Part shown: positions 1 through 64,000 of the stretch, piece by piece | Layout of the letters: each line of letters begins with the position of its first letter | Numbering within the stretch: position 1 is the stretch's first letter | Assembly: GCA_017881265.1 (NCBI GenBank) | Contig: JADGRA010000014.1 | Coordinates: 1 to 64,000 of the forward strand | Source of the DNA: Myxococcaceae bacterium | GTDB taxonomy: Bacteria > Myxococcota > Myxococcia > Myxococcales > Myxococcaceae | Direction of reading: 5' to 3' | DNA length: 64,000 nucleotides | The notes under the pieces: generated by a model | Told to the model about the DNA's origin: nothing | What the model saw: the letters and a program-made list of their open reading frames with translations, nothing else | The model's database searches: none | Made by a program: the position numbers and the translations under genes

Positions 1-1027
1 CGCGGCCCGCGTCAATCCGTCGGCCGAGCACGGAGAGCACCGCGGGAAGGAAGCTGAGCGCGAACAGCACCGCCAGCGCGACCACCAGCGCACCGGCCAG
101 GCCCATCGTCGCGAGGTAGGAGCCCCAGTAGAAGAGCAGCCCGGACAGGCCGACCATCACCGCCAGGCCAGAGAAGGCCACCGACCGTCCCGCAGTCTCC
201 ACCGCATGAACGACGGCCTCATCGACCGAGACACCAGAAGCGAGCTCATCCCGGAAGCGGCTCACCATGAAGAGCGAGTAGTCAATCGCCACGCCGAGCC
301 CAATTAACGAGGTGATATTCACCGTGTACTGCGCCATGTCGGTGACGTGGGAAAGAAGCAGAACTCCCCCGATGCCGCACAGCACCGACAGCCCGCCCAC
401 CGCGATGGGCAACGCCGCAGCCACCAGCGACCCAAACACGGCCAGCAGCACGAGGAGTGCCAAGGGAAGGGAAATGACCTCGGCCAGGAGCAAGTCATGC
501 TCCAAGGTGACGTCCAGGTCGTGAAGGAAGGCCACGCGGCCCGTGGCAACCACGTCCAGCGGGGCGGCATGCACCTTGGCGCGCAGGCCCGGGTACGCGC
601 GGGCGGCCGTCAGCAGGTCGCCCTTCAGTGACACCAGGGCCAGGATGCGGTGCCCATCGGAGGACACCAGGCGCTTGGCCAGCAGCGGAGCCATCTCAAA
701 GGGGTTGGCGACGCTGGCGACGGCGGGTTCTGCGGCAACGGGAGCGAGCGCGGACTTCACTGCGGCGGCGAAGCGTGGGTCCCCCACGGTGAAGTCCGCG
801 GCATGGAAGACGAGGGTAAAGGAAGTGTCCCCTGGAAGCGCGAGCGCCTTCTCGACCAGCGCCTGGGCCCGGTCTGCTTCGATGCCTTCGATGGACCCGG
901 TGGTGAGCGTCCCGCCACGGAGGAGCGAGCCAACCGCCCCGAGGAGGAGCAGCCCGCTGAGTGAGAGCACCCACCATTTGCGACGACAGACGAAGGCACC
1001 CCAGGCGGCAAACATGCGGCGCTGCAT
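1..1027 (-). CDS. MMPL/RND-family transporter, N-terminal part (runs off window)
   Basis: An open frame starts at ATG 1027-1025 and continues without a stop to the window edge (342 codons visible). After a short positive N-terminus (MQRRMF...RRKWW) comes one membrane helix and a periplasmic loop of about 170 residues. A run of helices follows that contains the MMPL signature GLGVAIDYSLFMVSRFRDEL. This layout is typical of the first half of MMPL/HpnN-type RND transporters, which move lipids or hydrophobic molecules across the inner membrane in Gram-negatives. The substrate cannot be read from the sequence. The C-terminal half lies outside the window. The gene lies 43 bp downstream of the zinc-ribbon protein gene on the same strand and may be cotranscribed with it. 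Confidence 0.85.
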   Translation of the reverse strand, partial: MQRRMFAAWGAFVCRRKWWVLSLSGLLLLGAVGSLLRGGTLTTGSIEGIEADRAQALVEKALALPGDTSFTLVFHAADFTVGDPRFAAAVKSALAPVAAEPAVASVANPFEMAPLLAKRLVSSDGHRILALVSLKGDLLTAARAYPGLRAKVHAAPLDVVATGRVAFLHDLDVTLEHDLLLAEVISLPLALLVLLAVFGSLVAAALPIAVGGLSVLCGIGGVLLLSHVTDMAQYTVNITSLIGLGVAIDYSLFMVSRFRDELASGVSVDEAVVHAVETAGRSVAFSGLAVMVGLSGLLFYWGSYLATMGLAGALVVALAVLFALSFLPAVLSVLGRRIDAGR

Positions 1028-1070
1028 AGCACCCCGACGGGCATCTCGCTGCACCCGGACGGGGCTGTGG

Positions 1071-1742
1071 CTAGGGCGCTCGCCGCCAGGCGGCCAGGAG
1101 CAGCGACGCCAGTCCGAGCAATAGGACGGTGGTGCCGAAGAACCCCCGGTGGGAGAGCGCGAAGAGCAGCCCGGGGATGCCGAGCGCCACCGACAACACA
1201 ACGAGCGGACCTGCGCCCAAGGCGACGCCTGCCGGCCGAAGCCAGCCTGGAGTGCTTCCTCGCGAAAGCCTCTCCAACTCGAGTTGCGCTTCGGCCCGGG
1301 CGGCGACTTCCGCCGCAGACACCGGCTCACCGTCCAAGGGCCCGACGTCTCCTGCCCTCCCCTGCCCCCGCCGCTGGAGCTGCTCTGCTTCGCGCGCCGC
1401 GGTGGCCTCGGCCCAGAGGCGGGCGTTGAAGACCCGAGACTCCTCCGTGTCTAGCCGGGCCTCGCAGTGCACACAGACTATGGCGTGGCGGCTACTGTCC
1501 GCGCCGCAGTCGACGCAGCGGACGAAAGGCTGCGCCGCGTCGGGTGCTTCCAGGACGAGCGGCGGCTCCGGTTCCGGAGAAAACCGCTCGAGGCTTCCAG
1601 TGGGCCGCCTGACGGGCGCAACCGTCGCCCCATCCTCCTGCGCTCGCTCCAGCGTCGCAAAGCGACGTGGCGGGGTCGGCGTGGAGGGCTCGGTGTCCTT
1701 GCGCTCGCGCTCCAGACGCAGAAATCGCCCCAGTTGCTTCAC
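1071..1742 (-). CDS. Zinc-ribbon membrane protein, hypothetical
   Basis: This is a 223-residue protein if started at GTG 1742-1740. That start overlaps the stop of the upstream AAA ATPase gene as GTGA, a translational-coupling arrangement, so I prefer it to the in-frame start 51 bp further upstream. A charged N-terminus is followed by a treble-clef-like CVDCGADSSRHAIVCVHCEA segment (two CxxC pairs, likely one zinc). Next comes an Ala/Glu-rich stretch, probably helical, and then two C-terminal membrane helices (VALGAGPLVVLSVALGIPGL and TTVLLLGLASLLLA). I do not recognise a named family. The coupling suggests that it works with the Ycf46-like ATPase. Confidence 0.75.
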   Translation of the reverse strand: MKQLGRFLRLERERKDTEPSTPTPPRRFATLERAQEDGATVAPVRRPTGSLERFSPEPEPPLVLEAPDAAQPFVRCVDCGADSSRHAIVCVHCEARLDTEESRVFNARLWAEATAAREAEQLQRRGQGRAGDVGPLDGEPVSAAEVAARAEAQLELERLSRGSTPGWLRPAGVALGAGPLVVLSVALGIPGLLFALSHRGFFGTTVLLLGLASLLLAAWRRAP

Positions 1743-3301
1743 GCGGCCACGCCCGCCTTTCGGGAGGCGGGCCGGGTGCGCCGGACTGCCCAAGCCCGCA
1801 GCCGCTCGACCTCCTCTGCCAACGTGACGGCGAGGGGAAATGTCTGTCCTGCCGCGGTCAAGAGGTGTGCGGTCCCGAGTTCGGCTCCCTGGGCGAACGC
1901 CAGGTACAGGCCTTCCACCACCAACTGCTCCAGTTCGGCCCCGCTGAAATTGGGGGTCCGGCCCGCCACCTGCGCCAGGTCGAAGACGGCCGCGTCCCGT
2001 CCTCGGTGCCTCAAGTGGATGGCCAGAATCTCCGCGCGCTCGCGTGCGTCCGGAAGGTCGATGAAGAAAATCTCATCGAAGCGCCCCTTGCGCAGCAACT
2101 CCGGCGGCAGGGCGTCCACCCGGTTGGCCGTGGCGACGACGAAGACGGCAGCCGTCTTCTCCTGAAGCCAGGTGAGGAAGGTGCCAAGGACGCGGGCCGA
2201 GACGCCCGCGTCCACCGAGCCGGAAGTCGCGGCGCCGGCGAGGGCTTTGTCGATTTCGTCTACCCAGAGCACCGCCGGCGCCGCGCTTTCCGCGACGCGG
2301 ATGGCCCGGCGGAGATTTTCCTCCGAGGAGCCGATGAGCCCGCTGAAGATGCGGCCCACGTCCAGGCGCAACAACGGGAGAGTCCACTGCGACGCGATGG
2401 CCTTCGCGGTGAGGCTCTTGCCGCAACCCTGCACGCCGAGCAGGAGCAGCCCCTTGGGCTCGGGCAGTCCAAAGCGCCGGGCTGCCTCGCCGAAGGCGGC
2501 GGCGCGGCGACCAAGCCAGTCCTTGAGGTTCTCAAGCCCTCCCACGCCGTGCAGGTCGTGCTCCGCTGGGTAGTACTCGAGGAGTCCGCTCTTGCGGATG
2601 ACTTGACGCTTCTCCTCCATCACGCGCTGAATGTCCGAGGCGTCCAGGCGCTGGTCCTCGGCAATGGCCTTGGCGAAGGCGTTCTCTGCCTCCTGCAAGG
2701 TGAGACCGAGGGCCGCCTTCACCAGCTTCTCCCCCTCCTCGCGCTTGAGGTCGACGGTGGCCTGCCCTCCACTGCGGACGACGCCGATGATGTCGCGTAG
2801 CAACTCGGCCAGGTCGCGGAAGGTGGGAAGGGGGACGTCCAGCACGCTCATCTCCTTCTCCAACTCCACCGGGAGTTGCAGTACGGGCGAGAGGACGATG
2901 ACGGTGGTGTACGTGCTCTTGAGCGCATGCCCGAGCTCCCGAAGGGCGCGGACCACCCGCGGCTCGGCGAGGTACGGATGGAAGTCCTTCAGCACCACCA
3001 AGCTGGGCTCGCCGTAGGCGCCGACGGCCTGGAGCGCGACGAGGGGGTCCTCGCTTCCCTCGCCACGGGGAGGTTGGGCGCGCGCCCCCCCCAGGCGGTG
3101 AAGCCCTTTGGAAATCGACCAGCCGAGCAGCACCTTGCCATGGGCCTGGGCCATCTCCTCGAGAAGGGCGTCCACCCGCTGCTCCTCGCTGCTCACCAGC
3201 CACAGGAGGGGGTTTCGCGCGCGAATGAGGGTGTCCAACTCGACCAAGAACCGTGGGCGAGTGGCCGCAGCGGCAATGGTGCGTTCGGGCGGAGCGGACA
3301 T
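1739..3301 (-). CDS. Ycf46-like AAA+ ATPase
   Basis: The protein has 520 residues from ATG 3301-3299 (MSAPPERT). The N-terminal half (about 1-240) resembles the non-canonical domain of Ycf46-type proteins. A single AAA+ module follows, with Walker A GVQGCGKS at about 289-296, Walker B VLWVDEID at about 344-351, sensor-1 ATAN, and the arginine-finger region ELLRKGRFDEIFF. The family (COG0464, Ycf46 subgroup) is widespread in cyanobacteria and myxobacteria; its substrate in bacteria is not settled, so a remodelling role is only inferred. The downstream zinc-ribbon gene overlaps its stop by 4 bp. A LexA-box-like site lies about 50 bp upstream in the shared divergent promoter region. Confidence 0.88.
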   Translation of the reverse strand: MSAPPERTIAAAATRPRFLVELDTLIRARNPLLWLVSSEEQRVDALLEEMAQAHGKVLLGWSISKGLHRLGGARAQPPRGEGSEDPLVALQAVGAYGEPSLVVLKDFHPYLAEPRVVRALRELGHALKSTYTTVIVLSPVLQLPVELEKEMSVLDVPLPTFRDLAELLRDIIGVVRSGGQATVDLKREEGEKLVKAALGLTLQEAENAFAKAIAEDQRLDASDIQRVMEEKRQVIRKSGLLEYYPAEHDLHGVGGLENLKDWLGRRAAAFGEAARRFGLPEPKGLLLLGVQGCGKSLTAKAIASQWTLPLLRLDVGRIFSGLIGSSEENLRRAIRVAESAAPAVLWVDEIDKALAGAATSGSVDAGVSARVLGTFLTWLQEKTAAVFVVATANRVDALPPELLRKGRFDEIFFIDLPDARERAEILAIHLRHRGRDAAVFDLAQVAGRTPNFSGAELEQLVVEGLYLAFAQGAELGTAHLLTAAGQTFPLAVTLAEEVERLRAWAVRRTRPASRKAGVAA

Positions 3302-3351
3302 GGGGGGCAGCGCGAGCTTAGCCCGGGGTTGGTCGTTGACAGAGACTCTGT

Positions 3352-3368
3352 ACTGAACTTGTGTACAG
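3352..3368 (-). promoter_or_regulatory. LexA-box-like site / palindrome in divergent promoter
   Basis: Read on the minus strand this is CTGTACACAAGTTCAGT. It matches 14 of 17 positions of the M. xanthus LexA consensus as I remember it (CTRHAMRYBYGTTCAGS). It also overlaps a perfect 6-bp inverted repeat, CTGTAC (3348-3353) and GTACAG (3363-3368). It sits between the divergent Ycf46-like gene (start 3301) and the zinc-ribbon gene (start 3374), where a repressor could control both. A TTGACA hexamer at 3336-3341 lies just upstream on the plus strand. Regulation by LexA is an inference. Confidence 0.3.
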
Positions 3369-3373
3369 GTGCG

Positions 3374-3772
3374 ATGGACCGCCACTCCCTCCTGGCGATG
3401 GTCGACACCCTCGGGCGGGCCCTGGCCGAACGGGGGTTGCACCGCCATGTCGAAGAGCTGCGGGTGTACTGGCTGGCGCTCTCGCGGGGACTGGTTGGCC
3501 CCGGCCAACGGCTCAACGTCGGCTGGTCCGAAGCTCTGGTGGTGGAATGGTTTCGACTGTTACGGCTCCCGCCACACGCCGACGACTACTTGGTGCGACC
3601 CCCGTCGAGCCCGTGCCCACGATGCCCGCAGGCCGTCGGACATGCTGTCGAGGTGAAAACCGCCCTCACCTTCCCCGAAGGCAGAAAAGCGGTGTGCACG
3701 GTGTGCGGCACCGCGTGGCTCGAGTTGGACGCTCTCCGCGGCCGCTCTGACCATGCGACGCTGAGCTCATGA
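3374..3772 (+). CDS. Zinc-ribbon protein, hypothetical
   Basis: This 132-residue protein starts at ATG 3374. The N-terminal two thirds are predicted helical (MDRHSLLAMVDTLGRALAER...). The C-terminal part carries two CxxC pairs, CPRC and CTVC, about 30 residues apart, that should bind one zinc. I recognise no named family. It is divergent from the Ycf46-like gene, and a LexA-box-like site lies only about 6 bp upstream of the start codon, so repressor binding would overlap the translation start. It ends about 150 bp before the tRNA-Glu gene. Confidence 0.65.
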   Translation: MDRHSLLAMVDTLGRALAERGLHRHVEELRVYWLALSRGLVGPGQRLNVGWSEALVVEWFRLLRLPPHADDYLVRPPSSPCPRCPQAVGHAVEVKTALTFPEGRKAVCTVCGTAWLELDALRGRSDHATLSS

Positions 3773-3924
3773 ATCCTTCGGAACAGGCCGCCCGAGCCGG
3801 GGGGGCCGAGGCCACCACGACCGGCATCGCCATGGCCGTCACCAGGTCGCGATTCGCTACGGCAAGCCGCCGGTTGACGGCAGGCCCCAGTCCGTTTAGA
3901 GACGCCCCCGCTTCAGGAAGCATG

Positions 3925-3994
3925 GCCCTGTCGTCTAGTGGTCAGGACGGAGCCCTCTCACGGCTCAAACTCGGGTTCGAATCCCGGCAGGGTC
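3925..3994 (+). tRNA. tRNA-Glu (anticodon CTC)
   Basis: The cloverleaf can be folded by eye. The 7-bp acceptor pairs 3925-3931 (GCCCTGT) with 3987-3993 (GCAGGGT), with two G-U type pairs. The anticodon stem GAGCC/GGCTC encloses the loop CTCTCAC with anticodon CTC. The T arm is TCGGG-TTCGAAT-CCCGG. No CCA is encoded. The 3' part is repeated exactly at 7555-7580, which marks the gene as the integration site of a mobile element. Confidence 0.92.
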
Positions 3995-3997
3995 ACT
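3972..3997 (+). repeat. att-like direct repeat, left copy (3' end of tRNA-Glu)
   Basis: This 26-bp sequence covers the T arm and 3' acceptor strand of tRNA-Glu and runs 3 bp past it. It recurs exactly and in the same orientation at 7555-7580. Direct repeats of a tRNA 3' end are the classical footprint of integration by a tyrosine recombinase. Confidence 0.8.
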
Positions 3998-4033
3998 TTT
4001 CCGGGGCCGCTTCAGAGGTGAAGCGGCGCTCGG

Positions 4034-4489
4034 TTAAGAATTGGGGTCAGGGCTGGGGTCAGAACTCTTCGCTCGACGTGCTCGCTTCGAGGCCCACTTC
4101 AGGTCACGAAGCGTGACTGGCCTGTCCACAACATCGCCTCGCGCCGCGCGTTCCTCGGACACCATCTCCTGTGCGACGCCCAGCCATCTCGCAAACGCGT
4201 CGCCGCTTGCCCACTCTGAAACCTCGCGTTTGAGTCCGTTTAGGTAGCGGTGCAGCGCCTCTCGCTGGCTGGCGATGGAGGGCGTCCCGGCGCCAACTTC
4301 GACGACGACGAAACATCCGTCCTGCAAGCCGCGCGCGAAGGCCTCCTCCGAGGTCCGGAACGTGTCGACGAGCCGTCCCCAGGAGATGAGCGCCCACTTG
4401 CCTCGATATCCCTCGTCGAGGAGCTGGGGCTCTAGCTGCTCGTAGGCCGCGAAGTCGAGGTGAACCCTGTAGTCCTTGGCCTTGGGCAT
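4034..4489 (-). CDS. Hypothetical protein inside tRNA-Glu element
   Basis: This is a 151-residue soluble protein from ATG 4489-4487 (MPKAKDYRVHLDF). The first 70 residues look like a compact alpha/beta domain (YRGKWALISWGRLVDTFRTS, then FVVVEVG). They are loosely reminiscent of DUF5678-like proteins, but I would not assign that family. The C-terminal half is helical and basic and ends in a Ser/Pro-rich tail. It lies at the left end of the element and is transcribed toward the tRNA. Its function is unknown. Confidence 0.55.
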   Translation of the reverse strand: MPKAKDYRVHLDFAAYEQLEPQLLDEGYRGKWALISWGRLVDTFRTSEEAFARGLQDGCFVVVEVGAGTPSIASQREALHRYLNGLKREVSEWASGDAFARWLGVAQEMVSEERAARGDVVDRPVTLRDLKWASKRARRAKSSDPSPDPNS

Positions 4490-4946
4490 GGCGACTCTCA
4501 GTCCTAGCCGACATGGGTGACGGACGCGGGGCCGAGGGTTCCTGCCAACGACACTTTCCGCACCGCGTCGGGAGGGCACTTTTCCGAGGCCCGGGACCAT
4601 CCGCGACGGCCGCATCCGCCAAGAGCCAGGACATGCTCCATGACCTGCCGAGCGGCTTACCTCAGAGGAGAAACGTCATCTTCGAACCTTCTGGCAGTCA
4701 GCCTGGCAGTCGTCGGCCGCGACGTTCAGGCCTGGCCGGAATTCAACCCGCGCGGTCGTCGGCGCCATCCCCCCAAGAAAGCGTGACACAGTCTCCTCCC
4801 CTCTGAAGATTAGGCCCAGAGAGGGTGTCTGGCACACGTCGGAGTACCGCCCACCTCGCAGGGTTAGCGTTTCGGCTCGCGGCAGCGGGCCCTGGAGCAA
4901 TCCGGAGGTGGGATGGGCGTACTGCGGCTGAACCCGGAGGATTCCG
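4490..4946. other. Non-coding stretch, no gene seen
   Basis: There are 457 bp between the 151-aa gene and the small membrane protein gene. The open frames here look like GC-driven shadows. The only recognisable signal is the ribosome-binding region GGAGG just before 4947. I see no repeat or RNA gene. Confidence 0.4.
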
Positions 4947-5240
4947 ATGCTCGATTTCGACACACTCGCGCGGGCGGTAGTTACGTTAATCATCGCCTCG
5001 TCGTTCTTGCTCCTTGCCGTGGGGATCACCTGGCGTCTGGCGTTGAAGCCCACGATGCAGGCATTCCTCGACTACAGAACCATGCGCGGCGGAGCAGATC
5101 CCGCGCTTTCCCGCAGGATGGCCGAGCTGGAGGATGAGGTCCGAGCGTTGAAGGAACGAGTCGGCCTGCTGCCGGACGGCAATCCCTCGCGCCGGCTGGG
5201 CACCGAGGTGCCCTTGCGCGGGACCAAGGAGAAAGCCTGA
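4947..5240 (+). CDS. Small membrane protein with coiled coil
   Basis: This 97-residue protein starts at ATG 4947 behind a good Shine-Dalgarno sequence (CGGAGGATTCCG). One N-terminal membrane helix (VVTLIIASSFLLLAVGITW) is followed by a heptad-like segment (RRMAELEDEVRALKERVGLL) and a basic tail. The architecture resembles PspB-like regulators, but I see no diagnostic match. Its stop overlaps the probable start of a 62-aa ORF, so the two are likely cotranslated. It lies inside the tRNA-Glu element. Confidence 0.6.
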   Translation: MLDFDTLARAVVTLIIASSFLLLAVGITWRLALKPTMQAFLDYRTMRGGADPALSRRMAELEDEVRALKERVGLLPDGNPSRRLGTEVPLRGTKEKA

Positions 5241-5425
5241 GCTGGAGCGGCAAGGGCTACTACGCCCGGAGCGACGACCTCCAGGCCGGGGACGCCGCTG
5301 CGGAGAGCCTTCAAGAAGCGATCCGGGTGTACCTCAACACGCCGAGGGCACGGGGTGAGGTAGCCGAGTGGCTCGCGAAGCTCAGCGCCGAGGCCCAGGC
5401 GAGGAAGGCCTGTGGCTACCGATAA
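5237..5425 (+). CDS. Small ORF with probable CTG start
   Basis: This frame of 62 residues has coding-like composition (LSWSGKGYYARSDDLQAGDA, then EVAEWLAKLSAEAQARKACG). It begins with CTG at 5237, overlapping the upstream stop as CTGA, with AAGGAG five bases before it. There is no in-frame ATG or GTG. A CTG start is rare, so this may instead be the tail of a gene damaged by the IS upstream region that begins about 10 bp later. Function unknown. Confidence 0.4.
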   Translation: MSWSGKGYYARSDDLQAGDAAAESLQEAIRVYLNTPRARGEVAEWLAKLSAEAQARKACGYR

Positions 5426-5433
5426 CCTGAAGA

Positions 5434-5470
5434 GCGCCAGATTTCGAGGGGTTGCGACGTCGGTAACGGG
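5434..5470 (+). repeat. 37-bp inverted repeat, copy 1
   Basis: This 37-bp stretch upstream of the IS transposase at 5516 recurs exactly, in inverted orientation, at 13844-13880. Similarity continues imperfectly for about 35 bp more toward the transposase. Both copies accompany transposases of the same family, so this is probably an IS end or upstream sequence. Confidence 0.6.
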
Positions 5471-5515
5471 AGCGCGGCTGGTGACCCCGCTGCCGTCCTG
5501 CGCCACATCAAGGCC

Positions 5516-6535
5516 ATGGTTCTACTCGTCGCCATGTTCGGCTTGTTGCGCTCGGTCCTCGCCGGCCATGAGCTCGCGCTTGAGAACGTCGCACTCCGCC
5601 AGCAACTCGCTGTCTTACGGAGGCATCGGCCGCGGCCCAGTCTTCGCGTTGTCGACAGGCTGTTCTGGATGGCATTGGCGAGCTGGTGGCCGCGGTGGCG
5701 GGAGGTGTTGTGCCTCGTGAAGCCGGAGACGGTCATCGCGTGGCACCGGGCGGGTTTCCGCCACGTCTGGCGATGGCGCACGCGCAGAGGCGGGCGACCG
5801 CGTGCCGATGCCGCCATTCAAGCCCTCGTCCGAAAGATGGCCACCGACAACCCCTCATGGGGCGCACCGAGGATTCACGGTGAGTTGCTCAAGCTGGGCT
5901 ACCGCGTCGCCCAGTCGACCGTCGCGAAGTACATGCCGCGTCGGCCTCGGAGACCATCCTCCCAAACCTGGCGGAACTTCCTGCGGAACCACCTGTCACA
6001 GGCGGCCGCCATGGACTTCTTCGTCATCCCGACGGCGACATTCCAGCTGCTCTACGGCTTCGTCATCCTCGAGCACGCCCGTCGCCGAATCCGGCATCTT
6101 GCGGTAACCGCCCACCCGACGGCGGCGTGGACGCGCCAGCAACTTCGCGAGGCGTTCCCATTCGACACTTCATCCCGATTCCTCCACCGAGACCGGGACG
6201 GCATCTACGGCCACGCCGTCACGGAGACCATCAGGGCGATGGGCATAGAAGACGTGCCCATCTCGCCAAGAAGCCCTTGGCAAAACCCATACTGCGAGAG
6301 GGTCATCCGGACGCTCAGGCGCGAACTATTGGACCACGTCATCATCCTCAACGCGTCTCACGCACGGCGGATGCTGCGCGAGTACGTTGCCTACTACCTG
6401 CGAGATAGAACACATCTGTCACTGGCGAAGGATGCTCCTGAGGAGCGCGCCGTCGAGGCGCCCTGTGCCGGCGCTGTCAGTTCGCGCGAGGTGCTTGGCG
6501 GCCTGCATCACCGCTACTACCGCCGAGCGGCGTAG
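5516..6535 (+). CDS. IS transposase, integrase-core (DDE) family
   Basis: This 339-residue transposase starts at ATG 5516. The N-terminal part has a leucine-rich helix (ELALENVALRQQLAVLRRH) and an HTH-like segment containing KPETVIAWHRAGFRHVWRW. The rve integrase core follows, with the catalytic triad visible as MDFF (first Asp), HRDRDG (second Asp) and PYCERVIRTLRREL (Glu). The C-terminus HHRYYRRAA is typical of this IS group. It looks full length. I could not find clear terminal inverted repeats. Fragments of related copies lie at 6724-6796 and 13002-13630. Confidence 0.88.
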   Translation: MVLLVAMFGLLRSVLAGHELALENVALRQQLAVLRRHRPRPSLRVVDRLFWMALASWWPRWREVLCLVKPETVIAWHRAGFRHVWRWRTRRGGRPRADAAIQALVRKMATDNPSWGAPRIHGELLKLGYRVAQSTVAKYMPRRPRRPSSQTWRNFLRNHLSQAAAMDFFVIPTATFQLLYGFVILEHARRRIRHLAVTAHPTAAWTRQQLREAFPFDTSSRFLHRDRDGIYGHAVTETIRAMGIEDVPISPRSPWQNPYCERVIRTLRRELLDHVIILNASHARRMLREYVAYYLRDRTHLSLAKDAPEERAVEAPCAGAVSSREVLGGLHHRYYRRAA

Positions 6536-6723
6536 TGCAAGCCGCACGCAGCCTACGAGGTCAAGCCTGGGGCTCGACGGGCGTTCAGCGCCTAGCGGTT
6601 TTCTGGCGGCGACCATAGTTTGCCGCCTACCGCCCGGCAGCTCGCCGCGCTGGTGACCTCATTGGGGCGCAGGCGTCGTGTGTACGCACTCGTAGCTCGC
6701 CTTTCAGCTTTCGGTACGGACAG

Positions 6724-6796
6724 GCGGAGTGCGACGTTCTCAAGCGCGAGCTCCTGGCCGGCGAGGACCGAGCGCAACAAGCCGAACAGGCGACGA
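6724..6796 (-). mobile_element. Fragment of IS transposase 5' end, inverted
   Basis: About 73 bp read on the minus strand match the beginning of the 5516 transposase gene almost exactly. The translation is LLRSVLAGQELALENVALR against LLRSVLAGHELALENVALR. The rest of that copy is missing. Two inverted partial copies 1.1 kb apart show repeated IS insertion and deletion here. Confidence 0.7.
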
Positions 6797-6820
6797 CAAC
6801 TACATCACGCATCGTTCCAG

Positions 6821-6850
6821 TTGACATCTGATGCGGCAACGGCTCAAACT
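6821..6850 (+). promoter_or_regulatory. Possible sigma-70-type promoter of vapBC
   Basis: TTGACA at 6821-6826 is followed after 18 bp by CAAACT (6845-6850), a moderate -10. The predicted start would be almost at the vapB ATG (6858), so the transcript would be nearly leaderless. The local sequence (ATTAATC) is unusually AT-rich for this window. Confidence 0.3.
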
Positions 6851-6857
6851 ATTAATC

Positions 6858-7106
6858 ATGCCACGGACAACAATCGACATCGATGCCCCCATCCTTCGCG
6901 ATCTGAAGAAGCTGCAGAAGCGCGAGGGGAAGCCCCTCGGGCGGCTTGTCAGCGAACTCTTGGCACTCGCGCTCCGCCGTGAGAAAGCCCCGCCGCCAGT
7001 CCCCTTCCGCTGGACGGCGCGCGCGATGGGCGCCCCGCTCGTGGACCTCGGCGACAAGGACGCACTCTGGGCAGCCCTAACGGCTGTCGACGCGCCACGG
7101 CGATGA
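6858..7106 (+). CDS. vapB: VapB-type antitoxin
   Basis: This 82-residue protein starts at ATG 6858. The N-terminus MPRTTIDIDAPILRDLKKLQ is a ribbon-helix-helix DNA-binding motif (strand followed by helices). A hinge (LGRLVSELLALALRREK) and a toxin-binding tail follow. The toxin gene starts within its stop codon (ATGA), so the two are translationally coupled. By analogy with the family it should neutralise the PIN-domain toxin and autorepress the operon. It is cargo of the tRNA-Glu element. Confidence 0.8.
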   Translation: MPRTTIDIDAPILRDLKKLQKREGKPLGRLVSELLALALRREKAPPPVPFRWTARAMGAPLVDLGDKDALWAALTAVDAPRR

Positions 7107-7540
7107 GCTTTGCCCTCGACGCCAACGTTCTGCTGTACGCCTCGAACACGGCAAGCCCTGAGCACATGCGCGCACGCGATTTTCTTTCGGCCTGCGCCAG
7201 AGGCACCGAGTTGCTCTGCCTGGGCTGGCCAACGCTGATGGCCTACCTCCGGATTAGCACCCACCCCGCCATTTTCCCGACCCCATTGAGCCAGGGCGAG
7301 GCCGAGGGCAACATCCATGCACTGCTCCAGCTTCCTCACGTTCGGGTGGTCTCCGAGCTGGACGGGTTCTGGGAGGTCTACCGTGAGGTCTCCGCGACAA
7401 CTCGCGCACGGGGCAACCTCGTTCCGGATGCCCACCTCGCGGCAATCCTGAAGCAGAACGGCATCGCGACCCTCTGCACGAACGACTCGGACTTTCGCCG
7501 GTTCGATTTCCTCGAGCTGCGAAACCCGTTCTCACCATAG
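7103..7540 (+). CDS. vapC: VapC-type PIN-domain ribonuclease toxin
   Basis: This 145-residue PIN-domain protein starts at ATG 7103, overlapping the vapB stop by 4 bp. The acidic residues expected for the metal site are visible: Asp in FALDANVLLY, Asp in LVPDAHLAAI and Asp in CTNDSDFRRFD. The segment GWPTLMAYLRISTHPAIF is typical of chromosomal VapC toxins. The family cleaves RNA, often tRNA or rRNA; the target here is unknown. It lies immediately before the right copy of the tRNA-Glu repeat and is intact. Confidence 0.85.
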   Translation: MSFALDANVLLYASNTASPEHMRARDFLSACARGTELLCLGWPTLMAYLRISTHPAIFPTPLSQGEAEGNIHALLQLPHVRVVSELDGFWEVYREVSATTRARGNLVPDAHLAAILKQNGIATLCTNDSDFRRFDFLELRNPFSP

Positions 7541-7554
7541 GAAGACCACGTTCC

Positions 7555-7580
7555 CGGGTTCGAATCCCGGCAGGGTCACT
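7555..7580 (+). repeat. att-like direct repeat, right copy
   Basis: This is an exact 26-bp copy of 3972-3997, the T arm and acceptor 3' strand of tRNA-Glu. No 5' half of a tRNA precedes it, because the vapC 3' end is directly upstream. It is therefore an att scar and not a second tRNA gene. Confidence 0.8.
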
Positions 7581-8080
7581 CGCAGCACTCTGTTTCAGAG
7601 GAGAAGTCGACCCGCATCAATAACTGGCAGCACAGTTGGCAGCAGACGAGCCGAATTTAGCGCGCGCCTTGCTCGGTGGCGCCGCTGATTCGGCTTGGGC
7701 AAGGTGAGCTTCGCCGTCGAGTACGTACGCCTACGACGCACCGACTGCGGGCAGCGACAAGCCGCGACTGCTGAGGGTTCCGCGGCGCCCGCTTCCGTGT
7801 TTCGGCAAGTTCCCGCGTGCCCTTGCTTCGTCAGGCCGAGGACCGCGCCCTTGCGCATTCCCGTGTTGAGCGCAGTGACAAAGACGGGACGCGATCTCGT
7901 CGGAAGCTGCTCGAGCATGGGGAATCTCCGCCGATCTCGGGTAGTCGGACACGACACTCTTTGTCTGGCGACGCTTCCGGCCTTGCGTCAACAAGCGGAA
8001 AGCTCAAGCCGCGACGAGGAATGCCCTGCTGGATGCCTGCCTGAGGCTGCTGCGGTGAAGGCGCCACAGCAACCGCGGGC
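7581..8080. other. Degraded integration-site region
   Basis: There is no intact gene between the right tRNA-Glu repeat and the tRNA-Asp fragment. The region contains the integrase remnant. On the minus strand there is also a short frame that ends in AKFGSSAANCAASY near 7615, possibly the C-terminus of the same decayed integrase gene. Confidence 0.4.
7823..7918 (-). pseudogene. Tyrosine recombinase (phage integrase) fragment
   Basis: A short minus-strand frame reads RSRPVFVTALNTGMRKGAVL, closely resembling the box around the first catalytic Arg of phage integrases (ALxTGMRxGEIL). The conserved Glu after the Gly is replaced. No HxxR or Tyr box follows in any frame that I can see. It is a decayed integrase, which fits the att repeats on either side. 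Confidence 0.5.
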
Positions 8081-8122
8081 CTGTCACGCCGGAGGTCACG
8101 GGTTCAAGTCCCGTACTCCTCG
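8081..8122 (+). pseudogene. 3' fragment of a tRNA-Asp gene (att scar)
   Basis: The sequence holds an anticodon loop CTGTCAC (anticodon GTC, Asp), the 3' anticodon strand, a perfect T arm (ACGGG-TTCAAGT-CCCGT) and a 3' acceptor strand. Upstream there is no matching 5' acceptor strand or D arm. It is therefore the 3' half of a tRNA-Asp, as left by an element that integrated at such a gene. Confidence 0.55.
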
Positions 8123-8160
8123 CTAGCCAAGCATCAGAAGTCGCTGGGAATTTTCGATTT

Positions 8161-8234
8161 GGGCTGCATCATGACTATCGCCGCGCCGCGTGAGCCGTGA
8201 ATGACGCTCGGGTGAACAAAGTAGCCAACACGGG
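8161..8234 (+). mobile_element. IS end fragment (same IS as 9195-10319)
   Basis: These 74 bp match the transposase 3' end and terminal repeat of the complete IS at 9195-10319 with two mismatches, in the opposite orientation. They encode the last residues [10 protein letters not shown] and the terminus AAAGTAGCCAACACGGG. The remainder of this copy is deleted. Confidence 0.8.
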
Positions 8235-8346
8235 CGGCCCGCTTCGAGTCGACTGGGAGCGGTGGCAATCCGAGGTGAATGCTGCGTCAACTGTGCTCCA
8301 TTCATCGATGGAAAAGGTTCTGCCCTCGCAGCCGGAGTTCACCTCA

Positions 8347-8772
8347 ATGAGTACATTCGAGACCCGAATCACGCTGCTGTTTATTCTCGGAATGCCGCTC
8401 CTCGCGGCCGCCGCAGCGTCCGGCGAAGTCCCTGCGCCCTGCCAGGTGCTCTCCGCCGAGGTGTGGAGCAGCATCATGGGGTACACGGCGACCGCCACAC
8501 CCGGTGACATGCTCTGCACCTACGAGAGCAAGAGTGGCGGAGGGCAGTTCCGGATCATGGCCGTCGTGGGCACGAGCGCCGAGGCTGAGGCCGGCGCGAA
8601 GCGCATCCGAGACCTGCAACCGAAGGGCAATCCCAATGCGTGGCGAGGCGTCGTGGAAACCCAGGGCTCCGTCATCTTCAGCATCTCATTGTTCCAGGCC
8701 GCGCCGACCGACAGTACCGCCTCCCAGCTACAGAAGCTCGTCGCTGCCGCGAAGCAGAAACTACCGAAGTAG
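8347..8772 (+). CDS. Secreted hypothetical protein
   Basis: This is a 141-residue protein from ATG 8347. A Sec signal peptide (ITLLFILGMPLLAAAAASG) is followed by a compact domain with two Cys (APCQVLS and MLCTYES) that could form a disulfide. The layout is loosely similar to DUF3558-like small secreted proteins, but no assignment is safe. The frame stays open upstream into the IS end at 8161-8234; the MSTFETR start is preferred because the signal peptide follows it directly. It lies between two inverted IS ends. Confidence 0.6.
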   Translation: MSTFETRITLLFILGMPLLAAAAASGEVPAPCQVLSAEVWSSIMGYTATATPGDMLCTYESKSGGGQFRIMAVVGTSAEAEAGAKRIRDLQPKGNPNAWRGVVETQGSVIFSISLFQAAPTDSTASQLQKLVAAAKQKLPK

Positions 8773-9194
8773 CAGGGCAGCCTGTTACAGCGTGGAACTT
8801 GTGGATGGCGGAATTGCCGTTGACGACACGAGCGGCTATTCGGAGCGCCGTTCGGCGCCTGCTATGAGGGAAGGCGGTCCTCGGCGGCGGACGATACTGC
8901 TCAGCCGCAATCTTTGGCTCAGCCACGGTCCTGGTTCGGTCGGCACCAATCTCTAGTCCCCTGGCTGGATGGGAAGCGGGGCGCGCAATTGGCGGGCAAT
9001 TGGACCAACCTAACGCCGCAGACCAGACCTGGGCGAGTTCTGCCCTTGTGCCTTGACTGCTCCGCACCTTTGGATTCCTACGCAATCGCCGACCCGCCCA
9101 TCGTCGCCCTCAAGTTCGTCGGCGGGTCGTAACGGCCTCGGGGAAAGCCGCTGACCTGTGCGGCGTAGCAAGCTAATACCCACCTCCGCGTCCA
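8773..9194. other. Non-coding stretch, no gene seen
   Basis: There are 422 bp between the secreted protein gene and the left end of the complete IS. No frame has convincing composition or a ribosome-binding site, and I see no RNA gene. Confidence 0.4.
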
Positions 9195-9211
9195 CCCGTG
9201 CTGGCTACTTT
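9195..9211 (+). repeat. IS terminal inverted repeat, left
   Basis: Perfect complement of 10303-10319; also present with one mismatch in the remnant ending at 8234. Confidence 0.85.
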
Positions 9212-9235
9212 GTTCATCCGAGCGTCATTCACGGC

Positions 9236-10228
9236 TCACGCGGCGCGGCGATAGTCATGATGCAGCCCATTGAGGACCGGAATCGCGATGACGTCGCCGG
9301 CACGCTCTGGCAATCGAGGGACCGGCTGCTCTTGGTCAATGCCCTGATGCGGACGAACTCCATTGTAGAAGCGCACAAATTCGGCGACCAGGCTTCGGAG
9401 GTGCGGCTCGCTAAATATGAGCACGTGGTCGAGCAGCTCACGACGGAGGGTGCCGACGAACCGCTCAGCGAAAGCGTTCATGTTCGGCGCCCAGGGAGCC
9501 GACCGCACGACGGACGTCCCTTCGAAAGCCCTGACGAAGCAGCGGCCGAACTTCGCGTCACGGTCGCAGACCAGCACCTCGGGTGCGCTCTCTAACGTCG
9601 CGTTCCTTGCTTGCTGTGCACACCAGTCGTCGGTGGGACTGTACGTCACGGCGGCGCGAATGACTTTCCGGCGAGTTAGGTCGAGGAAAAAGAGAACAAA
9701 CACTTGCCGAAACCGCGCGTCGTAGGTCTGCACGAAGTCGCAAGCCCACGTGACGTGGTTGCCGATGAAGGTCGCCCAGCGCTGCCCGTCTCCGGGCGGC
9801 CGCCTCTTCATGTACCTTTGAATGGTTCGCTTCGTCACGTGGATTCCTAGCTTGAGGAGTTCGCCCCGAATTCGCTCCGCGCCCCAGCGGGGATTGTTCG
9901 AGTTCACTTCGCGGATGAGGGCCGCGAGGCCGGTCGGCTTCCGGCCTCTTGGACGGGAGCGCCATCGCCAGAAGAGGCGGAAACCTTCTCGGTGCCACCG
10001 CAGCACCGTTGCCGGCTGGACCAGCGTCACCGCTGTTCGCCACGTCCCGGTCCACCTCGCCAGGACGGCGATGGTCCACTGCTGCGCGGGCGACCAACGC
10101 ACGCGCTTGCCTCTGAGCCGACACTTCGCCACCACCAACTGCTGCCTGAGGAGTTCGTTCTCTGCGACGAGCGAGGCGCGCGAGCGGAGCAGTCCCACCA
10201 CGAATCGCCACAGGGCACCAAGCATCAT
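9236..10228 (-). CDS. IS transposase, integrase-core (DDE) family
   Basis: This 330-residue protein starts at ATG 10228. The N-terminal helices include [16 protein letters not shown], and a helix-turn-helix region contains [19 protein letters not shown]. The rve core has the triad at WACDFVQ (Asp), VCDRDAKFG (Asp) and [20 protein letters not shown] (Glu). The C-terminus HHDYRRAA is shared with the remnant at 8161. It is intact and lies within the 17-bp inverted repeats, so the element may be active. It belongs to a different subgroup from the 5516 transposase but has the same overall layout. Confidence 0.9.
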
Positions 10229-10302
10229 TCCGGTAAGCTACCAGTCTGAACTCCGAAGCTCGGAGGTCTGCGAGCCGGCCGCCGAGAAGCGCGCGGATGG
10301 AG

Positions 10303-10319
10303 AAAGTAGCCAGCACGGG
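10303..10319 (-). repeat. IS terminal inverted repeat, right
   Basis: AAAGTAGCCAGCACGGG on the plus strand, the perfect complement of 9195-9211, on the transposase 5' side. Confidence 0.85.
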
Positions 10320-10612
10320 CCTTCCGCAGCGCTGCAGCGCTGACGAGCGCGAATGGCGGGACCGGGCGGGGCGGTCGGAGGATCGCGCCGCAGTCCCTGC
10401 CGAGGCCTAGGAGCGAGCGGGGCTCCGGGCCCCGTGACCGACGAGCGACGACGGGATCGAGCGCGAAAGCAAGCGAGGACCGACACGACCCGCCCGGTTT
10501 CCGCCATCAGTGCCGTCCTCCCTCGTGGGTTCTGATTCCGAGGGCTGTGCCGGTGGGCTCTGAAGAGGAGACGGTTCGGTGATTAGACTTCGTTCGGGAA
10601 GACGACGAATCC

Positions 10613-11152
10613 ATGAAACCACCATCGAACGTCAAGACGCCAGCGCAATACATCGCCTCACTCCCCGCCGAACGTGCGAAGACGATCGCGACGGTGCGCG
10701 CACTCGTGAACAAGCACATTCCGCGCGGTTACGATGAGTGCCTTGTCTGGGGCACGATCGGCTGGACGATCCCCCTGTCTCGATATCCAGACACTTACAA
10801 TAGGCAGCCCATCTGCTACGTCGCGCTCTCGTCTCAGAAGAGCTACTGCTCGCTCTACCTGATGGGTGCGTTTTGGAGTGCGAGTCAGCTAGAGCAGCTG
10901 AAGGCGGCGTTCAGGGCGGCGGGGAAGAAGCTCGACATGGGGAAGTGTTGCCTTCATTTCGAGTCGCCGGACGATTTGCCGCTCGAGGCGATTGGCAAGC
11001 TGATCTCGGCGATTTCGAGCGAGAAGTGGATCGAGATGTACGAACAATCGCGCTTGATGACCAAGGCGGGGCAGGCGCGGGTGGCGAAGCAAGGCGCCCC
11101 ATCGGCGAGCAAGGTGGCCGCCAAGCGCGTCGACACAAAGCGTCGGCGGTAA
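10613..11152 (+). CDS. DUF1801 (YdhG-like) domain protein
   Basis: This 179-residue protein starts at ATG 10613. The fold follows DUF1801/YdhG proteins: an N-terminal helix (TPAQYIASLPAERAKTIATV), then HIPRGYDECLVWGTIGWTIP, YVALSSQKSYCSLYLMG, and a helical ending with FESPDDLPLEAIGKLI. A basic, low-complexity tail (VAAKRVDTKRRR) ends it. The family is small and cytosolic and its biochemical role is not firmly established. It is monocistronic and lies in the accessory region just beyond the IS. Confidence 0.8.
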   Translation: MKPPSNVKTPAQYIASLPAERAKTIATVRALVNKHIPRGYDECLVWGTIGWTIPLSRYPDTYNRQPICYVALSSQKSYCSLYLMGAFWSASQLEQLKAAFRAAGKKLDMGKCCLHFESPDDLPLEAIGKLISAISSEKWIEMYEQSRLMTKAGQARVAKQGAPSASKVAAKRVDTKRRR

Positions 11153-11278
11153 ACTTTCCCAGCATGACTCGCCGATAGCGGGCCTCCGCCCGAACAACAC
11201 TCCGAACCACCAGATGGCGAAGGCGAGAGCCTCGGGAGTGCGGGACCTCTCTGCCGCGAAGCTGGTCCCGCGGCGCGA

Positions 11279-12421
11279 TCAGAGTCCGGACACCTGCAAC
11301 GTCCAGTCGAAGGTCTGGGTGATTCCCGGCTGGTCGAGCTCGTAGCTTCCGGTTCCGGTTCCGCCGTCCAGAACGTCGGTCCGGGTGCCATTGATGAAGA
11401 ACTCCTCGGGCCAGGTGTACGTGACGACGTTGACCTGCCCGCTGCAGGTGTAGGTGACGGGGAGCTGGAAGATGGCTCCGACGGTGCCCTGGTACTGGCC
11501 GGCCACGTGGGTGTTGTCGGGTGCGAGCCAGACGCCAATCCCGCCATTCTCCGCCTCGGAGACGAGGGTCCCGTCGATGTCCGGCGCAGTCACGGTGCAG
11601 TTCGGCTTCGTCTCCTCGTAGTGGAAGTGGTACGAGCCCATCGACGGGAAGTTGAAGACGCCAGAGCCGGACTCTGTCGGGTCGTACTGCATGTCCAGGG
11701 TCGCCACCGAATCGGTGACGACCACATCGTCTCCCGTGGTTTTCACCTCATGGTGGTGGGCGGTGCCCTGCAGCCTTGGAGCCGAGCAGACCGGTCCCTC
11801 TTGATTCACCAGCGACGTGCGATCGAGTGCGATCAGCATCCCGCCTTGCAGATTGCAGCAGCATTGACAGGCGTCCTTCTGCGCGTCGTCGTATGCCGAC
11901 TGACCGAGCCCGGCCACCAGGCTGTAGTACTTGTTCGCCCGCGCGATGCAGATCCCGTACTCCTGGTTGTTCGAGAAGCAGAGCCCATCGGAACAGCCGG
12001 CCCTGCCCCTCGGGTCGACCGGGTACGCGTTGTTGCAGGACCGGAGGAGATCCTGGAGGAAGGCAGTGTCGCAGGCCGTCTTGTCCTTGTTGCAGGTGCC
12101 GTAGCACCGGTCGTGCTGGTTGCAGCCGCAGGACTGCATCGCGGGGCATCCACCGTTGGCAAAGTCTGCGGCGTTGTATCCCTGGGGAATGACGCCAGCC
12201 TTGATCAGCTTGGAGAACTTCTCCGGCCCGCATCCGTTGACCGTGGGCTGGTAGCCGTCGATCGGCTTCCGGCAGAGAGGCGTGGACGAGGGGCAGGGCG
12301 GACACGACGCGAGATCCGCAACCGGATGCTCGCAGTCCGATATTGCCCTCGCGACGCCCGCCGGAAACGTTGCCGCGGCGAGAAGCAGGAGAGCGGCTCG
12401 CATGGTGGGTCCCGGGCTCAT
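11279..12421 (-). CDS. Secreted phospholipase A2-like protein (group XII-like)
   Basis: This 380-residue protein starts at ATG 12421, overlapping the upstream lipoprotein stop as ATGA; a second ATG at 12403 is possible. A signal peptide (RAALLLLAAATFPAGVARA) leads into a Cys-rich domain. NGCGPEKF at about 62-69 corresponds to the Ca2+-loop region, and CGCNQHDRCYGTC at about 98-110 carries the His-Asp catalytic dyad (H103, D104). KDKTACDTAFLQDLL follows. This order and spacing match eukaryotic PLA2G12, where the core also reads CNQHDRCY. More Cys pairs extend to about 190 (CQCCC). A beta-rich C-terminal domain of about 190 residues has no family that I recognise. It would act outside the inner membrane on phospholipids; activity is inferred. 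Confidence 0.75.
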   Translation of the reverse strand: MSPGPTMRAALLLLAAATFPAGVARAISDCEHPVADLASCPPCPSSTPLCRKPIDGYQPTVNGCGPEKFSKLIKAGVIPQGYNAADFANGGCPAMQSCGCNQHDRCYGTCNKDKTACDTAFLQDLLRSCNNAYPVDPRGRAGCSDGLCFSNNQEYGICIARANKYYSLVAGLGQSAYDDAQKDACQCCCNLQGGMLIALDRTSLVNQEGPVCSAPRLQGTAHHHEVKTTGDDVVVTDSVATLDMQYDPTESGSGVFNFPSMGSYHFHYEETKPNCTVTAPDIDGTLVSEAENGGIGVWLAPDNTHVAGQYQGTVGAIFQLPVTYTCSGQVNVVTYTWPEEFFINGTRTDVLDGGTGTGSYELDQPGITQTFDWTLQVSGL

Positions 12422-12828
12422 CGGTGGAGGGTCAGATCCACGGCGTGGATCGCGAGCGGATAGTCGGCGGGGAATTCGAGCGTCCCGGCGAAGCCGCCGT
12501 CCAGGTCGAACTTCCCCTTCACGAGGAGGTTGGTCGATGTCTGCCAGCTGGCATCGGAGCCACTCCGCGTCCCGGTGATGTCGTCGTCCGGCAAGAAGTC
12601 ACCGGTCGCCTCGTCCTGGACGAGCATCTGGCCGGTCAACTGGCCATTGCTCTCTGCGAGCGCGAACTGGATGCTGACGGACTTGGTGTCGGGGGAGCTC
12701 AACGCCCCCGTCCACGTCGCGGCCACACTGGCGGGCCCCGGAGTCTGCCCGGGGTTGCTGCTCGAGCTGCAGGCGGCGACGAGGAGAAGCACCCCGTTCG
12801 CGGCGATCCTTCCACGAGTGGCTCGCAT
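12418..12828 (-). CDS. Lipoprotein upstream of PLA2-like gene
   Basis: This 136-residue protein has a lipobox (GVLLLVAAC) and a Ser/Pro linker (SSSSNPGQTPGPA). A beta-rich domain follows (WTGALSSPDTKSVSIQFALA, GQLTGQMLVQDEATGDF, FAGTLEFPADYPLAI). Such lipocalin-like or jellyroll-like small lipoproteins are common in myxobacteria; no named family is claimed. The stop overlaps the start of the PLA2-like gene, so the two are translated together. A chaperone, inhibitor or anchor role is possible but speculative. Confidence 0.7.
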   Translation of the reverse strand: MRATRGRIAANGVLLLVAACSSSSNPGQTPGPASVAATWTGALSSPDTKSVSIQFALAESNGQLTGQMLVQDEATGDFLPDDDITGTRSGSDASWQTSTNLLVKGKFDLDGGFAGTLEFPADYPLAIHAVDLTLHR

Positions 12829-13001
12829 GCCCAGGTCCCCTCCTCATCTCGACATGGCGGACATGCCGAGCGTGTCGGCGCAACATATACAATGACCGCG
12901 CGATCGAACGGGAATTGCCACGCCATCTCAGATGCGCCCGAGGGTCCGGTGAGACCCACGACGCCCCTGGCCGTCATCGCCAGCGGGCCGCGTGCCCCGT
13001 G

Positions 13002-13630
13002 AGGTTGGATGCTCCATCGGCGCCCCGGTCACACCGAGAGTCGGGCAGACTTGGACGACGTTCCTCCGGAACCACCGAGATGGCATCGCCGCCATGGACT
13101 TCTTTTCCGTGCCCACCGCGATGTTCCAGGTCCTTCACGTGTTTCTCGTCGTCGGCCACAGCCGGCGCGAGGTGGTCCACTGCGCTGTGACGGCCAGTCC
13201 GACCTCTGCTTGGGTTGCGCAGCAGCTTCGCGAGCCCTTTCCCTTCGAGTCGGCGCCGCGCTTCATCGTCTTCGACCGCGACCCTATTTTCTCAGCTGGT
13301 GTGCCGGGGACGCTGAAATCCATGCTCATCCAACCAACACGCACCAGCTACAGGAGTCCCTGGCAGAACGGGGTCGCCGAACGGTTAGTCGGAACCGTCC
13401 GCCGAGAGTTACTCGACCACGTCATCGTCCTCAACGAGCGCCACCTCCGGCGCCTGCTCGACTCGTTCATCGGCTATTACCATCTAGACCGCACGCACCT
13501 TTCCCTAAACAAGGACTCTCCACGCGGACGTGCGGTGGAGCGGCGTCCCGGCGCGACAAGCAGCGTCGTCAGCCTCAGCCGAGTCGGCGGCCTCCATCGC
13601 CGCTACGCTTGGCGCCGAGCGGCGGCGTAG
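13002..13630 (+). pseudogene. Transposase C-terminal fragment (IS remnant)
   Basis: About 200 residues match the C-terminal 60% of the 5516 transposase. TWTTFLRNHRDGIAAMDFF aligns with TWRNFLRNHLSQAAAMDFF, the second Asp lies in FIVFDRDPIF, and the Glu in [17 protein letters not shown]. The C-terminus GGLHRRYAWRRAA is present. The first 140 residues, including the HTH region, are missing. The copy cannot encode a working transposase. Confidence 0.8.
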
Positions 13631-14208
13631 ACTCTCTGGCCCCGCGCTGTCCTGGGTTACCAGAAGTAGAGGCGCGTCTCGTGGGCGCTCGGGGCCCAAG
13701 CGCCGTCCAATTCACGGACCTCGGGTTCGCGCCGCCGCGTGTTTCGCGTTTGAGCCGCTGTGCCCTGATGGGTTCGCACGCGCTCACACCTACGGAACGT
13801 GAATTGGCGACGCACAACGGCAGCGGGGTCCGGCCCCCCGCTCCCCGTTACCGACGTCGCAACCCCTCGAAATCTGGCGCCGCTGAGGTTTTCGGCAGCC
13901 ACAGGAGTTTGAGGAGACGCTGCACGTCTTCTCCAACAGCTAGGACGCACGCTTGCACATCCTCACGGTGCGTCCGATTTGAGCAGAGATAGTGAGGCTA
14001 CGCCCACCTTCCGCAGAGCGCGCCGTTTCCACTTCTTCAGCGCCCGGGCCCGTGCCAGGCTGACCTTCTCCGTTTCGTCATGGGAGTGGGCGCCACGGCC
14101 GGAGCCGGCTAATGCTCCATAGCGCCGCTGGACCTGTCAATCGGCGCATCCCGAGCTGGGTGACTCCTGCGTATATTGCCGCACTTAGGGGAAGAAGGAG
14201 GCTGCGCC
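13631..14208. other. Non-coding stretch with IS-associated repeat
   Basis: There is no gene in this 578-bp stretch. It contains the inverted copy of the 37-bp repeat (13844-13880) and a 10-bp inverted pair CCAATTCACG (13707) / CGTGAATTGG (13798). It ends with a -10-like TATATT (14172-14177) and the ribosome-binding site of the next gene. Confidence 0.45.
13844..13880 (-). repeat. 37-bp inverted repeat, copy 2
   Basis: Exact reverse complement of 5434-5470. It lies about 210 bp beyond the 3' end of the transposase fragment, whereas copy 1 lies 45 bp before the 5' end of its relative. Confidence 0.6.
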
Positions 14209-14391
14209 ATGTCTTTTGTTCTCTATGTGGTGGGATTTCTAGTCGTCATCGCCGGCGTAGCTTGGGGCCTCATTAAGGTGGGAGCACCCACCCAATGGGT
14301 GATCATCGCCTCCGTCGTCTTGCTCGGGATCGGGATCCTGACCGGGGTGACCCGTACTCGCTCCAAAGACCCTCCCGACCCCTCGGCCTGA
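14209..14391 (+). CDS. Small two-helix membrane protein
   Basis: This 60-residue protein starts at ATG 14209 behind a strong ribosome-binding site (AAGAAGGAGG, 14192-14201). It consists of two membrane helices (VLYVVGFLVVIAGVAWGLI and WVIIASVVLLGIGILTGV) and a short polar tail. The first helix is Gly/Val rich. It stands alone, with no cotranscribed neighbour. I recognise no family; it resembles the many small inner-membrane peptides of unknown role. Confidence 0.65.
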   Translation: MSFVLYVVGFLVVIAGVAWGLIKVGAPTQWVIIASVVLLGIGILTGVTRTRSKDPPDPSA

Positions 14392-14723
14392 GGCACGGAG
14401 AGCTCGATCGGCAAGGACAGCGATTCATCCACTCCAGCATCGCAGAAGAAGGGGCACATCCTTCCCCACTGCCGACTCAGGGCGCAGAGTTACAGCTCCC
14501 GTCCCCTGTCAGGCCCCGCGAACGAGGCGCTCCCGCGACGACCGTAGACCCGCGGCCACGACCCCTGCGAGAGCGGGTCGGGCGCGAGGGACACGGGGCG
14601 ATGGGGGGGATCCGTCCCGTGGCCGCGGCGAGAGTAATCACGGGGATGGGCGCGCGCAGCCGTCTCGGGTGGCGGACTGTCAGCCCGCGGAATTGGTCTA
14701 GGCTTCTTGCGCAGGGGGAACCG
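14392..14723. other. Non-coding stretch with GC-rich inverted repeats
   Basis: No gene is seen in this 332-bp stretch. CGCGGCCACG (about 14551-14560) and its complement CGTGGCCGCG (about 14619-14628) could pair and enclose a smaller hairpin, but there is no U-tract or other sign of a defined RNA. Confidence 0.35.
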
Positions 14724-15114
14724 ATGGTTTGCTTGCTCTTGCTCCTCGCTCTCGTCGCCGGGGCAAAAGCCCGAGTCGAAGGTCGTTACCGCGTCCCGGA
14801 AGAAAGCCTTCCAGGCTGCCGTCGAGCAGCAGGCGAAGATCTTCGTCCTCCAACTCTTGGAGGACCTGGCGTGCGTCGAGGGCAGCCCGTGGCCGACGAC
14901 AGAATGCGCTTTGGCGCAGAAGCAGGTCGACGACGCGAAGTCCGACCAAGACTTGATCCTGCAAGAGCACGCCCCGTACGCGCGATGCGAGGTGCTATGG
15001 GTATCGAGCGCCGCGGAGAGAAGCGCGGCAAAAGAGATGCGCGCCAGATCGGACGCGGGCCTCGCATTCGTCCTCGACGCCGGATCATTGCTGCTCAGGC
15101 ATCCCCGGACGTGA
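14724..15114 (+). pseudogene. Secreted protein gene with frameshift
   Basis: ATG 14724 follows a GGGGGA Shine-Dalgarno and opens a clear signal peptide (MVCLLLLLALVAGAKA). After about 14 codons the good coding composition moves to the +1 frame: KPESKVVTASRKKAFQAAVE, then AKIFVLQLLEDLACVEG, with three more Cys. A single extra base in the GGGGCAAAA run near 14760-14766 would explain this. The gene is either a recent pseudogene or carries a sequence error. The reconstructed protein of about 129 residues would be secreted; its family is unknown. Confidence 0.45.
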
Positions 15115-15397
15115 CCGTCGATGGGCACAACCTTCGCAGGAACGGCCGTCCGGATTGCAGTCTAGTGCGCGTCCACAGGTGAGAGCCGCCTGGTCGGCGA
15201 AACGACCCTGGATGCGAAGGGCGTCGCCCTAGGCTCCGGGCCCAGGGCGTTGTGAGGGCGACCTGGACGTGGCCAGCAATTGCGGGGCGGCCACCGCGGA
15301 GAGAATCAGCCATGGCTGAGACGCAATAGCTGCACTCCGTGCGACTGGAACCCCTCTAACCGCAACTCCTTCACGCGCTTTCCGCCTCCTGGAGGGA

Positions 15398-15787
15398 ATG
15401 ACTCTGAAACTCGGAATCCTCTTCAGTGCGAATGCCATCGTCGCGATGGCTTTCGGTATCACTGCAACACGTGTCCCGACAGAACTGCTCGCCGCATTTG
15501 GCATCACTCACGCTCACGCCAGGCACGGCCCTCGTTGCGCGCCTAGCCGGCGTCCCTTTGTGGGCCTCGGCATCTTGAGCTGGCTCGTGCGCGCTGCACC
15601 CCCCTCGGTGGCGCTGCATTCAACTGTTATGGCCCGCTTCATTGGCGAGACCCTGGGCTTTCTTGTGTCTGTGCACGGCGTCCAGTCGGGCGCATCCAAC
15701 GCACTCGGCTGGTCCGTCCTCGCACTTTTCGGTCTTCCGGGCGGGCTTCGCCTTTGCGAAATGTTATCGGTTGGGACGCGGGCCTGA
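15398..15787 (+). CDS. Small multi-helix membrane protein with compensating frameshifts
   Basis: This 129-residue frame starts at ATG 15398, behind TGGAGGGA. It starts with a membrane helix (MTLKLGILFSANAIVAMAFG) and ends with two or three more. Residues 38-53 (HAHARHGPRCAPSRR) look wrong, whereas the neighbouring frame over the same bases reads TLTPGTALVARLAGVP, exactly what such proteins have at this place. An extra base near 15507-15511 and a lost base near 15555-15560 would cause this. The reading frame is preserved overall, so a protein is still made. The family resembles DUF4345-like four-helix proteins. Confidence 0.5.
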   Translation: MTLKLGILFSANAIVAMAFGITATRVPTELLAAFGITHAHARHGPRCAPSRRPFVGLGILSWLVRAAPPSVALHSTVMARFIGETLGFLVSVHGVQSGASNALGWSVLALFGLPGGLRLCEMLSVGTRA

Positions 15788-15922
15788 CTATGAGCCCTGC
15801 GGTGGCAACCAAGTGACACAAAACTCCGGCCCACTGGCCCTGAGCTCCTGCGCGGACCATCCTCTCAGAATATCGGCTCGCAAAATGCAAGTGCGGGTGG
15901 CTAACATCTTGCGAGGTGCGCC

Positions 15923-16171
15923 ATGAGCCTAACTGACGCGGTGCAGCGAGCTGCCTTTTCCCCGGAACACCTCGAGGACCTTGATGCTTCCCCCGGCTTT
16001 ATCGCCTCGGGGATGGGGGAAGACGGGCAGACCTGCCGACGCTGTGAAGGAAAAGGCTGGTTTCAGTGGCATGGCGTGGCGCGATGGTGCCACCCGTCAT
16101 GCATTGCGCCGCACGTCGATGTCGACCTCCTCTGTACCCTTGAGGCGCGGAGCCAAATTCTGGGGCTTTAA
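15923..16171 (+). CDS. Small Cys-rich hypothetical protein
   Basis: This 82-residue frame starts at ATG 15923. The central part, CRRCEGKGWFQWHGVARWCH, followed by PSC gives two Cys pairs with a His and could bind zinc. The rest is acidic and helical. The ribosome-binding region is weak (GAGGTGCGCC). The composition fits coding, but I cannot place it in a family and the call is moderate. Confidence 0.4.
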   Translation: MSLTDAVQRAAFSPEHLEDLDASPGFIASGMGEDGQTCRRCEGKGWFQWHGVARWCHPSCIAPHVDVDLLCTLEARSQILGL

Positions 16172-16295
16172 GGCTCCCCCTGTCGGAGCGAGTCCTTTGG
16201 CACGGTCCACCTAGCGAGCATCCGGGGTCCCGTCGCTTCAACCGCTCCGATTTGCGGTTTGGTTCATCGCGTTCCGTAGCGCCTCCTCGGGCCGG

Positions 16296-16817
16296 TCACC
16301 GTCTGGCCTCCGCGCTGAGCGGTCGGAAGCGACTGTGCGGTGCGCGGACGCCAGTACCCCAGTCGTAGACGACCACCGTTCCAGCCAGAAGGTCGTGCAG
16401 GGCCCGCCGGCGCTCGGTCACCAGGACCATCAGGAAGCCAATCCCAAGCGTCGACGCGCTCAGAACGAGTCCAATGAACCGCTTCAGCGCAACCAACAGG
16501 CCCACTTTTCCACCGTCGGCCCGGAGAACCCGCAGACCCAGGAGCGCCATGCCTGGCGTCTGCCCGGTGATGGTCCAGAAGCCGACGCGGTACAGCGGCG
16601 AGAACACGAGCCCGACCACCGGGGCCACGTACGGAATGAACTGGCAGAGGTGACGGCGCAACTGCCACCACGCTTGCGCCGGTGGGCAACGTTGAGGGTC
16701 GAGCAGCACGAGCTGCTGCGCCAGCCAGCTCGTGCCAGCTACCAGGACCGCCAGCAGCACGAGGTCCAGCACGAGCGCCGCTCCACGACTCGCCAGACCG
16801 GCGTATCGGCGCGTCAT
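16296..16817 (-). CDS. RDD-family membrane protein
   Basis: This 173-residue protein starts at ATG 16817, overlapping the upstream stop as ATGA. The RDD signature is present: RRYAGLASRGAALVLDLVLL (Arg and Asp), then a second helix, the conserved GQTPGMALLGLRVLR, and RRRALHDLLAGTVVVY. RDD proteins are inner-membrane proteins, proposed in some cases to be ion exchangers; the role here is open. It is coupled to the helical protein encoded just upstream, a pairing I have seen described in several bacteria. Confidence 0.85.
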   Translation of the reverse strand: MTRRYAGLASRGAALVLDLVLLAVLVAGTSWLAQQLVLLDPQRCPPAQAWWQLRRHLCQFIPYVAPVVGLVFSPLYRVGFWTITGQTPGMALLGLRVLRADGGKVGLLVALKRFIGLVLSASTLGIGFLMVLVTERRRALHDLLAGTVVVYDWGTGVRAPHSRFRPLSAEARR

Positions 16818-17305
16818 GATCTCCTCAGCACACGACGAACCCAAAACTCGACCGCGTCATCGGCATCGAGCGCAGCGGCACGCACTCGCTCCTGGAAGTC
16901 GCGCGCCATCCCGCGGCTCTGGTCCTGGATGAGCTGCTGGACCGGCTCCGGATGTTCAGTGAGGTACTCCAGGTAGGCGCCAGCCTGTTCGCGCACCAGC
17001 TGGCGGAGGGCCTCGCTTTTCTCCAGCGCCTGCAGCACTCGCCCGACCTGTCGGTCCACCAGGGCGTCGATAGCCGGGCTGCCCTCGAGCCGTGTCAGCA
17101 GCCGGACCACCAGTTGCTCCAGCGCCGGGCTCTCCATGAGCGCCTGAAGCACGCGCTCGATAAGCGCCCCGGCGAGCCGCGTGTCGACCAGACGCGTCAC
17201 TAGGGCATCTGCCACCTGGCCGGCAAGTCCGGAGCGCTGCCCGCCGGGGGGCTCGCCGTCGCTTGGATCCGCTTCCGGGGAACGCACGCGGGAGAACGGT
17301 AGCAC
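16814..17305 (-). CDS. Helical repeat protein paired with RDD protein
   Basis: This is a 163-residue soluble protein made almost wholly of amphipathic helices. It has a repeating pattern of Leu/Val-rich segments ending in Pro-Ala or Glu (ESPALEQLVVRLLTRLEGSP, then VDRQVGRVLQALEKSEALRQ). The first 25 residues are Pro/Gly rich. The RDD gene starts inside its stop. I see no known domain. The repeats and coupling suggest that it binds or regulates the RDD membrane partner. Confidence 0.7.
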   Translation of the reverse strand: MLPFSRVRSPEADPSDGEPPGGQRSGLAGQVADALVTRLVDTRLAGALIERVLQALMESPALEQLVVRLLTRLEGSPAIDALVDRQVGRVLQALEKSEALRQLVREQAGAYLEYLTEHPEPVQQLIQDQSRGMARDFQERVRAAALDADDAVEFWVRRVLRRS

Positions 17306-17599
17306 CGGTGGCGCTCACCGAGCTTCCCTGATCACAGCAGTCGCCGAGACGGCCCTTTTGCAGTGCCTGCCTCGGCTGATCCGGCCCAAGGTCGACTCCG
17401 CGAACGTACCTGCCGGCGGCCGAACGTCGCGGAAACCGTCTAGATTTCGATCAAGTGGCGAGGCTAGAGGCCTGGGCAGCGGCCATAGAGAAGAAGTGAC
17501 ACAGCGCGACTACCCCGTACCGTTTCGTTCCAAGCCCTTTTTCGACCGACCTCACATGCTCAACGTTTGGTATCCACCACAACATCGAGCCGGATGCGA

Positions 17600-17746
17600 T
17601 TACGCCCGCGAAAAGATTTTGTAGAACGTGAAGAAGAGGACGATGAGGATGGCCCACAGCGCGAGGGTTGTGTAGCTCGACCGGGTGCCCCTCGTTCCAC
17701 GAAAGTGTTTCTCGATTGGGAACGGCCAAACCCCGGCGCACCCAAC
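17600..17746 (-). pseudogene. C-terminal fragment of a membrane protein
   Basis: A minus-strand frame without a start codon reads GVWPFPIEKHFRGTRGTRSS followed by TTLALWAILIVLFFTFYKIF and a stop at 17600. The well-formed hydrophobic helix and the charged preceding loop look like the end of a real membrane protein. The frame is closed by TGA at about 17747, so the N-terminal part is lost or out of frame. The remainder of the 17306-17924 interval contains nothing that I can call. Confidence 0.3.
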
Positions 17747-17924
17747 TCACGTTCAGCTTCGCACACGACGTCATCCAAAGTAAGCAGTGCGCCGGGAGGC
17801 TCAGCTAGAAATTCGGTCGCTCGGTACTTCTCATGCCTTCCGATCCGGCTGTAACTGGTCCGCGAGTCGGTTGCTGGCGAGAGATGGACCTCGCGTCTCG
17901 CTCGACGTTCGCGGAGGAGAACAA

Positions 17925-19346
17925 GTGCGAAGGCCGCTCGCAGTCCTTGGCTCGGTGGTCGCTCTTTCTGCCTGGCTCGATTTCAGCCGTCTTCAGGAGT
18001 TGCACCACGCCGATAGTCTGGTGCCGGTGCTTGCCGGCCTAACGTCGTGGACCCCGTTTTACTGGGGCCAAGACCGCTATGGCATGCTCATTCCGCTGCT
18101 CGCGCTTCCGGTCCGAGACCCGGCCTGGCACCTCTTACTCCAGGGGTTTCTAACGATGGCGCTCTCGACCTGGGGACTCGTCTTGCTTGTGCGTGTTCTG
18201 CTGCCGCGCGGCCTGCCCTGGACTCCTGCTGCGGCGCTCGTCCTTATCCTGCTGCTGCTTCTCCCCCCGGCTGAGGAAGTGCGCTTCAACATCCTGTGGG
18301 TGCAGCCCTATCTTCTGTCCTTTGGCCTCGCTCTGTCTGCCGTGGCCCTCGTTCACTGCGGGGGGGGGCCGGCGCGACTGATGGGGGCGGCGGTCCTCTT
18401 CCTCGTCGCAGCCTGGGTCAACGTCAGTGTGGCGATGGTGGTGGCGCCGCTGGTTCTCTGGAGGGCGCTCTTGACGGATTCCCAGCGCCTCGGTCTCGGG
18501 CGCCTGCGCTTTGCGCTCACGTGTCTTTGTCTTCTTGCTTTCGCTACCTACGCGTCGGTCCGCCTTTCCTGGGCCGTCACCTTGCCGCACACGCCCACCG
18601 AACTCGTGCCGCTCGCAGCGTGGTCCGCCGCGGCCGGCGCTCTGCTTCGGGAGGCCAGCGGCTACGGGAAGGTTCGTGCTTGGGTCGGCGTCGCTCTCGG
18701 GCTGGGCGCACTCGGGCTTCTGGCTCTCTGCGTTTCGAGGGTCCGGCGCGATGCCCAGCCTGTAATTATGGCGGCCTGCGGGCTCGTTCTCACGGCCGCT
18801 GTCTCTTTCGCAGTGGCTGCCTCGTCGCGTTGGGTCGCGCACAATCAGTACTCCGTGCGCTACCTCATTCCAACCTTGGTGCTCCTCGAGGCGGCCTGCT
18901 GCCTCTTGGCGACGCTTCCGGCTCTCGCCCTGCACACAGACCAACGACCAGCCCTCAGTTGGGCCAGCTTGGGCGCAGTCGCCATCGCGCTGCTTGTAGC
19001 AGTGGGCCCGCCAAGTCATGCAGCCGTGCTGCGTGCTTTCGAGTCTCGGTGGGGAAACCAAGCCCGAGACGTGATCGCCGCGCGGGCAACGCACGTCACC
19101 GGCGACTACTGGAAGGTGTGGCCCACCGTGTTCTACGCGAGTTGCCTGTTGGGTACGCCGGGGCGCCGGGACTGGCCGTACGGCATCACCGACCGGAGCA
19201 TCGCTACACTCCCGCAGTCGCTTGCAGTTCCTCAGCCGCGGGTGGCAGTCCTTGACGGCGTTGGCATGTGGCTCCGTTTGCTCGGACCGCGGCGCTGGTC
19301 TTTGGCCGAACGTCGCTCCTCCTGTGTGGTCCTAACCGCTCCCTGA
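17925..19346 (+). CDS. Polytopic membrane protein, GT-C-like, hypothetical
   Basis: This 473-residue protein starts at GTG 17925, chosen because GGAGGAG lies 7 bp upstream and a membrane helix follows at once. About ten to twelve helices are present. The first periplasmic loop reads LHHADSLVPVLAGLTSWTPF and YWGQDRYGMLIPLLALP, with acidic residues placed as in GT-C glycosyltransferases. The C-terminal 100 residues form a soluble domain. GT-C enzymes use polyprenyl-linked sugars at the periplasmic face; transfer activity here is an inference from topology. The next gene is of a similar class, and the two may work together. Confidence 0.65.
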   Translation: MRRPLAVLGSVVALSAWLDFSRLQELHHADSLVPVLAGLTSWTPFYWGQDRYGMLIPLLALPVRDPAWHLLLQGFLTMALSTWGLVLLVRVLLPRGLPWTPAAALVLILLLLLPPAEEVRFNILWVQPYLLSFGLALSAVALVHCGGGPARLMGAAVLFLVAAWVNVSVAMVVAPLVLWRALLTDSQRLGLGRLRFALTCLCLLAFATYASVRLSWAVTLPHTPTELVPLAAWSAAAGALLREASGYGKVRAWVGVALGLGALGLLALCVSRVRRDAQPVIMAACGLVLTAAVSFAVAASSRWVAHNQYSVRYLIPTLVLLEAACCLLATLPALALHTDQRPALSWASLGAVAIALLVAVGPPSHAAVLRAFESRWGNQARDVIAARATHVTGDYWKVWPTVFYASCLLGTPGRRDWPYGITDRSIATLPQSLAVPQPRVAVLDGVGMWLRLLGPRRWSLAERRSSCVVLTAP

Positions 19347-19505
19347 GCCGAAGGGTGTGCCGCACTGCGCGCCGAGGCCCAACGAGCTCCGACGGCGCCG
19401 CCAGCCCCCGGTCGCTCCGACGGAGCTCGGCAGTGAGCGTCGCGGGAAAGGGTCTTTGAATCTCGCAAGTAAAGAGCGCGCGCGCACACCAAGAAGACAG
19501 ACACG

Positions 19506-21092
19506 GTGTGGAGGAATGCCGTCGCTTTGACCTTGTGGTCCCAAGGGCTGGCGAATGAGACTCCGTCGCAGTTGAAGACGGTGGACCTCCAGCTGTTGAC
19601 GGTGCGTGACCCCCAATGGGGTGCGCCACTTTGGTTGCGCGGTCTCCTTGTTGCTGCTGCGCTCGTTGTCGTCGGTTTGAGGTTCGCCGACCGAGACCTC
19701 GTTCCCTACATCCTGGACGAACCCCATTTCCAGGACGTGGCCGAGGCCCATGTACGCGCTGGTACGTGGGCCACCATCAGTCCGTTGACCGGCAACCTCG
19801 GCATCGCGTACGGGCCGGCCCCGGTGTGGTTTTACACGGCGGTGCACCATTTGGTGGGTCCGAGGCCTGAGCGCAGCGTCCTCGCTGTGACGCTTTTCCT
19901 TTCGTTCACCGAGCTACTCCTGGCCGCGGCCCTGGCACGGTCGCTGCGCGGCGGGTGGCTGCTTTTCGCCACCCTTAGCGTCCTGCTCTCGGCCTCCCCT
20001 TTCCTCTTCTTCTGGTCTCGGGTGGCCTGGGAAGTGTTCTCTGGTTACATCGCCCTTGCGGTCGCTCTTCTGGCGAACGACCGCGCCCTCCGCGTACCGC
20101 GCGGGGCGCTCGTTGGCGTCTGTTTGGGTCTCGGCCTCACCAGCCACCCGATGACCGTGCCGGTCGTGCTTGCAACTCTTGCCGTCCTCGGCTGGAGCGC
20201 CGCACGTCGTCGCACGGGCACCGCGGGACTCGTGGCGCTTCTGGCCGCGCTCCTCCTGGTGAATGTCCCCTACCTGTGGGCGCTCCACGAGACACGACGT
20301 GCGCCACTTTCTGTCGGGCCAGGCCTCGCGACCCGTTTTCTTGGCGTACCGGCTCGCCTCGGGACGGAACTGCTCGAGCCGGCGCGTGTGCTGACGACCA
20401 CTGGTGTTGACTACTTCTTCGATAACGCCTGGCCAGCCTTCCACACTTGGTTGGGGCCCTTCGGGGGTTCGCTTGCACTCGCGCCAGTCATTGCGGTCGC
20501 CCTGGCGCTCCTCGGCGCCTTGGGGCTTCTTTGGGCCGCTCGCTTCGGGACTCCGGGCGCACGGCGCGTGGCAAGCATTGGACTTTTGGCGTGGGCTGGC
20601 CTCGCGGTGCTGCTCTCCGCTCTGGGACTCCCAGTCCATCCCCACTACCAGCTTGCCGCTTGTTGGGTTGTGCCAACTGGCATCGGAGCTCTGGCAATGG
20701 CCCTGCTCCCCTGGTACCCGCGTGTAGCGCGAGGCCTGCTCACTTGTGTGTGGGTGCTCGCCTTAGACCAAGTAGCTTTCACGCAGGCATGGATGCATTG
20801 GGTGCGGGAGCGCGGCGGAACTGCCGGCGTCCACTATTCCGTGCCCTTGTCCGCACAGCGCGCCTTTCTCCACTCGGCCTGCTCTACTGACCGGCCCCAG
20901 GTGGCGCTCGCGAACCGTACCTATCTCTTCCCTGACAGCTTGCTCAGCCTCGCCCAGACGGAGCCCGCCTGCGCCGGCAAGCGCATCGGCGTATGCATGG
21001 GGGATTGTCCAACCTTGGATGCTGAGTGGCGTGTGGTGTCCCTGCACTACGCCGCTCCTCCCGGCGGGCGGCTAGCGCCGCCCATCCGATGA
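19506..21092 (+). CDS. Polytopic GT-C-type glycosyltransferase (ArnT/PMT-like)
   Basis: This is a 528-residue protein if started at GTG 19506; a later start, such as GTG 19581, is possible because the first 40 residues are not clearly part of the fold. The first membrane helix is followed by DRDLVPYILDEPHFQDVAEA, where the Asp-Glu pair matches the DE motif of GT-C glycosyltransferases. YGPAPVWFYTAVHHLVG and about ten further helices follow. A soluble periplasmic tail contains four Cys. The family transfers sugars from lipid carriers to lipid A, proteins or glycans. The acceptor is unknown. Confidence 0.7.
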   Translation: MWRNAVALTLWSQGLANETPSQLKTVDLQLLTVRDPQWGAPLWLRGLLVAAALVVVGLRFADRDLVPYILDEPHFQDVAEAHVRAGTWATISPLTGNLGIAYGPAPVWFYTAVHHLVGPRPERSVLAVTLFLSFTELLLAAALARSLRGGWLLFATLSVLLSASPFLFFWSRVAWEVFSGYIALAVALLANDRALRVPRGALVGVCLGLGLTSHPMTVPVVLATLAVLGWSAARRRTGTAGLVALLAALLLVNVPYLWALHETRRAPLSVGPGLATRFLGVPARLGTELLEPARVLTTTGVDYFFDNAWPAFHTWLGPFGGSLALAPVIAVALALLGALGLLWAARFGTPGARRVASIGLLAWAGLAVLLSALGLPVHPHYQLAACWVVPTGIGALAMALLPWYPRVARGLLTCVWVLALDQVAFTQAWMHWVRERGGTAGVHYSVPLSAQRAFLHSACSTDRPQVALANRTYLFPDSLLSLAQTEPACAGKRIGVCMGDCPTLDAEWRVVSLHYAAPPGGRLAPPIR

Positions 21093-21241
21093 CGGAGCAA
21101 GTCCTCGCCGTTCCCAGGTGGGAGGGCCCACCTTAAGAAGAGACGGCCCTGGCGCCCGCAATGCCAGCGCCAGGCTACTTGCACTTGACTTGAACGCCTG
21201 TGTCTCCGCACCGAACTTCGCCGGTCCATGCCTTGCCTGCA

Positions 21242-21412
21242 TTAGAACAAGTTGCGCGGGCAAAGAAGTCCAGAACTTCCTCCTGTGCTCTTCCCATCGA
21301 GGTCCTTGCAGTTCCGAGGTGCTCCAAAGGCGGCCAAATCCACCCAGCTTCCTCCAGAACATCCCACCGCTAACAGGGCGACTGCAGCCAAGAGTTTCAT
21401 CGCGGTCTTCAT
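21242..21412 (-). CDS. Short Cys-rich lipoprotein
   Basis: This frame of 56 residues starts at ATG 21412 behind an excellent Shine-Dalgarno (GGAGGGAACTTG). A lipoprotein signal (MKTAMKLLAAVALLAVGC) is followed by a small domain with two further Cys (APRNCKDLDGKS and GLLCPRNLF). It stops at TAA 21244-21242. Directly beyond the stop, another frame continues as NAGKAWTGEVRCGDTGVQVK and ends at 21175 with two more Cys. The gene may therefore be frameshifted and once encoded a protein of about 79 residues. It faces the GT-C-like gene convergently. Confidence 0.5.
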   Translation of the reverse strand: MKTAMKLLAAVALLAVGCSGGSWVDLAAFGAPRNCKDLDGKSTGGSSGLLCPRNLF

Positions 21413-22083
21413 CAAGTTCCCTCCAACGCCGCAATGAAACGCGCTGCACTAGCGAGCGCTTAGCGAGGTGGGAAACATACTGGCCAAACCGGTCGGCCGA
21501 AACGGACGGGCTGTAAACGCCAGGCTCCTGGGGGACGCTGGCTCAGAAGTCTTGGCCCCGGTTCTCCGTCGAGCTGAGTCGACGGGCAAGCACGCGGCTC
21601 GCACTCCATAGACACCGGTATCCCGTCGAGGGACCGGCGCAGGTCGACCCCGTGCGCGGACGTCGTCGCTTCCCGTCCCGACCAATTCGCGGAGGCCTTG
21701 GTGGGCAAGGGCCCAAATCGTGCTCGGCACCGAGTAGCTTGTCGTGGACGAATTCCTTCGGACGAGCAAAACCACTAACGCTCGAGTCGAAAAGCAGGCC
21801 CCTGGCCGTGAGCTCCTTGGCTAGCCTTGCGTCAGTCCGCTTCAAAGCGTTCGCCCGGGGGGGGGAAGGCCACGTCCGGCAAGGGCCTCGGAGTCTCGCG
21901 GGGCCATTCGGATGCGAACGGACTCAACCACGCGACAGTCAAAGGACCTCGACATGTCGTGCAAAAGTAACAGGGAACCAAGGGTGTAGAGAAAGGGAGG
22001 CCACCCTCATGCCATCACTGGGTCTCTCCTGACCGGGGCCTGAGCCGAAGTTTCTTAAGCTCGTTTTGTGCGACGATTGTGAA
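21413..22083. other. Non-coding stretch, no gene seen
   Basis: This is a 671-bp stretch with several GC-driven open frames, none convincing. It includes an eight-G homopolymer near 21860. The lipoprotein promoter must lie at its left end. Confidence 0.4.
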
Positions 22084-22899
22084 GTGCGTTTGTTGATGGT
22101 CGCGTTTTTGGCCTCGGCCGTCGGATGCGTGAAGCCGAATCCGGTGGAGATCGTCCAGCCGCTCGAGACCACGCTGGGCGCCGGCGTACCAGCGGCGTAT
22201 TTCGCTGCAGTCTCGATGGCAGCGCTGAATGGTCGCCCGTCTCCGTGCGCGAGGGTGGTCACGCCGGCCGGCTCGGGGGGACTCGTTCGCGTCGACGTCA
22301 GCCTCGGCCCCCCCTGTCCGCCCATGCTCGGCGCCGAAGGGAGTGGCACGGCGGTCGTCACCGGCACCTGGACTCCCCAGCTAGCGACCTTCGTCATGGA
22401 CTTTACGGGTCTTTCGTACGGCGCTCGCCAGATGCTCGTGGTTGGGATCGCGTCGATGACAGTCGCGCCCGTGAACAGCACTCACCTGGCTATCGCTTAC
22501 GGTGAAGAGGACATCTTGGTGGGGAACGGCAACACCGGGGGCGCCGGCGTCAAGCAAGTCGCATGGGTGGTAGACGTTGACACTGCAGGCACGGATGACC
22601 CGGCCGACGATTCGATCGCGATTTCCGGCGGCGATCAGACCCTCTTCGCGACCGGCGCCACCACGCCGGCAGCCGACGTGACGCAGGTTGCCATGGGCGA
22701 TGCCTTCTTCACGGCAGGGTGCCGCAAGAACCCCAGCTCGGGTGTCGCTGCGGTCCAGCGCGCCGGCACCAAGGGTGGCGGTTGGGTGCTCTTCAGTTTC
22801 CACGAAGCCTGCGACGGCACTGCGAATGTCGTTGCCGCGCTGGCGCCCTACCAATTGCTCATCACTGACTCGCTTCCGCTCGCATTCCTCCAGCCGTAG
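22084..22899 (+). CDS. Lipoprotein, hypothetical
   Basis: This protein has 271 residues from GTG 22084; the frame is open upstream to TTG 22066, and an internal ATG at 22096 is also possible. The N-terminus VRLLMVAFLASAVGC is a type II signal peptide with a lipobox. The mature part is beta-rich, with Asp/Gly-rich turns (VVDVDTAGTDDPADDSIAIS) that could bind calcium, and three internal Cys. The exported product would sit on the inner or outer membrane. No family was recognised. It converges on the sterol-type gene cluster. Confidence 0.65.
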   Translation: MRLLMVAFLASAVGCVKPNPVEIVQPLETTLGAGVPAAYFAAVSMAALNGRPSPCARVVTPAGSGGLVRVDVSLGPPCPPMLGAEGSGTAVVTGTWTPQLATFVMDFTGLSYGARQMLVVGIASMTVAPVNSTHLAIAYGEEDILVGNGNTGGAGVKQVAWVVDVDTAGTDDPADDSIAISGGDQTLFATGATTPAADVTQVAMGDAFFTAGCRKNPSSGVAAVQRAGTKGGGWVLFSFHEACDGTANVVAALAPYQLLITDSLPLAFLQP

Positions 22900-22969
22900 C
22901 GGGGCGCGCGCAAGCGCGATGGCTCCGCCTTAAAAGCGCGGGGCCTGAGTGGATAGCCAAACGGGGGCG

Positions 22970-23929
22970 CTAACTGCCACCACGCCGCTTGCGGTAATAC
23001 GCCGACATTCCCAGCATGTATTCGCGCACCACCGGCTGCGATAGCCGAGCGAAGGAGCGCTTCCACCCCAGGAGCGCTGCGACGTCGCGCACGATGTCCT
23101 CGAAGCTGTGGCGTTGGTACTGGAAAACTCGCTGGCTCTCCTCGGTGTCGAGCCAGTCGGTGCAATAGGGTGTGGTGCTAAAGGCAGACTCGGGCAGCGG
23201 CCCCCCCATCTCCATCGCCGCCATGAACTTGGCCAGGTAGTCGCCGTATTTCACCTGGCAGCGCGGGCCGCCCCCAACCAGCCACACCTTGCCCCACGTC
23301 TCCTCCATTGTGGCGCCCCTCGCGGTCACGAGGCCTGCGTCGTGAGGGTGGAGCGTCTCCATCCGCTGCGAGAGCGGAATCTCAAACATGATTGGCACCG
23401 GCTGGCGCAACGCGAGGGGGGGCACGTCGGCGTAACGAAAGATGGCCCAGCTGAGCCCGCTCTCGCGCACCAGCGCCTCACAAGCCAGCTTGTCCTCAGT
23501 GTAGGTGTCGGTCGCGCTGACCGAGTCGGTCACCTTGCGCGGCGGAGGCTGGTCGGCAGTGCGACCAAACACGTCGAGGGAAGAGGCGAACAGAAATTTT
23601 GCACCCGGCGCGTGGGCCTTGGCCGCCTCGAGCATATTGCGAGTGCCATCGACGTTCACCTTGCGCGCCTCGTCGGGTTTCTCGAGGCACGCCGGTGGAA
23701 TGATGTATGCCAGGTGCACGACTCGGTCGACGCCGCGCAGCGCTGGCGGCAGCGTCTCGGGCCGGGTGACGTCGCCGCGCACCACCTCGACCTTGCTCCC
23801 CCAGGCCTTGGTAAGCCTGGAGTCGGGCGCTCCGAAGCTGAGCGCGCGGACGCGATGGCCGAGCTTTAGCAGCGCATCGACGCTGTGGCTTCCGATGTTT
23901 CCAAATGCGCCGGTGACGAGGACGTTCAT
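22970..23929 (-). CDS. NAD-dependent epimerase/3-beta-HSD-like SDR
   Basis: This 319-residue extended SDR starts at ATG 23929, directly after the stop of the ERG2-like gene. The Rossmann motif is MNVLVTGAFGNIGSHSVDAL. The Asp motif reads VEVVRGDVTRPETL, the central strand DRVVHLAYIIPP, and the catalytic part has FASSLDV (Ser) and TYTEDK (YxxxK). The length and motifs fit the NAD-dependent epimerase/3-beta-hydroxysteroid dehydrogenase superfamily. Sugar epimerases and cinnamoyl-CoA reductases share this fold, so sequence alone cannot settle the substrate. Its position in a cluster with sterol isomerase-like and 5-alpha-reductase-like genes suggests oxidation or reduction of a steroid 3-hydroxyl. 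Confidence 0.8.
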   Translation of the reverse strand: MNVLVTGAFGNIGSHSVDALLKLGHRVRALSFGAPDSRLTKAWGSKVEVVRGDVTRPETLPPALRGVDRVVHLAYIIPPACLEKPDEARKVNVDGTRNMLEAAKAHAPGAKFLFASSLDVFGRTADQPPPRKVTDSVSATDTYTEDKLACEALVRESGLSWAIFRYADVPPLALRQPVPIMFEIPLSQRMETLHPHDAGLVTARGATMEETWGKVWLVGGGPRCQVKYGDYLAKFMAAMEMGGPLPESAFSTTPYCTDWLDTEESQRVFQYQRHSFEDIVRDVAALLGWKRSFARLSQPVVREYMLGMSAYYRKRRGGS

Positions 23930-24604
23930 TCAGCGGAAGAACTTGATGTTTTCCTTGGGAATCTCGGGGACCTCGGGCCGCGGGCGTAACCTTTCGGTCA
24001 GGGTTCGGGCGGCCGCGCTCACCAGCGAGAAGGGTTTCTTGAGCGGCGCGTAGCGACGGCCCAGGCTCTGGCACACAAGGTCTGTGTAGAGAGTGAGCGT
24101 CTGGGCAGCGGTAACCCAGTCCCAGCAGCTGAGCAGCTCGTCGGCGACACCGAACGGCAGGCTGTACGGAATCAGCCCACGCGCGTACTCGACCGCCCAT
24201 ACGCCGTCGGTGAAGTTCATCGCCCGGGCCTGGCCGGGGCCCACGTAGATGCGGTCCCCCGGCTTGTAGACGGTCTTCTCGAACTGACCTTCGCCGTAGT
24301 ACCAGGCCTCTCCGTCAAGCACCGTGTCCCAGAAGCCGGTGAGGTGGCGCCCGGAGTGCCCCTCCGAGCCGATGGGCGTTCCCCAAATCATGATGTATTC
24401 GTGAATCGAGGCGTAATAGAGCTTCATCTGAATCATCGCGCCGCCCGCGATGCTGTAGAGCCAGGGCTGACCGTGATCGAGAACGTCCGGGTACTCCTGG
24501 TCCATCGCAGAGGCGAACACGTCGAACATTTCGGGCTTGGTGTGCCCGAGGCTCTTCATCGCGCAGGCGTGGACTACGTCGGGGTCGAAGACGTACTGGG
24601 GCAT
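23930..24604 (-). CDS. ERG2/sigma-1 receptor-like sterol isomerase
   Basis: This 224-residue protein starts at ATG 24604. Residues 53-180 follow the ERG2/sigma-1 receptor family closely. SIHEYIMIWGTPIGSEGHSG corresponds to human [20 protein letters not shown], FWDTV to ISDTI, GDRIYVGPGQARAM to GETVVHGPGEATAV, and WAVEYARGLIPYSLPFGVAD to [20 protein letters not shown]. D93 and E139 occupy the places of sigma-1 Asp126 and Glu172, the ligand-binding acids. The eukaryotic N-terminal membrane anchor is missing. Yeast ERG2 moves the sterol double bond from C8 to C7; the same reaction is a natural proposal here. The next gene abuts it. Confidence 0.85.
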   Translation of the reverse strand: MPQYVFDPDVVHACAMKSLGHTKPEMFDVFASAMDQEYPDVLDHGQPWLYSIAGGAMIQMKLYYASIHEYIMIWGTPIGSEGHSGRHLTGFWDTVLDGEAWYYGEGQFEKTVYKPGDRIYVGPGQARAMNFTDGVWAVEYARGLIPYSLPFGVADELLSCWDWVTAAQTLTLYTDLVCQSLGRRYAPLKKPFSLVSAAARTLTERLRPRPEVPEIPKENIKFFR

Positions 24605-24668
24605 GGGCTCCTCGAAGGAGAAAACGCGGCGGGTACCGTGTAGCGCCCCGCTGCGGGCCTAATCAAGC

Positions 24669-25475
24669 TCAGTGTCGCCGGGTGGCGAACTTCTTCGTCT
24701 GTGCGGCAACCATCCGCAGCCTCGTCGCGCGGGGCAGCGGGGCCAGCAGCCAGGTGGTCAGCCGGTTGAACAGACCTGGCACCACCCGCGGGCGCCTTCC
24801 CAGCGCCCCCAGCGCGGCGCTCACCACGTGCTCCGGGTTCATCGCCGGGGGAAACGAGGACGTCCGCACCTGCGCGTAGGTGGGTGTTTCGGTCGGCCCC
24901 GCGGCGCAGGTGACCACATCCACGCCCCGCGGCTCGAGCTCCGCCCAGAGGCTGTCCCCGAAGTTCAGGAGAAAGGCCTTCGACCCGGCGTAGGTGGCCG
25001 AGTACGGAGAACCGATGATTCCCGCCACCGAAGACATCAACACCAGGCCGCCCCGCCCGCGCACCGCCATCTGGCGGCCAAACAAGTGGGCGAGAACCAG
25101 CGGGGCCCGGACGTTCACGTCCACCGAGCGCAGCACGTCGTCGAGTTCGAGCTCGAGAAAGCCCGACATCAGCGAGAGGGCCGCGTTGCAGACCACCAGA
25201 CCGACTTCCAGGTCCCTGGTGCCCTCTGCCACCGCCGCGAGAAGCCCGGGAGACGTCAGGTCGAGCGCAAGCACCTTCGTCTGGACCCGGTGCTTCTGGG
25301 ACAGCTCCGCCGCCAACGACTCGAGCGGTCCCCGGCGGCGGGCGAGGAGCACCAAACTCAGCCCACGCTGGGCCAGCGCACGAGCGAAGTACGCGCCGAT
25401 GCCCACCGACGCGCCCGCCACCAGCGCCCACGGGCCATAGCGGGCCAGGAAGCGCGGGCCCTTCAGAGCAGCCAT
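24669..25475 (-). CDS. Short-chain dehydrogenase, HSD17B12/ketoreductase-like
   Basis: This 268-residue classical SDR starts at ATG 25475, overlapping the upstream 5-alpha-reductase-like gene by 13 bp. The cofactor motif is ALVAGASVGIGAYFARAL, with LLARRRGPLESLAAEL favouring NADP(H). CNAAL replaces the usual NNAG. The catalytic Ser is in VLMSSVAG and the YxxxK in YAGSK. Overall it resembles the very-long-chain ketoacyl or 17-beta/3-keto-steroid reductase branch (COG0300). The C-terminal basic segment (RATRLRMVAAQTKKFATRRH) may contact the membrane. In this cluster a keto-steroid reductase role is plausible but not proven. Confidence 0.8.
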   Translation of the reverse strand: MAALKGPRFLARYGPWALVAGASVGIGAYFARALAQRGLSLVLLARRRGPLESLAAELSQKHRVQTKVLALDLTSPGLLAAVAEGTRDLEVGLVVCNAALSLMSGFLELELDDVLRSVDVNVRAPLVLAHLFGRQMAVRGRGGLVLMSSVAGIIGSPYSATYAGSKAFLLNFGDSLWAELEPRGVDVVTCAAGPTETPTYAQVRTSSFPPAMNPEHVVSAALGALGRRPRVVPGLFNRLTTWLLAPLPRATRLRMVAAQTKKFATRRH

Positions 25476-26221
25476 GGGAGGACCGCGCGGCGCTCCGGCG
25501 GGTAGTCGGGGAACGTCAGCTTGTACCAGCGGTGGTGAGAGAGCGCGCGCGGCAGCAGGTTGGCCGCGGTGAAGAGGAAGAACGACAGCCCCGCCAGCGA
25601 CCAGGTTGCCACCGCCCAGGCGCCCCACTCGATGAGCTCACCGAGGTAGTTGGGCGCCGATACCCAGCGGTAGGCGCCGCCGAACGGAATCCTGTAGCCG
25701 GTCTCGCCCGGCTTCCGGAGGGCGAAGAGGATGTTGTCGGAGCGAATGTTGATGGCCATGCCAGTGGCGAACAGCGCCACCCCGATGATGAAGCGGGGGT
25801 CCATAAACCAGCTCATTTCATAGTGTCCCAGCTGCGATATCCACCGCGCATTGACGTAAGCGTTGAGCAGATTGAAGGTAATCGCCATCGCCGCCACCGA
25901 CAGCGGCATCGGCTTCTGCCCAGCCTTCAGCCGCAGCGGGTAGATGAACGCCCGATGTGCGTAGTGCGTGAGCCACATGGCCGCCAGGGCGAGCGGCACT
26001 GGCTCCAGGGCGTGGGCACCGGCCGCGTAGATGCAGGCGAAGGCGAGCGCGGCGGGGCTCTCCATCACCATCCAGCCAACGCGGTTGGAAATCATGATTC
26101 CCCAGCCGGCGCGGGTGTGACGGCCGTAGGGAGCCACCACGAGGAAGAGCGAGATGAAAACCATCGCGCCGACTGCGATTAGTCCCCAGGCAACCCAGTC
26201 ATGGACCTGAAGTTCATTCAT
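25463..26221 (-). CDS. Steroid 5-alpha-reductase (SRD5A/DET2)-like protein
   Basis: This 252-residue membrane protein starts at ATG 26221. It has six to seven helices, and the C-terminus is the family signature. GYRIPFGGAYRWVSAPNYLG is followed by ELIEWGAWAVATWS and ends in SHHRWYKLTFPDYPPERRAV. Human SRD5A1 has the same order (YKIPRGGLFEYVSAANYFGE, HHEWY, YPKFR). The NADPH-binding Asn/Arg region (INIRSDN) is present. The family reduces the C4-C5 double bond of 3-oxo-delta-4-steroids; related bacterial proteins may reduce other enones. It is first in the four-gene cluster, and its stop overlaps the next start. Confidence 0.83.
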   Translation of the reverse strand: MNELQVHDWVAWGLIAVGAMVFISLFLVVAPYGRHTRAGWGIMISNRVGWMVMESPAALAFACIYAAGAHALEPVPLALAAMWLTHYAHRAFIYPLRLKAGQKPMPLSVAAMAITFNLLNAYVNARWISQLGHYEMSWFMDPRFIIGVALFATGMAINIRSDNILFALRKPGETGYRIPFGGAYRWVSAPNYLGELIEWGAWAVATWSLAGLSFFLFTAANLLPRALSHHRWYKLTFPDYPPERRAVLPWLL

Positions 26222-26559
26222 GGGTGCTTGGCTTCCTGGCTATTTGCGTCCGGCAGCATCATCTCGAGGCACTTCACTTCAGGAGCCCTCGCCTCTACGC
26301 TTGGACCGAGGAACGTCGGCTCGGTTATTCGGGAAACTGGCTCTCAAGTCACGAGCAAATCGTTTGGCGGGGCACTTTGGTGAATCCATCGAGCCAACAG
26401 CGCCTTGCCTGCCGGACGGGCACGCCTGTCACCTTCGCTACGCCGGACGGAAACCGGGCCGAGCAGCGCCGCCCGGCAGGCCAATTTGCCTTGACCGCGA
26501 GTCAGCCACCGGTCAGAAGCCGTGCTCGCTTCCCGAAACTTCGAGCCGGGCCCAGCGGA

Positions 26560-27117
26560 ATGTCGTCGCCAAGTCGCGTCCTGCCGAAGCGGAGACGATG
26601 GGGTGGAGCGGAGGCGCGGCGATGCGCGCTGGCCATTCTCTGGGTGACGGTGTCGCTGGTCGGCTGTGACGCGCCTTCCACCTTCGTGGTGCTCGACAAC
26701 CGGTATCCAGAGTCGGCGACCAATGCGGCCGTGGTTTACCAGGCATTCTGGCAAGCCATCTCGTTTCAGACGCCCATCGCGCCGGGCTCATCGTCGAGCC
26801 CACAGAGCACCATTGCCGCATCGAGCAACCTGGCCTACGTCGTCCTCGCCCCAGGGTGGGACCCGACCAGTGCCAAGCCACCGACGGCCCTCGTCGTCAT
26901 GCAGTCGCGCAGCGGCTTCTCCGTCAGCCTCAACCAGACGCTGCACATTCCCGTCGATGACGCCACTTTCGCCGGCAACTGTGCGGCCGGAAGCGTCCTC
27001 TCCCAGGCGGAGGCGAACTTTCTTACGGAAATCGTGTTTGCACCTCTCTTCATGGCCGTCAGCTACGACGCCGCGACCTGCACCTCCACACCCAAGAGCG
27101 ACGCCGGCGGGTCCTGA
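26560..27117 (+). CDS. Lipoprotein upstream of OprB-like porin
   Basis: This 185-residue protein starts at ATG 26560; a long spurious upstream extension of the frame is ignored. A basic N-region is followed by a hydrophobic core and lipobox (LAILWVTVSLVGC). The mature part is largely beta/helical with two Cys near the end (NCAAG and ATCTS). The stop overlaps the porin start by one base (TGATG). No family was recognised. It probably forms an envelope operon with the porin and the next outer-membrane protein. Confidence 0.65.
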   Translation: MSSPSRVLPKRRRWGGAEARRCALAILWVTVSLVGCDAPSTFVVLDNRYPESATNAAVVYQAFWQAISFQTPIAPGSSSSPQSTIAASSNLAYVVLAPGWDPTSAKPPTALVVMQSRSGFSVSLNQTLHIPVDDATFAGNCAAGSVLSQAEANFLTEIVFAPLFMAVSYDAATCTSTPKSDAGGS

Positions 27118-28640
27118 TGAAGCGCTGGTCCGGCACTCCGCAAGACCCGTGGGGCTGTCTGGCCAGGCGGTACGTCGTCGGCGGGCTGCGTCTGGCTGTC
27201 GCTACCTTGGCACTCCTGGCCGCGCCGCAGGCACAGGCGCAAGCAGAGGCTCAGCCGGCATCCCCAGCGGCCGACGATGGCGCCCCGTTCAGCCTCATGG
27301 GGCTGCTCGCACAGCACGGGTTGCACGACATCCGTAGCGAGAGTTGGAACCTCTACGGCCAATTCACCTACATCTCGAACTGGAAGCCGTCCTTCCCGGC
27401 GCCGTACACGAATTCCGACGGCAGCATCAACTCGCTGGTGCCGGACGCGGAGCAAAGCTTCACCGGCACCTTCACCCTCTTCTTTGGGCTGAGACTGTGG
27501 CCCGGCGGCGAGGGGTACTTCGTTCCGGAGGTGATTTCCGAGCGGCCTTTCTCCAACCTCCGGGGCATCGGCGGCGCCATTCAGAACTTCGAGCTCCAGA
27601 AGACAGGGGCCGAGACGCCCCAGGTGTACCACTCCCGAATTCTTCTTCGACAGACCATTGGGCTAGGCGGGGCCGAAGTCGTTCGACCGTCGGCCCCCAT
27701 GGTGCTGGGAACGGTGGTCGACAGCCACCGGATTGTGCTGACGGTCGGCAACTTCTCGGACCTCGACGTCCTCGACCGAAGCAATGTCGCGTTTGACCCC
27801 CGCCAGACGTTCCTCAACATGGCCTTCATGACGTACGCCGCGTGGGACTTTGCGGCGGACGCCCGGGGCTACTCGTATGGGGCCGCGGTGGAACTGTACT
27901 GGGATGACTGGGTCCTGCGCTTTGCCCGGATGGCCCCGCCGCAAAACCCCAACCAGCTCCCCATCAATTTCCACCTCTGGCAGTACTACGGCGACGCCCT
28001 GGAGCTGGAGCACGACCACGTCCTGTTTGGGCAGCCCGGGGCCATTCGAATTCTCGGCTACCGGAACTTCGAATTCATCGGGCGCTTCAGCGATGCCATC
28101 TCGGCGTACGCGGCCAACCCAGCCAAGAACGCCGCCGCCTGCACCAGCTTCAACTATGGCTCAGGCAACTTCACCGCCCCGGACCTGTGCTGGGTGCGAA
28201 AGGGGAACCAGAAGCTCGGCATCGGCATCAGCATCGAGCAATTCGTCGCCAAGGACATCGGCCTGTTTCTGCGGGCCATGTATGCCGACGGAGAGAGCGA
28301 GGTCGACGCCTTCGACCCGGCCGACCGCTCCTTCACCATTGGCGCCATTGCCCGAGGCTCGTGGTGGGGGCGGCCTTTCGACGTCACCGGCGTTGGGTTC
28401 GGCATGAGCTGGATTTCCACCATTCACGCGCAGTACCTCGCGATGGGGGGAGTCGACGGCTTCGTCGGCGATGGCCACCTCCAACAGGGCGGCGAGGGAA
28501 TTTTCGAGGTGTTCTACAGTGTGAATTTCTTCAAGGCCCTCTGGCTCTCGGGGGACTACCAATTCCTCTGGCACCCGGGCTTCAACACGGCGCGAGGCCC
28601 GGTCAGCATTCTTGGAGTGAGGGTCCATGCGGAGTTCTAG
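27117..28640 (+). CDS. OprB-like carbohydrate-selective porin
   Basis: This 507-residue protein starts at ATG 27117, coupled to the lipoprotein. The signal peptide covers RLAVATLALLAAPQAQAQAE. The barrel matches the OprB family: LHDIRSESWNLYGQFTYISN, then VLTVGNFSDLDVLDRSNVAF, DPRQTFLNMAFMTYAAWDFA and ADARGYSYGAAVELY. It ends in a C-terminal aromatic (VHAEF) as expected for BAM-dependent barrels. OprB porins carry sugars through the outer membrane; the actual substrate is unknown. The next gene overlaps by 14 bp. Confidence 0.82.
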   Translation: MKRWSGTPQDPWGCLARRYVVGGLRLAVATLALLAAPQAQAQAEAQPASPAADDGAPFSLMGLLAQHGLHDIRSESWNLYGQFTYISNWKPSFPAPYTNSDGSINSLVPDAEQSFTGTFTLFFGLRLWPGGEGYFVPEVISERPFSNLRGIGGAIQNFELQKTGAETPQVYHSRILLRQTIGLGGAEVVRPSAPMVLGTVVDSHRIVLTVGNFSDLDVLDRSNVAFDPRQTFLNMAFMTYAAWDFAADARGYSYGAAVELYWDDWVLRFARMAPPQNPNQLPINFHLWQYYGDALELEHDHVLFGQPGAIRILGYRNFEFIGRFSDAISAYAANPAKNAAACTSFNYGSGNFTAPDLCWVRKGNQKLGIGISIEQFVAKDIGLFLRAMYADGESEVDAFDPADRSFTIGAIARGSWWGRPFDVTGVGFGMSWISTIHAQYLAMGGVDGFVGDGHLQQGGEGIFEVFYSVNFFKALWLSGDYQFLWHPGFNTARGPVSILGVRVHAEF

Positions 28641-29553
28641 CCCGCTTGCCCTCGGCGTCCTCTTGCTCGCTGCGAGCGCTCAGGCACAGCAGCCGGCCCA
28701 AGGCTTCGCGGTGGAGCGCCTCTACCTGTCCGCGCCGGGCGCTGGCTGGTTCGTCATGGACGGCCTGGACATGCATGGCGGGCTGGGAGGGGCGGTGAAC
28801 ATCACGGTCGGCTACGAGAGGAATGCCCTTCGCCTGACCGAGGGCGCTCAGAGCCTGGCAGTCGTCTCGGACCGCGCCTTCCTCGACATCGGCGGGGCAG
28901 TCACGTTCGGCTGCTGGCGCTTCTACCTCAACCTGGACCTTCCGCTGGATACCCAGGGCCAGTCCGGAACGCTGGGCGGCTACTCGTACACGGCACCGTC
29001 GGTGGATTTGGCCTCGCACCCGGACACGCTGTCCGACGTGCGCCTCGGAGTCGACGTCCGGATTCTCGGCGGGCCAAGCGGTCCGTTTCGCCTCGGTGCC
29101 GGGGTGCAGCTCTTCATCCCCAACGGCAACCGCGCCGACTACGACACCGACGACACCTTCCGGGCGATGCTTCGCCTCCTGGTTGCCGGCGACGTGGGGC
29201 TCTTCACCTACGCCGGCCAACTTGGGGTGCACCTCCGGCCGCTGGACAACTACCCGGTGCCCGGAAGCCCCGAGGGCAGCGAGCTGCTCTTCGGCGTTGC
29301 CGCCGGGGTACGACTGCCTGTCGGCACTCTGGCCTTCATCGTCGGCCCCGAAGTTTATGGGGCCACAGCGTTTCGCACCTTCCTGGCCGCCACCAGCACG
29401 GCGCTGGAGGGGCTACTCACACTGAGAGTCGAGGGGACGGGCGCCGAGGGGCCGCAGCTACGCTTCAAGCTCGGTGCGGGGGGTGGACTCAACCCACAGT
29501 TCGGCGCGCCCGAATGGCGGCTCGTCCTGTCCATCGAGCTCTTCGCCTATTGA
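28627..29553 (+). CDS. Outer-membrane beta-barrel protein
   Basis: This 308-residue protein starts at ATG 28627. The signal peptide is SPLALGVLLLAASAQAQQ. The rest is amphipathic beta strands with Gly-rich turns (GGLGGAVNITVGYERNAL, FGCWRFYLNLDLPL, GVQLFIPNGNRADYDTDD) and a C-terminal aromatic strand (WRLVLSIELFAY). It resembles the barrel found ahead of OmpA domains in myxobacterial outer-membrane proteins, but no OmpA domain follows. It overlaps the porin gene by 14 bp and is the last gene of this operon. Confidence 0.72.
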   Translation: MRSSSPLALGVLLLAASAQAQQPAQGFAVERLYLSAPGAGWFVMDGLDMHGGLGGAVNITVGYERNALRLTEGAQSLAVVSDRAFLDIGGAVTFGCWRFYLNLDLPLDTQGQSGTLGGYSYTAPSVDLASHPDTLSDVRLGVDVRILGGPSGPFRLGAGVQLFIPNGNRADYDTDDTFRAMLRLLVAGDVGLFTYAGQLGVHLRPLDNYPVPGSPEGSELLFGVAAGVRLPVGTLAFIVGPEVYGATAFRTFLAATSTALEGLLTLRVEGTGAEGPQLRFKLGAGGGLNPQFGAPEWRLVLSIELFAY

Positions 29554-29658
29554 GACGAGTTGAGAAGGGATGGGCGGGCGCCTGCTCCCGGCGAGTCGCC
29601 GCGCCGGGCTAAGCGAACGAGCGCCACGCGAGCGGCGGAAGCCGTGCCGCGCTCGGGT

Positions 29659-30792
29659 TCAGTGGCCGAACCACCGCGCGCGGCGGCTGGAGCCGAACTG
29701 TTCCTTCGCCACCCGCAGTTCCTCAGAGGGCTCGTGAAACATCCCGGTTGGCTTGGGCCCTGAGAAGAAATCCACGTCGACGCGGGCAATTCGGTTGGCG
29801 CCGAATTCGATGTAACACGATCCCGCGCCGGGGTATTTCGCTATGGGCTCCTGCTGGCGGAGCATTGCAATCAGGTTTGCCGCGACCGTGCGTGCAGTGC
29901 CTTCGGCGAAGACACCCGCCTTGGGAGCGCCCGTGTTGGCGAGGTCGCCGACTGCATAGACACCGGGGAACTTGGTCTCGAGCGTCCTCGGGTCGATGGT
30001 GACCCAACCGTTCTCCGTCATCCCTGTCGCGATGACGACGTCAGGCGCACGATGCTTCGGGACTCCCAGGAACAGCTCGCACGGGAGCTCGCGACCGTCG
30101 TCGAGGGCGACTACCTTTCGCGAGGCATCTACGGAGGCGACTCGGCGATTGGGGATGTACTCGATGTTGCGCTCGGCGAATGCGGCAATCAGTGCCTTGG
30201 ACGTCTCCGGTGAGGGCGGCACTGGGCTCGGCAGTGGGTTCACGAGCGTGATGTGACAGTCGCTGCGCATCCCACGCGTGAGGAGATAGTCGTGGAGCAA
30301 GAGGGCGCACTCGCTCGGCGCGGGTGGACACTTGTAGGGTGCCCCGCAGACGCCAATCACGGCGTGCCCTCTGATGAAGGTCGGCAGCACGTCGCGTAGG
30401 TGAAACGCCCCTGGAACCGAGTAGAACTCGTTCTGGCCGAGGGTGATGCCGGGTGTGGTGGAGACGTCGTACGTCGCGCCCAGCGCGATGACGAGAACGT
30501 CTGCGTCGTGGGTGCCAACGTTGGTCATGACCCGGCGAGCGACCGGATCGATCGCCGTCACCGTCTCGCGCCTGAGAACGACGCCCGGCTTCACAAACGC
30601 TCGATACGGCAACTTCACGGATGCCGCAGTGGCACGACCAAACATCACGTCCAGCTTCGAATAACCGAAGACAAAGGCTTCGGCTTCTTCAATGACAGTA
30701 ATGGCCGCGCTGTCTCCGAGCGCCTCGGAGAGCAAAGTGCTGAGTTCGAGACCAGCAAAACCCGCACCGAGTATGAGGAACCGCGCCACCAT
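29659..30792 (-). CDS. FAD-dependent oxidoreductase, sulfide:quinone reductase-like
   Basis: This 377-residue flavoprotein starts at the first codon, 30792. The N-terminal FAD site is FLILGAGFAGLELSTLLSEA. The second dinucleotide fold and VIATGMTENGWVTIDPRTLE, followed by GVYAVGDLANTGAPKAGVFA, are typical of the SQR/NDH-2 superfamily. CGAPYKCPPAPSECALLLHD resembles the CPPAP segment of sulfide:quinone oxidoreductases and flavocytochrome c. There are few candidate redox Cys, so quinone reduction with another donor is possible. It is monocistronic and converges on the outer-membrane protein gene. Confidence 0.8.
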   Translation of the reverse strand: MVARFLILGAGFAGLELSTLLSEALGDSAAITVIEEAEAFVFGYSKLDVMFGRATAASVKLPYRAFVKPGVVLRRETVTAIDPVARRVMTNVGTHDADVLVIALGATYDVSTTPGITLGQNEFYSVPGAFHLRDVLPTFIRGHAVIGVCGAPYKCPPAPSECALLLHDYLLTRGMRSDCHITLVNPLPSPVPPSPETSKALIAAFAERNIEYIPNRRVASVDASRKVVALDDGRELPCELFLGVPKHRAPDVVIATGMTENGWVTIDPRTLETKFPGVYAVGDLANTGAPKAGVFAEGTARTVAANLIAMLRQQEPIAKYPGAGSCYIEFGANRIARVDVDFFSGPKPTGMFHEPSEELRVAKEQFGSSRRARWFGH

Positions 30793-30850
30793 CAGCCTGC
30801 CTCCCCGGTCCTAGGTCCGCAGGCAGGAAAAGGAACCCCGAAGAGTTGGA

Positions 30851-31216
30851 CTATTGAACCTTCGCGCATCGGGGCAGCACCGGCAAGCACCCACCCACCA
30901 ACGCGCGCGACGACTGCGGGTGAATGCAGCTCGGTCCTTCACCGCCACAATGATGTCGCGCGTCTCCTCGAGCTTCCCGCGGAAGACCTTCCGGTGGGTG
31001 ATGGTAGTCGAGTCCAGCGCTCTCCAGACGGAGGACAGCGGAATCGCTGCTTTCGCATTGAGCTTCGATGCCAACCGAACCGTGCACCGGGGGCTGGAGT
31101 GATGCGCGGTCGCCCACGCGAAGCTCGAGGCTGGCCTGGTCACTGATTTCGAGCACGGTGCCTGTCTTGGTCGCCGTGTAGCCAATCCTGAGTGCGGCAA
31201 CGGCAACGGCAGACAT
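30851..31216 (-). CDS. Doubtful small ORF, possibly frameshifted
   Basis: This minus-strand frame of 121 residues starts at ATG 31216. The first 60 residues look protein-like (RIGYTATKTGTVLEISDQAS, LELRVGDRASLQ). The rest does not, whereas a neighbouring frame reads DSTTITHRKVFRGKLEETRD and IIVAVKDRAAFTRSRRARWW over the same bases. A frameshift near 31020-31090 would join them. No family is recognised. The remainder of the interval 30793-31529 has no other gene and must contain the promoter of the DAHP synthase gene. Confidence 0.3.
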   Translation of the reverse strand: MSAVAVAALRIGYTATKTGTVLEISDQASLELRVGDRASLQPPVHGSVGIEAQCESSDSAVLRLESAGLDYHHPPEGLPREARGDARHHCGGEGPSCIHPQSSRALVGGCLPVLPRCAKVQ

Positions 31217-31529
31217 CGTCACCAGACGAGCGAATACGACGCGTTGAACTCACTCCGCTGGTCGGGCTCAGGGCGTGCCCAGCGTCGACCCTCACTGGCC
31301 GGCGCTTCCGCCGCGCTTGCGAAGTCACGCACCGTTTTGCAACGGGTATGCACGCGTTTTGGAATCTACCATCGCGCTCGCGCACCGCCATTGCCAGAGG
31401 CGCCAGAGCAGCCAAGGAAGCAGTGAGGGCTGGATGGATGCTATCAACCAGGGTGGCGTCTCATCGGCTCGCAGGCGCGACGTCGTTGAGGCGTTAAGCT
31501 CGCCCTCTTGTGATTTCGTGGGAAGCCAA

Positions 31530-32618
31530 GTGCAACAGACTGAGAACCTCAATGTCATCGGCTTCGATGTCATGCCCTCGCCAGATACGGTGAAGGGGAA
31601 ACTGCCTCTCAGCGCCCGGGCGGCCAAGTCCGTGCTCGAGGGGCGCGCAGGCGTGGAGGCCATCCTGGATGGCAGGGATTCCCGGCTCTTCGTCGTGGTC
31701 GGCCCCTGCTCCATCCACGACCCGGTGGCCAGTCTGGACTACGCGCAGCGGCTCAAACAGCTCAGCGACGAGGTAGGTGAAACGCTCCTCGTGGTGATGC
31801 GCGTTTACTTCGAGAAGCCGCGCACGGTGGCTGGATGGAAGGGCTTCATCAACGACCCTTACATGGATGACACCTTTCGCGTGGACGAAGGCATCAGCAA
31901 GGCGCGCCGCTTCCTTCTGGATGTCAACGAGCTCGGCTTGCCTGTGGGAACGGAAGCCTTGGACCCGATTGCGCCCCAGTACTATGGCGACCTCGTGTCG
32001 TGGACAGCCATTGGGGCACGGACGGCTGAATCCCAGACCCACCGGGAGATGTCTTCTGGCCTGTCCACGCCGGTGGGATTCAAGAATGGAACCGATGGCG
32101 ACATCGAAGTCGCCGTCAACGGCATCCTCTCTGCAAGCCGGCCCCATAGCTTCTTGGGAATCAACGGCCGGGGCGAGTCGGCCATCGTCCGGACACGAGG
32201 CAACCGGTATGGCCATCTCGTCCTGCGCGGGGGTGGAGGTCGCCCCAACTTCGACGCCGTCTCCATCCGGATGGCCGAGGAGGCCCTCGGCAAGGCGTCC
32301 TTGCCCAAAGACATCGTCGTCGACTGCTCACACGGCAACTCCTGGAAGCAGCCCGAATTGCAACCTCTCGTGATGAAGGACGTCATCCAGCAGGTTGGCA
32401 ACGCAAACACATCCCTGGTGGGCCTGATGGTGGAGAGCTTTCTGGTGGCGGGCAATCAGCCAATTCCATCCGACCGCTCCAAGCTCAAGTACGGCTGCTC
32501 AGTCACGGACGCGTGCGTGGGATGGGACATGACAGCCCAAATGCTTCGGGAAGCCCACCAGGCCCTGAGCAAGTTCTTGCCGCAGCGTGAACGGCCCCAA
32601 AAGCCCCGTGTCGCCTAG
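31530..32618 (+). CDS. aroG: DAHP synthase, class I (AroG type)
   Basis: This is a 362-residue protein from GTG 31530, the start that gives the usual family length; the frame is open further upstream. Conserved blocks include LFVVVGPCSIHDPVASLDYA, VYFEKPRTVAGWKGFINDP, GARTAESQTHREMSSGLS (with PVGFKNGTDG following) and VDCSHGNSWKQ. The enzyme condenses phosphoenolpyruvate and erythrose 4-phosphate, the first step of aromatic amino-acid synthesis. Feedback-site residues were not examined. The prephenate dehydrogenase-chorismate mutase gene overlaps its 3' end by 32 bp, so this is an operon feeding tyrosine. Confidence 0.92.
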   Translation: MQQTENLNVIGFDVMPSPDTVKGKLPLSARAAKSVLEGRAGVEAILDGRDSRLFVVVGPCSIHDPVASLDYAQRLKQLSDEVGETLLVVMRVYFEKPRTVAGWKGFINDPYMDDTFRVDEGISKARRFLLDVNELGLPVGTEALDPIAPQYYGDLVSWTAIGARTAESQTHREMSSGLSTPVGFKNGTDGDIEVAVNGILSASRPHSFLGINGRGESAIVRTRGNRYGHLVLRGGGGRPNFDAVSIRMAEEALGKASLPKDIVVDCSHGNSWKQPELQPLVMKDVIQQVGNANTSLVGLMVESFLVAGNQPIPSDRSKLKYGCSVTDACVGWDMTAQMLREAHQALSKFLPQRERPQKPRVA

Positions 32619-33672
32619 CACGCCACGCACCGTTGCCGTGCTCGGCTATGGCCACTTCGGCCAGGCTTTCGCACAGCTTTGTCGGGGAGCCGGCCTGGCG
32701 GTGCGCGCGCTCGACCCCGGCGTGCAAGTCCCAGAGGAGGTACGCGCGCTGTCGCTGGCCGAACTCCTCAGCGGAGCGCGGCTGGTCGTGGTGGCCGTTC
32801 CGCTGGAGATCTTCGATTCGGTGCTCATCAGCATCTCTTCGCACCTGGCGCCCTCTCAGGTGGTGGTGGACGTAGGCAGCGTCAAGCTCATGCCCAGCAA
32901 TTCGATGGCGCAGCACTTAGGCAGTGCCCAGCCGTGGGTGGCCACCCACCCTTTGTTTGGGCCGGCGAGTCTTGCGCGGGGCGAGCGGCCGTTGCGCGTG
33001 GTGGTGTGCCCCAACCCGGTGCACCCGCAGGCGGTCGCGGAGGTAGAGGAGTTCTTTCACGCCGTCGGGTGCGAGACGTTGCGCCTCAGCGCCGAAGCGC
33101 ATGACCAGGAGATGGCACTGACTCATGCCTTGGCCTTTTTTGTCGCCAAGGGAATGCTTGACGTCGGAGTCCCGTCGAATCCGTCGCATGCACCGCCATC
33201 CTTTCAAGGGATGGCGAAAAGCATCGAAGCCGTCCGCGTCGATGCGGGCCACCTCTTGCCGGCGCTCCACCGCTTCAACCCCTACGCAGCCACAGCCCGC
33301 CACGAGCTTCTCAGAGCGCTCCGGGCCATCGACTCGGCGTTGGATACTCCAAGCCCGGTGCTTCCGGCGGTCGAGGCAGCTTCTTTAGCGATTCCGGACC
33401 TCGGCGACTTGTCCCCGGCGTTGAAGGAGACCCGCGAGCTCCTCGACGAGCTGGACCAAGAGCTCGTGACCCTGCTCGCTCGCAGAGCCGTGCTCTCCAA
33501 GCGGGCTGGCAACAGCAAGGCCGCACTGGGAATTGCAGTGAAGGACCCTGGGCGCGAAGCCAAGGTCTTGGAAACTCGGCGACGGTGGGCGCAAGAGTTT
33601 GGGCTCGACCCTGACGCCGTCGACGACATCTTCCGGGCGATTTTGCACTTTTCGCGAGCAATTCAGGGCTGA
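32587..33672 (+). CDS. tyrA: Prephenate dehydrogenase-chorismate mutase fusion
   Basis: This 361-residue bifunctional protein starts at GTG 32587; GTG 32608 is an alternative. Residues about 1-270 form prephenate dehydrogenase, with the Rossmann motif VAVLGYGHFGQAFAQL, VDVGSVKL, THPLFGPAS and AHDQEMALTHALAFF. Residues about 278-361 form an AroQ chorismate mutase with the expected residues: Arg in KETREL, Arg in LLARRAVLSKRAG, Lys in NSKAAL, Arg-Glu in DPGREAKVLETRR and Gln in SRAIQG. E. coli TyrA has the opposite order, mutase first. It converts chorismate to 4-hydroxyphenylpyruvate. No ACT domain is present. Confidence 0.9.
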   Translation: MNGPKSPVSPSTPRTVAVLGYGHFGQAFAQLCRGAGLAVRALDPGVQVPEEVRALSLAELLSGARLVVVAVPLEIFDSVLISISSHLAPSQVVVDVGSVKLMPSNSMAQHLGSAQPWVATHPLFGPASLARGERPLRVVVCPNPVHPQAVAEVEEFFHAVGCETLRLSAEAHDQEMALTHALAFFVAKGMLDVGVPSNPSHAPPSFQGMAKSIEAVRVDAGHLLPALHRFNPYAATARHELLRALRAIDSALDTPSPVLPAVEAASLAIPDLGDLSPALKETRELLDELDQELVTLLARRAVLSKRAGNSKAALGIAVKDPGREAKVLETRRRWAQEFGLDPDAVDDIFRAILHFSRAIQG

Positions 33673-33802
33673 ACCGGCAGTCGGCACGTCCGCGGGGTTC
33701 CCAGTTTTTCGAGCCGCCCACCATCCCATTCCCCGCACGTCCAGCGGCCCCCCGCGCGATGCTGACAACTTCAGGGCTGTTGTAGCTGCCGAGGGCGTTC
33801 GC

Positions 33803-33830
33803 TTGACACGCAGCGGCATCGGCCCATACC
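33803..33830 (+). promoter_or_regulatory. Sigma-70-type promoter of the ilv-leu operon
   Basis: A perfect TTGACA (33803-33808) is followed after 16 bp by CATACC (33825-33830). The predicted start, about 33837, lies just before the leader-peptide ATG (33839). The leader RNA would be nearly leaderless and would contain the leader ORF and the terminator at 33988. Confidence 0.55.
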
Positions 33831-33838
33831 GTCACTGC

Positions 33839-33964
33839 ATGTCCGCGAAGTTTCATCTTCTGAGTGCGTCCGCCACTGACTGCGCGCGCTCGTCCGGACA
33901 CGCTCTGCTTCTCGGCATCGTCGGCCTCGTCCGCCTTACCGGCGGGTGCGGACCGCCGTTCTGA
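33839..33964 (+). CDS. Leader peptide of the branched-chain operon
   Basis: This 41-residue ORF begins MSAKFHLLSASATDCARSSG and contains HALLLGIVGLVRLTGG. In this block seven of nine consecutive residues are Leu, Ile or Val, the end products of the downstream pathway. It sits between a promoter and a strong terminator and is not homologous to an enzyme. The arrangement is that of ilv/leu leader peptides: starvation for branched-chain amino acids would stall the ribosome in the Leu/Ile/Val run and prevent the terminator from forming. The peptide itself probably has no other function. Confidence 0.7.
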   Translation: MSAKFHLLSASATDCARSSGHALLLGIVGLVRLTGGCGPPF

Positions 33965-33987
33965 CCGAAGAAGGATTCGGAAAGAGC

Positions 33988-34024
33988 AGCCCCCGCACCC
34001 GGAAAAACGGTGCGGGGGCTTTTT
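33988..34024 (+). terminator. Intrinsic terminator / attenuator before ilvB
   Basis: A perfect 12-bp GC-rich stem pairs 33988-33999 (AGCCCCCGCACC) with 34009-34020. It has a 9-base loop and is followed by TTTTT. It lies 24 bp after the leader-peptide stop and 32 bp before the ilvB start, so it must be bypassed to express the operon. Confidence 0.85.
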
Positions 34025-34055
34025 CATTTCTGGGGTCGACGTTGTGGAGGTCGTG

Positions 34056-35852
34056 ATGGCAGTGGCAACCAGCGAACTTGACCGGCAACCGCCGGTCGCA
34101 AGCGACGGCCGGAACAAACCCAGCGGGGGAGGAGTCCCCCGCGTCATGAAGAGCGGCGCTCAAATCATCTGGGAGGTGCTCGTCCAGGAGGGCGTGGAGG
34201 TTGTCTTTGGCTATCCGGGCGGCGCCATCATGCCCACGTACGACGCGCTCCCTGGGTATCCCATTCGCCACGTGCTGGTCCGGCACGAGCAAGGCTCGTC
34301 GCACATGGCCGATGGGTACGCGCGTGCGTCGGGCAGGGTCGGCGTGGCCATCGCGACCAGTGGACCCGGAGCAACGAACCTCGTGACCGGCATCGCGACC
34401 GCCATGCTGGATTCGACGCCAGTCGTCTTCATCACCGGCCAAGTGTCTTCCCCCCTCATCGGCAGCGACGCCTTCCAGGAAATCGACATCACCGGCATCA
34501 CGCTTCCAATCACCAAGCACAACTACCTCGTCACGAAGACGTCGGACATCGCACCGGCGTTGCGCGAGGCGTTCTTCATCGCGCGCTCGGGGCGACCGGG
34601 ACCGGTACTGGTCGACATCACGAAGGATGCCCAGCAGGGCCTCATCGAATACGCGCCCGACCGCTCGCCGATTCGTCTGCCCGGGTACCGGCCGGCGCAT
34701 CGCGTCGCGGCCTCGGACGTCGAGCGCGCGGCCGTTCTCATCAACGGCGCCGAACGTCCTGTCATCCTCTGCGGACACGGAGTGCTCGAGGCGGACGCGA
34801 CCGCATTACTCCGCGAGCTGGCGACCCGGACTGGCATTCCAGTGGCGAGCACGCTCTTGGGCCTCGGCGCCTTCCCGGCGACCCACCCCCTCAGCCTCGG
34901 CATGATGGGGATGCACGGAGAGGCGTGGGTGAACAAGTCGATTCAGGAGGCAGACCTCCTGCTCGCGCTTGGGATGCGCTTCGACGACCGTGTCACCGGC
35001 CGCCTTCAAACCTATGCGCTCAAGGCGAAGAAAATACACGTCGAGATCGACCCTTCCGAGGTGAACAAGAACGTCAAGGTCGACGTTCCCATCGTCGGCG
35101 ACCTGAAGGACGCGCTGACTCGGCTCGTTCCTGCAGTGAGGCAGCGTGAGCGCCGCCCGTGGCTCGAGCGCATTGCCGCGTTGAAGGGCGACTCCGCGGT
35201 CCGTGACGTGCAAGCCATCCCGTCCGATGGGCGGTTGCTTGCCCCGCACGTCATTCACGACCTCTGGCGTCTCACCGAAGGTCGCGCCCTCGTGGTCACC
35301 GACGTTGGCCAGCACCAGATGTGGGAGGCCCAGTATTACAAGCACGACCACCCGCGTCGTCTCATCACCTCTGGCGGCCTCGGCACGATGGGCTTCGCAC
35401 TGCCCGCCGCCATCGGGGCGCGCTTTGCCTGCCCGGCGGACGACGTGTGGGTCGTCGTCGGCGATGGGGGCTTTCAGATGACCAGTTGCGAGCTGACGAC
35501 GCTCGCGCAGGAAGGGCTGAAGGTCAACGTGGCCATCATCAACAACGGCTACCTCGGCATGGTCCGGCAGTGGCAGCAGTTCTTCTACGGCGGCCGCTAT
35601 GTTGCGACGCCTCTGAAGAGTCCCGACTTCGTCAAGCTCGCCGAAGCGCACGGGCTGGTTGGTCTCCGCGTCGAGAAACGCGAGGACATTCCGGCTGCGG
35701 TTTCACGGGCGCGCTCGGAGACCGGCAGCGTGGTCATCGACTTCCGAGTGGAACAGGAGGACTCGGTTTACCCGATGGTCCCAGCGAACTGTGACCTGCA
35801 CGACATGATCCGACGTCCCTCACCCATCGTGGAGACGTCCGATGAGCCTTGA
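34056..35852 (+). CDS. ilvB: Acetolactate synthase, large subunit
   Basis: This 598-residue protein starts at ATG 34056 with TGGAGG upstream. The ThDP-enzyme features are clear: VVFGYPGGAIMPTYDAL, the catalytic Glu in HVLVRHEQGSSHMADGYA, ATSGPGATNLVTGIATAM, the FAD-type middle domain, and the ThDP/Mg motif GDGGFQMTSCELTT ending in INNGYLGMVRQW. It makes acetolactate or acetohydroxybutyrate from pyruvate, the first common step to Val, Leu and Ile. It is the first structural gene after the attenuator; the small-subunit gene overlaps by 11 bp. Confidence 0.95.
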   Translation: MAVATSELDRQPPVASDGRNKPSGGGVPRVMKSGAQIIWEVLVQEGVEVVFGYPGGAIMPTYDALPGYPIRHVLVRHEQGSSHMADGYARASGRVGVAIATSGPGATNLVTGIATAMLDSTPVVFITGQVSSPLIGSDAFQEIDITGITLPITKHNYLVTKTSDIAPALREAFFIARSGRPGPVLVDITKDAQQGLIEYAPDRSPIRLPGYRPAHRVAASDVERAAVLINGAERPVILCGHGVLEADATALLRELATRTGIPVASTLLGLGAFPATHPLSLGMMGMHGEAWVNKSIQEADLLLALGMRFDDRVTGRLQTYALKAKKIHVEIDPSEVNKNVKVDVPIVGDLKDALTRLVPAVRQRERRPWLERIAALKGDSAVRDVQAIPSDGRLLAPHVIHDLWRLTEGRALVVTDVGQHQMWEAQYYKHDHPRRLITSGGLGTMGFALPAAIGARFACPADDVWVVVGDGGFQMTSCELTTLAQEGLKVNVAIINNGYLGMVRQWQQFFYGGRYVATPLKSPDFVKLAEAHGLVGLRVEKREDIPAAVSRARSETGSVVIDFRVEQEDSVYPMVPANCDLHDMIRRPSPIVETSDEP

Positions 35853-36393
35853 CCCTTCCCAACGCAGTTTCATCGCCTACCTCGAGGACCAGCCAGGCGT
35901 CCTCGCCCGTGTGGTCGCCCTCTTTCGGAGGCGCGCCTACAACATCGAGTCGCTGCTCGTCGGTCGCTCCGAGCGGCCCGGGATCTCCCGCTTGACCATT
36001 GTGGTTCGGGCCGATGACGACACGGCGCGCCGCCTCGAGGCCAACCTCTACAAACTCGTCAACGTCCTCTACGTCGAGGACGTGAGCCGGGCGCCGAGCG
36101 TGGACCGGGAATGGCTGGTCGTGAAGGTCGCAACCGGACCCGACCGACGGACCGAACTGCTCCAGCTCTGCGAGGCGTTCAATGCCCGCATCGTGGACGT
36201 GAGCTCGGCCTCGATCATCCTCGAGATGACCGGTCCCACCGACAAAGTCGACGGCCTGCTCGAAACGGTGCGGCCATTCGGGGTCGTCGAGATGGTGCGC
36301 ACCGGAATGATTGCCATGACGCGTGGCGAGTCTGCGCACCAAGGGCTGCACTTCTCTCGAGAGGCGCCGTCGGAAGACGAGCGGGCGGCATAG
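35842..36393 (+). CDS. ilvN: Acetolactate synthase, small regulatory subunit
   Basis: This 183-residue protein starts at ATG 35842, inside the ilvB end. The ACT domain is at the N-terminus (FIAYLEDQPGVLARVVALFR, then RRAYNIESLLVGRSE). A second ACT-like C-terminal domain follows (LEMTGPTDKVDGLLETVRPF, MVRTGMIAMTRG). The subunit activates IlvB and gives valine feedback inhibition in the family. Length is normal for the IlvH/IlvN type. leuA follows after 52 bp. Confidence 0.94.
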   Translation: MSLDPSQRSFIAYLEDQPGVLARVVALFRRRAYNIESLLVGRSERPGISRLTIVVRADDDTARRLEANLYKLVNVLYVEDVSRAPSVDREWLVVKVATGPDRRTELLQLCEAFNARIVDVSSASIILEMTGPTDKVDGLLETVRPFGVVEMVRTGMIAMTRGESAHQGLHFSREAPSEDERAA

Positions 36394-36445
36394 GCACTGA
36401 AAACCTACGGCTCCTTCAATGGGAGCGGCATCCACTGAGGACACC

Positions 36446-38014
36446 ATGACGATTGACGGACACGACCGAGTGACAATCTTCGACACGACGCTGCGCGACG
36501 GCGAGCAGGCGCCTGGGGCAAGCATGAACCTTGCCCAGAAGCTTCAGGTGGCCCGCGCCCTCAGAGATCTTGGCGTCGACGTGATTGAGCTCGGCTTTCC
36601 CATCGCCTCGCCCGGCGACTTCGAGTCGGTGCAAACGATTGCGCGCCAGGTCGAAGGACCGGTGATGGCCGGGCTGGCCAGGTGCGGAAAGGAAGACATT
36701 GACCGGGCTTGGGAGGCGCTGCGAGACGCGGCCCGCAAACGGCTGCATGTCTTTCTCGCGACCAGCCCGATTCACCGCGAGCACAAGCTCAAGATGACCA
36801 GGGCGCAGATCCTTGAACGTGCCGTCGCCGGCGTCTCGCGGGCACGCGGATACTGCGACGACGTCGAGTTCTCGGCTGAGGATGCCGCGCGGACCGAGGT
36901 CGATTACCTCGCAGAGGTGGTCGAACGTGTCATCGAGGCGGGGGCCACCACCGTGAACATCCCCGACACGGTTGGCTACGCCATGCCGGCGCAGTTCGCC
37001 GCGACGATTGCCCACCTCAAGCGCAACGTCCGTGGCATCGACAAGGCGGTCATCTCCGTCCACTGCCACAACGACCTCGGCCTCGCCGTCGCGAACTCCT
37101 TGGCCGCGCTGCAGGCGGGTGCGCGCCAAGTCGAGTGCACCATCAACGGCATCGGTGAGCGGGCTGGTAACTGCTCGCTCGAGGAAGTCGTGATGGCCAT
37201 CCGCACTCGCGCCGACTACCTGCGCTTGCGGACTGGCATCGAGACCAAACATCTGTACGCCACCAGCCGCGTGGTCGCCAATGCCACCGGATTTCATGTG
37301 CAGCGCAACAAGGCCATCGTGGGGCAGAACGCCTTCGCCCATGAGTCCGGCATCCATCAGCACGGAATGATGTCTCACGCGGAGACGTACGAGATCATGC
37401 GACCCGAAGACGTTGGTATTCACGCAACCAACCTCGTTCTCGGTAAGCACAGCGGGCGCCACCTTCTTCAGCGCCGGCTCGGTGAGCTTGGCTATCACCT
37501 GGACAGCGCTGACCTCGACCGAGTGTTCGAGCAGTTCAAGGTCCTCGCCGACAAGAAGAAGGAGGTCTACGACGGAGACCTCGAGGCATTGATGCTCGGG
37601 CTGTTTCAGGATGCCGCCCACGGTGCGTGGCACCTGGTCAGCTTGTCGGCCGCTTCGGGGACCCCGCCAAGCGCGGCAGTGTGCCTCGAGCACCGCGACG
37701 GACGGCGCCTAACCGACGCCGCAACCGGCAACGGACCCATCGACGCAGTCTTCAACGCGATCGAGCGCATCACCGGGATTAACGCAAAGCTTTCCGATTA
37801 CCAGGTGAGCAGCGCCACCGCAGGCGAGGACGCACAGGGCGAGGTCCTCGTGGAAGTGGAACATGCGGGCAAGCGCTACCGGGGGCGCGGCGTGAGCACC
37901 GACATCATCGAGGGCAGCGCGTACGCGTATCTCGAAGTGCTCAATCGCATCGCCACCCGGCGGCTCTTGACGGTCGTCCCGATGGAAGCAGAGGCGCTCT
38001 GTGGCGCCATCTAG
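36446..38014 (+). CDS. leuA: 2-isopropylmalate synthase
   Basis: This 522-residue protein starts at ATG 36446, which has GAGGA upstream; a start 27 bp earlier is possible. The HMGL-like barrel shows [16 protein letters not shown] with the metal-binding Asp, and [20 protein letters not shown] with the two His. A C-terminal LeuA regulatory domain (about 385-522) is present and should give leucine feedback inhibition. It condenses acetyl-CoA and 2-oxoisovalerate. Sequence alone does not exclude citramalate synthase, but the length and context favour leuA. leuC overlaps by 14 bp. Confidence 0.93.
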
Positions 38015-39404
38015 TCAAGCGGCACCGCTCACGCTCTTCGAGAAACTCTGGCGTTCGCACCTGGTGCGACCGGAGACGGCGGACACGCCGGCGGTCCTCT
38101 ACGTCGACCTCCACCTCGTTCACGAGGTGACCAGCCCCCAGGCGTTCGACGTGCTGCGCGGCCAGCGACTGCAGGTCCGGCGTCCAGACCGAACCATCGC
38201 CACCATGGACCATTCCACGCCGACCACGCCGCGGCAGAATGGGCGCTTCATCATCACAGACGCGCAGTGTGCGGCTCAGCTCTCACAGCTCGAGACCAAC
38301 TGCGCAGAATTTGGCATCGAACTGCATCCCCTCGGGGACGATGCCCAAGGCATCGTTCATGTGATTGGCCCAGAGCTCGGCCTAACCCAGCCGGGAACCA
38401 CCATCGTTTGCGGCGATTCCCACACGGCCACCCATGGCGCATTCGGGGCGCTCGCCTTCGGAGTCGGCACGACGGAAGTGGGCCACGTCCTCGCTACCCA
38501 ATGCCTGCTGCAGCGGCGCGCGAAGACGCTCGAGGTCCGCGTCGACGGTCGACTCGGGTCGGGCGTCACGCCCAAGGACGTCATCCTCGCAGTCATCGCG
38601 AAACTCGGCGTCGGGGGCGGGGCTGGCCACATTCTGGAATACACGGGCACGGCCATCTGCTCCTTGTCGATGGAAGGACGCATGACGGTCTGCAACATGT
38701 CCATCGAGGCCGGGGCGCGCGCGGGCCTGATTGCGCCCGACGACACCACCTTCAACTACCTCGCCAGCCGGCCACGGGCGCCGAAGCGCCAAGCTTGGGA
38801 CCGCGCAGTCTCCGCTTGGCGGCGGCTCCCCACCGACGACGGTGCAACGTACGACAGCGCGCTCGCGGTCGATGGGACCGCGCTCGAACCGATGATTACC
38901 TGGGGAACGAACCCCGGAATGGCCATCCCCATTCGTGCACCGGTGCCCGGGACGGCGGACCCGGCGGCGCTGCGCTACATGCAGCTGGAGGCCGGAAAGC
39001 CGGTTCTTGGGCGCGCAGTCGACGTCGTCTTCATTGGCAGCTGCACGAACGGCCGCCTGAGTGACCTGCAGGCTGCTGCGGCGGTGCTGCGGGGCCGGCG
39101 GGTGGCCACCAGCGTTCGAACGCTTGTCGTCCCCGGCTCCCAGGCCGTGAAGCGTGCGGCCGAAGCGGAGGGGTTGGACCGGGTCTTCCGGGAGGCCGGC
39201 GCCGAGTGGCGCGAGCCCGGTTGTTCGATGTGCATCGCAATGAACGGCGACACACTGAGGCCCGGTCAATACGCCGTCAGCACGAGCAATCGCAATTTCG
39301 AGGGCCGCCAGGGGCCCGGTGGGCGCACGTTTCTGGCCAGCCCGTTCACCGCCGCCGCGGCCGCGGTGCGCGGGTTCATCGTCGATCCGCGGGAGATGCT
39401 GTGA
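38001..39404 (+). CDS. leuC: 3-isopropylmalate dehydratase, large subunit
   Basis: This 467-residue protein starts at GTG 38001. Aconitase-family motifs: [49 protein letters not shown] and [12 protein letters not shown]. The three Cys of the 4Fe-4S cluster are in these last two and in the SCTNGR box. With LeuD it isomerises 2- to 3-isopropylmalate. The stop overlaps the leuD start by one base (TGATG). Confidence 0.94.
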
Positions 39405-39973
39405 TGGAACCCTTCCTCAAGCTGACGTCGCGAACGGTGGTCCTCCCGGCAGCGAACATCGACACCGACCAAATCATCCCCGCGAGGTTCCTCAAGACCA
39501 CCGACAAGCTCGGCCTCGGCAAACACGCATTCGCCGGCTGGCGCTACGACGAGGGGGGGCGACCACGTTCGGAATTCCCGCTCAACGCGTCCGAGACGGC
39601 CGGCGCGAGGGTGCTCGTCGCAGGTGAAAACTTTGGCTGTGGCAGCTCGCGCGAGCACGCGCCATGGGCTCTCGTTGACTGGGGCTTTCGCGCTGTCGTG
39701 AGCGTGGCGATCGCAGACATCTTTCGGGCCAACGCGCTGAAGAATGGCTTGTTGCCGGTGGTGGTGGACAGCGCGATGCACCGGCGCCTTCTTGCCGGCC
39801 CGACGACAGTGACCATCGACCTCGAATCGCAGACCCTCACGGCGTATGGCGAGAGCGTTCCGTTCGCCGTCGACCCATTCGCGCGACGCTGCCTCATCGA
39901 CGGCGTAGACGAGCTGGGCTTTCTCCTCGGCCAGGCAGACGCGATTGCCCGATTCGAGCAGGAGCAGACGTGA
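39404..39973 (+). CDS. leuD: 3-isopropylmalate dehydratase, small subunit
   Basis: This 189-residue protein starts at ATG 39404. The family motifs are [17 protein letters not shown] and [20 protein letters not shown], with [15 protein letters not shown] following. It forms the swivel domain partner of LeuC. Its size is normal. The next gene, leuB, starts at GTG 39970 within its stop (GTGA). Confidence 0.95.
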
Positions 39974-41031
39974 AGGCCTCGATTGCGGTCCTCGCTGGCG
40001 ACGGCATCGGTCCCGAGGTGCTTGCGCAGGCAACTCGCGTCCTCGCCGCGGTAGCCGCGCGCTTCGGGCATGACTTCGCGCTGCATGATGCCCTGATCGG
40101 TGGCATCGCCATCGGCAAGACTGGTGCGCCGCTGCCAGACGAGACGCAGGCGCTGTGCCGCGAGGCCGATGCCGTGCTGCTCGGCGCTGTCGGGGGCCCC
40201 AAGTGGGAGCCCCCCGCGAAGGTCCGTCCCGAGCAAGGGCTGCTTGCGCTCCGCAAGGGCCTTGGCCTCTACGCGAATCTGCGCCCAGTGAGGCTCTTCC
40301 CCCAGCTCGTCGCTGCGTCGCCCTTGAAGCCGGAGGTACTCGACGGGGTGGACCTCCTCGTCGTCCGTGAATTGACTGGGGGCATCTACTTCGGGGCCAA
40401 GCGACGCGAGGCTGACCGAGCCGTGGATGAGTGCGTGTACACCACCGCCGAGGTCGAGCGCGTCGTCCGGATGGCGGCGCGCCTCGCCGGTGAGCGTCGC
40501 GGACGGCTGACCTCCGTGGACAAGGCCAATGTCCTGGAGACGAGCCGGCTGTGGCGCGAGGTCGCAACGCGGGTCGTGAATGAGGAGTTTCCCCAGGTGC
40601 GTCTCGACCACCAGCTGGTCGATTCATGCGCGATGCAGCTGGTTCGCAAGCCGTCGCGGTTCGACGTCATCGTGACGGAAAACATGTTCGGTGACATCCT
40701 GACCGATGAGGCCTCCGTGCTGGGCGGAACGCTCGGGATGCTACCGTCGGCCTCGCTTGGCGAGGGACCCCGCGGCTTGTACGAGCCGATTCACGGTTCA
40801 GCGCCGGACATCGCCGGCCGGGGCGTCGCCAATCCCTATGGCGCCATCCTCAGCGTGGCCATGCTCTTGCGGCATTCGCTGTCGCTCGAGACCGAAGCGG
40901 CCGCCGTGGAGAGCGCCGTTGGCTCCGCGCTGGACCACGGGGCGCTCACGGAGGATCTAGCCAAGCGTGCCGTCTCCACCAGAGAGGTCGGGGACGCCGT
41001 GGTTCGCGCGCTCCTCGAGGAAAGACAGTAA
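39970..41031 (+). CDS. leuB: 3-isopropylmalate dehydrogenase
   Basis: This 353-residue protein starts at GTG 39970. Motifs of the isocitrate/isopropylmalate dehydrogenase family: [34 protein letters not shown] (substrate Arg residues), [46 protein letters not shown] and the NAD-binding [20 protein letters not shown]. It oxidises and decarboxylates 3-isopropylmalate to the leucine precursor 4-methyl-2-oxopentanoate. It overlaps leuD by 4 bp and ilvD by 1 bp. Confidence 0.95.
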
Positions 41032-42722
41032 TGGCGCACGACCCCCGCGAGAACAGTCGAGCCATCACGGAGGGCTTCGAACGTGCGCCAGCCCGAGCGA
41101 TGCTGAAGGCCATCGGCTTCAAGAGCGAGGACCTCAAGAAGCCCATTGTCGGAGTCGCCAACACGTGGACGGAGACGATGCCCTGCAACTACGGCCTCCG
41201 GCGTCTCGCCGAGCGCGTGAAAGAAGGCATCCGAGCGGCCGGTGCGACGCCGATGGAGTTCAACACCATCGCCATCAGTGACGGCGTCACAATGGGGACT
41301 GAAGGAATGAAGGCCTCGCTGGTGAGCCGCGAGGTGATTGCTGACTCCATCGAGCTCGTCGCCCGCGGCCACATGTTCGACGCAGTCGTCGCGCTGGTTG
41401 GCTGCGACAAGACGCTTCCGGGCGCTGCGATGGCGCTTCTCCGGCTGAACCTTCCATCCCTGCTGCTCTATGGGGGCTCGATCGCCCCGGGCCGGTTCGA
41501 GGGCCGGGATGTCACCATCCTCGACGTGTTTGAAGCTGTCGGCGCGCACGCGGCTGGCAGACTGACGCTCGAGCGTCTGCAGGCGTTGGAGGACGTCGCC
41601 TGCCCCGGCGCGGGCGCGTGCGGGGGCCAGTACACGGCCAATACCATGGCGCTGGCGCTCGAGGTCCTCGGCCTTGGGCCGGTTGGCTACGCGACGATTC
41701 CCGCTGTGGACCCGCGTAAGGACGAGGCGACGAGAACGGCTGGCGAGCTGGTGGTCCGCCTGCTCGAGCGAAACCAGCGCCCACGAGACATCGTTGCACG
41801 CAATTCGTTCGACAACGCCATCGCCGCTGTCGCAGGGACCGGTGGCTCAACGAACGCCGTGCTGCACCTGCTCTCCATCGCGCATGAAGCCGGCATTCGC
41901 CTTGAGCTCGCTGACTTCGATCGCATCAGTCGGCGGACGCCACTTCTCGCCGACTTGAAACCGGGCGGGCGCTTCGTCGCGGTTGATCTCGATCGCGCCG
42001 GCGGTGTTCCCCTCGTCGCGCGGCGGCTTCTGGATGCTGGCGCGCTCGATGGCACAGCGCGGACCGCGGACGGTGCGACCTGGGCCGAGCACGTCGCAGC
42101 AGCCCGTGAGACTCCAGGGCAGGCGGTGGTCCGACCACTCGACAACCCCGTCAGCGCCTCCGGCGGACTCGTCATTCTCCGGGGAAACCTCGCACCCGAG
42201 GGGGCCGTGCTGAAAATGTCGGGCCATGAGCGGCCCCTGCACCGTGGTCCAGCACGCGTCTTCGACCGCGAGGAGGACGCGTTCGCGGCCGTGAAAGCCA
42301 ATCGCATTGTCGCGGGTGACGTCGTGGTGATTCGCTACGAAGGGCCTCGCGGCGGTCCCGGCATGCGCGAGATGCTCGGCGTCACGTCGGCGCTCGTTGG
42401 CCAGGGCCTGGGAACCTCCGTCGCGCTCCTCACGGACGGCCGCTTCAGCGGCGCAACGCGCGGCCTGATGGTTGGGCACGTCGCCCCGGAAGCTTTCGTG
42501 GGCGGTCCCATCGCCGCTCTGCGCGACGGTGACGAAGTCACCTTCGACGTCGAAGCGCGCCGCCTCGACGTGACGCTGTCGCCAGCGGAACTCGCAGGAC
42601 GACTCGCTGCCTGGACGCCGCCGGAGCCTCACTATGGCGGCGGCGTCTTCGCCAAGTACGCCTCCCTCGTCTCCTCAGCGTCTCAGGGCGCGGTCACCTC
42701 CCCCGCAGTCATCCCCAAGTAA
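41031..42722 (+). CDS. ilvD: Dihydroxyacid dehydratase
   Basis: This 563-residue protein starts at ATG 41031. It carries the IlvD/Edd cluster ligands: Cys in [14 protein letters not shown], in [17 protein letters not shown] and in [20 protein letters not shown]. The C-terminal [20 protein letters not shown] and [12 protein letters not shown] are also typical. The enzyme dehydrates dihydroxyisovalerate and dihydroxymethylvalerate using a 2Fe-2S or 4Fe-4S cluster. It lies 11 bp before ilvC in the operon. Confidence 0.94.
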
Positions 42723-42733
42723 GGAATCAAGTC

Positions 42734-43780
42734 ATGGCAACTCTGTATTACGACAAGGACGCAAACCCGAAGCTGCTCGCTACGCGCAAGGTGGCGATCG
42801 TCGGTTATGGCAGCCAGGGCCACGCCCACGCGCTGAACCTGCGGGAATCGGGAGTGGACGTACGCGTCGGCCTACAAGCCGGCTCGAAATCGCGTGCCAA
42901 GGCCGAGGCCGCAGAGCTCAAAGTCACGAGTGTGGCCGACGCCGCGCGCGAAGCCGACCTCATCATGGTCCTCGCGCCCGACGAGAAGCAGAAGCAAATT
43001 TACGAAGAGCACATCGCCCCATTTCTAACCAAGGGCAAGGCCCTCTTCTTCGCGCACGGCTTCAACATCCACTACGGCCAAGTGAAGCCGCCGGCGGACG
43101 TCGACGTGGTACTGATTGCGCCCAAGGCGCCGGGGCACTTGGTGCGCCGGCTGTACCAGACTGGCCAGGGCACTCCCGCGCTCATTGCCGTCCATCAGGA
43201 CGCAACGGGGCAGGCCAGGGCGCTCGGGCTTGCGTACGCCAAGGCGCTCGGCGTGCTTCGCGCAGGCGTCCTGGAGACAACGTTCAAGGAAGAGACGGAA
43301 ACCGACCTGTTTGGCGAGCAGGCCGTCTTGTGCGGCGGCGTGACCGCACTGGTACTCGCGGGCTTCGACACGCTGACGAACGCTGGCTACCAGCCCGAGA
43401 GTGCCTACTTCGAATGTCTGCATGAGCTGAAGCTCATCGTCGACCTCATGTATGAGGGTGGCCTCGACTGGATGCGGCACTCGATCAGCGACACGGCCGA
43501 GTTCGGCGATTACACCCGCGGGCCGCGTGTTGTCGGCGAGGCTGCGCGTGTCGAGATGAAGAAAATCCTCCGTGAGATTCAGTCTGGCGCGTTCGCACGC
43601 GAGTGGATTCTTGAGAACCAGGCGGGTCGCCCAATGTTCGACAAGCTTCGCGAGGAGGGGCGTGCGCACGCGATTGAGGACGTTGGCCGGCGCCTGCGCG
43701 GGATGATGAGTTGGATCCGCGAAGCAAAGAAGGACTCGAGCGAGGTCGGAGCGAGACAAAAGGACCTACCTGCCAAATGA
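42734..43780 (+). CDS. ilvC: Ketol-acid reductoisomerase (class I)
   Basis: This 348-residue protein starts at ATG 42734. The NADPH Rossmann motif is [20 protein letters not shown]; the domain continues with [11 protein letters not shown] and [17 protein letters not shown]. The C-terminal knotted domain has the metal ligands in [20 protein letters not shown] and [19 protein letters not shown]. The length is that of class I. It rearranges and reduces acetolactate and acetohydroxybutyrate. ilvE starts within its stop (ATGA). Confidence 0.95.
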
Positions 43781-44691
43781 AGACGACTCACATCTGGCTC
43801 AACGGCAAGCTCGGCAGCGTCGCCGAAGCGAAAATCGATTTCCTCACCCCCGCCCTGCACTACGGGGTCGCAGTCTTCGAGGGAATTCGCTGCTACAAGA
43901 CGACGCGCGGCCCAGCGGTCTTTCGCTTGACGGAGCACTTGGAACGGCTGCTCGAGTCCGCTCGCATCCTTGGTTGGCGCGAACTCCCGTACGATGTCTT
44001 GACGTTGTCCCGGGCATCCACGGAGACCATCCGCGCCAACGGGTTCGACGAGTGCTACCTCCGCCCGGTCATCTACCAGGCCGAGGGCGGCTGGAACCTC
44101 AGCATCGACGGGGGCAAACCGCACGTCGGAATCGCAGTCTGGGAATGGGGCGCGTACCTCGGTCAGGATGCACTCGAACGGGGCGTCCGCGCGAACGTGT
44201 CTTCGTTTACCCGGCACCACCCGAACGTGATGATGACGAAGGCAAAAATTGCCGGGAACTACCCGAACTCCGTCCTGGCCAAGACGGAGTCGCTTCGGCT
44301 GGGCTTCGACGAGGCCATCATGCTCGACCCGCAGGGGTATGTGGCGGAATGCACGGGCGAGAACATCTTCGTCGTGAAGGGCGGCCGCATTAGCACACCG
44401 GACGCGGGTGCTATCCTCGAAGGCATCACTCGAGACACGCTCTTCACGCTCGCTGCCGACGAGGGATTCGAGGTGGTCGAGCGACCCATTTCGCGCGACC
44501 AACTGTATTCGGCGAACGAAGTCTTCGTCTGCGGGACTGCGGCAGAGGTGATTGGCCTGCGTGAAATCGACTTCCGGGTCATCGGCACAGGGACGACGGG
44601 CCCGGTGACCCGCAAACTGCAAGCGGCCTATCACGCGCTCGTGCGAGGTGACCACCCGCGCGCTCAGGCCTGGCTGACTCCCGTCCGGTGA
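43777..44691 (+). CDS. ilvE: Branched-chain amino-acid aminotransferase
   Basis: This 304-residue fold-type IV PLP enzyme starts at ATG 43777. Characteristic blocks: [51 protein letters not shown] (with the PLP Lys) and [19 protein letters not shown], then [17 protein letters not shown]. It carries out the last transamination to Val, Leu and Ile and is the last gene of the operon; the next gene runs convergently. With ilvB-N-leuA-C-D-B-ilvD-C it completes Val and Leu synthesis; only threonine deaminase for Ile is not in the window. Confidence 0.95.
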
Positions 44692-44794
44692 AGCGCCGCA
44701 TTGCGACCAGCGCGCCGTTCCGGCGGAGGCCCTGCGCAATGGTGGTCGCCGGCCGGACTTCCCCGGGACCCCGCGGCGGCGCAGGCCGCACGGT

Positions 44795-46207
44795 TTAGGC
44801 CGGCTTCTTTGCGGGAACTGCCGTCCCGGCAGGCCCAGGGTCAGCCGAGTAGGCTTGAACGCCCATCTCCGAGAGGTCGAGGCCGGCGACCTCCTCCTCG
44901 GCCGAGACCCGGTTCCCGACAGCCTTTCCAACCAGCCAGAAGGCCAGGGAAGCCGCCCCAGCGACGAAGGCAATGTTGGCAAGAATTCCGACCACCGAGG
45001 CGACGAGCTGGCCACCGTCTCCGTAGAAAAGGCCCGTCACACCGCCGGCGATCCCGTTGAGGCCCTCTCCGTAGGTGCCATTCGCGAAGAGCCCGAGCGC
45101 AAGGACGCCCCATGCGCCGCTCACGCCGTGCACCGCAGAGGCGCCGACCGGGTCGTCGATGCGCAGCCGCACTTCGATGAAGGCGGTGGCGACAATTGCT
45201 AAGATGCTGCCCGTCGCTCCTACCAACACGGCGGCCCAGGCGGAGACGAAGGCACACGAGGCGGTGATGGCGACCAAGCCAGCCAGCATTCCGTTGGCGA
45301 GCCACGAAGGGTCCGCCCTGCCCCACCGGGTCTTCACGTAGACGTAGGCGGCGAACGCTCCAGCGGCGCCCGCCAGCATCGTGTTGGCGGCCACCACCGC
45401 GAGACGGATGTCCATGGCTGAGCGCGTGGAGCCGGCGTTGAAGCCGAACCAGCCGAAGCCGAGGATGAAGGTACCCAGCACGACCTGCGGGATGCTCTGT
45501 GGCGCGATGACGCGAATCCGTCCGTCCGGCAAGTACTTCCCGAGCCTCGGTCCAAGCTGCCTGGCAACGACCAAGGCCGTGACGCCGCCCGTCAGGTGGA
45601 CTGCCGAGCTACCGGCAAAGTCCACGTGGCCGTGGCCGAGGCCAAAGTTCGAGCCGAGCTGGGAGAGCCAACCACCGCCCCAGACCCAGTTGGCGTAGAC
45701 CGGAAACACCAGCGTGGACATGACGAGACTGAAAAGCACCAGGCTCGTGAGTTTCCAGCGCTCCGCCGCCGCCCCCGTGGGAATGGTGACCGCAACACTC
45801 ATGAACACCGTCGCGAAGAGGAACGTTGCGGCGACGCCTGGGGTGTAGGCCGACAGCGGCTGGAGCCCGAAGCCGCTCATGCCAAAGAGCCCGAAACTCT
45901 TGCCAAACAGGCTGATGGTGAACTCCTCGTTCAGAAGGGTCTGGGCGCCGAATGCGCCGCCCCCCCCGCCCATTTCGAGCCCGAAGCCCAACGCGGCGAA
46001 ACCGGTGACGCCGACTGCATAGGCGAGCAGGTTCATCCCCATCGTGTGGGCGGCGTTCTTGGCGCGCGTGAGCCCGGTCTCCACCAGGGCGAACCCCGCC
46101 AGCATGAACATCACCAGAAAGCCAGCCACCATCGTCCAGACGATGTCGAGGGCGGCTTGGGTTTCCGCGAGGCGCTTAGCAAGCTCGGCCACGGTCGGCT
46201 CGGTCAT
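44795..46207 (-). CDS. amt: Ammonium transporter (Amt/MEP/Rh)
   Basis: This 470-residue membrane protein starts at ATG 46207, behind a strong GGAGGAGGAG. Eleven helices with the Amt signatures: FALVETGLTRAKNAAHTMGM, FVYP-like VMSTLVFPVYANWVWGGGWL, the pore region DFAGSSAVHLTGGVTALVVA (first pore His) and IDDPVGASAVHGVSGAWGVL (second pore His). A GWFGFNAGST block is also present. It conducts ammonium or ammonia. It lies 33 bp after urtE on the same strand, so it is probably the last gene of the urea-transporter operon. No glnK is adjacent. Confidence 0.93.
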   Translation of the reverse strand: MTEPTVAELAKRLAETQAALDIVWTMVAGFLVMFMLAGFALVETGLTRAKNAAHTMGMNLLAYAVGVTGFAALGFGLEMGGGGGAFGAQTLLNEEFTISLFGKSFGLFGMSGFGLQPLSAYTPGVAATFLFATVFMSVAVTIPTGAAAERWKLTSLVLFSLVMSTLVFPVYANWVWGGGWLSQLGSNFGLGHGHVDFAGSSAVHLTGGVTALVVARQLGPRLGKYLPDGRIRVIAPQSIPQVVLGTFILGFGWFGFNAGSTRSAMDIRLAVVAANTMLAGAAGAFAAYVYVKTRWGRADPSWLANGMLAGLVAITASCAFVSAWAAVLVGATGSILAIVATAFIEVRLRIDDPVGASAVHGVSGAWGVLALGLFANGTYGEGLNGIAGGVTGLFYGDGGQLVASVVGILANIAFVAGAASLAFWLVGKAVGNRVSAEEEVAGLDLSEMGVQAYSADPGPAGTAVPAKKPA

Positions 46208-46240
46208 GTCTCCTCCTCCACGGATTCGTTTGGCTGCGCC

Positions 46241-46933
46241 TCACACCGCCAGCATCTGCTTCACGCCATCGCGGTCCATGGAGGCACCCGTCCCGCGTTT
46301 CACAATTTCGCCCCGCTGCATCACCAGGTACTGGTCGGCGAGCGACCTGGAGAAGTCGTAGTACTGCTCGACCAGCAGGATGGCCATGGTTCCCTCGGCG
46401 GCCAGCGTCCGAATCGCCCGCTCAATGTCCTTGATGATGGAGGGTTGAATCCCCTCAGTCGGCTCATCCAGGACGAGGAGTCGGGGGCCCATGGCGAGGG
46501 CACGACCAATGGCCAGCTGCTGCTGCTGGCCTCCCGAGAGGTCCCCGCCCCGCCGCCCATGCATCTCGGCGAGCATCGGGAATAGCTCGAAGACGCGGGG
46601 GGGGATGGGTGTCCCGTACGGGCGGGACGCTAGCCCCATCAGCAAGTTTTCCTCCAAGGTGAGCCGGGGGAAAATCTCGCGACCCTGCGGCACGTAGCCA
46701 ATACCGGCGGCTGCGCGGCGGTAGGGCGGGGCGCCCGTGAGGTCCAGACCTTCAAAAGAGACCTGCCCCGAGGCGACCGGGACCAGGCCCATCAGAGCGC
46801 GCAGCAGTGTCGTCTTCCCCGCTCCGTTTCGTCCGAGGAGCGCCGTCACCTGCCCGGGCGGCGCCTCGAAGGAGATGCCTCGCAGGATATGACTGCCACC
46901 GTAGTATTGGTTCAGCCCTTCGACCTTCAGCAT
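46241..46933 (-). CDS. urtE: Urea ABC transporter ATPase UrtE
   Basis: This 230-residue protein starts at ATG 46933. The ATPase motifs are: Walker A LLGRNGAGKTTLLRALMG, Q-loop VPQGREIF, signature DLSGGQQQQLAIGRALA and Walker B LLVLDEPTEGIQPSII. The first residues MLKVEGLNQYYGGSHILRGI are typical of UrtE, a LivF-type subunit. It pairs with UrtD under the UrtB/UrtC permeases. It lies 2 bp after the urtD stop. Confidence 0.92.
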   Translation of the reverse strand: MLKVEGLNQYYGGSHILRGISFEAPPGQVTALLGRNGAGKTTLLRALMGLVPVASGQVSFEGLDLTGAPPYRRAAAGIGYVPQGREIFPRLTLEENLLMGLASRPYGTPIPPRVFELFPMLAEMHGRRGGDLSGGQQQQLAIGRALAMGPRLLVLDEPTEGIQPSIIKDIERAIRTLAAEGTMAILLVEQYYDFSRSLADQYLVMQRGEIVKRGTGASMDRDGVKQMLAV

Positions 46934-46935
46934 CG

Positions 46936-47754
46936 CTATCTTCCCAGGTAGACCTCGATGACGCGCGGATCGGACTGAAGTTCCTCGAGATCGCCCTCGG
47001 CGAGGACCGAGCCCTCATGGAGGACGGTGACCCGGCCACCGAGCCTGGCGATGAAGGCCATGTCGTGCTCGACCACCACCAGCGAGTGCGTCTCCGCCAA
47101 CGACCGGATAAGCTCGCCGGTGCGCTCGGTCTCCTCATCAGTCATTCCCGCCACCGGCTCGTCGAGGAGGAGAAGCCGCGGCTCCTGAACGAGCAGCATG
47201 CCAATCTCCAGCCATTGCTTCTGACCGTGGGAGAGTAGCCCCGCCGGCCGGTGGGCATCATTCTTCAGGTGGATGCGCTCGAGCATCTCGCCAACACGTC
47301 CCTGCGCTTCAGAGTCGAGGCTGCCCCGGAGGCTTCGACGAACTCGTCGATCTCCTTTCATCGCCAGCTCCAGGTTTTCCCGCACCGTGTGTCTCTCGAA
47401 GACGGTGGGCTTCTGGAACTTTCGACCAATGCCTGCCCGGGAGATTTCGGTCTCCGACATCTTCGTCAGGTCGAGGCGCTGGCCGAAGAAAGCGACGCCG
47501 CGATCGGGACGCGTCCTGCCCGTCACCACATCCATCATGGTGGTCTTGCCGGCACCGTTTGGCCCGATGATGCAGCGAAGCTCTCCCACCTTGATGTGCA
47601 GCGTCAATTGGTTGAGTGCGCGGAAACCGTCGAAGAAGACGGTGATGCCCTCAAGGTAGAGGATGACGTCATGGGTAGTGTCGAGTTCCCCAGGGGATAG
47701 CGCGTGCGCCCACGACGGGTGGCCCCCGTGCGGCGCCGTCAGGAGCGGCATCAT
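46936..47754 (-). CDS. urtD: Urea ABC transporter ATPase UrtD
   Basis: This 272-residue protein starts at ATG 47754, which overlaps the urtC stop as ATGA. Motifs: Walker A CIIGPNGAGKTTMMDVVTGR, signature LSHGQKQWLEIGMLL, Walker B LLLLDEPVAGMTDEETERTG and VVVEHDMAFI. The LSHGQ signature and the TGRTRPD loop are characteristic of UrtD/LivG-type proteins. It is the second ATPase of the urea importer. Confidence 0.92.
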   Translation of the reverse strand: MMPLLTAPHGGHPSWAHALSPGELDTTHDVILYLEGITVFFDGFRALNQLTLHIKVGELRCIIGPNGAGKTTMMDVVTGRTRPDRGVAFFGQRLDLTKMSETEISRAGIGRKFQKPTVFERHTVRENLELAMKGDRRVRRSLRGSLDSEAQGRVGEMLERIHLKNDAHRPAGLLSHGQKQWLEIGMLLVQEPRLLLLDEPVAGMTDEETERTGELIRSLAETHSLVVVEHDMAFIARLGGRVTVLHEGSVLAEGDLEELQSDPRVIEVYLGR

Positions 47755-48875
47755 GTGGGTTTCCTCGCGCGCCGGAGACGGCCCACCAGCCCGACCACTC
47801 CCTCGGGAAGCAAGAGCGTCACCAGAATGAAGAGCAGGCCGAGGAAAAATGGCCAGAGCTCCGGGAAGGCCACGGTGAACCAACTCTTAGCCAAATTCAC
47901 GAGCGCGGCGCCCAGCACGGGACCGACCAGCGTTCCCCGCCCTCCGACCGCGACCCAAATGGCAATCTCGATGGAATTGGCAGGCGACATCTCCGAGGGG
48001 TTGATGATGCCGACCTGCGGCACGTAGAGCGCGCCAGCAAGGGCACAGAGGGCCGCCGAGAGCGTCCAGATGAAGAGCTTGTACCAGAGCGGGTCGTAGC
48101 CGAGGAACCTCGCCCTCGGCTCCGCATCGCGAATGGCGGTGAGCACGCGCCCGAAGCGCGAGGACACAAGGTAGCGGCCGAGGACCAGCGTCCCTGTCAG
48201 CAGCGCGGCACTGAGCATGAAAAGCACGGCGCGTGTCGCCGGGGCAGTGATGGGAACACCCAGGATGCGCTTGAAATCGGTGAAGCCGTTGTTGCCACCG
48301 AAACCTGTCTCGTTCCGGAAGAACAGCAGCATGGCGGCGTAGGTCAGCGCCTGGGTGATGATGGAGAAGTAGACACCTCGCACCCGCGAGCGGAAAGCAA
48401 AGAGCCCAAACACGAAAGCCAGCAGAGCGGGCACCGCGACCACCAGGAACAGCGCCCAGAGGAAGTGATTGGTCCCTTCCCAGAACCACGGAAGGTTCTT
48501 CCAGTCGAGGAAGACCATGAAGTCCGGGAGGTCGGACTGGTACACGCCGTCATGCCCAATCGAGCGCATGAGGTACATCCCCAGCGCATAGCCCCCGAGG
48601 GCAAAGAAGAGGCCGTGACCGAGCGAGAGGATGCCGGCGTAGCCCCAGACCAAATCCAAAGCAACGGCGACCACCGCGTAGCACATGATTTTGCCACCCA
48701 CGGTGATGGCGAAGTCCGAGATGTGAAGCCGGCTGCCGGCTGGGGTGAAGAGGTGGAGGGCTGGCAGCACCACCAGGGTTGCGACGGCGAAGGCGACAAG
48801 CCAGAGCCAGGCGGCGCGAGGCGCGGCCGCGAAGTACCGCGCGACAAAGGACCCTCGGCGCGAGGAAGCCGTCAT
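47751..48875 (-). CDS. urtC: Urea ABC transporter permease UrtC
   Basis: This 374-residue protein starts at ATG 48875, 3 bp after urtB; longer upstream readings of the same frame are spurious. About ten helices are present, with the LivM-type features VWGYAGILSLGHGLFFALGG, RSRVRGVYFSIITQALTYAA, GFGGNNGFTDFKRILG and the C-terminal KSWFTVAFPELWPFFLGLLF. Together with UrtB it forms the membrane channel for urea. Confidence 0.92.
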   Translation of the reverse strand: MTASSRRGSFVARYFAAAPRAAWLWLVAFAVATLVVLPALHLFTPAGSRLHISDFAITVGGKIMCYAVVAVALDLVWGYAGILSLGHGLFFALGGYALGMYLMRSIGHDGVYQSDLPDFMVFLDWKNLPWFWEGTNHFLWALFLVVAVPALLAFVFGLFAFRSRVRGVYFSIITQALTYAAMLLFFRNETGFGGNNGFTDFKRILGVPITAPATRAVLFMLSAALLTGTLVLGRYLVSSRFGRVLTAIRDAEPRARFLGYDPLWYKLFIWTLSAALCALAGALYVPQVGIINPSEMSPANSIEIAIWVAVGGRGTLVGPVLGAALVNLAKSWFTVAFPELWPFFLGLLFILVTLLLPEGVVGLVGRLRRARKPT

Positions 48876-48877
48876 CC

Positions 48878-50455
48878 CTACCCTTCTACCGTCCGGCCCT
48901 TCGGGGCGAAGAGACCCTGCGGGCGCTTCTGGATGACAACCACGACGAAGCACAGGACCACAATCTTGGCGATCACCGCTCCCCAGGAGGCCTCCAGGAA
49001 CTTCGACGCGACCCCGAGCCCGAGGGCGGCCCACACCGCACCGATGAGTTGCCCCACGCCGCCGAGCACCACCACCAGAAACGAATCCACGATGTATCCC
49101 TGACCCATCTCGGGTCCCACGTTGGCAATCTGTGACAGGGCGACCCCCCCCAGCCCGGCGATTCCAGCGCCCAAACCAAAGGCGAGGGCGTCCACGCGGC
49201 CAGTGGGAACCCCCACGCACCCGGCCATGGCCCGGTTCTGGGTGACCGCGCGGACGAACATGCCGAGGCGGGTCCGGTTGAGAATCAGCCAGACGACGGC
49301 GAGGACACCCAACGTGAAGACAATAATGGCGATTCGGTTCCAGGGCAGAACGATGTCGGCTGCGAGATGGATGCCGGCCGACATCCACGACGGATTGGGG
49401 ACCTGCACGTTCTGTGGACCAAAGATGGTTCTCGTGCACTGGATGAGGAAGAGCGACAGACCCCAGGTTGCAAGGAGCGTTTCCAAGGGCCGGCCGTACA
49501 GGAAGCGAATGACGGTCCGCTCCATTGCGATGCCGACTGCGAAGGCAACGGCAAACGCCACGGGAATCGCAACGATGACGTACCACTCCATGGCGTTCGG
49601 GAAATGACGCTCAAACAGCCGCTCGACCGCAAAGGTGGAGTAGGCACCGACCATCAGCAACTCGCCATGCGCCATATTGATGACACCCATGACCCCGTAG
49701 GTGATGGCCAGCCCGAGCGCGCCCAGGAGAAGGATGCTGCCAAGAGAGAGGCCCGAGAAGACGCGGCCCACCGCGTCGGCCGTCACCAGCCGCGACGCGA
49801 CAAGGCGCAGCGAGACGCGCGCCTGCTCTCGCACACGGGCATCCGGCTCGGCCGCTGCGTCCAGCTTCCCCTCGAGCAGGCTGACCACCGCGCGGTTGCT
49901 ACTCGTGCCCAGCAGTTGGACGGCGGCCAGGCGCGCCTTCGTGTCAGGGTTCTTGAGATTCGCGCGGGCGTGAATCAGCGACAGGAGCGCCCGGACTTCG
50001 ACATCGGTTTCGCGTGCGAGGGCCGTTTCCAGCAGAGGGGCCAGCTCCGGATCATCCGCGTCGTGAAGCTGCTGTGCCGCGGCGAGCCTGACCTTCGGGT
50101 CCGGGTCGAGCAGACGAAGACACGCCATCGCCCCGGCGAGTTCTCGGCGCATGCGGTTGTTGACGGTAATCGTCTCTCGGTCCGGGGGAGGAGGGATGAC
50201 CTCGACACCCGTGGCGGCGTCGTAAATTCGTTCGCCGCTGACCCGCAGTACGCGTCCGCCCGAGACCTGGAGGGCCTCGTCGGAGAGCGCCTGAAGCAGG
50301 GTCAGCGCCGCCGGGTCCCCCTCGCGAACCAGGGCACGGATTCCGGCAATCTTCTCTTCAGAGTCCTCTGCGCCAAGCTTGGCGACAGCCGAAGGGTCGA
50401 GCGCCAAGGCGTCCGTTGCCCCGAAGAGAGCCAGGACGAGGAGGAAGGGGCGCAT
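48878..50455 (-). CDS. urtB: Urea ABC transporter permease UrtB
   Basis: This 525-residue protein starts at ATG 50455, with a signal-like N-terminus (MRPFLLVLALFGATDALA). Residues about 20-235 form a periplasmic region with HEAT-like helical pairs (KVRLAAAQQLHDADDPELAP, KARLAAVQLLGTSSNRAVVS). This region is normal in proteobacterial UrtB. The LivH-type permease follows, with ITYGVMGVINMAHGELLMVG and GAGIAGLGGVALSQIANVGP, ending in QKRPQGLFAPKGR. It is the partner of UrtC. The gap to urtA is 47 bp. Confidence 0.92.
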   Translation of the reverse strand: MRPFLLVLALFGATDALALDPSAVAKLGAEDSEEKIAGIRALVREGDPAALTLLQALSDEALQVSGGRVLRVSGERIYDAATGVEVIPPPPDRETITVNNRMRRELAGAMACLRLLDPDPKVRLAAAQQLHDADDPELAPLLETALARETDVEVRALLSLIHARANLKNPDTKARLAAVQLLGTSSNRAVVSLLEGKLDAAAEPDARVREQARVSLRLVASRLVTADAVGRVFSGLSLGSILLLGALGLAITYGVMGVINMAHGELLMVGAYSTFAVERLFERHFPNAMEWYVIVAIPVAFAVAFAVGIAMERTVIRFLYGRPLETLLATWGLSLFLIQCTRTIFGPQNVQVPNPSWMSAGIHLAADIVLPWNRIAIIVFTLGVLAVVWLILNRTRLGMFVRAVTQNRAMAGCVGVPTGRVDALAFGLGAGIAGLGGVALSQIANVGPEMGQGYIVDSFLVVVLGGVGQLIGAVWAALGLGVASKFLEASWGAVIAKIVVLCFVVVVIQKRPQGLFAPKGRTVEG

Positions 50456-50502
50456 GGAAGGGGCGGCAGCCGGGCTAGCCGGCCACCGCCCAGAATCGGG
50501 CC

Positions 50503-51759
50503 TTAGAGGCCCTGCTTGCTTTCGTTGCCGGGGATGAAGGGGCTCCAGGGCTGGGCGCGGATGGGGGCGCTGGTCTTCCAGACCACCGTGAACTGCCCGT
50601 CTGCCCGAATCTCTCCAATGAAGACCGGCTTGTGGAGGTGGTGATTTGTCAAATCCATCGTGAGGATGAAGCCCGACGGCGCATTGAAGGTTTGGCCCGC
50701 CATGGCGGCAATGACCTTGTCCGGGTCGGTCGTCCCGGCCTTCTCCACCGCTTGCTTCCACATGTGGATGCCAACGTAGGTCGCCTCCATTGGGTCATTG
50801 GTGACAACCTTGTCGGCGTCGGGCAGCCCCTTCTTCTTCGCGAAGGCGCGGTACTTGGCGATGAAGGCCTCGTTCTGCTTGTTCTTGAGCGACATGAAGT
50901 AATTCCAGGCGGCGAGATGGCCGACCAAGGGCTTCGTGTCGATACCGCGCAGCTCTTCCTCGCCCACCGAGAAGGCCACCACCGGGACGTCGGTCGCCTT
51001 CAGGCCCGCGTTGCCGAGTTCCTTGTAGAAGGGGACATTGGAGTCGCCGTTGATGGTCGAGATGACCGCCGTCTTTCCACCGGCTGAGAACTTCTTAATG
51101 TTGGCGACGATGGTCTGGTAGTCGCTGTGGCCGAACGGCGTGTAGACCTCCTCAATGTCGACGTCCTTGACGCCTTTTGACTTCAGAAAGGCGCGCAAAA
51201 TCTTGTTTGTCGTCCGCGGGTACACGTAGTCGGTGCCGAGGAGAAAGAACCGCTTGGCGCCACCACCCTCCTTCGACATCAAGTACTCGACCGCCGGGAT
51301 GGCCTGCTGGTTCGGAGCGGCGCCGGTGTAGAAGACATTCTTCTCCAGTTCCTCGCCCTCGTACTGCACCGGGTAGAAGAGCAGCCCGTTGAGCTCCTTG
51401 AAGACGGGCAGCACCGACTTGCGAGACACCGAGGTCCAACAGCCGAAGACCACCGCGACTTTGTCCTGCGTGATGAGTTGGCGGGCCTTTTCCGCGAAGA
51501 GTGGCCAGTTGGAAGCGGGGTCCACCACCACGGGCTCGAGCTTCCGGCCCAGGACTCCGCCCGAGGCGTTGATTTCCTCGATGGTCATCAGCGCCACGTC
51601 CATGAGCGCGGTCTCGGAGATGGCCATGGTGCCCGACAGGGAGTGGAGGATGCCGACCTTGATGGTCTTGTCCGCACCCATTGCGCTCATCGGCAGCCCC
51701 AGGACGGCCAGCGCGACGGCAGACCCCACGAGCGTCGTAAAGAGTCGTCTCTGCAACAT
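50503..51759 (-). CDS. urtA: Urea ABC transporter substrate-binding protein UrtA
   Basis: This 418-residue protein starts at ATG 51759 with an excellent ribosome-binding site (GGAGGGGGAAC). The signal peptide is LVGSAVALAVLGLPMSAMGA. UrtA-type motifs: KVGILHSLSGTMAISETALM, ASGGVLGRKLEPVVVDPASN, VFGCWTSVSRKSVLPVFKEL and NGLLFYPVQYEGEE. It binds urea, and possibly short amides, in the periplasm and delivers it to UrtBC. It is the first gene of urtABCDE-amt, transcribed away from the urease genes. Confidence 0.94.
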   Translation of the reverse strand: MLQRRLFTTLVGSAVALAVLGLPMSAMGADKTIKVGILHSLSGTMAISETALMDVALMTIEEINASGGVLGRKLEPVVVDPASNWPLFAEKARQLITQDKVAVVFGCWTSVSRKSVLPVFKELNGLLFYPVQYEGEELEKNVFYTGAAPNQQAIPAVEYLMSKEGGGAKRFFLLGTDYVYPRTTNKILRAFLKSKGVKDVDIEEVYTPFGHSDYQTIVANIKKFSAGGKTAVISTINGDSNVPFYKELGNAGLKATDVPVVAFSVGEEELRGIDTKPLVGHLAAWNYFMSLKNKQNEAFIAKYRAFAKKKGLPDADKVVTNDPMEATYVGIHMWKQAVEKAGTTDPDKVIAAMAGQTFNAPSGFILTMDLTNHHLHKPVFIGEIRADGQFTVVWKTSAPIRAQPWSPFIPGNESKQGL

Positions 51760-52231
51760 GTTCCCCCTCCGAGTGAATTACGGACTTTGACGCGGAAAGT
51801 CAGAAGCGTGCCACGCGGGGGCCTCGCCAACTAGGCCCGCCATAGGGGTTCAGTTGCCCCTCAATAAATCTGGGGGTTTGAATCTAGAAGACAGGCTGCA
51901 GAGGGCCCCCTCCACAGAAGGCGCCGAGCCGGGAAGTCCAGCCGGACTGTTCGGCGAATTTCTGTCCAGAGCAGCCCTGCGCCCTCTTTTATGTCGCCCC
52001 TTGGGCGGGGTCTCTCGAGCCGCGCATGGCGCGGGTGCGCACCCGCGCTCGCCTTCCGCACGCCGAGCGCCTGCGCACGGTGCACTCATGGAAGGAGCCT
52101 GCAGGCGCCTGCGCAGCCAGTTGTGCCCCGCACCCGGGGGCGGAGCCGCGAGACGAACGCCCCGGCGTGCCGCTATCATCCCCGCCATCGCAACGAGGCC
52201 GATCGCTTCCGTGCCGTCCCGCCTTGCGCGG
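51760..52231. promoter_or_regulatory. Divergent urt/ure intergenic region
   Basis: The 472 bp between urtA and ureD must hold both operon promoters. I could not identify a convincing nitrogen-regulated (sigma-54/NtrC) site. The best half, TGGCACG at 51813-51807 on the minus strand, lacks the invariant GC of the -12 element. No other gene is evident, though the ureD frame stays open upstream. Confidence 0.5.
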
Positions 52232-53083
52232 ATGGCTCCACCGAGGGCGCATCCCTCCCCTTCGGACAACGCAGCGCGGCTCGCGCCAGGTCAAGGACGA
52301 GTCGTCTTCGCTCGGGTCGACGGCGCCACAGCCCTCGTCTCCTCCGCGGCAGCAAGCCCGCTTCAAATCCTCTCCCCCCGGCGCCGGGGGACATCGGCCT
52401 GGGCCGTGCTGTCCAGTCACGGCGGCGGGCTTGTCTCCGGAGACCAGATTGCCCTTTCTGTCGAGGTCGGAAACGGAGCTGCTGGGCTCGTCACCACGCA
52501 GGCCGAGGGGAAGGTCTACCGGTCGGCCGTGCGGAGCCAGTCCCGTGTGGAGGCGCGTGTCCGGGCCGATGGCCTTCTTGCCTTCCTCCCCGACGCGGTC
52601 TCGTGCTTCTCGGGCGCGCGGTACGCGCAAGCCCAGCGGTTCACGCTCGAGCCGAACGCCAGCCTTCTCTTCGTTGACGCCATCACGGCCGGCCGTACCG
52701 CGCGCGGCGAGTGTTGGGCCCTGGAAGAATACGTCAGCAGCAACGAGGTCACGACGGGCGGTGCACTGCTCCTGAGGGATGCCCTGGAACTCGGCCCGGG
52801 CGGTGTGCCACTGGCTGAGCGAATGGGCCCATTCCAAGTCTTCGCCTTGGCGGTCGTCATTGGGCCGGCGTTCACCGTTGCTGCGCACAGTTTGCTGCAG
52901 CAGGTGTCGAGCGCGGCCGCGGAACGTCGGTCCGCGCTCAGGGTGACCGCGAGTCCGCTCGCGGACGGGGTTCTCTTACGCTACGGCGCTGAGCGAGTCG
53001 AGGACCTCGGGACGGCGCTTCGAAACCACTTCTCGTTTCTCTCAACCCACCTCGGCGAAGATCCGTTTTCCCGAAGGTGGTGA
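52232..53083 (+). CDS. ureD: Urease accessory protein UreD
   Basis: This 283-residue protein is called from ATG 52232, which gives the normal family length; the frame extends upstream, and GTG 52211 is another option. UreD features: [70 protein letters not shown] and [11 protein letters not shown]. UreD binds the apo-urease and, with UreF and UreG, forms the complex that delivers nickel and CO2. It is the first gene of the urease operon. Confidence 0.88.
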
Positions 53084-53094
53084 CCGGAGGTCCC

Positions 53095-53865
53095 ATGCAC
53101 CTGACACCCCGCGAACTCGACAAGCTCACGCTCCACCAAGCGGGGTTCCTCGCCCAGAAGCGTCTCGCCAGAGGCCTTCGCCTCAACCATCCGGAAGCGG
53201 CAGCCCTTATCGCAACGCAAATTCTCGAGCTCATTCGCGACGGTCGCCGCGTGGCGGAGTTGATGGACCTTGGCCGGCAAATGCTGGGCCGCCGACAGGT
53301 GCTGGCGGGGGTGCCAGACCTGCTGGGCGAGGTTCAGGTGGAGGGCACGTTCCCCGACGGGACCAAGCTCGTCACGGTGCACCACCCCATCGCCTCCGAG
53401 GACGGCGACCTCGGGCTCGCGCTGTACGGAACTTTTCTCCCGGTGCCGGACCTGTCTCGCTTCGAGAAGGCCGAGGAGGACTCGGGGGCTCGCGAGCCCG
53501 GCGCCGTCTATGCGGCGGCGGGAACCCTCGAGCTCAACGCCGGGCGTCCCGTCACCACGGTTCGGGTGACCAGCCTCGCCGACCGACCCATCCAGGTCGG
53601 TAGCCACTATCACTTCATCGAGGCCAATCCGTATTTGCAGTTCGACCGGCGAAAGGCCTACGGCAAGCGCCTCGACATCCCCGCTGGAATGGCTGTGCGT
53701 TTCGAGCCGGGCGAGAGCAAGACCGTCCAGCTGGTCCCCATTGCCGGCAACCAGACCATCCGGGGTGGCAACGCCCTTGCGAGCGGACCCGTCTCAGAGG
53801 CGGGTCTCGCCGCCGCGCTGGAGCGCGTCCGGACCCTCGGCTTCGCGCACCGGGAGGAGGACTGA
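53095..53865 (+). CDS. ureAB: Urease gamma-beta subunit fusion
   Basis: This 256-residue protein starts at ATG 53095, with GGAGG 8 bp upstream. Residues 1-100 are the gamma subunit ([60 protein letters not shown]). Residues about 145-250 are the beta subunit ([60 protein letters not shown]). A 40-residue linker joins them. The same fused arrangement occurs in Helicobacter UreA. It ends 3 bp before ureC. Confidence 0.92.
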
Positions 53866-53868
53866 GTC

Positions 53869-55584
53869 ATGCCGCGAACGATGGAGCGCCGGCACTATGC
53901 CGAGATTTACGGTCCCACCACGGGGGACCGGGTCCGACTTGGCGACACCGACCTCATCCTCGAGGTGGAACGGGATTTCGGCACCCCGGGCGACGAATGC
54001 ATGTTCGGTGGGGGCAAGGTGCTCCGGGAGGGAATGGGGCAAGCGGCCGGCGTGGATGATCGCGGCGCCCTCGACTGCGTCATCACCAACGCCTTGGTCC
54101 TCGACTACTCAGGCATCTACAAGGCCGACATCGGCGTGAAGGGCGGTCGCATCGCCGGCATCGGCAAAGCGGGAAACCCGGACGTCATGGCGGGCGTGAG
54201 CCCGAGCATGGTCGTGGGCGTCACGACGGAGTGCATCGCCGGCGAGGGGCTCATCCTCACGGCCGGGGGCATCGACAGCCACATCCATTTCATCAGTCCG
54301 CAGCAGGCTGAGGAGGCCATCGCGAGCGGCGTGACGACCTTCATTGGTGGTGGCACCGGTCCAGCAACGGGCACGTGTGCCACGACCTGTACACCGGGGG
54401 CCTTCTTCATCGAGCGGATGCTGCAGGCGACCGACGGCTTGCCGCTGAACATCGGGCTCCTCGGCAAGGGGAATACGTCGCTTCCCGAAGGGCTGTCTGA
54501 GCAAATCCTCGCTGGCGCCGTAGGTCTCAAGCTTCACGAGGACTGGGGGACCACGCCCGCAGCCATCGACGCGTGCCTTCGTGTCGCAGACGCGGAGGAC
54601 GTTCAGGTGGCCATCCACACGGATACGCTGAACGAGTCGAGCTGCGCCGAGCACACCATCGCCGCGTTCCGCGGCCGCACCATCCACACCTTCCACAGCG
54701 AGGGCGCTGGCGGTGGTCACGCGCCGGACATCCTCCGGGTCTGTGGCGAACCGAACGTCCTGCCGTCTTCAACCAACCCGACCCGCCCGTTCACGGTGAA
54801 CACGCTGGACGAGCACCTCGACATGCTGATGGTGTGCCACCACCTCGACCCCGCCATCCCGGAGGACGTGGCGTTTGCGGAGAGTCGCATCCGAGGCGAG
54901 ACCATCGCTGCGGAGGACATCCTTCACGACCTGGGAGCGATCTCCATGATGTCGAGTGACTCCCAGGCCATGGGTCGCGTCGGAGAGGTGGTGACCCGCA
55001 CCTGGCAGACAGCCGACAAGATGCGGCGACAACGGGGCCGCCTCCCCGAAGACACCGGCGACAACGACAATTTCCGCATCCGCCGCTTCGTGGCCAAGTA
55101 CACGATTAATCCCGCCATCGCCCACGGAATCTCCCACCAGGTCGGTTCGGTGGAGGTGGGGAAACTCGCGGATCTCGTCCTTTGGAAGCCAGCCTTCTTC
55201 GGGGCCAAACCGGAGATGGTGATGAAGGGCGGCGTCATCGCCTGGGCGCAAATGGGCGACCCCAATGCCTCCATTCCGACCCCTCAACCCGTTCGCATGC
55301 GGCCGATGTTCGGCAGCTTCGGAAGGGCGGTCGGTGCCACTTCCCTCGCTTTCGTTTCGCGGGCCTGCGCCGAGGGCGGCGTCGCAGCGCGCTATGGACT
55401 CACGAAGCAGATCGAGCCGGTGAGAAAATGCCGGGGGCTGGGCAAACGCGACATGCGCCTCAACGACACGCTGCCGAAAATCGAGGTTGACCCGGAGACC
55501 TACGAAGTTCGGTCAGATGGCGTTCTGTTGACTTGCGCACCCGCAGTTTGGCTTCCGCTCGCGCAGCGATATTTCCTCTTCTGA
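53869..55584 (+). CDS. ureC: Urease alpha (catalytic) subunit
   Basis: This 571-residue protein starts at ATG 53869 with GGAGGAGG upstream. All active-site residues can be seen. H138/H140 ([12 protein letters not shown]) and the carbamylated Lys K221 ([14 protein letters not shown]) bind nickel, as do H250 ([11 protein letters not shown]), H276 ([16 protein letters not shown]) and the Asp in [16 protein letters not shown]. The flap Cys-His is in MVCHHLD. Length is standard. It hydrolyses urea to ammonia and carbamate with two Ni2+. Confidence 0.96.
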
Positions 55585-55592
55585 GCCTTCCA

Positions 55593-56252
55593 ATGGATGA
55601 CTGGACCCTTTGGCAGCTGGCCGACTCGGCATTCCCGTCCGGTGGCTTCGCCCACTCGGCCGGCCTGGAGGCGGCCCTACAACTGGGCCAGGTGGTGGGC
55701 CCCAACGGTCTCGAGAGTTTCGTCAGGCGCAGCCTCTGGCAGGCCGGCGCCTTCGCGTTGCCCATCCTCACCGAAGCTCACTCCCAGCCCGAGGCCATCG
55801 ACCGAATCGACCGTCTGTGCGATGCGATGACAACGAACCACGTCGCCAACCACGCTAGCCGGGCCCAAGGCCAGGCCCTCCTGCGCGCTGCTGCCGCCGC
55901 CTTTCCCGCGGCACTCGGCGAACTTGCCTCCCACGTCCGGCTGGAGCGTCTGCCAGGCCATTTGGCTCCCATCGCCGGCGCGGTGTTCCGGAAGCTCGGC
56001 ATCTCGCAAGTTCAGGCACAACGGCTCTTCCTCTTCCTCATCCTGCGTGGCCTGGTGTCGTCCGGGGTCCGGCTCGGGCTGGTCGGCCCCCTCGGGGGAC
56101 AGGCCATCGAAGCGCGTGCCCCCGCGACAGCAGAGCGGGTGCTCGCCGAATGCGGGAACCGAGGGCTCGACGACGCGGCTCAGGTCGACCCATTGCTAGA
56201 CCTGTTGCAAGGTCACCAGGAGCGTCTTTACTCACGCCTCTTCCAGAGTTGA
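55593..56252 (+). CDS. ureF: Urease accessory protein UreF
   Basis: This 219-residue protein starts at ATG 55593. UreF features: [57 protein letters not shown] and [20 protein letters not shown]. UreF forms a complex with UreD and gates UreG GTPase activity. The gene lies 8 bp after ureC and 2 bp before ureG. No ureE lies between them or elsewhere in the window. Confidence 0.9.
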
Positions 56253-56254
56253 CG

Positions 56255-56968
56255 ATGAACTTCCCAGCCATGCACTTCCATTCGGGCGGCCACCTCGGCG
56301 GTGCAGGCCAGTTCCACGAGCGCGAGCAGCCAAGCGCCCTTCGCGACATCAGCAGACGCGCCTTCACGGTTGGCATCGGAGGCCCCGTCGGCAGCGGCAA
56401 GACGGCGCTTGCGCTGGCCTTGTGCCGTCTGCTCCGCGATTCGCTGTCCCTTGGCGTCGTCACCAACGACATCTTCACCCGCGAGGATGCCGAGTTCCTT
56501 CTCCGCAACCAGGCGCTGCCACCGGAACGCATCCGGGCCGTCGAGACTGGTGGATGCCCGCACGCCGCCATCCGCGAGGACGTCTCGGCGAACCTGCTCG
56601 CACTCGAAACTCTCACCGAGCAGCACCACCCGGACCTTCTCTTCATCGAGTCGGGAGGAGACAACTTGGCGGCGCATTTCAGTCGGGAGCTCGCGGACTA
56701 CACGCTGTACGTCATCGATGTCGCCGGAGGGGACAAAATCCCCCGCAAGGGCGGTCCGGGCATTACCCAGTCGGACCTCCTGGTCATCAACAAGACCGAC
56801 CTGGCCGCCGCAGTTGGTGCTGATTTGAGCGTCATGGAACGAGACGCAAAGCGGATGCGGGGGGACGGCCCGTTCGTCTTCGCGCAGGTCGCGCGGGGAG
56901 TGGGCGTGGACGCCATTGGCGAACACGTGCTGCACGCCTGGCGCCATGCGGTGGGAGAGGCACACTAG
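56255..56968 (+). CDS. ureG: Urease accessory GTPase UreG
   Basis: This 237-residue protein starts at ATG 56255. The SIMIBI GTPase motifs are P-loop [33 protein letters not shown], the metal-binding Cys-Pro-His in [30 protein letters not shown] and NKTDL. The N-terminal 30 residues are His-rich ([16 protein letters not shown]), which could bind nickel and partly replace the absent UreE. It is the last gene of the operon. Confidence 0.93.
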
Positions 56969-57149
56969 CCAGCACGCCCGAAAGAGTCTCAGCGCCCACC
57001 AAGCGACTTACAAAGAAACACTCGCCTCAGCAGAGATTCCGCACTGGCGCGACTGGACCGGACGTTTCAACATGCCAGCAGCGAGGCTGCGCTGATTCCT
57101 GTCGTTGGGGCCTTCGTTGTCCCTATGGATGGCGCCGGAATCCCCTAGA

Positions 57150-58197
57150 GTGACGTTCCGCGTGTCCCCTGCCCCGGATACCCGAACGCTGCAGTCCCGT
57201 CTCGCGCTACCCATTGCGGTGCTGCTGACGACGCACTTTGTGGGGCTCGTCGGGTACCGCTGGCTGTGGCGCGACGTTGGTGGAACGTGGATGGACGCCC
57301 TGTTCATGACATTCACCACGGTGTCGACCATCGGCTTCGGCGAGGTCAAGGCTCTTGACACCGCGGATCGGCTCTTCACGATGGGCATCGCGGTCGCCGG
57401 CATCGGGGCACTCTTCTACACATTCTCCGTCGGCCTCGACCACCTCACCAGCGATGCCGTTCGTTCAGCCCGCAGGAGGCGCAGGATGCAGACGCGCATT
57501 GACAAGTTGAACGGCCACTGCGTGCTGGCCGGCTTTGGCCGGGTCGGACGGGAAGCTGCGCATGAGCTTCGGCAAGCCGGGACGCCGGTGGTCGTCCTCG
57601 ACCTTTCAGCCGAGACGGTGGCCACAGCGGTGAATGCCGACTTTCTCGGCCTTGCCGGAGACGCGACCGACGACCAACTTCTGCAGGCAGCCGGTGTCGT
57701 GCGGGCTCGCGGGCTGATCGTGACCACAGCAAATGACGCGACAAACCTCTATGTCATCCTCTCGGCGCGGCTGCTGAATCCGGGACTGTTCATCGTCTCC
57801 CACGCGGTCGACGACGCGACGGTGCCCAAGTTGCTCCCGCGCTGGAGCCAATCGCGCCATCAGCCCCTACGCCATCGGCAGGCGACGACTCGCCCATCTC
57901 ATTCACAGCCCGCGTGTGGTCGACTTCTTCGAGACAGCACTTCACCGTGGCCAGCAGGCGCTCCGTGTTGCAGACCTCGAATTCCCATCAAGCGCCGCCG
58001 GGCGGACGGTGCAGTGGTTGCTCGCATCGGGTGGCACGGGGGCGACCGTGCTGGCGGTGCTCCGGGCGGACCGCGTTCTGCCATCACCTGCAGCAGACTT
58101 CTCGCTGCTGGCCGAGGACCACGTTCTCGTCCTGGGAACCGAACTGCAGGTGGAAGCCATCGAGCGCACAGTGAATCAAGCCCCGACGAAGGCGTGA
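57150..58197 (+). pseudogene. K+ channel-TrkA protein with frameshift
   Basis: The frame from GTG 57150 encodes two membrane helices and an ion-channel pore (FMTFTTVSTIGFGEVK, a TIGFG filter). A TrkA-N (RCK) domain follows (GHCVLAGFGRVGREAAHELR). At CTCCC (57834-57838) one extra base moves the rest to the +1 frame, where RAGANRAISPYAIGRRRLAH and a TrkA-C domain (LLASGGTGATVLAVLR, then LLAEDHVLVLGT) continue to a stop at 58197. Without the extra base the protein would have about 349 residues and be complete. This is either a fresh frameshift mutation or a sequencing error. Confidence 0.75.
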
Positions 58198-58275
58198 GGC
58201 TGGTGCTCCGGAACGCTGCCTCGGATGGCCCTCGCCAGTCGAGGCTTTGCCGGCGGGGGAATTGTCGGCCTCGCC

Positions 58276-59595
58276 TCAGTCCGCCAGGGCGAGGCTCTTC
58301 TCGCGTAGCGCGACGCGCTCTCGGACGAAGTTGATGTGCTGCTTCAAGTGGTAGAGGCTTTGGGTGACCTTGGCCGGGACCCGCAGCCGATTGGCGTTGG
58401 CTTCCAGTTCGTCAATGCGCGCCGCCAAGGCCGCGCCGCTCGCGCCCGGGGCGAGGCGGTCGCATTCCGTTTCCAGCAGCTTGAGCTGCCCGTACAGACC
58501 GAGGACCCTTCGCTCCATGGCCCGGAAGTAGAGGTCGGGCACGACTCGGAGGGCCGGAAACAGCAGCCCGAGGACCGGGATGAGCAGGACGAGGAGGCGC
58601 TCGACTAGCACCGCGAGCCAGAACGGGAGGTACCGGTGGAGAAACGGCGCTCCTGATTTGTAGAAATGTCGCGCATCGGGACTGAGTGGAACCCCCATCG
58701 GCTCGCCCGCGGGGAACTGGCCGGCCTGATGAAAGAGGGCCGGGCCGCTGTGGATTTCGGAAGCGGCCTCGAGCAACAAGTACTGAACGGCCGGATGCAG
58801 GTCCTTCCGAATCAATAGACTGGTCTTCGGTGCGATGAGCGTAACGTCGGTCGCTGGTAAATTCCTTGCCAGGTCGCCAACGCCCATCGGAACGACGAGC
58901 TTCGTCAGGTTGGGGTTGAGCGCGACATAGGCGTCGGCGCGAGGAAAGCTCGTCAGCCAGACTCTCGGGTCTCGAAGCAAGCGCCTTACCACGGGCGCGT
59001 CCCAAGAGGCGTTGATGGCCAAGCCGTCGATACGTCCGCTGAGCAGCGCCTGTTCAGCCTCCTCGGGTAGGTAGGCCTCCAATTGCAGGCTGCGCGGGTC
59101 GAGCCCGAGCAGGGCCAGCAACTGCAACACCTGAAAGCGTGTCCCACTGCCCTCGGGTCCAATGGAGAAGCGCTTTCCGGCGATGTTAGCCATCGCCAAC
59201 GTTTGGCTGCCACCTCGCTGGAAGACCCACAGTGGCGAGTACATCAAGGTGCCGAGCGAGGCGAGGTCGGTGCTCTCGGCCTCGCTGACGACGCCAGATT
59301 CAACGAAGGCAACGCTCACGTCCGAGTGGGGGTCGCGGAGCTTGGCCAGGTTCTCGACGTCGCCCCCCGTCGCCAGAAGGCGGACCTTGATGCCATCCTT
59401 CGCGAGGAGTTGCTGGTAATGCTTTCCGAGCTCTGCGTATGCAGCGCCGTCCGGGCCTGTGGCCAGGGTGATGGTCCAGGGAGGCGCCGCCAGACGCGGG
59501 GCCAGAATCCAGATGGCGACCACGGTGACGACCGCCAGAATGCCGATGGCGACGTAACGCAGCTGTGTGTGGGGGACGAGGCGTGTCCGAGGCAT
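58276..59595 (-). CDS. TAXI-family TRAP solute-binding protein, membrane anchored
   Basis: This 439-residue protein starts at ATG 59595 (MPRTRLVPHTQLRY). An N-terminal helix (VAIGILAVVTVVAIWILAPR) anchors it. The TAXI-type binding domain covers about 40-330 (TITLATGPDGAAYAELGKHY, LATGGDVENLAKLRDPHSDV, FSIGPEGSGTRFQVLQLLAL). A second hydrophobic segment (FWLAVLVERLLVLLIPVLGL) and a coiled-coil C-terminus (ALAARIDELEANANRLRVPA) follow. TAXI proteins bind small anions for TRAP transporters, but no permease is adjacent. The double anchoring suggests a sensor or an orphan receptor. Confidence 0.8.
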   Translation of the reverse strand: MPRTRLVPHTQLRYVAIGILAVVTVVAIWILAPRLAAPPWTITLATGPDGAAYAELGKHYQQLLAKDGIKVRLLATGGDVENLAKLRDPHSDVSVAFVESGVVSEAESTDLASLGTLMYSPLWVFQRGGSQTLAMANIAGKRFSIGPEGSGTRFQVLQLLALLGLDPRSLQLEAYLPEEAEQALLSGRIDGLAINASWDAPVVRRLLRDPRVWLTSFPRADAYVALNPNLTKLVVPMGVGDLARNLPATDVTLIAPKTSLLIRKDLHPAVQYLLLEAASEIHSGPALFHQAGQFPAGEPMGVPLSPDARHFYKSGAPFLHRYLPFWLAVLVERLLVLLIPVLGLLFPALRVVPDLYFRAMERRVLGLYGQLKLLETECDRLAPGASGAALAARIDELEANANRLRVPAKVTQSLYHLKQHINFVRERVALREKSLALAD

Positions 59596-59945
59596 CACGG
59601 GGCGGAACTTACACAAGATGCTGGGTGGTTTGCGGCTCCGAGAAGAGCCCGTCGCTGCTGCGCCCCAATCCACCAGGCTCATCTCCGCGGGGGGAACCGG
59701 CTGTGCACTCGGATTTGCCCTGGGGTGTGGAGCGTCTTGAAATCCACGCGCTCGAAGTCCCGCTTGCCGCCAGGAACGGGGGCAACGAAGCGCAAGCGCT
59801 GAAAGGTCCGGTCCGTGATGAGCCTCACCGCGACATACTTGGCGCCCTCACGTTGGTGGGTGCCACGGCGGTCGGGCTGCCCCCTTTTTCGATTCCGGCC
59901 CGAAGTGCGGGCGATGCAGCTGCCCGAGGCAGTAGACTTCTGAAC

Positions 59946-60764
59946 GTGGCGTCCGCTGCTCCTGTGGCCAATTCAAGCGGCGCCGCCCTGGTGACGGGCG
60001 GCTGCTCGGGGATTGGCAAGGCCCTCGCTCACCGGCTCGCCCTTCGGGGCTACCCGCTGCTTCTCGTGAGCGAGCGCTCCGACCGGCTCGAGACCGCTGC
60101 CGCGGAGATTCGGACCGCCCATGGCGTGCTTGTCCACGTCCTCTGCCTCGACCTTGCCCGGCCGGACGCTGCGCAGGAACTCCACCGTCGCGTGCAGACC
60201 TTGGGACTGGAGGTGGATATTCTCGTCAACAATGCCGGCATCTTTTTTTTCGGCGAGGCTGCCGACGCCCCGACGGACCGGGCGAATGCGCTTTTGCAGC
60301 TGCAGGTGGTCACCCCTTCTCTCCTCTGCACGCTCTTCGGTCGAGAGATGCGGGAACGGGGGCGGGGCCACATTCTCATCGTCTCGAGCATCTCGGCCTG
60401 GCGCGACTTCCCGGGCATCGCCTACTACGGCAGCAGCAAGCGCTACCTGCGCGGGTTTGCCCGGGCCCTGCGCAGCGAGATGGGCGTTCACGGCGTTGGC
60501 GTCACGTGCCTCGCTCCGGGGCCGACGGCCACGGCGCTGTACGGCACCGCGCCGGAGACGTTGCGGCGCGGACGGCAACTCGGACTGTTCCTCGAACCAG
60601 AACGGGTCGCCGAGGTCGGCCTGCAAGCGCTGTTTGCTGGCCGTGCGGAATGCGTCCCAGGCATCATCAACCGTCTGCTCGCCCACGCTGCGGCGCTGAC
60701 GCCGCAGTGGGTGGTGGACACCATTCGCCGCCGCGCGTCGTGGCTGAGGGTTCCGCAGCGATGA
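59946..60764 (+). CDS. Short-chain dehydrogenase, COG0300-like
   Basis: This 272-residue classical SDR starts at GTG 59946; the frame is open further upstream, so the start is uncertain. Motifs: ALVTGGCSGIGKALAHRLAL, LCLDLARPDAAQEL, DILVNNAGIFFFG, the catalytic Ser in LIVSSISAWRDFPG and YYGSSK (YxxxK). It resembles the SDR of the sterol-type cluster (24669-25475) in type. The flavoprotein gene that follows overlaps its stop (ATGA), so the two are cotranslated. The substrate is unknown. Confidence 0.8.
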   Translation: MASAAPVANSSGAALVTGGCSGIGKALAHRLALRGYPLLLVSERSDRLETAAAEIRTAHGVLVHVLCLDLARPDAAQELHRRVQTLGLEVDILVNNAGIFFFGEAADAPTDRANALLQLQVVTPSLLCTLFGREMRERGRGHILIVSSISAWRDFPGIAYYGSSKRYLRGFARALRSEMGVHGVGVTCLAPGPTATALYGTAPETLRRGRQLGLFLEPERVAEVGLQALFAGRAECVPGIINRLLAHAAALTPQWVVDTIRRRASWLRVPQR

Positions 60765-61918
60765 GTCTGGCCTTCACGCCCTTCACGCTGGCCGGGCTCC
60801 AGCTGCGCAACCGTCTGGTGAAGCCAGCCACTTTCGAGGGGATGTGCCCTGGCGGCATGCCGTCGGAGGCGCTGGTCGAGCACCACCGGCGGGTGGCGGA
60901 GGGCGGTGCGGCGATGACCACGGTGGCCTACGCATCCATCTCGCCCGATGGGCGCAGTTACCCGACCCAGCTGCTGCTTCGACCGGACGCGGTCGCCGGG
61001 CTTCGCCGTCTCACCACCGCGGTGCACCGAGAGGGTGCGGCCGCCTCCCTTCAAATCGGCCATTGCGGCTACTTCGCCGACCGGCGCCTCGTCGGCGGGA
61101 GGCCCCTGGGGGCGTCACGTCGCTTCAACGCCTATGGACTCTCCTTCGCCCGCGCGATGACCGAGGCACAGCTCGAGCGCGTCATTGGCGACTTTGCGCA
61201 GGGGGCGCACATCGCCGCCGAGGCCGGCTTCGACGCCGTCGAGCTGCACTTTGGCCACGGGTACCTAGTCTCGCAGTTCCTCTCGCCCTACACGAATCGG
61301 CGTCGCGACCGATGGGGAGGCTCCCTCGAAAACAGGAGCCGCCTGGCGGTGGAGGTGTTGCGAGCGGTGCGGCGGGTGGCCCCGCGCCTGGTGGTGCTGG
61401 CGAAGGTGAATCTCCGTGACGGCTTCCCCGGTGGCTTGGAACTGGCCGAGTCGATGCAGGTGGCGCAGCACCTGGAAGCCGAGGGCATCGCAGGCCTGGT
61501 GCTCTCCGCCGGTTTCGTCTCCCGGACGCCGCTCTACATGCTGCGTGGTGAAGTTCCCCTTGGGCCGATGATGGCGGCGCAGGACCGCTGGTGGGCGAAG
61601 GCGGGCTTGTTTCTCTTCGGCAGGCTCTTCGTGAAGGCCTACCCCTTCGAGGAGGGCTTCTTGCTACCGGAGGCCCGGTACATGCGTGCCTCGGTGAAGC
61701 TGCCCCTCGTCCTGCTGGGTGGCATCAAGTCGCAAGTCACCATCGACCAGGCCCTGGGGGAGGGCTTCGAACTGCTGGGGATGGGACGGGCCCTTCTCCA
61801 CGACCCGGACTTGCCACGGAAGCTGGAAGCGGGCGCGGCCTCCCGCTCCGGCTGCACTCCCTGCAATGAATGCATCGCGGAAATGGACCGCGGGGGGGTG
61901 CGCTGCACCCGGCGGTGA
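60761..61918 (+). CDS. NADH:flavin oxidoreductase, old yellow enzyme family
   Basis: This 385-residue protein starts at ATG 60761 within the SDR stop. OYE motifs: FTLAGLQLRNRLVKPATFEG, LQIGHCGYFADRRLVGGRP, AGFDAVELHFGHGYLVSQFL, SPYTNRRRDRWGGSLENRSR and VLLGGIKS with LLGMGRALLHDPDLPRKL. The C-terminus has CTPCNEC, then a Cys ten residues later (RC). This matches the 4Fe-4S ligands of 2,4-dienoyl-CoA reductase-type members, but the FAD/NAD domain of those is absent. It should reduce an activated C=C bond with FMN. Coupling to an SDR suggests sequential reduction of an enone. Confidence 0.85.
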   Translation: MSLAFTPFTLAGLQLRNRLVKPATFEGMCPGGMPSEALVEHHRRVAEGGAAMTTVAYASISPDGRSYPTQLLLRPDAVAGLRRLTTAVHREGAAASLQIGHCGYFADRRLVGGRPLGASRRFNAYGLSFARAMTEAQLERVIGDFAQGAHIAAEAGFDAVELHFGHGYLVSQFLSPYTNRRRDRWGGSLENRSRLAVEVLRAVRRVAPRLVVLAKVNLRDGFPGGLELAESMQVAQHLEAEGIAGLVLSAGFVSRTPLYMLRGEVPLGPMMAAQDRWWAKAGLFLFGRLFVKAYPFEEGFLLPEARYMRASVKLPLVLLGGIKSQVTIDQALGEGFELLGMGRALLHDPDLPRKLEAGAASRSGCTPCNECIAEMDRGGVRCTRR

Positions 61919-62079
61919 CGCTTTCTCGAGCAAAGCCGCAGAATTTGCGCGGCCTTCCGATGGCATCCGTGAGAATGCTATTGAGAATCAACGGTGGCTC
62001 GCCCTTTGCTGGTGGCTGACTGAAGGCCTGCCCCTTTCGTCAACCCACGACTGGCCGGGCCGCAGACAGCGCGCACCCC

Positions 62080-62331
62080 ATGACCACCCTCCGAGACATG
62101 GCCCCGGGCAGCGATGCACGTGTGCAGAGCTTCTCGGCGGAACTGCCACCCGAGGTAAGCCGGCGGCTTCGGGAACTCGGCTTCGGCCAGGGGGACCTCG
62201 TGCGGTGTCTTCGGGTCGCGCCGCTTGGCGGACCGCGCGTCTACGCCGTTTCCGGCGCGGCCTTCGCGCTGGAGGCGGAGCTCGCCGAGCGAGTGGTGGT
62301 GCGCCTGGTGGACTCACATGACGACGGCTGA
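62080..62331 (+). CDS. feoA: Ferrous iron transport protein FeoA
   Basis: This 83-residue SH3-like protein starts at ATG 62080. Features: TLRDMAPGSDARVQSF, the conserved RRLRELGFGQGDLVRCLRVA and GPRVYAVSGAAFALEAELAE. FeoA is cytoplasmic and needed for FeoB activity. The feoB start overlaps its end by 14 bp. Confidence 0.88.
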   Translation: MTTLRDMAPGSDARVQSFSAELPPEVSRRLRELGFGQGDLVRCLRVAPLGGPRVYAVSGAAFALEAELAERVVVRLVDSHDDG

Positions 62332-64000
62332 GCGCTCCGACGTCCTCCTCGTCGGCAACCCCAACTCCGGGAAGAGTCTCCTCTTCAGCCGCCTTACTGG
62401 GTTGAAGCAGAAGGTGGCCAACTACCCAGGGGTGACGGTGGAGGTCCGCTCGGGCCGGGCCGCCGGGATGACGATGGTCGACTTCCCGGGCATCTACTCC
62501 CTCGAGCCGCTGACGGATGACGAGCGCGTGGCCATCGCTCAGCTCGAGGGCGCGCTGGCCAGCGCGGCAACCCATGGCATCGTCTGCGTGCTGGACGCCA
62601 CCCGGCTCGAGCGAAGTCTCTACCTCCTCCTCGAGCTTCTGGTTCGCGCCCGGGCGAACTCGGTGCCCATCCTCGCAGCGGTGAACATCATCGACGAGGT
62701 GGTGTCGCGGGGAGCCCGCGTCGACGTCCAAGGACTTCAACGCGCGCTCGGCTGCGACGTGCTCGCCATCTCGGCCAAGACGGGGGAGGGGCTCGACGCG
62801 TTGCGCGCGGTCCTCGCCGGCTGGCACGACACGCGCCAGGCGGAAGCCGCCGGGGGGCCAGAGGCGGGTTCGCTCGAGGAGCGCAAGCGGATGGCCGCCG
62901 ACCTCGCGCGCCGCTACGGACCCTCGGCCGACGTTCTGCTGCGCAGCCAGGAGCGGCTGGACCGTGTCTTCCTGTCCCCCTGGCTCGGCCTCCCGGTGTT
63001 CGTGGCCGTCATGGCGGTCCTCTTCCAGGCGATTTTCACCTGGGCGGCTCCGGTCATGGCGCTGGTACGGCGGGCCATCGAGATAAGCGGGGTCTGGGTG
63101 TCAGCCCGGTTCCCGGAGGGAGTGGTCAGCGACTTCGTGCGGGATGGGCTTTTTGCGGGCGTGGGTTCTTTCCTCGTCTTCGTGCCCCAAATCTTCATCC
63201 TCTTCGTCGTCATCGGCGTCCTGGAGGATTCGGGCTACCTCGCCCGCGCGGCCATCATTCTTCACCGGCCACTCGGCTGGTTTGGCCTGTCGGGGCGGAG
63301 CTTCCTTCCGCTTCTGTCCGGGCACGCCTGTGCCATCCCCGCGATGATGGCTGCACGCACCATCGAATCTCCGCGGCGGCGGTTGCTCACCGTGCTGGTC
63401 ATCCCCTTCATGTCCTGCTCGGCGCGCCTGCCCATCTACGCCCTCATCATCGGAGGCTTCGTCCCGGCTCGCACCGTGCTGTGGGGGGCGGTGGGGCTAC
63501 AGGGCCTGGCCTTCACGGGCGTCTATTCCCTGGGCATCGTCGCCGCACTGCTCAGCTCTGCCCTGCTGGCGCGCTGGGTGCGGGGTGGGGCCATCGCGGA
63601 CGCACCCTTCGTGGTCGAGCTTCCGCCCTACCGGGTTCCCGGCATTCGCCCAATTCTGCTCGCCGCGGCCGGGCGCTCGTACGCCTTCGTCCAGCGAGCC
63701 GCACCGGTCATCTTCTGGGTCGTCGTCGCGGTGTGGGTGCTGGGCTACTTCCCGAAAGGCGCCGGGCACCTCGACCAGTCGTGGCTGGCCTTCAGTGGAC
63801 GGTGGGTCGAGCCCGTCTTTCGGCCGATGGGCGCGGACTGGAAGAGCGCGGTGGCCATCCTCACCTCGTTTGTTGCTCGCGAGGTCTTCGTTGGCACTCT
63901 CGGGACGCTGAACGGTCTCGAAGACGCGGGCCAGCACCTGTCGGCCCTCTCCTCGCAGCTTCACGCAAGCGGCATGACTGCCGCCGCCGCCCTCGCCCTG
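62318..64000 (+). CDS. feoB: Ferrous iron transporter FeoB (partial)
   Basis: The open frame starts at ATG 62318 and runs to the window edge (561 codons visible). The N-terminal G-domain has G1 LLVGNPNSGKSLLFSRLTGL, the FeoB switch KQKVANYPGVTVEVRSG, G3 DFPGIYSLEPLTDDE and a G4-like NIIDEV. The membrane core follows with GLFAGVGSFLVFVPQIFILF and VVIGVLEDSGYLARAAIILH, the Gate region LPLLSGHACAIPAMMAARTI, and FMSCSARLPIYALIIGGF with the conserved Cys. It imports Fe2+ across the inner membrane. The C-terminal part is outside the window. Confidence 0.92.
   Translation, partial: MTTAERSDVLLVGNPNSGKSLLFSRLTGLKQKVANYPGVTVEVRSGRAAGMTMVDFPGIYSLEPLTDDERVAIAQLEGALASAATHGIVCVLDATRLERSLYLLLELLVRARANSVPILAAVNIIDEVVSRGARVDVQGLQRALGCDVLAISAKTGEGLDALRAVLAGWHDTRQAEAAGGPEAGSLEERKRMAADLARRYGPSADVLLRSQERLDRVFLSPWLGLPVFVAVMAVLFQAIFTWAAPVMALVRRAIEISGVWVSARFPEGVVSDFVRDGLFAGVGSFLVFVPQIFILFVVIGVLEDSGYLARAAIILHRPLGWFGLSGRSFLPLLSGHACAIPAMMAARTIESPRRRLLTVLVIPFMSCSARLPIYALIIGGFVPARTVLWGAVGLQGLAFTGVYSLGIVAALLSSALLARWVRGGAIADAPFVVELPPYRVPGIRPILLAAAGRSYAFVQRAAPVIFWVVVAVWVLGYFPKGAGHLDQSWLAFSGRWVEPVFRPMGADWKSAVAILTSFVAREVFVGTLGTLNGLEDAGQHLSALSSQLHASGMTAAAALAL

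What the first reader, a model, noticed from the sequence alone, without database searches (positions are those of the whole stretch)
11279..12828. Secreted group XII-like phospholipase A2 coupled to a lipoprotein
The PLA2G12-type core (Ca-loop NGCGPxxF, catalytic CNQHDRCY) is visible in an exported 380-aa protein with a novel beta-rich C-terminal domain. The lipoprotein gene upstream overlaps its start, suggesting a dedicated partner. In a possibly predatory bacterium this could act on prey membranes. It lies in an IS-rich, probably acquired region.
Basis: partly seen in the sequence, partly recalled or inferred. Interest (0 to 1): 0.66.

Follow-up and report, generated by a model that had tools for sequence, protein, structure and literature searches.

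The report
Secreted phospholipase with lipoprotein partner
A bacterium of the predatory Myxococcus family carries a gene for an exported membrane-lipid-cutting enzyme (phospholipase A2) that touches a gene for a small lipoprotein, and the same two gene families sit side by side in all five related genomes found with this enzyme, so the lipoprotein is very probably its dedicated partner, most likely a guard that protects the producer.

Summary
P0001 (11279-12421, minus strand, 380 aa) matches Pfam PLA2G12 above the curated cut-off, and a profile of its relatives finds the solved Streptomyces and Tuber PLA2s. The Ca-loop and the His-Asp/Asp catalytic residues are intact. P0002 (12418-12828) is a 136-aa lipoprotein overlapping it by 4 bp. 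The tools added three things. (1) The lipoprotein is a dedicated partner: P0002 relatives lie next to the PLA2 gene in all five other same-family genomes with this domain over the cut-off, in the opposite gene order; they occur in only 7 other genomes of 195. One genome keeps the lipoprotein where a syntenic relative has both genes. (2) Elsewhere in bacteria the domain is often the C-terminal tip of RHS proteins, followed by small membrane proteins or lipoproteins. (3) P0002 is modelled as a compact 8-strand barrel with no Pfam family. Best reading: a PLA2 effector with a membrane-anchored inhibitor (immunity) lipoprotein. Enzyme and pairing are well supported; inhibition is inferred, predation untested. 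Tox-PLA2 is known without a listed immunity family (PMC3482391), so the novelty is the partner.

The parts
11279..12421 (-). P0001: exported phospholipase A2, 380 aa, ATG start overlapping the lipoprotein stop
12344..12421 (-). probable Sec signal peptide, residues 1-26 (an alternative start at M7 leaves it intact)
   Evidence: read from the sequence: MRAALLLLAAATFPAGVARA before ISDC; no signal-peptide program was available
11858..12247 (-). PLA2G12-type domain, residues 59-188
   Evidence: PF06951 37.3 bits; profile match to PLA2 chains 1faz and 4aup; helices 99-107, 114-132, 148-172, pLDDT about 83-93 over most of them
12215..12238 (-). calcium loop NGCGPEKF, residues 62-69
   Evidence: C64 and G65 invariant in 10 relatives
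12110..12115 (-). catalytic H103-D104
   Evidence: invariant in 10 relatives; align with H64-D65 of the S. violaceoruber PLA2
12068..12070 (-). D118, second member of the His/Asp dyad
   Evidence: invariant in 10 relatives; aligns with D85 of the S. violaceoruber PLA2
11282..11788 (-). C-terminal region, residues 212-380, of unknown fold
   Evidence: no Pfam match, no relative in the phylum sample, not similar to the lipoprotein family, pLDDT mostly below 50
12418..12828 (-). P0002: 136-aa lipoprotein, the partner
   Evidence: lipobox LVAAC; relatives adjacent to PLA2 genes
12424..12726 (-). eight-strand barrel domain of the lipoprotein, residues 35-135
   Evidence: AlphaFold mean pLDDT 77, about 90 for residues 51-120; calycin/avidin-like barrels in the PDB
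12418..12421 (-). ATGA overlap of the lipoprotein stop and the PLA2 start
9195..10319 (.). neighbouring complete IS element with 30-nt terminal inverted repeats (transposase 9236-10228, minus strand)
12992..13630 (+). integrase-core (rve_3) ORF on the other flank

Best explanation
The two genes form an effector-inhibitor pair. P0001 is made with a Sec signal, folds with disulfides outside the cytoplasm, and uses the His103/Asp118 dyad and Ca2+ to cleave the sn-2 acyl chain of phospholipids in another cell's membranes. P0002 is a lipoprotein anchored in the producer's envelope that binds the enzyme and blocks it, or keeps it off the cell's own phospholipids until export, as Tli lipoproteins do for Tle phospholipases. 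Shown here: PLA2 family membership with catalytic residues intact, and a conserved two-gene association across the family in both gene orders. Inferred: signal peptide, activity, physical binding, inhibition and target. My confidence is about 0.9 that P0001 is a PLA2-fold enzyme, 0.9 that P0002 is a functional partner, and 0.55 that the partner is an inhibitor or immunity protein.
For: PF06951 over cut-off. A profile of the window protein and 9 bacterial relatives matches solved PLA2 structures 1faz (3e-8) and 4aup (1.6e-7) with the catalytic His-Asp and second Asp aligned. All 10 sequences keep C64, G65, H103, D104, Y107 and D118. P0002 relatives lie directly beside the PLA2 gene in all 5 other same-family genomes with the domain over the cut-off, G103, G112, G119, G138 and G147; the measured gap in G138 is 44 bp. 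Gene order is PLA2 then lipoprotein there but lipoprotein then PLA2 in the window, so the pairing has survived a change of order. G143 is syntenic with G138, keeps the lipoprotein and lacks the PLA2 gene, the pattern of an orphan immunity gene. In unrelated bacteria the same domain ends RHS-type proteins (L012, L014, L015, L016, L062, L064, L072, L073, L074; L016 with 9 RHS repeats), and the next gene is a small membrane protein or lipoprotein in nearly all. The L014 and L016 downstream membrane proteins are homologous (E = 3e-6). [quoted passage not shown]
Against: No binding or inhibition data, and no model of the complex. P0002 is not homologous to the putative immunity proteins of the RHS forms: its family was absent from the 17 non-myxobacterial genomes searched. 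Membrane or lipobox genes are common (43% by the same crude test in the myxobacterial loci), so the RHS pattern is only moderate evidence. P0002 relatives also occur twice in G162 without a PLA2 neighbour. P0001 itself carries no RHS, T6SS or other delivery module; it is a plain Sec-exported protein, which can be an ordinary digestive enzyme. The one PLA2G12-bearing prokaryotic effector candidate found in the literature was not toxic to yeast (PMC11297309).
Confidence: 0.55

Rival explanations
1. P0002 is a lipid carrier: a small lipocalin-like lipoprotein that takes up lysophospholipid or fatty acid released by the PLA2, for nutrition or to limit damage to the producer.
For: The modelled 8-strand barrel resembles calycins, including lipocalin-like proteins and apolipoprotein M in the PDB. 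E. coli Blc, a lipocalin lipoprotein, binds lysophospholipids (own knowledge).
Against: The barrel has only about 100 residues, nearer to avidins than to lipocalins. All Foldseek E-values are 0.007 or worse, and there is no Pfam lipocalin match. A scavenger would not need to be tied to this one gene.
Confidence: 0.2
2. P0002 is a chaperone, anchor or export adaptor that holds the PLA2 at the outer membrane or helps it fold, making a cell-bound enzyme.
For: Conserved operon with an envelope lipoprotein. Membrane-anchored foldases of secreted lipases exist (own knowledge).
Against: The lipoprotein persists without the PLA2 gene in G143, and PLA2-fold enzymes with disulfides generally do not need dedicated foldases (own knowledge).
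Confidence: 0.2
3. Chance neighbours: an ordinary secreted digestive PLA2 next to an unrelated lipoprotein in an IS-rich region.
For: The locus is flanked by IS/integrase genes, and lipoproteins are common.
Against: Adjacency in 6 of 6 genomes, including the window, with P0002 relatives in only 8 of 195 genomes (window included) after dropping one spurious hit. Both gene orders are found.
Confidence: 0.03

Closest known systems
PLA2G12, group XII secreted phospholipase A2 (Pfam PF06951)
   Same: Ca-loop, CNxHDxCY catalytic helix, CD dyad Asp, Cys-rich core; score over the curated cut-off
   Different: Bacterial, with extra Cys pairs, a signal peptide and a 169-residue C-terminal region of unknown fold; matched profile positions are 77-177 of 184
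Tox-PLA2 of polymorphic toxins (Zhang et al. 2012, PMC3482391) and prokaryotic PLA2 (PF09056; S. violaceoruber PLA2, 1FAZ)
   Same: Same fold by profile match; several relatives of P0001 match both Pfam families, L014 over both cut-offs; relatives end RHS proteins
   Different: P0001 is not fused to RHS or another delivery module; no immunity family is listed for Tox-PLA2 in that table
Tle/Tli phospholipase effector and immunity pairs of the type VI secretion system
   Same: Phospholipase beside a lipoprotein gene; Tli are usually periplasmic or lipoproteins (PMC9860674)
   Different: P0001 is a PLA2-fold Sec-exported protein; no Tle alpha/beta-hydrolase, no VgrG or PAAR; P0002 has no sequence relation shown to Tli

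Membership tests
PLA2G12 (PF06951) | profile score over the curated gathering cut-off | tested here: met
   37.3 bits vs 34
PLA2G12 (PF06951) | Ca-loop and catalytic His-Asp plus dyad Asp | tested here: met
   C64, G65, H103, D104, D118 present and invariant in relatives; aligned with the solved PLA2 1faz
PLA2G12 (PF06951) | PLA2 fold with the catalytic helices packed against the Ca-loop | tested here: inconclusive
   Helices 99-107 and 114-132 with pLDDT about 90, but Foldseek put 4aup first only at E = 0.93 and coordinates could not be measured
PLA2G12 (PF06951) | phospholipase A2 activity | not testable with these tools
   needs enzyme assay
Polymorphic toxin (Tox-PLA2) | C-terminal toxin domain on an RHS, filamentous or similar carrier | tested here: not met
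   P0001 is a 380-aa Sec-type protein with no such carrier; its relatives in other phyla do meet it
Polymorphic toxin (Tox-PLA2) | immediately adjacent immunity gene | tested here: inconclusive
   conserved adjacent lipoprotein, immunity function not tested
Tle/Tli | effector delivered by the type VI system, with VgrG or PAAR linkage | tested here: not met
   none of the ORFs scanned by Pfam around the pair (window 6831-16844) is VgrG, PAAR or another T6SS component; Sec-type signal in P0001. The rest of the genome was not searched for a T6SS
Lipocalin / calycin (for P0002) | 8-strand up-and-down barrel with family sequence match | tested here: inconclusive
   barrel predicted, best PDB matches 3wjb, 6cuj, 4iab and avidins at E 0.007-0.1; no Pfam match

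The most novel reading that the evidence does not exclude
P0002 defines a new family of barrel-shaped immunity lipoproteins specific to secreted PLA2G12-type phospholipases of Myxococcaceae, so that a venom-like PLA2 is used by predatory bacteria as a diffusible weapon with its own outer-membrane antidote.
Probability: 0.4. Interest if true: 0.65.

Novelty: new variant of a known kind. Interest (0 to 1): 0.5.

Why it matters
PLA2 toxins were described in bacterial polymorphic toxin systems without a listed immunity family (PMC3482391). A conserved lipoprotein tied to the secreted PLA2G12-type enzyme of myxobacteria gives a concrete candidate that a simple two-gene test can settle. If true, it shows how a predator could release a membrane-destroying enzyme without harming itself, and gives a small protein inhibitor of a PLA2-fold enzyme.

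Tried and rejected
Similarity between the C-terminal region of P0001 and the lipoprotein barrel: none (hhalign probability 0.2%). Relatives of the C-terminal region: none in 195 genomes. Plasmid records: no match for either protein. P0001 in the 60 nearest relatives by single sequence: only itself. Tree of 21 PLA2 domains: unresolved, long branches. P0002 hit in G026: rejected, it lies over the signal peptide and linker of an amylase-like lipoprotein. PDB hits of the lipoprotein profile: mostly antibodies, at E 0.07 and worse, taken as chance. Composition as evidence for acquisition: G+C unchanged. Lipoprotein family in genomes with PLA2G12 domains outside the myxobacteria: none.

Full report
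Observation. The 380-aa ORF P0001 (11279-12421, minus strand) and the 136-aa ORF P0002 (12418-12828, minus strand) are real and overlap by the four bases ATGA. By gene calling on G+C at third positions both look coding (0.85 and 0.88). P0001 matches Pfam PLA2G12 at 37.3 bits, above the curated cut-off of 34. It has a Sec-type start, the Ca-loop NGCGPEKF (62-69), and CNQHDRCY (100-107).

Enzyme. The window protein and nine bacterial relatives, from Actinomycetota, Planctomycetota, Verrucomicrobiota, Pseudomonadota, Elusimicrobiota, FCPU426 and Corallococcus, share invariant C64, G65, C100, H103, D104, C106, Y107, C110, C117, D118, C129, C158 and C185. Their profile finds the solved PLA2s of Streptomyces violaceoruber (1faz, E = 3e-8) and Tuber borchii (4aup, 1.6e-7); the printed alignment puts H103-D104 on His64-Asp65 and D118 on Asp85. 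The group XIV enzymes share a His/Asp catalytic dyad (PMC11525133). Several relatives score for both PF06951 and PF09056, one over both cut-offs, so the bacterial set bridges the eukaryotic group XII and the prokaryotic group XIV families. AlphaFold models the core helices with pLDDT around 90, but the C-terminal 190 residues fail.

Partner. A search of 195 genomes of the phylum with P0002 gave eight other genomes. One (G026) is a chance hit on a linker. Five of the remaining seven (G103, G112, G119, G138, G147) are exactly the other same-family genomes with PF06951 over the cut-off, and in each the lipoprotein gene directly follows the PLA2 gene. The measured gap in G138 is 44 bp. In the window the order is reversed and the genes overlap. 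With one relative per genome of thousands of genes, this cannot be coincidence. G143 keeps the lipoprotein but has no PLA2 gene in the syntenic place, where both flanks align with G138, and none elsewhere in the genome. G162 has two lipoprotein copies without a PLA2 neighbour; its distant PLA2-like protein lies on another contig. Each of the nine family members aligned has a lipobox Cys and a barrel core (W39, G41, G62, G66, G86, W95, G105, G115 invariant). P0002 is modelled as eight strands (pLDDT 77) like calycins and avidins, without a Pfam family.

What the domain does elsewhere. In L012, L014, L015, L016 and L062, L064, L072, L073, L074 the domain sits at the end of RHS-type proteins; L016 carries nine Pfam RHS repeats, the others were judged from the RHS-core end motif by eye. 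The next gene is a small membrane protein or lipoprotein in nearly all of them, often overlapping the stop codon. The background rate of such genes is high (43% by the same crude test in the myxobacterial loci), so this is moderate support only. Zhang et al. list Tox-PLA2 as a toxin domain on RHS carriers, with a dash in the immunity column (PMC3482391). The domain is rare in bacteria: 2 of 274 genomes in the class sampled around L016, 12 of 343 in the phylum of L015, 4 of 338 in that of L012.

Mechanism. The best-supported account is an exported PLA2 whose producer is protected by an envelope lipoprotein that binds it. Tli immunity proteins of T6SS phospholipases are usually periplasmic or lipoproteins (PMC9860674). 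Shown: family, catalytic residues, conserved pairing, retention of a lone lipoprotein. Inferred: signal peptide, activity, binding, inhibition, target. The lipid-carrier reading is the main rival because of the barrel fold; the chaperone or anchor reading ranks beside it.

Context. The pair lies between a complete IS (9195-10319) and an integrase-core ORF (12992-13630). G+C does not differ from the surroundings, and the tree was unresolved, so recent acquisition is possible but not shown.

Verdict. A real PLA2 with a dedicated lipoprotein partner; a new variant of a known kind. The partner family is the new part, and its role is testable with two genes.

Noticed in passing
L014:6323-6601, L016:6237-6521, L012:2646-2945: Small membrane proteins (92-99 aa) overlap the stop codon of RHS-PLA2 genes; those of L014 and L016 are homologous (E = 3e-6). 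They look like immunity proteins for Tox-PLA2.
   Followed up: partly
L082:5626-6807: In G162 a secreted distant PLA2-like domain is followed by repeats that read like hemopexin blades, a different C-terminal module from the window's protein.
   Followed up: no
L065, L067, L069, L070, L071: Five genomes sampled from the phylum of L015 share a small secreted PLA2G12-like protein (138-155 aa) upstream of an aminotransferase-like gene, apparently a conserved housekeeping relative.
   Followed up: no
window 9195-10319: Complete IS element with 30-nt terminal inverted repeats, 90% complementary, around an rve_3 transposase.
   Followed up: yes
window 6831-7540: Probable toxin-antitoxin pair: a short antitoxin-like ORF overlapping a PIN-domain gene.
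   Followed up: partly
window 44795-56252: By eye, ammonium transporter, ABC transporter genes and urease subunit genes lie together; a nitrogen or urea use cluster.
   Followed up: no

Follow-up and report, generated by a model that had tools for sequence, protein, structure and literature searches.

A bacterial gene block with an ERG2/sigma-1-receptor family protein and an SRD5A-type reductase, proposed to remodel sterols

A Myxococcaceae bacterium carries, in the 64,000-nucleotide stretch of DNA analysed here (the window), four adjacent minus-strand genes that bring together a member of the ERG2/sigma-1-receptor family (P0002), an SRD5A-type reductase (P0004) and two short-chain dehydrogenases/reductases (SDRs; P0003 and P0001), and parts of this neighbourhood recur in other bacterial phyla. 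We propose that the four genes form one operon that remodels rings A and B of sterols or steroids through a 3-ketone, acting on sterols from the cell's own synthesis or from outside. We put the probability of this reading at roughly one half.

Results

Four minus-strand genes form one block

Analysis of open reading frames (ORFs) in the window placed four genes at 22970–26221, each starting with ATG (Table 1). The first pair overlaps by 13 bp (25463–25475), a gap of 64 bp (24605–24668) separates the two pairs, and in the last pair the TGA stop is followed directly by ATG; the preliminary description of this DNA had given the same arrangement and was exact to the base. GC3 of the four genes is 0.83–0.87. 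Because the nearest codon-scored gene calls on either side (22096–22899 and 26644–27117) both lie on the plus strand, the four genes stand as one block. A promoter scan found no sigma-70-like sites, and terminator-like sites were close in number to those in shuffled sequence (3 versus 2.5), so we claim no transcription signals.

Table 1 Genes of the block, in order of transcription
Gene	Coordinates	Strand	Product	Evidence
P0004	25463–26221	-	SRD5A-type membrane reductase (Steroid_dh, PF02544), 252 aa; first gene of the block	178.7 bits; structure matches; NADPH residues
P0003	24669–25475	-	Classical SDR, 268 aa; proposed 3-keto reductase	adh_short 112.9 bits; relatives beside ERG2
P0002	23930–24604	-	ERG2/sigma-1-receptor family, 224 aa; proposed ring double-bond isomerase	166.2 bits; acid pair; predicted fold
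P0001	22970–23929	-	Extended SDR (Epimerase / 3Beta_HSD), 319 aa; proposed 3-beta-hydroxysteroid dehydrogenase	Epimerase 83.1 bits, 3Beta_HSD 64.2 bits

P0002 belongs to the ERG2/sigma-1 family

In a Pfam search, P0002 matched the ERG2_Sigma1R profile (PF04622) with an E value of 8.3e-49 (cut-off 21 bits); the same profile matched none of 14 control genomes. The human sigma-1 receptor matched at E 4.1e-27. The AlphaFold model of P0002 (pLDDT 88.2) has a predicted cupin-type barrel with C-terminal helices, as in the sigma-1 receptor, which was its top Foldseek match (E 2.8e-19, TM about 0.78); sigma-1 receptors occupied ranks 1–42 of the list and cupin-type proteins came later. Profile score and predicted fold bear out the earlier label of an ERG2/sigma-1-receptor-like protein.

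P0002 thus shares the PF04622 profile with yeast ERG2 and the human sigma-1 receptor; fold and residues were compared with the latter. Its D93 and E139 correspond to human D126 and E172, an acid pair that we take to be catalytic in this fold, and are invariant in 21 of 21 aligned ERG2 sequences, a count that excludes the divergent locus L049, which was kept out of the alignment and the tree. The equivalents of Tyr103 and Tyr206 are also retained. Several features set P0002 apart from its eukaryotic relatives, which have an N-terminal transmembrane segment. Its match begins at profile position 21, indicating that this segment is missing; positions 1–20 are unmatched, the first helix of the model spans residues 8–16, and 43 residues extend beyond the end of the match. 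Compared with what we take to be the sigma-1 pocket residues, the pocket has substitutions, among them Val for His154 and Ala for Trp89. Since the transmembrane segment is absent, we place P0002 in the wider PF04622 family and not in the eukaryotic ERG2/sigma-1 subfamily.

P0004 is an SRD5A-type reductase with an altered motif

The Steroid_dh profile matched P0004 with E 9.5e-53 (cut-off 22.6 bits), confirming the family implied by the earlier label of a steroid 5-alpha-reductase-like protein. Its best solved structure was PbSRD5A (7c83, E 3.4e-80); SRD5A2 (7bw1) gave E 7.5e-44 and the enoyl-CoA reductase 22of gave E 3.9e-8. Like PbSRD5A and human SRD5A2, P0004 has the catalytic-site Glu and Tyr and retains 8 of 8 NADPH residues, as listed in PMC7815742. 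It differs in the first position of the site, which reads Met-Glu-Tyr where published 5-alpha-reductases have Gln-Glu-Tyr, and we therefore name it SRD5A-type and not a 5-alpha-reductase. This difference counts against sterol remodelling: according to PMC7815742, published 5-alpha-reductases carry Gln56, and the Q56A/L changes abolished the activity of human SRD5A2. Of 17 bacterial rows, which include P0004 and leave out loci L088 (the genome's own copy), L100 and L103 (without a blast match) and L102 (fragment), 15 have Met at this position; it is thus a trait of the clade and may suit a different substrate.

The two SDRs are less specific

P0003 is an SDR, as had been proposed, but its affinity to HSD17B12 is loose. 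In a comparison bearing on an HSD17B12 or ERG27 ketoreductase identity, none of the best 25 of 214 models reached its cut-off, the nearest NCBIfam model being mycolate reductase (132.7 bits, cut-off 380). The three solved structures with E below 1e-25 carry the names of generic SDRs or of an alcohol dehydrogenase. The mycolate reductase match and the Met-Glu-Tyr site would suit a non-steroid substrate, P0004 and the SDR acting on another lipid (a long or branched acyl chain, or a polyprenol) and the ERG2 fold merely binding a hydrophobic ligand; the sigma-1 receptor, too, has this fold and, to our knowledge, no isomerase activity. We regard this as quite unlikely, because P0004 is far nearer to the SRD5A structures than to enoyl-CoA reductase, the two acids of P0002 are invariant, and steroids are held in solved sigma-1 receptor entries (8w4b, with progesterone according to its title).

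P0001, earlier described as 3-beta-HSD-like, scores above the 3Beta_HSD (PF01073) cut-off of 22 bits, but this is one of several extended-SDR matches and not the best: Epimerase scores higher, a point against the remodelling reading. The YxxxK motif is present (Y143, K147), and relatives of P0001 that are 47–49% identical share blocks with homologues of ERG2 or SRD5A.

Cluster parts recur in several phyla

Neighbourhoods in other genomes were mapped by tblastn with the four proteins together with codon-scored gene calls, because in automatic clustering of all ORFs the many antisense ORFs of GC-rich DNA drowned the signal. ERG2 was present in 22 genomes from Myxococcota, Actinomycetota, Spirochaetota and one Chloroflexota MAG, and two named actinomycete strains, Rugosimonospora africana and Amycolatopsis alkalitolerans, carry it. 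In R. africana a single block contains ERG2, the 3-beta-HSD-like gene and SRD5A. These counts keep the divergent matches L042 (38% identical) and L049 (genome G177, 18%); loci L050, L056, L063, L064 and L065, on contigs equal in length to those of G002, G006, G046, G044 and G045, were counted once. A P0003-like SDR lay at most 2 kb from ERG2 in 8 of the 22 genomes (7 besides our own) and a P0001-like, 3-beta-HSD-like SDR in the block of ERG2 in 7, both counts being lower bounds because some loci end at contig edges. SRD5A matched strongly (157 bits or more) somewhere in 16 of the 22. In the Micromonosporaceae MAG G203 the full set of four genes is split over two contigs, one with ERG2 together with one end of the SDR and the other with the SDR's other end, the 3-beta-HSD-like gene and SRD5A; the two contig ends have 127 identical bases in common.

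The recurrence of parts of the cluster across phyla argues for one pathway. Against the remodelling reading, all four genes occur together in only 2 of the 22 genomes; at E 0.001, SRD5A went unmatched in five ERG2 genomes (G177, G196, G198, G199 and G207), and a sixth (G204) gave a match of only 30 bits. In a set of 195 genomes of Myxococcota, an SRD5A match with E up to 1e-25 was present in 8 of 9 with ERG2 and in 40 of 186 others, an association with p 6e-5 by genome that is weak by genus (p 0.03). Spread of ERG2 on plasmids was dropped as a candidate because a tblastn search with P0002 found no match in 72,556 plasmid records.

Sterol genes elsewhere in the genome

A profile search of the genome found an oxidosqualene cyclase outside the window, on contig C20 (856 bits, cut-off 851; the model matched 2 of 14 control genomes, never above its cut-off). 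About 3 kb from it lies a squalene-epoxidase-family gene. Since the Pfam model also scores above threshold in two of the 14 control genomes, those of E. coli and Caulobacter, we base this assignment on the position of the gene next to the cyclase. Of the two genes that the preliminary description had suggested seeking, the cyclase was thus recovered and the epoxidase at the level of its family. Contig C39 encodes a PF01222 (ERG4/ERG24-type) reductase with the delta-14-sterol reductase 4quv as best solved match (E 6e-33). The FA_hydroxylase model, which also passed its threshold in 2 of the 14 control genomes, gave four matches in this genome; three of the translations look by eye like generic desaturase or fatty-acid hydroxylase proteins, and none of the four was used as ERG25 or ERG3.

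ERG2 activity converts delta-8 to delta-7 sterols. The cyclase, the epoxidase-family gene and the PF01222 reductase would fit a role of the cluster late in de novo sterol synthesis, with P0002 a plain delta-8 to delta-7 isomerase that follows the demethylation of lanosterol and the remaining enzymes completing the nucleus; several steroid gene clusters of sponge symbionts are also reported with ERG2 (PMC9531527). We nevertheless consider such a role unlikely on several grounds. The cyclase has residues of the cycloartenol type, Tyr, His and Ile at human LSS positions 381, 449 and 453, the first two of which presumably belong to the cycloartenol triad. Ile at 453 is given as a cycloartenol sign in PMC10152446. 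Neither of two P450 matches in the genome is CYP51-like among the structures listed, the best SdmB score is 192.8 bits of the 600 required, and cyclase matches above 500 bits occur in only 4 of the 22 ERG2 genomes, the other 18 having no strong match. Judged from sequence, the combination of a lanosterol-type cyclase and CYP51 that would mark de novo lanosterol-type synthesis does not appear here; as the genome is 95.69% complete, CYP51 may be missing from the assembly.

Discussion

For sterol remodelling by the operon, we infer the following step order, direction, substrates and products. P0001 would oxidize the 3-hydroxyl to a 3-ketone, P0002 would shift a ring double bond by proton transfer with its two buried acids, P0004 would reduce a double bond in conjugation with the 3-ketone, yielding the 5-alpha form, and P0003 would return the ketone to an alcohol. 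The net result would be conversion of an unsaturated sterol into a 5-alpha-reduced one, stanol- or delta-7-stenol-like. Substrates could be made by the cell or taken up, and the spread of the module to genomes without a cyclase match suggests uptake. The short sterol- or steroid-isomerizing and -reducing pathway of the preliminary description is favoured by the families of P0002 and P0004 and by recurrence across phyla, but as simple biosynthesis it is disfavoured by the cyclase residues, the P450s, the few cyclase-bearing ERG2 genomes and the missing Gln.

The same reactions could instead begin the breakdown of environmental steroids (hormones, phytosterols), serving catabolism and not membrane sterol. 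3-Ketosteroid chemistry is compatible with this, as is the presence of cluster parts in genomes without a cyclase match; 5-alpha reduction and renewed reduction to the alcohol, however, lead away from ring opening, and we consider it very unlikely. Within the remodelling reading, it is conceivable though doubtful that P0002 is a recruited delta-5 to delta-4 3-ketosteroid isomerase and the operon a complete route from delta-5-sterols to 5-alpha-stanols, horizontally spread and independent of sterol synthesis, with a Met-Glu-Tyr reductase.

The gut route from cholesterol to coprostanol has a 5-beta end product. Its enzymes (IsmA, SpiR) share with our proposal 3-OH oxidation, isomerization and reduction via a 3-ketone (PMC13079761). 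There the delta-5-4 isomerization is performed by an SDR, whereas the operon proposed here would use a protein of the ERG2 fold and a reductase of the SRD5A type. No description of this four-gene cluster appeared in the literature searched.

As in the sterol pathways of Enhygromyxa, Sandaracinus and Minicystis, a cyclase is present in a member of the Myxococcota. According to PMC12004948, downstream sterol proteins are absent from Myxococcaceae except Bsr in Cystobacter; in its gene content, with ERG2, SRD5A-type and PF01222 genes, this genome does not match the published picture of a family that leaves its cyclised sterol unmodified. PMC10094450 calls the sigma-1 receptor an evolutionary isolate with yeast ERG2 as its only known homologue. 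A conserved bacterial ERG2 branch that lacks the membrane anchor and lies partly in blocks with steroid-type oxidoreductases would give tractable enzymes for the chemistry of this fold, and if 5-alpha-stanols are the products, stanol biomarkers could come from bacteria without sterol synthesis of their own.

Four-gene block and its proteins

The four minus-strand reading frames of the preliminary description, with their 13-bp overlap, 64-bp gap and abutment, were all borne out on the sequence, and the nearest gene calls on either side lie on the opposite strand. The GC content is 0.661 (window, 0.656) and the GC3 of the genes 0.83–0.87, so composition gives no sign of an insert. Pfam profile searches placed the ERG2 and steroid-reductase labels far above their cut-offs, whereas the 3-beta-HSD label came second to Epimerase. 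In NCBIfam, P0002 and P0004 had no match, and no match over its cut-off was seen among the best 25 of 32 for P0001 or the best 25 of 214 for P0003.

Features in the window and on other contigs
Feature	Location	Strand	Assignment
P0001	22970–23929	−	extended SDR; Epimerase best, 3Beta_HSD second
P0002	23930–24604	−	ERG2_Sigma1R, 166.2 bits
P0003	24669–25475	−	classical SDR
P0004	25463–26221	−	Steroid_dh, 178.7 bits
Urease-alpha-like gene	53881–55584		identity read by eye
5′ ureB small RNA match	54040–54315	−	Rfam, 81.9 bits, E 1.2e-19
SDR and Old-Yellow-Enzyme-type FMN oxidoreductase	59964–61918	+	oxidoreductase PF00724, 167.7 bits
L042 (genome G003)	4092–4652	−	second, divergent bacterial ERG2 type, 38% identity to P0002
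L004 (contig C20)	6059–6808	−	membrane protein; weak PEMT, DUF1295 and Steroid_dh matches (22–27 bits)
L070 (contig C69)	1225–2916	+	P450 with N-terminal Rieske-ferredoxin-like part, read from sequence

By sequence, the ERG2-type protein P0002 is closest to sigma-1 receptors (E 4.1e-27), which also fill ranks 1–42 of the structural matches to its predicted model (mean pLDDT 88.2). The model was built on an alignment of 21 bacterial homologues, partial ones among them, in which 22 columns are invariant; these include D93 and E139, which pair with D126 and E172 of the human sigma-1 receptor. P0002 lacks family profile positions 1–20, the region that carries the membrane segment in eukaryotic ERG2/sigma-1 members. 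The divergent protein at L042 scored 212 bits with the Pfam ERG2 model, against about 167 for P0002, and its genome gave no cyclase match.

The nearest sequence to the reductase P0004 is PbSRD5A (E 3.4e-80), a bacterial enzyme for which passages of PMC7815742 report progesterone reduction. Site residues from the same passages were mapped on an alignment in which P0004 and 16 relatives, taken from genomes that carry ERG2, stand beside PbSRD5A and human SRD5A2. P0004 retains all eight NADPH residues, with some relatives deviating at one or more, and Glu57 and Tyr91 are kept in all 17 bacterial rows. Gln56 is replaced by Met in 15 of the 17, P0004 included, and is retained in L095 and L099. Q56A and Q56L are reported to abolish the activity of human SRD5A2 (PMC7815742, same passages), a finding that speaks clearly against taking ordinary 5-alpha reduction by P0004 for granted.

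Distribution and neighbourhood of bacterial ERG2

Nine of the 195 Myxococcota genomes gave a PF04622 match; the window's genome was the sole one of its family to do so. A pattern search with P0002 over one genome per species (84,980 species) returned 18 loci, a lower bound since such a search catches close relatives only. Thirteen were new: seven Actinomycetota (two of them named strains, Rugosimonospora africana and Amycolatopsis alkalitolerans), three Spirochaetota, two Myxococcota and one Chloroflexota MAG. The sample codes Lab288 and Md513 appear in termite papers, which suggests a termite-gut origin for the MAGs G196, G198 and G199. The tree of 21 ERG2 proteins has low resolution, with stars on 5 of its 18 inner branches and a very long branch for L042. 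One nine-row set, with support of 98/99, contains Myxococcota, Actinomycetota, Spirochaetota and Chloroflexota, and at least two changes are needed for the rows labelled Myxococcota, with L062 left ungrouped. Such mixing of phyla fits horizontal transfer, and wrong MAG binning may contribute.

Across the 22 bacterial genomes with ERG2, a P0003-like SDR lies within 2 kb of it in eight (window, L051, L052, L053, L055, L060, L062 and L066), a P0001-like SDR is in the block in seven (window, G044–G047, L057 and G203) and SRD5A is there with certainty in five (window, G046, G047, L057 and G203). G045 has an SRD5A fragment 3 kb off, at the contig edge, and in G002 the distance to SRD5A is 8 kb. The four genes of G203 are split over two contigs whose ends have 127 identical bases in common, making it and the window's genome the two with all four. 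Anywhere in the genome, profile searches gave a strong SRD5A match (≥157 bits) in 16 of the 22, a weak match only in G204 and none in five. At E up to 1e-25, where none of 14 control genomes matched, SRD5A was present in 48 of the 195 Myxococcota genomes: 8 of the 9 that have ERG2 and 40 of the 186 that lack it. Fisher's test gave p 6e-5 with genomes as units and, as the fairer figure, 0.03 with genera as units.

Two papers mention bacterial ERG2 in steroid clusters of sponge symbionts (PMC9531527) and homologues for C-8 isomerisation in a Calothrix cluster (PMC10202945). No description of bacterial ERG2 beside SRD5A was found in open-licence literature, covered mostly by title and abstract opening and including parts of PMC12004948, PMC4919349, PMC13277303, PMC13079761, PMC2478713 and PMC10094450.

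Sterol genes elsewhere in the genome

The window lies on contig C31 of a 4.44-Mb assembly with one ERG2 match. Its source is most probably an uncultured member of the Myxococcaceae: its order includes genomes labelled Anaeromyxobacter, and many 9–14-Mb genomes of the same family carry cyclases. The oxidosqualene cyclase sought in this genome is present on C20 (856 bits; cut-off 851). The search for squalene epoxidase yielded one family gene about 3 kb away (86.3 bits), but that profile also matches the E. coli and Caulobacter controls. A phytoene/squalene-synthase-like gene, read from the sequence, lies between the two. The membrane protein at L004, two called genes from the cyclase, is a candidate sterol-tailoring enzyme. 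C39 carries one ERG4/ERG24-family gene (167.5 bits; 0 of 14 controls matching), and among solved structures a delta-14-sterol reductase is closest to it; the family match spans one TGA and is covered by a 360-residue open frame starting just downstream.

Thr381, Cys449 and Val453 of human lanosterol synthase correspond to Tyr, His and Ile in this cyclase. Tyr and His at 381 and 449 are signs of cycloartenol synthases. Ile453 is likewise given as a mark of these enzymes in part of PMC10152446. The genome has two P450 genes, and CYP51 was absent among their structure matches (28 of 28 for one search, the best 60 of 127 for the other); the SdmB model reached 192.8 bits against the 600 required. 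On these grounds endogenous delta-8 sterols are not predicted, although a gene may be absent from an assembly that is 95.69% complete.

Two further features of the window were seen. The SDR and the FMN oxidoreductase directly following it lie 34 kb from the four-gene block; Old-Yellow-Enzyme-type oxidoreductases include steroid double-bond reductases. The 5′ ureB match is antisense to the urease-alpha-like gene and may merely reflect coding-sequence conservation.

Cyclase dependence and proposed route

None of the 21 other ERG2 genomes passed the cyclase cut-off: three had matches above 500 bits (G006, G197 and G205), three had matches of about 190 bits, which are probably squalene-hopene cyclases, one had a trace and 14 had none. 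Strong matches thus occur in only 4 of the 22, the window's genome counted, so the module is not generally tied to sterols made in the cell, unless other kinds of cyclase were overlooked or MAGs are incomplete.

A reading that uses all four genes would be a detour via a 3-ketone, in which oxidation would be followed by a double-bond shift; the conjugated double bond would then be reduced and the ketone re-reduced. The shift may be the one known from yeast, from delta-8 to delta-7, or one from delta-5 to delta-4, with which a stanol route would be complete. In G196 and G199, ERG2 and an SDR are adjacent with no SRD5A match, which suggests that these two enzymes may also function as a pair, without SRD5A.
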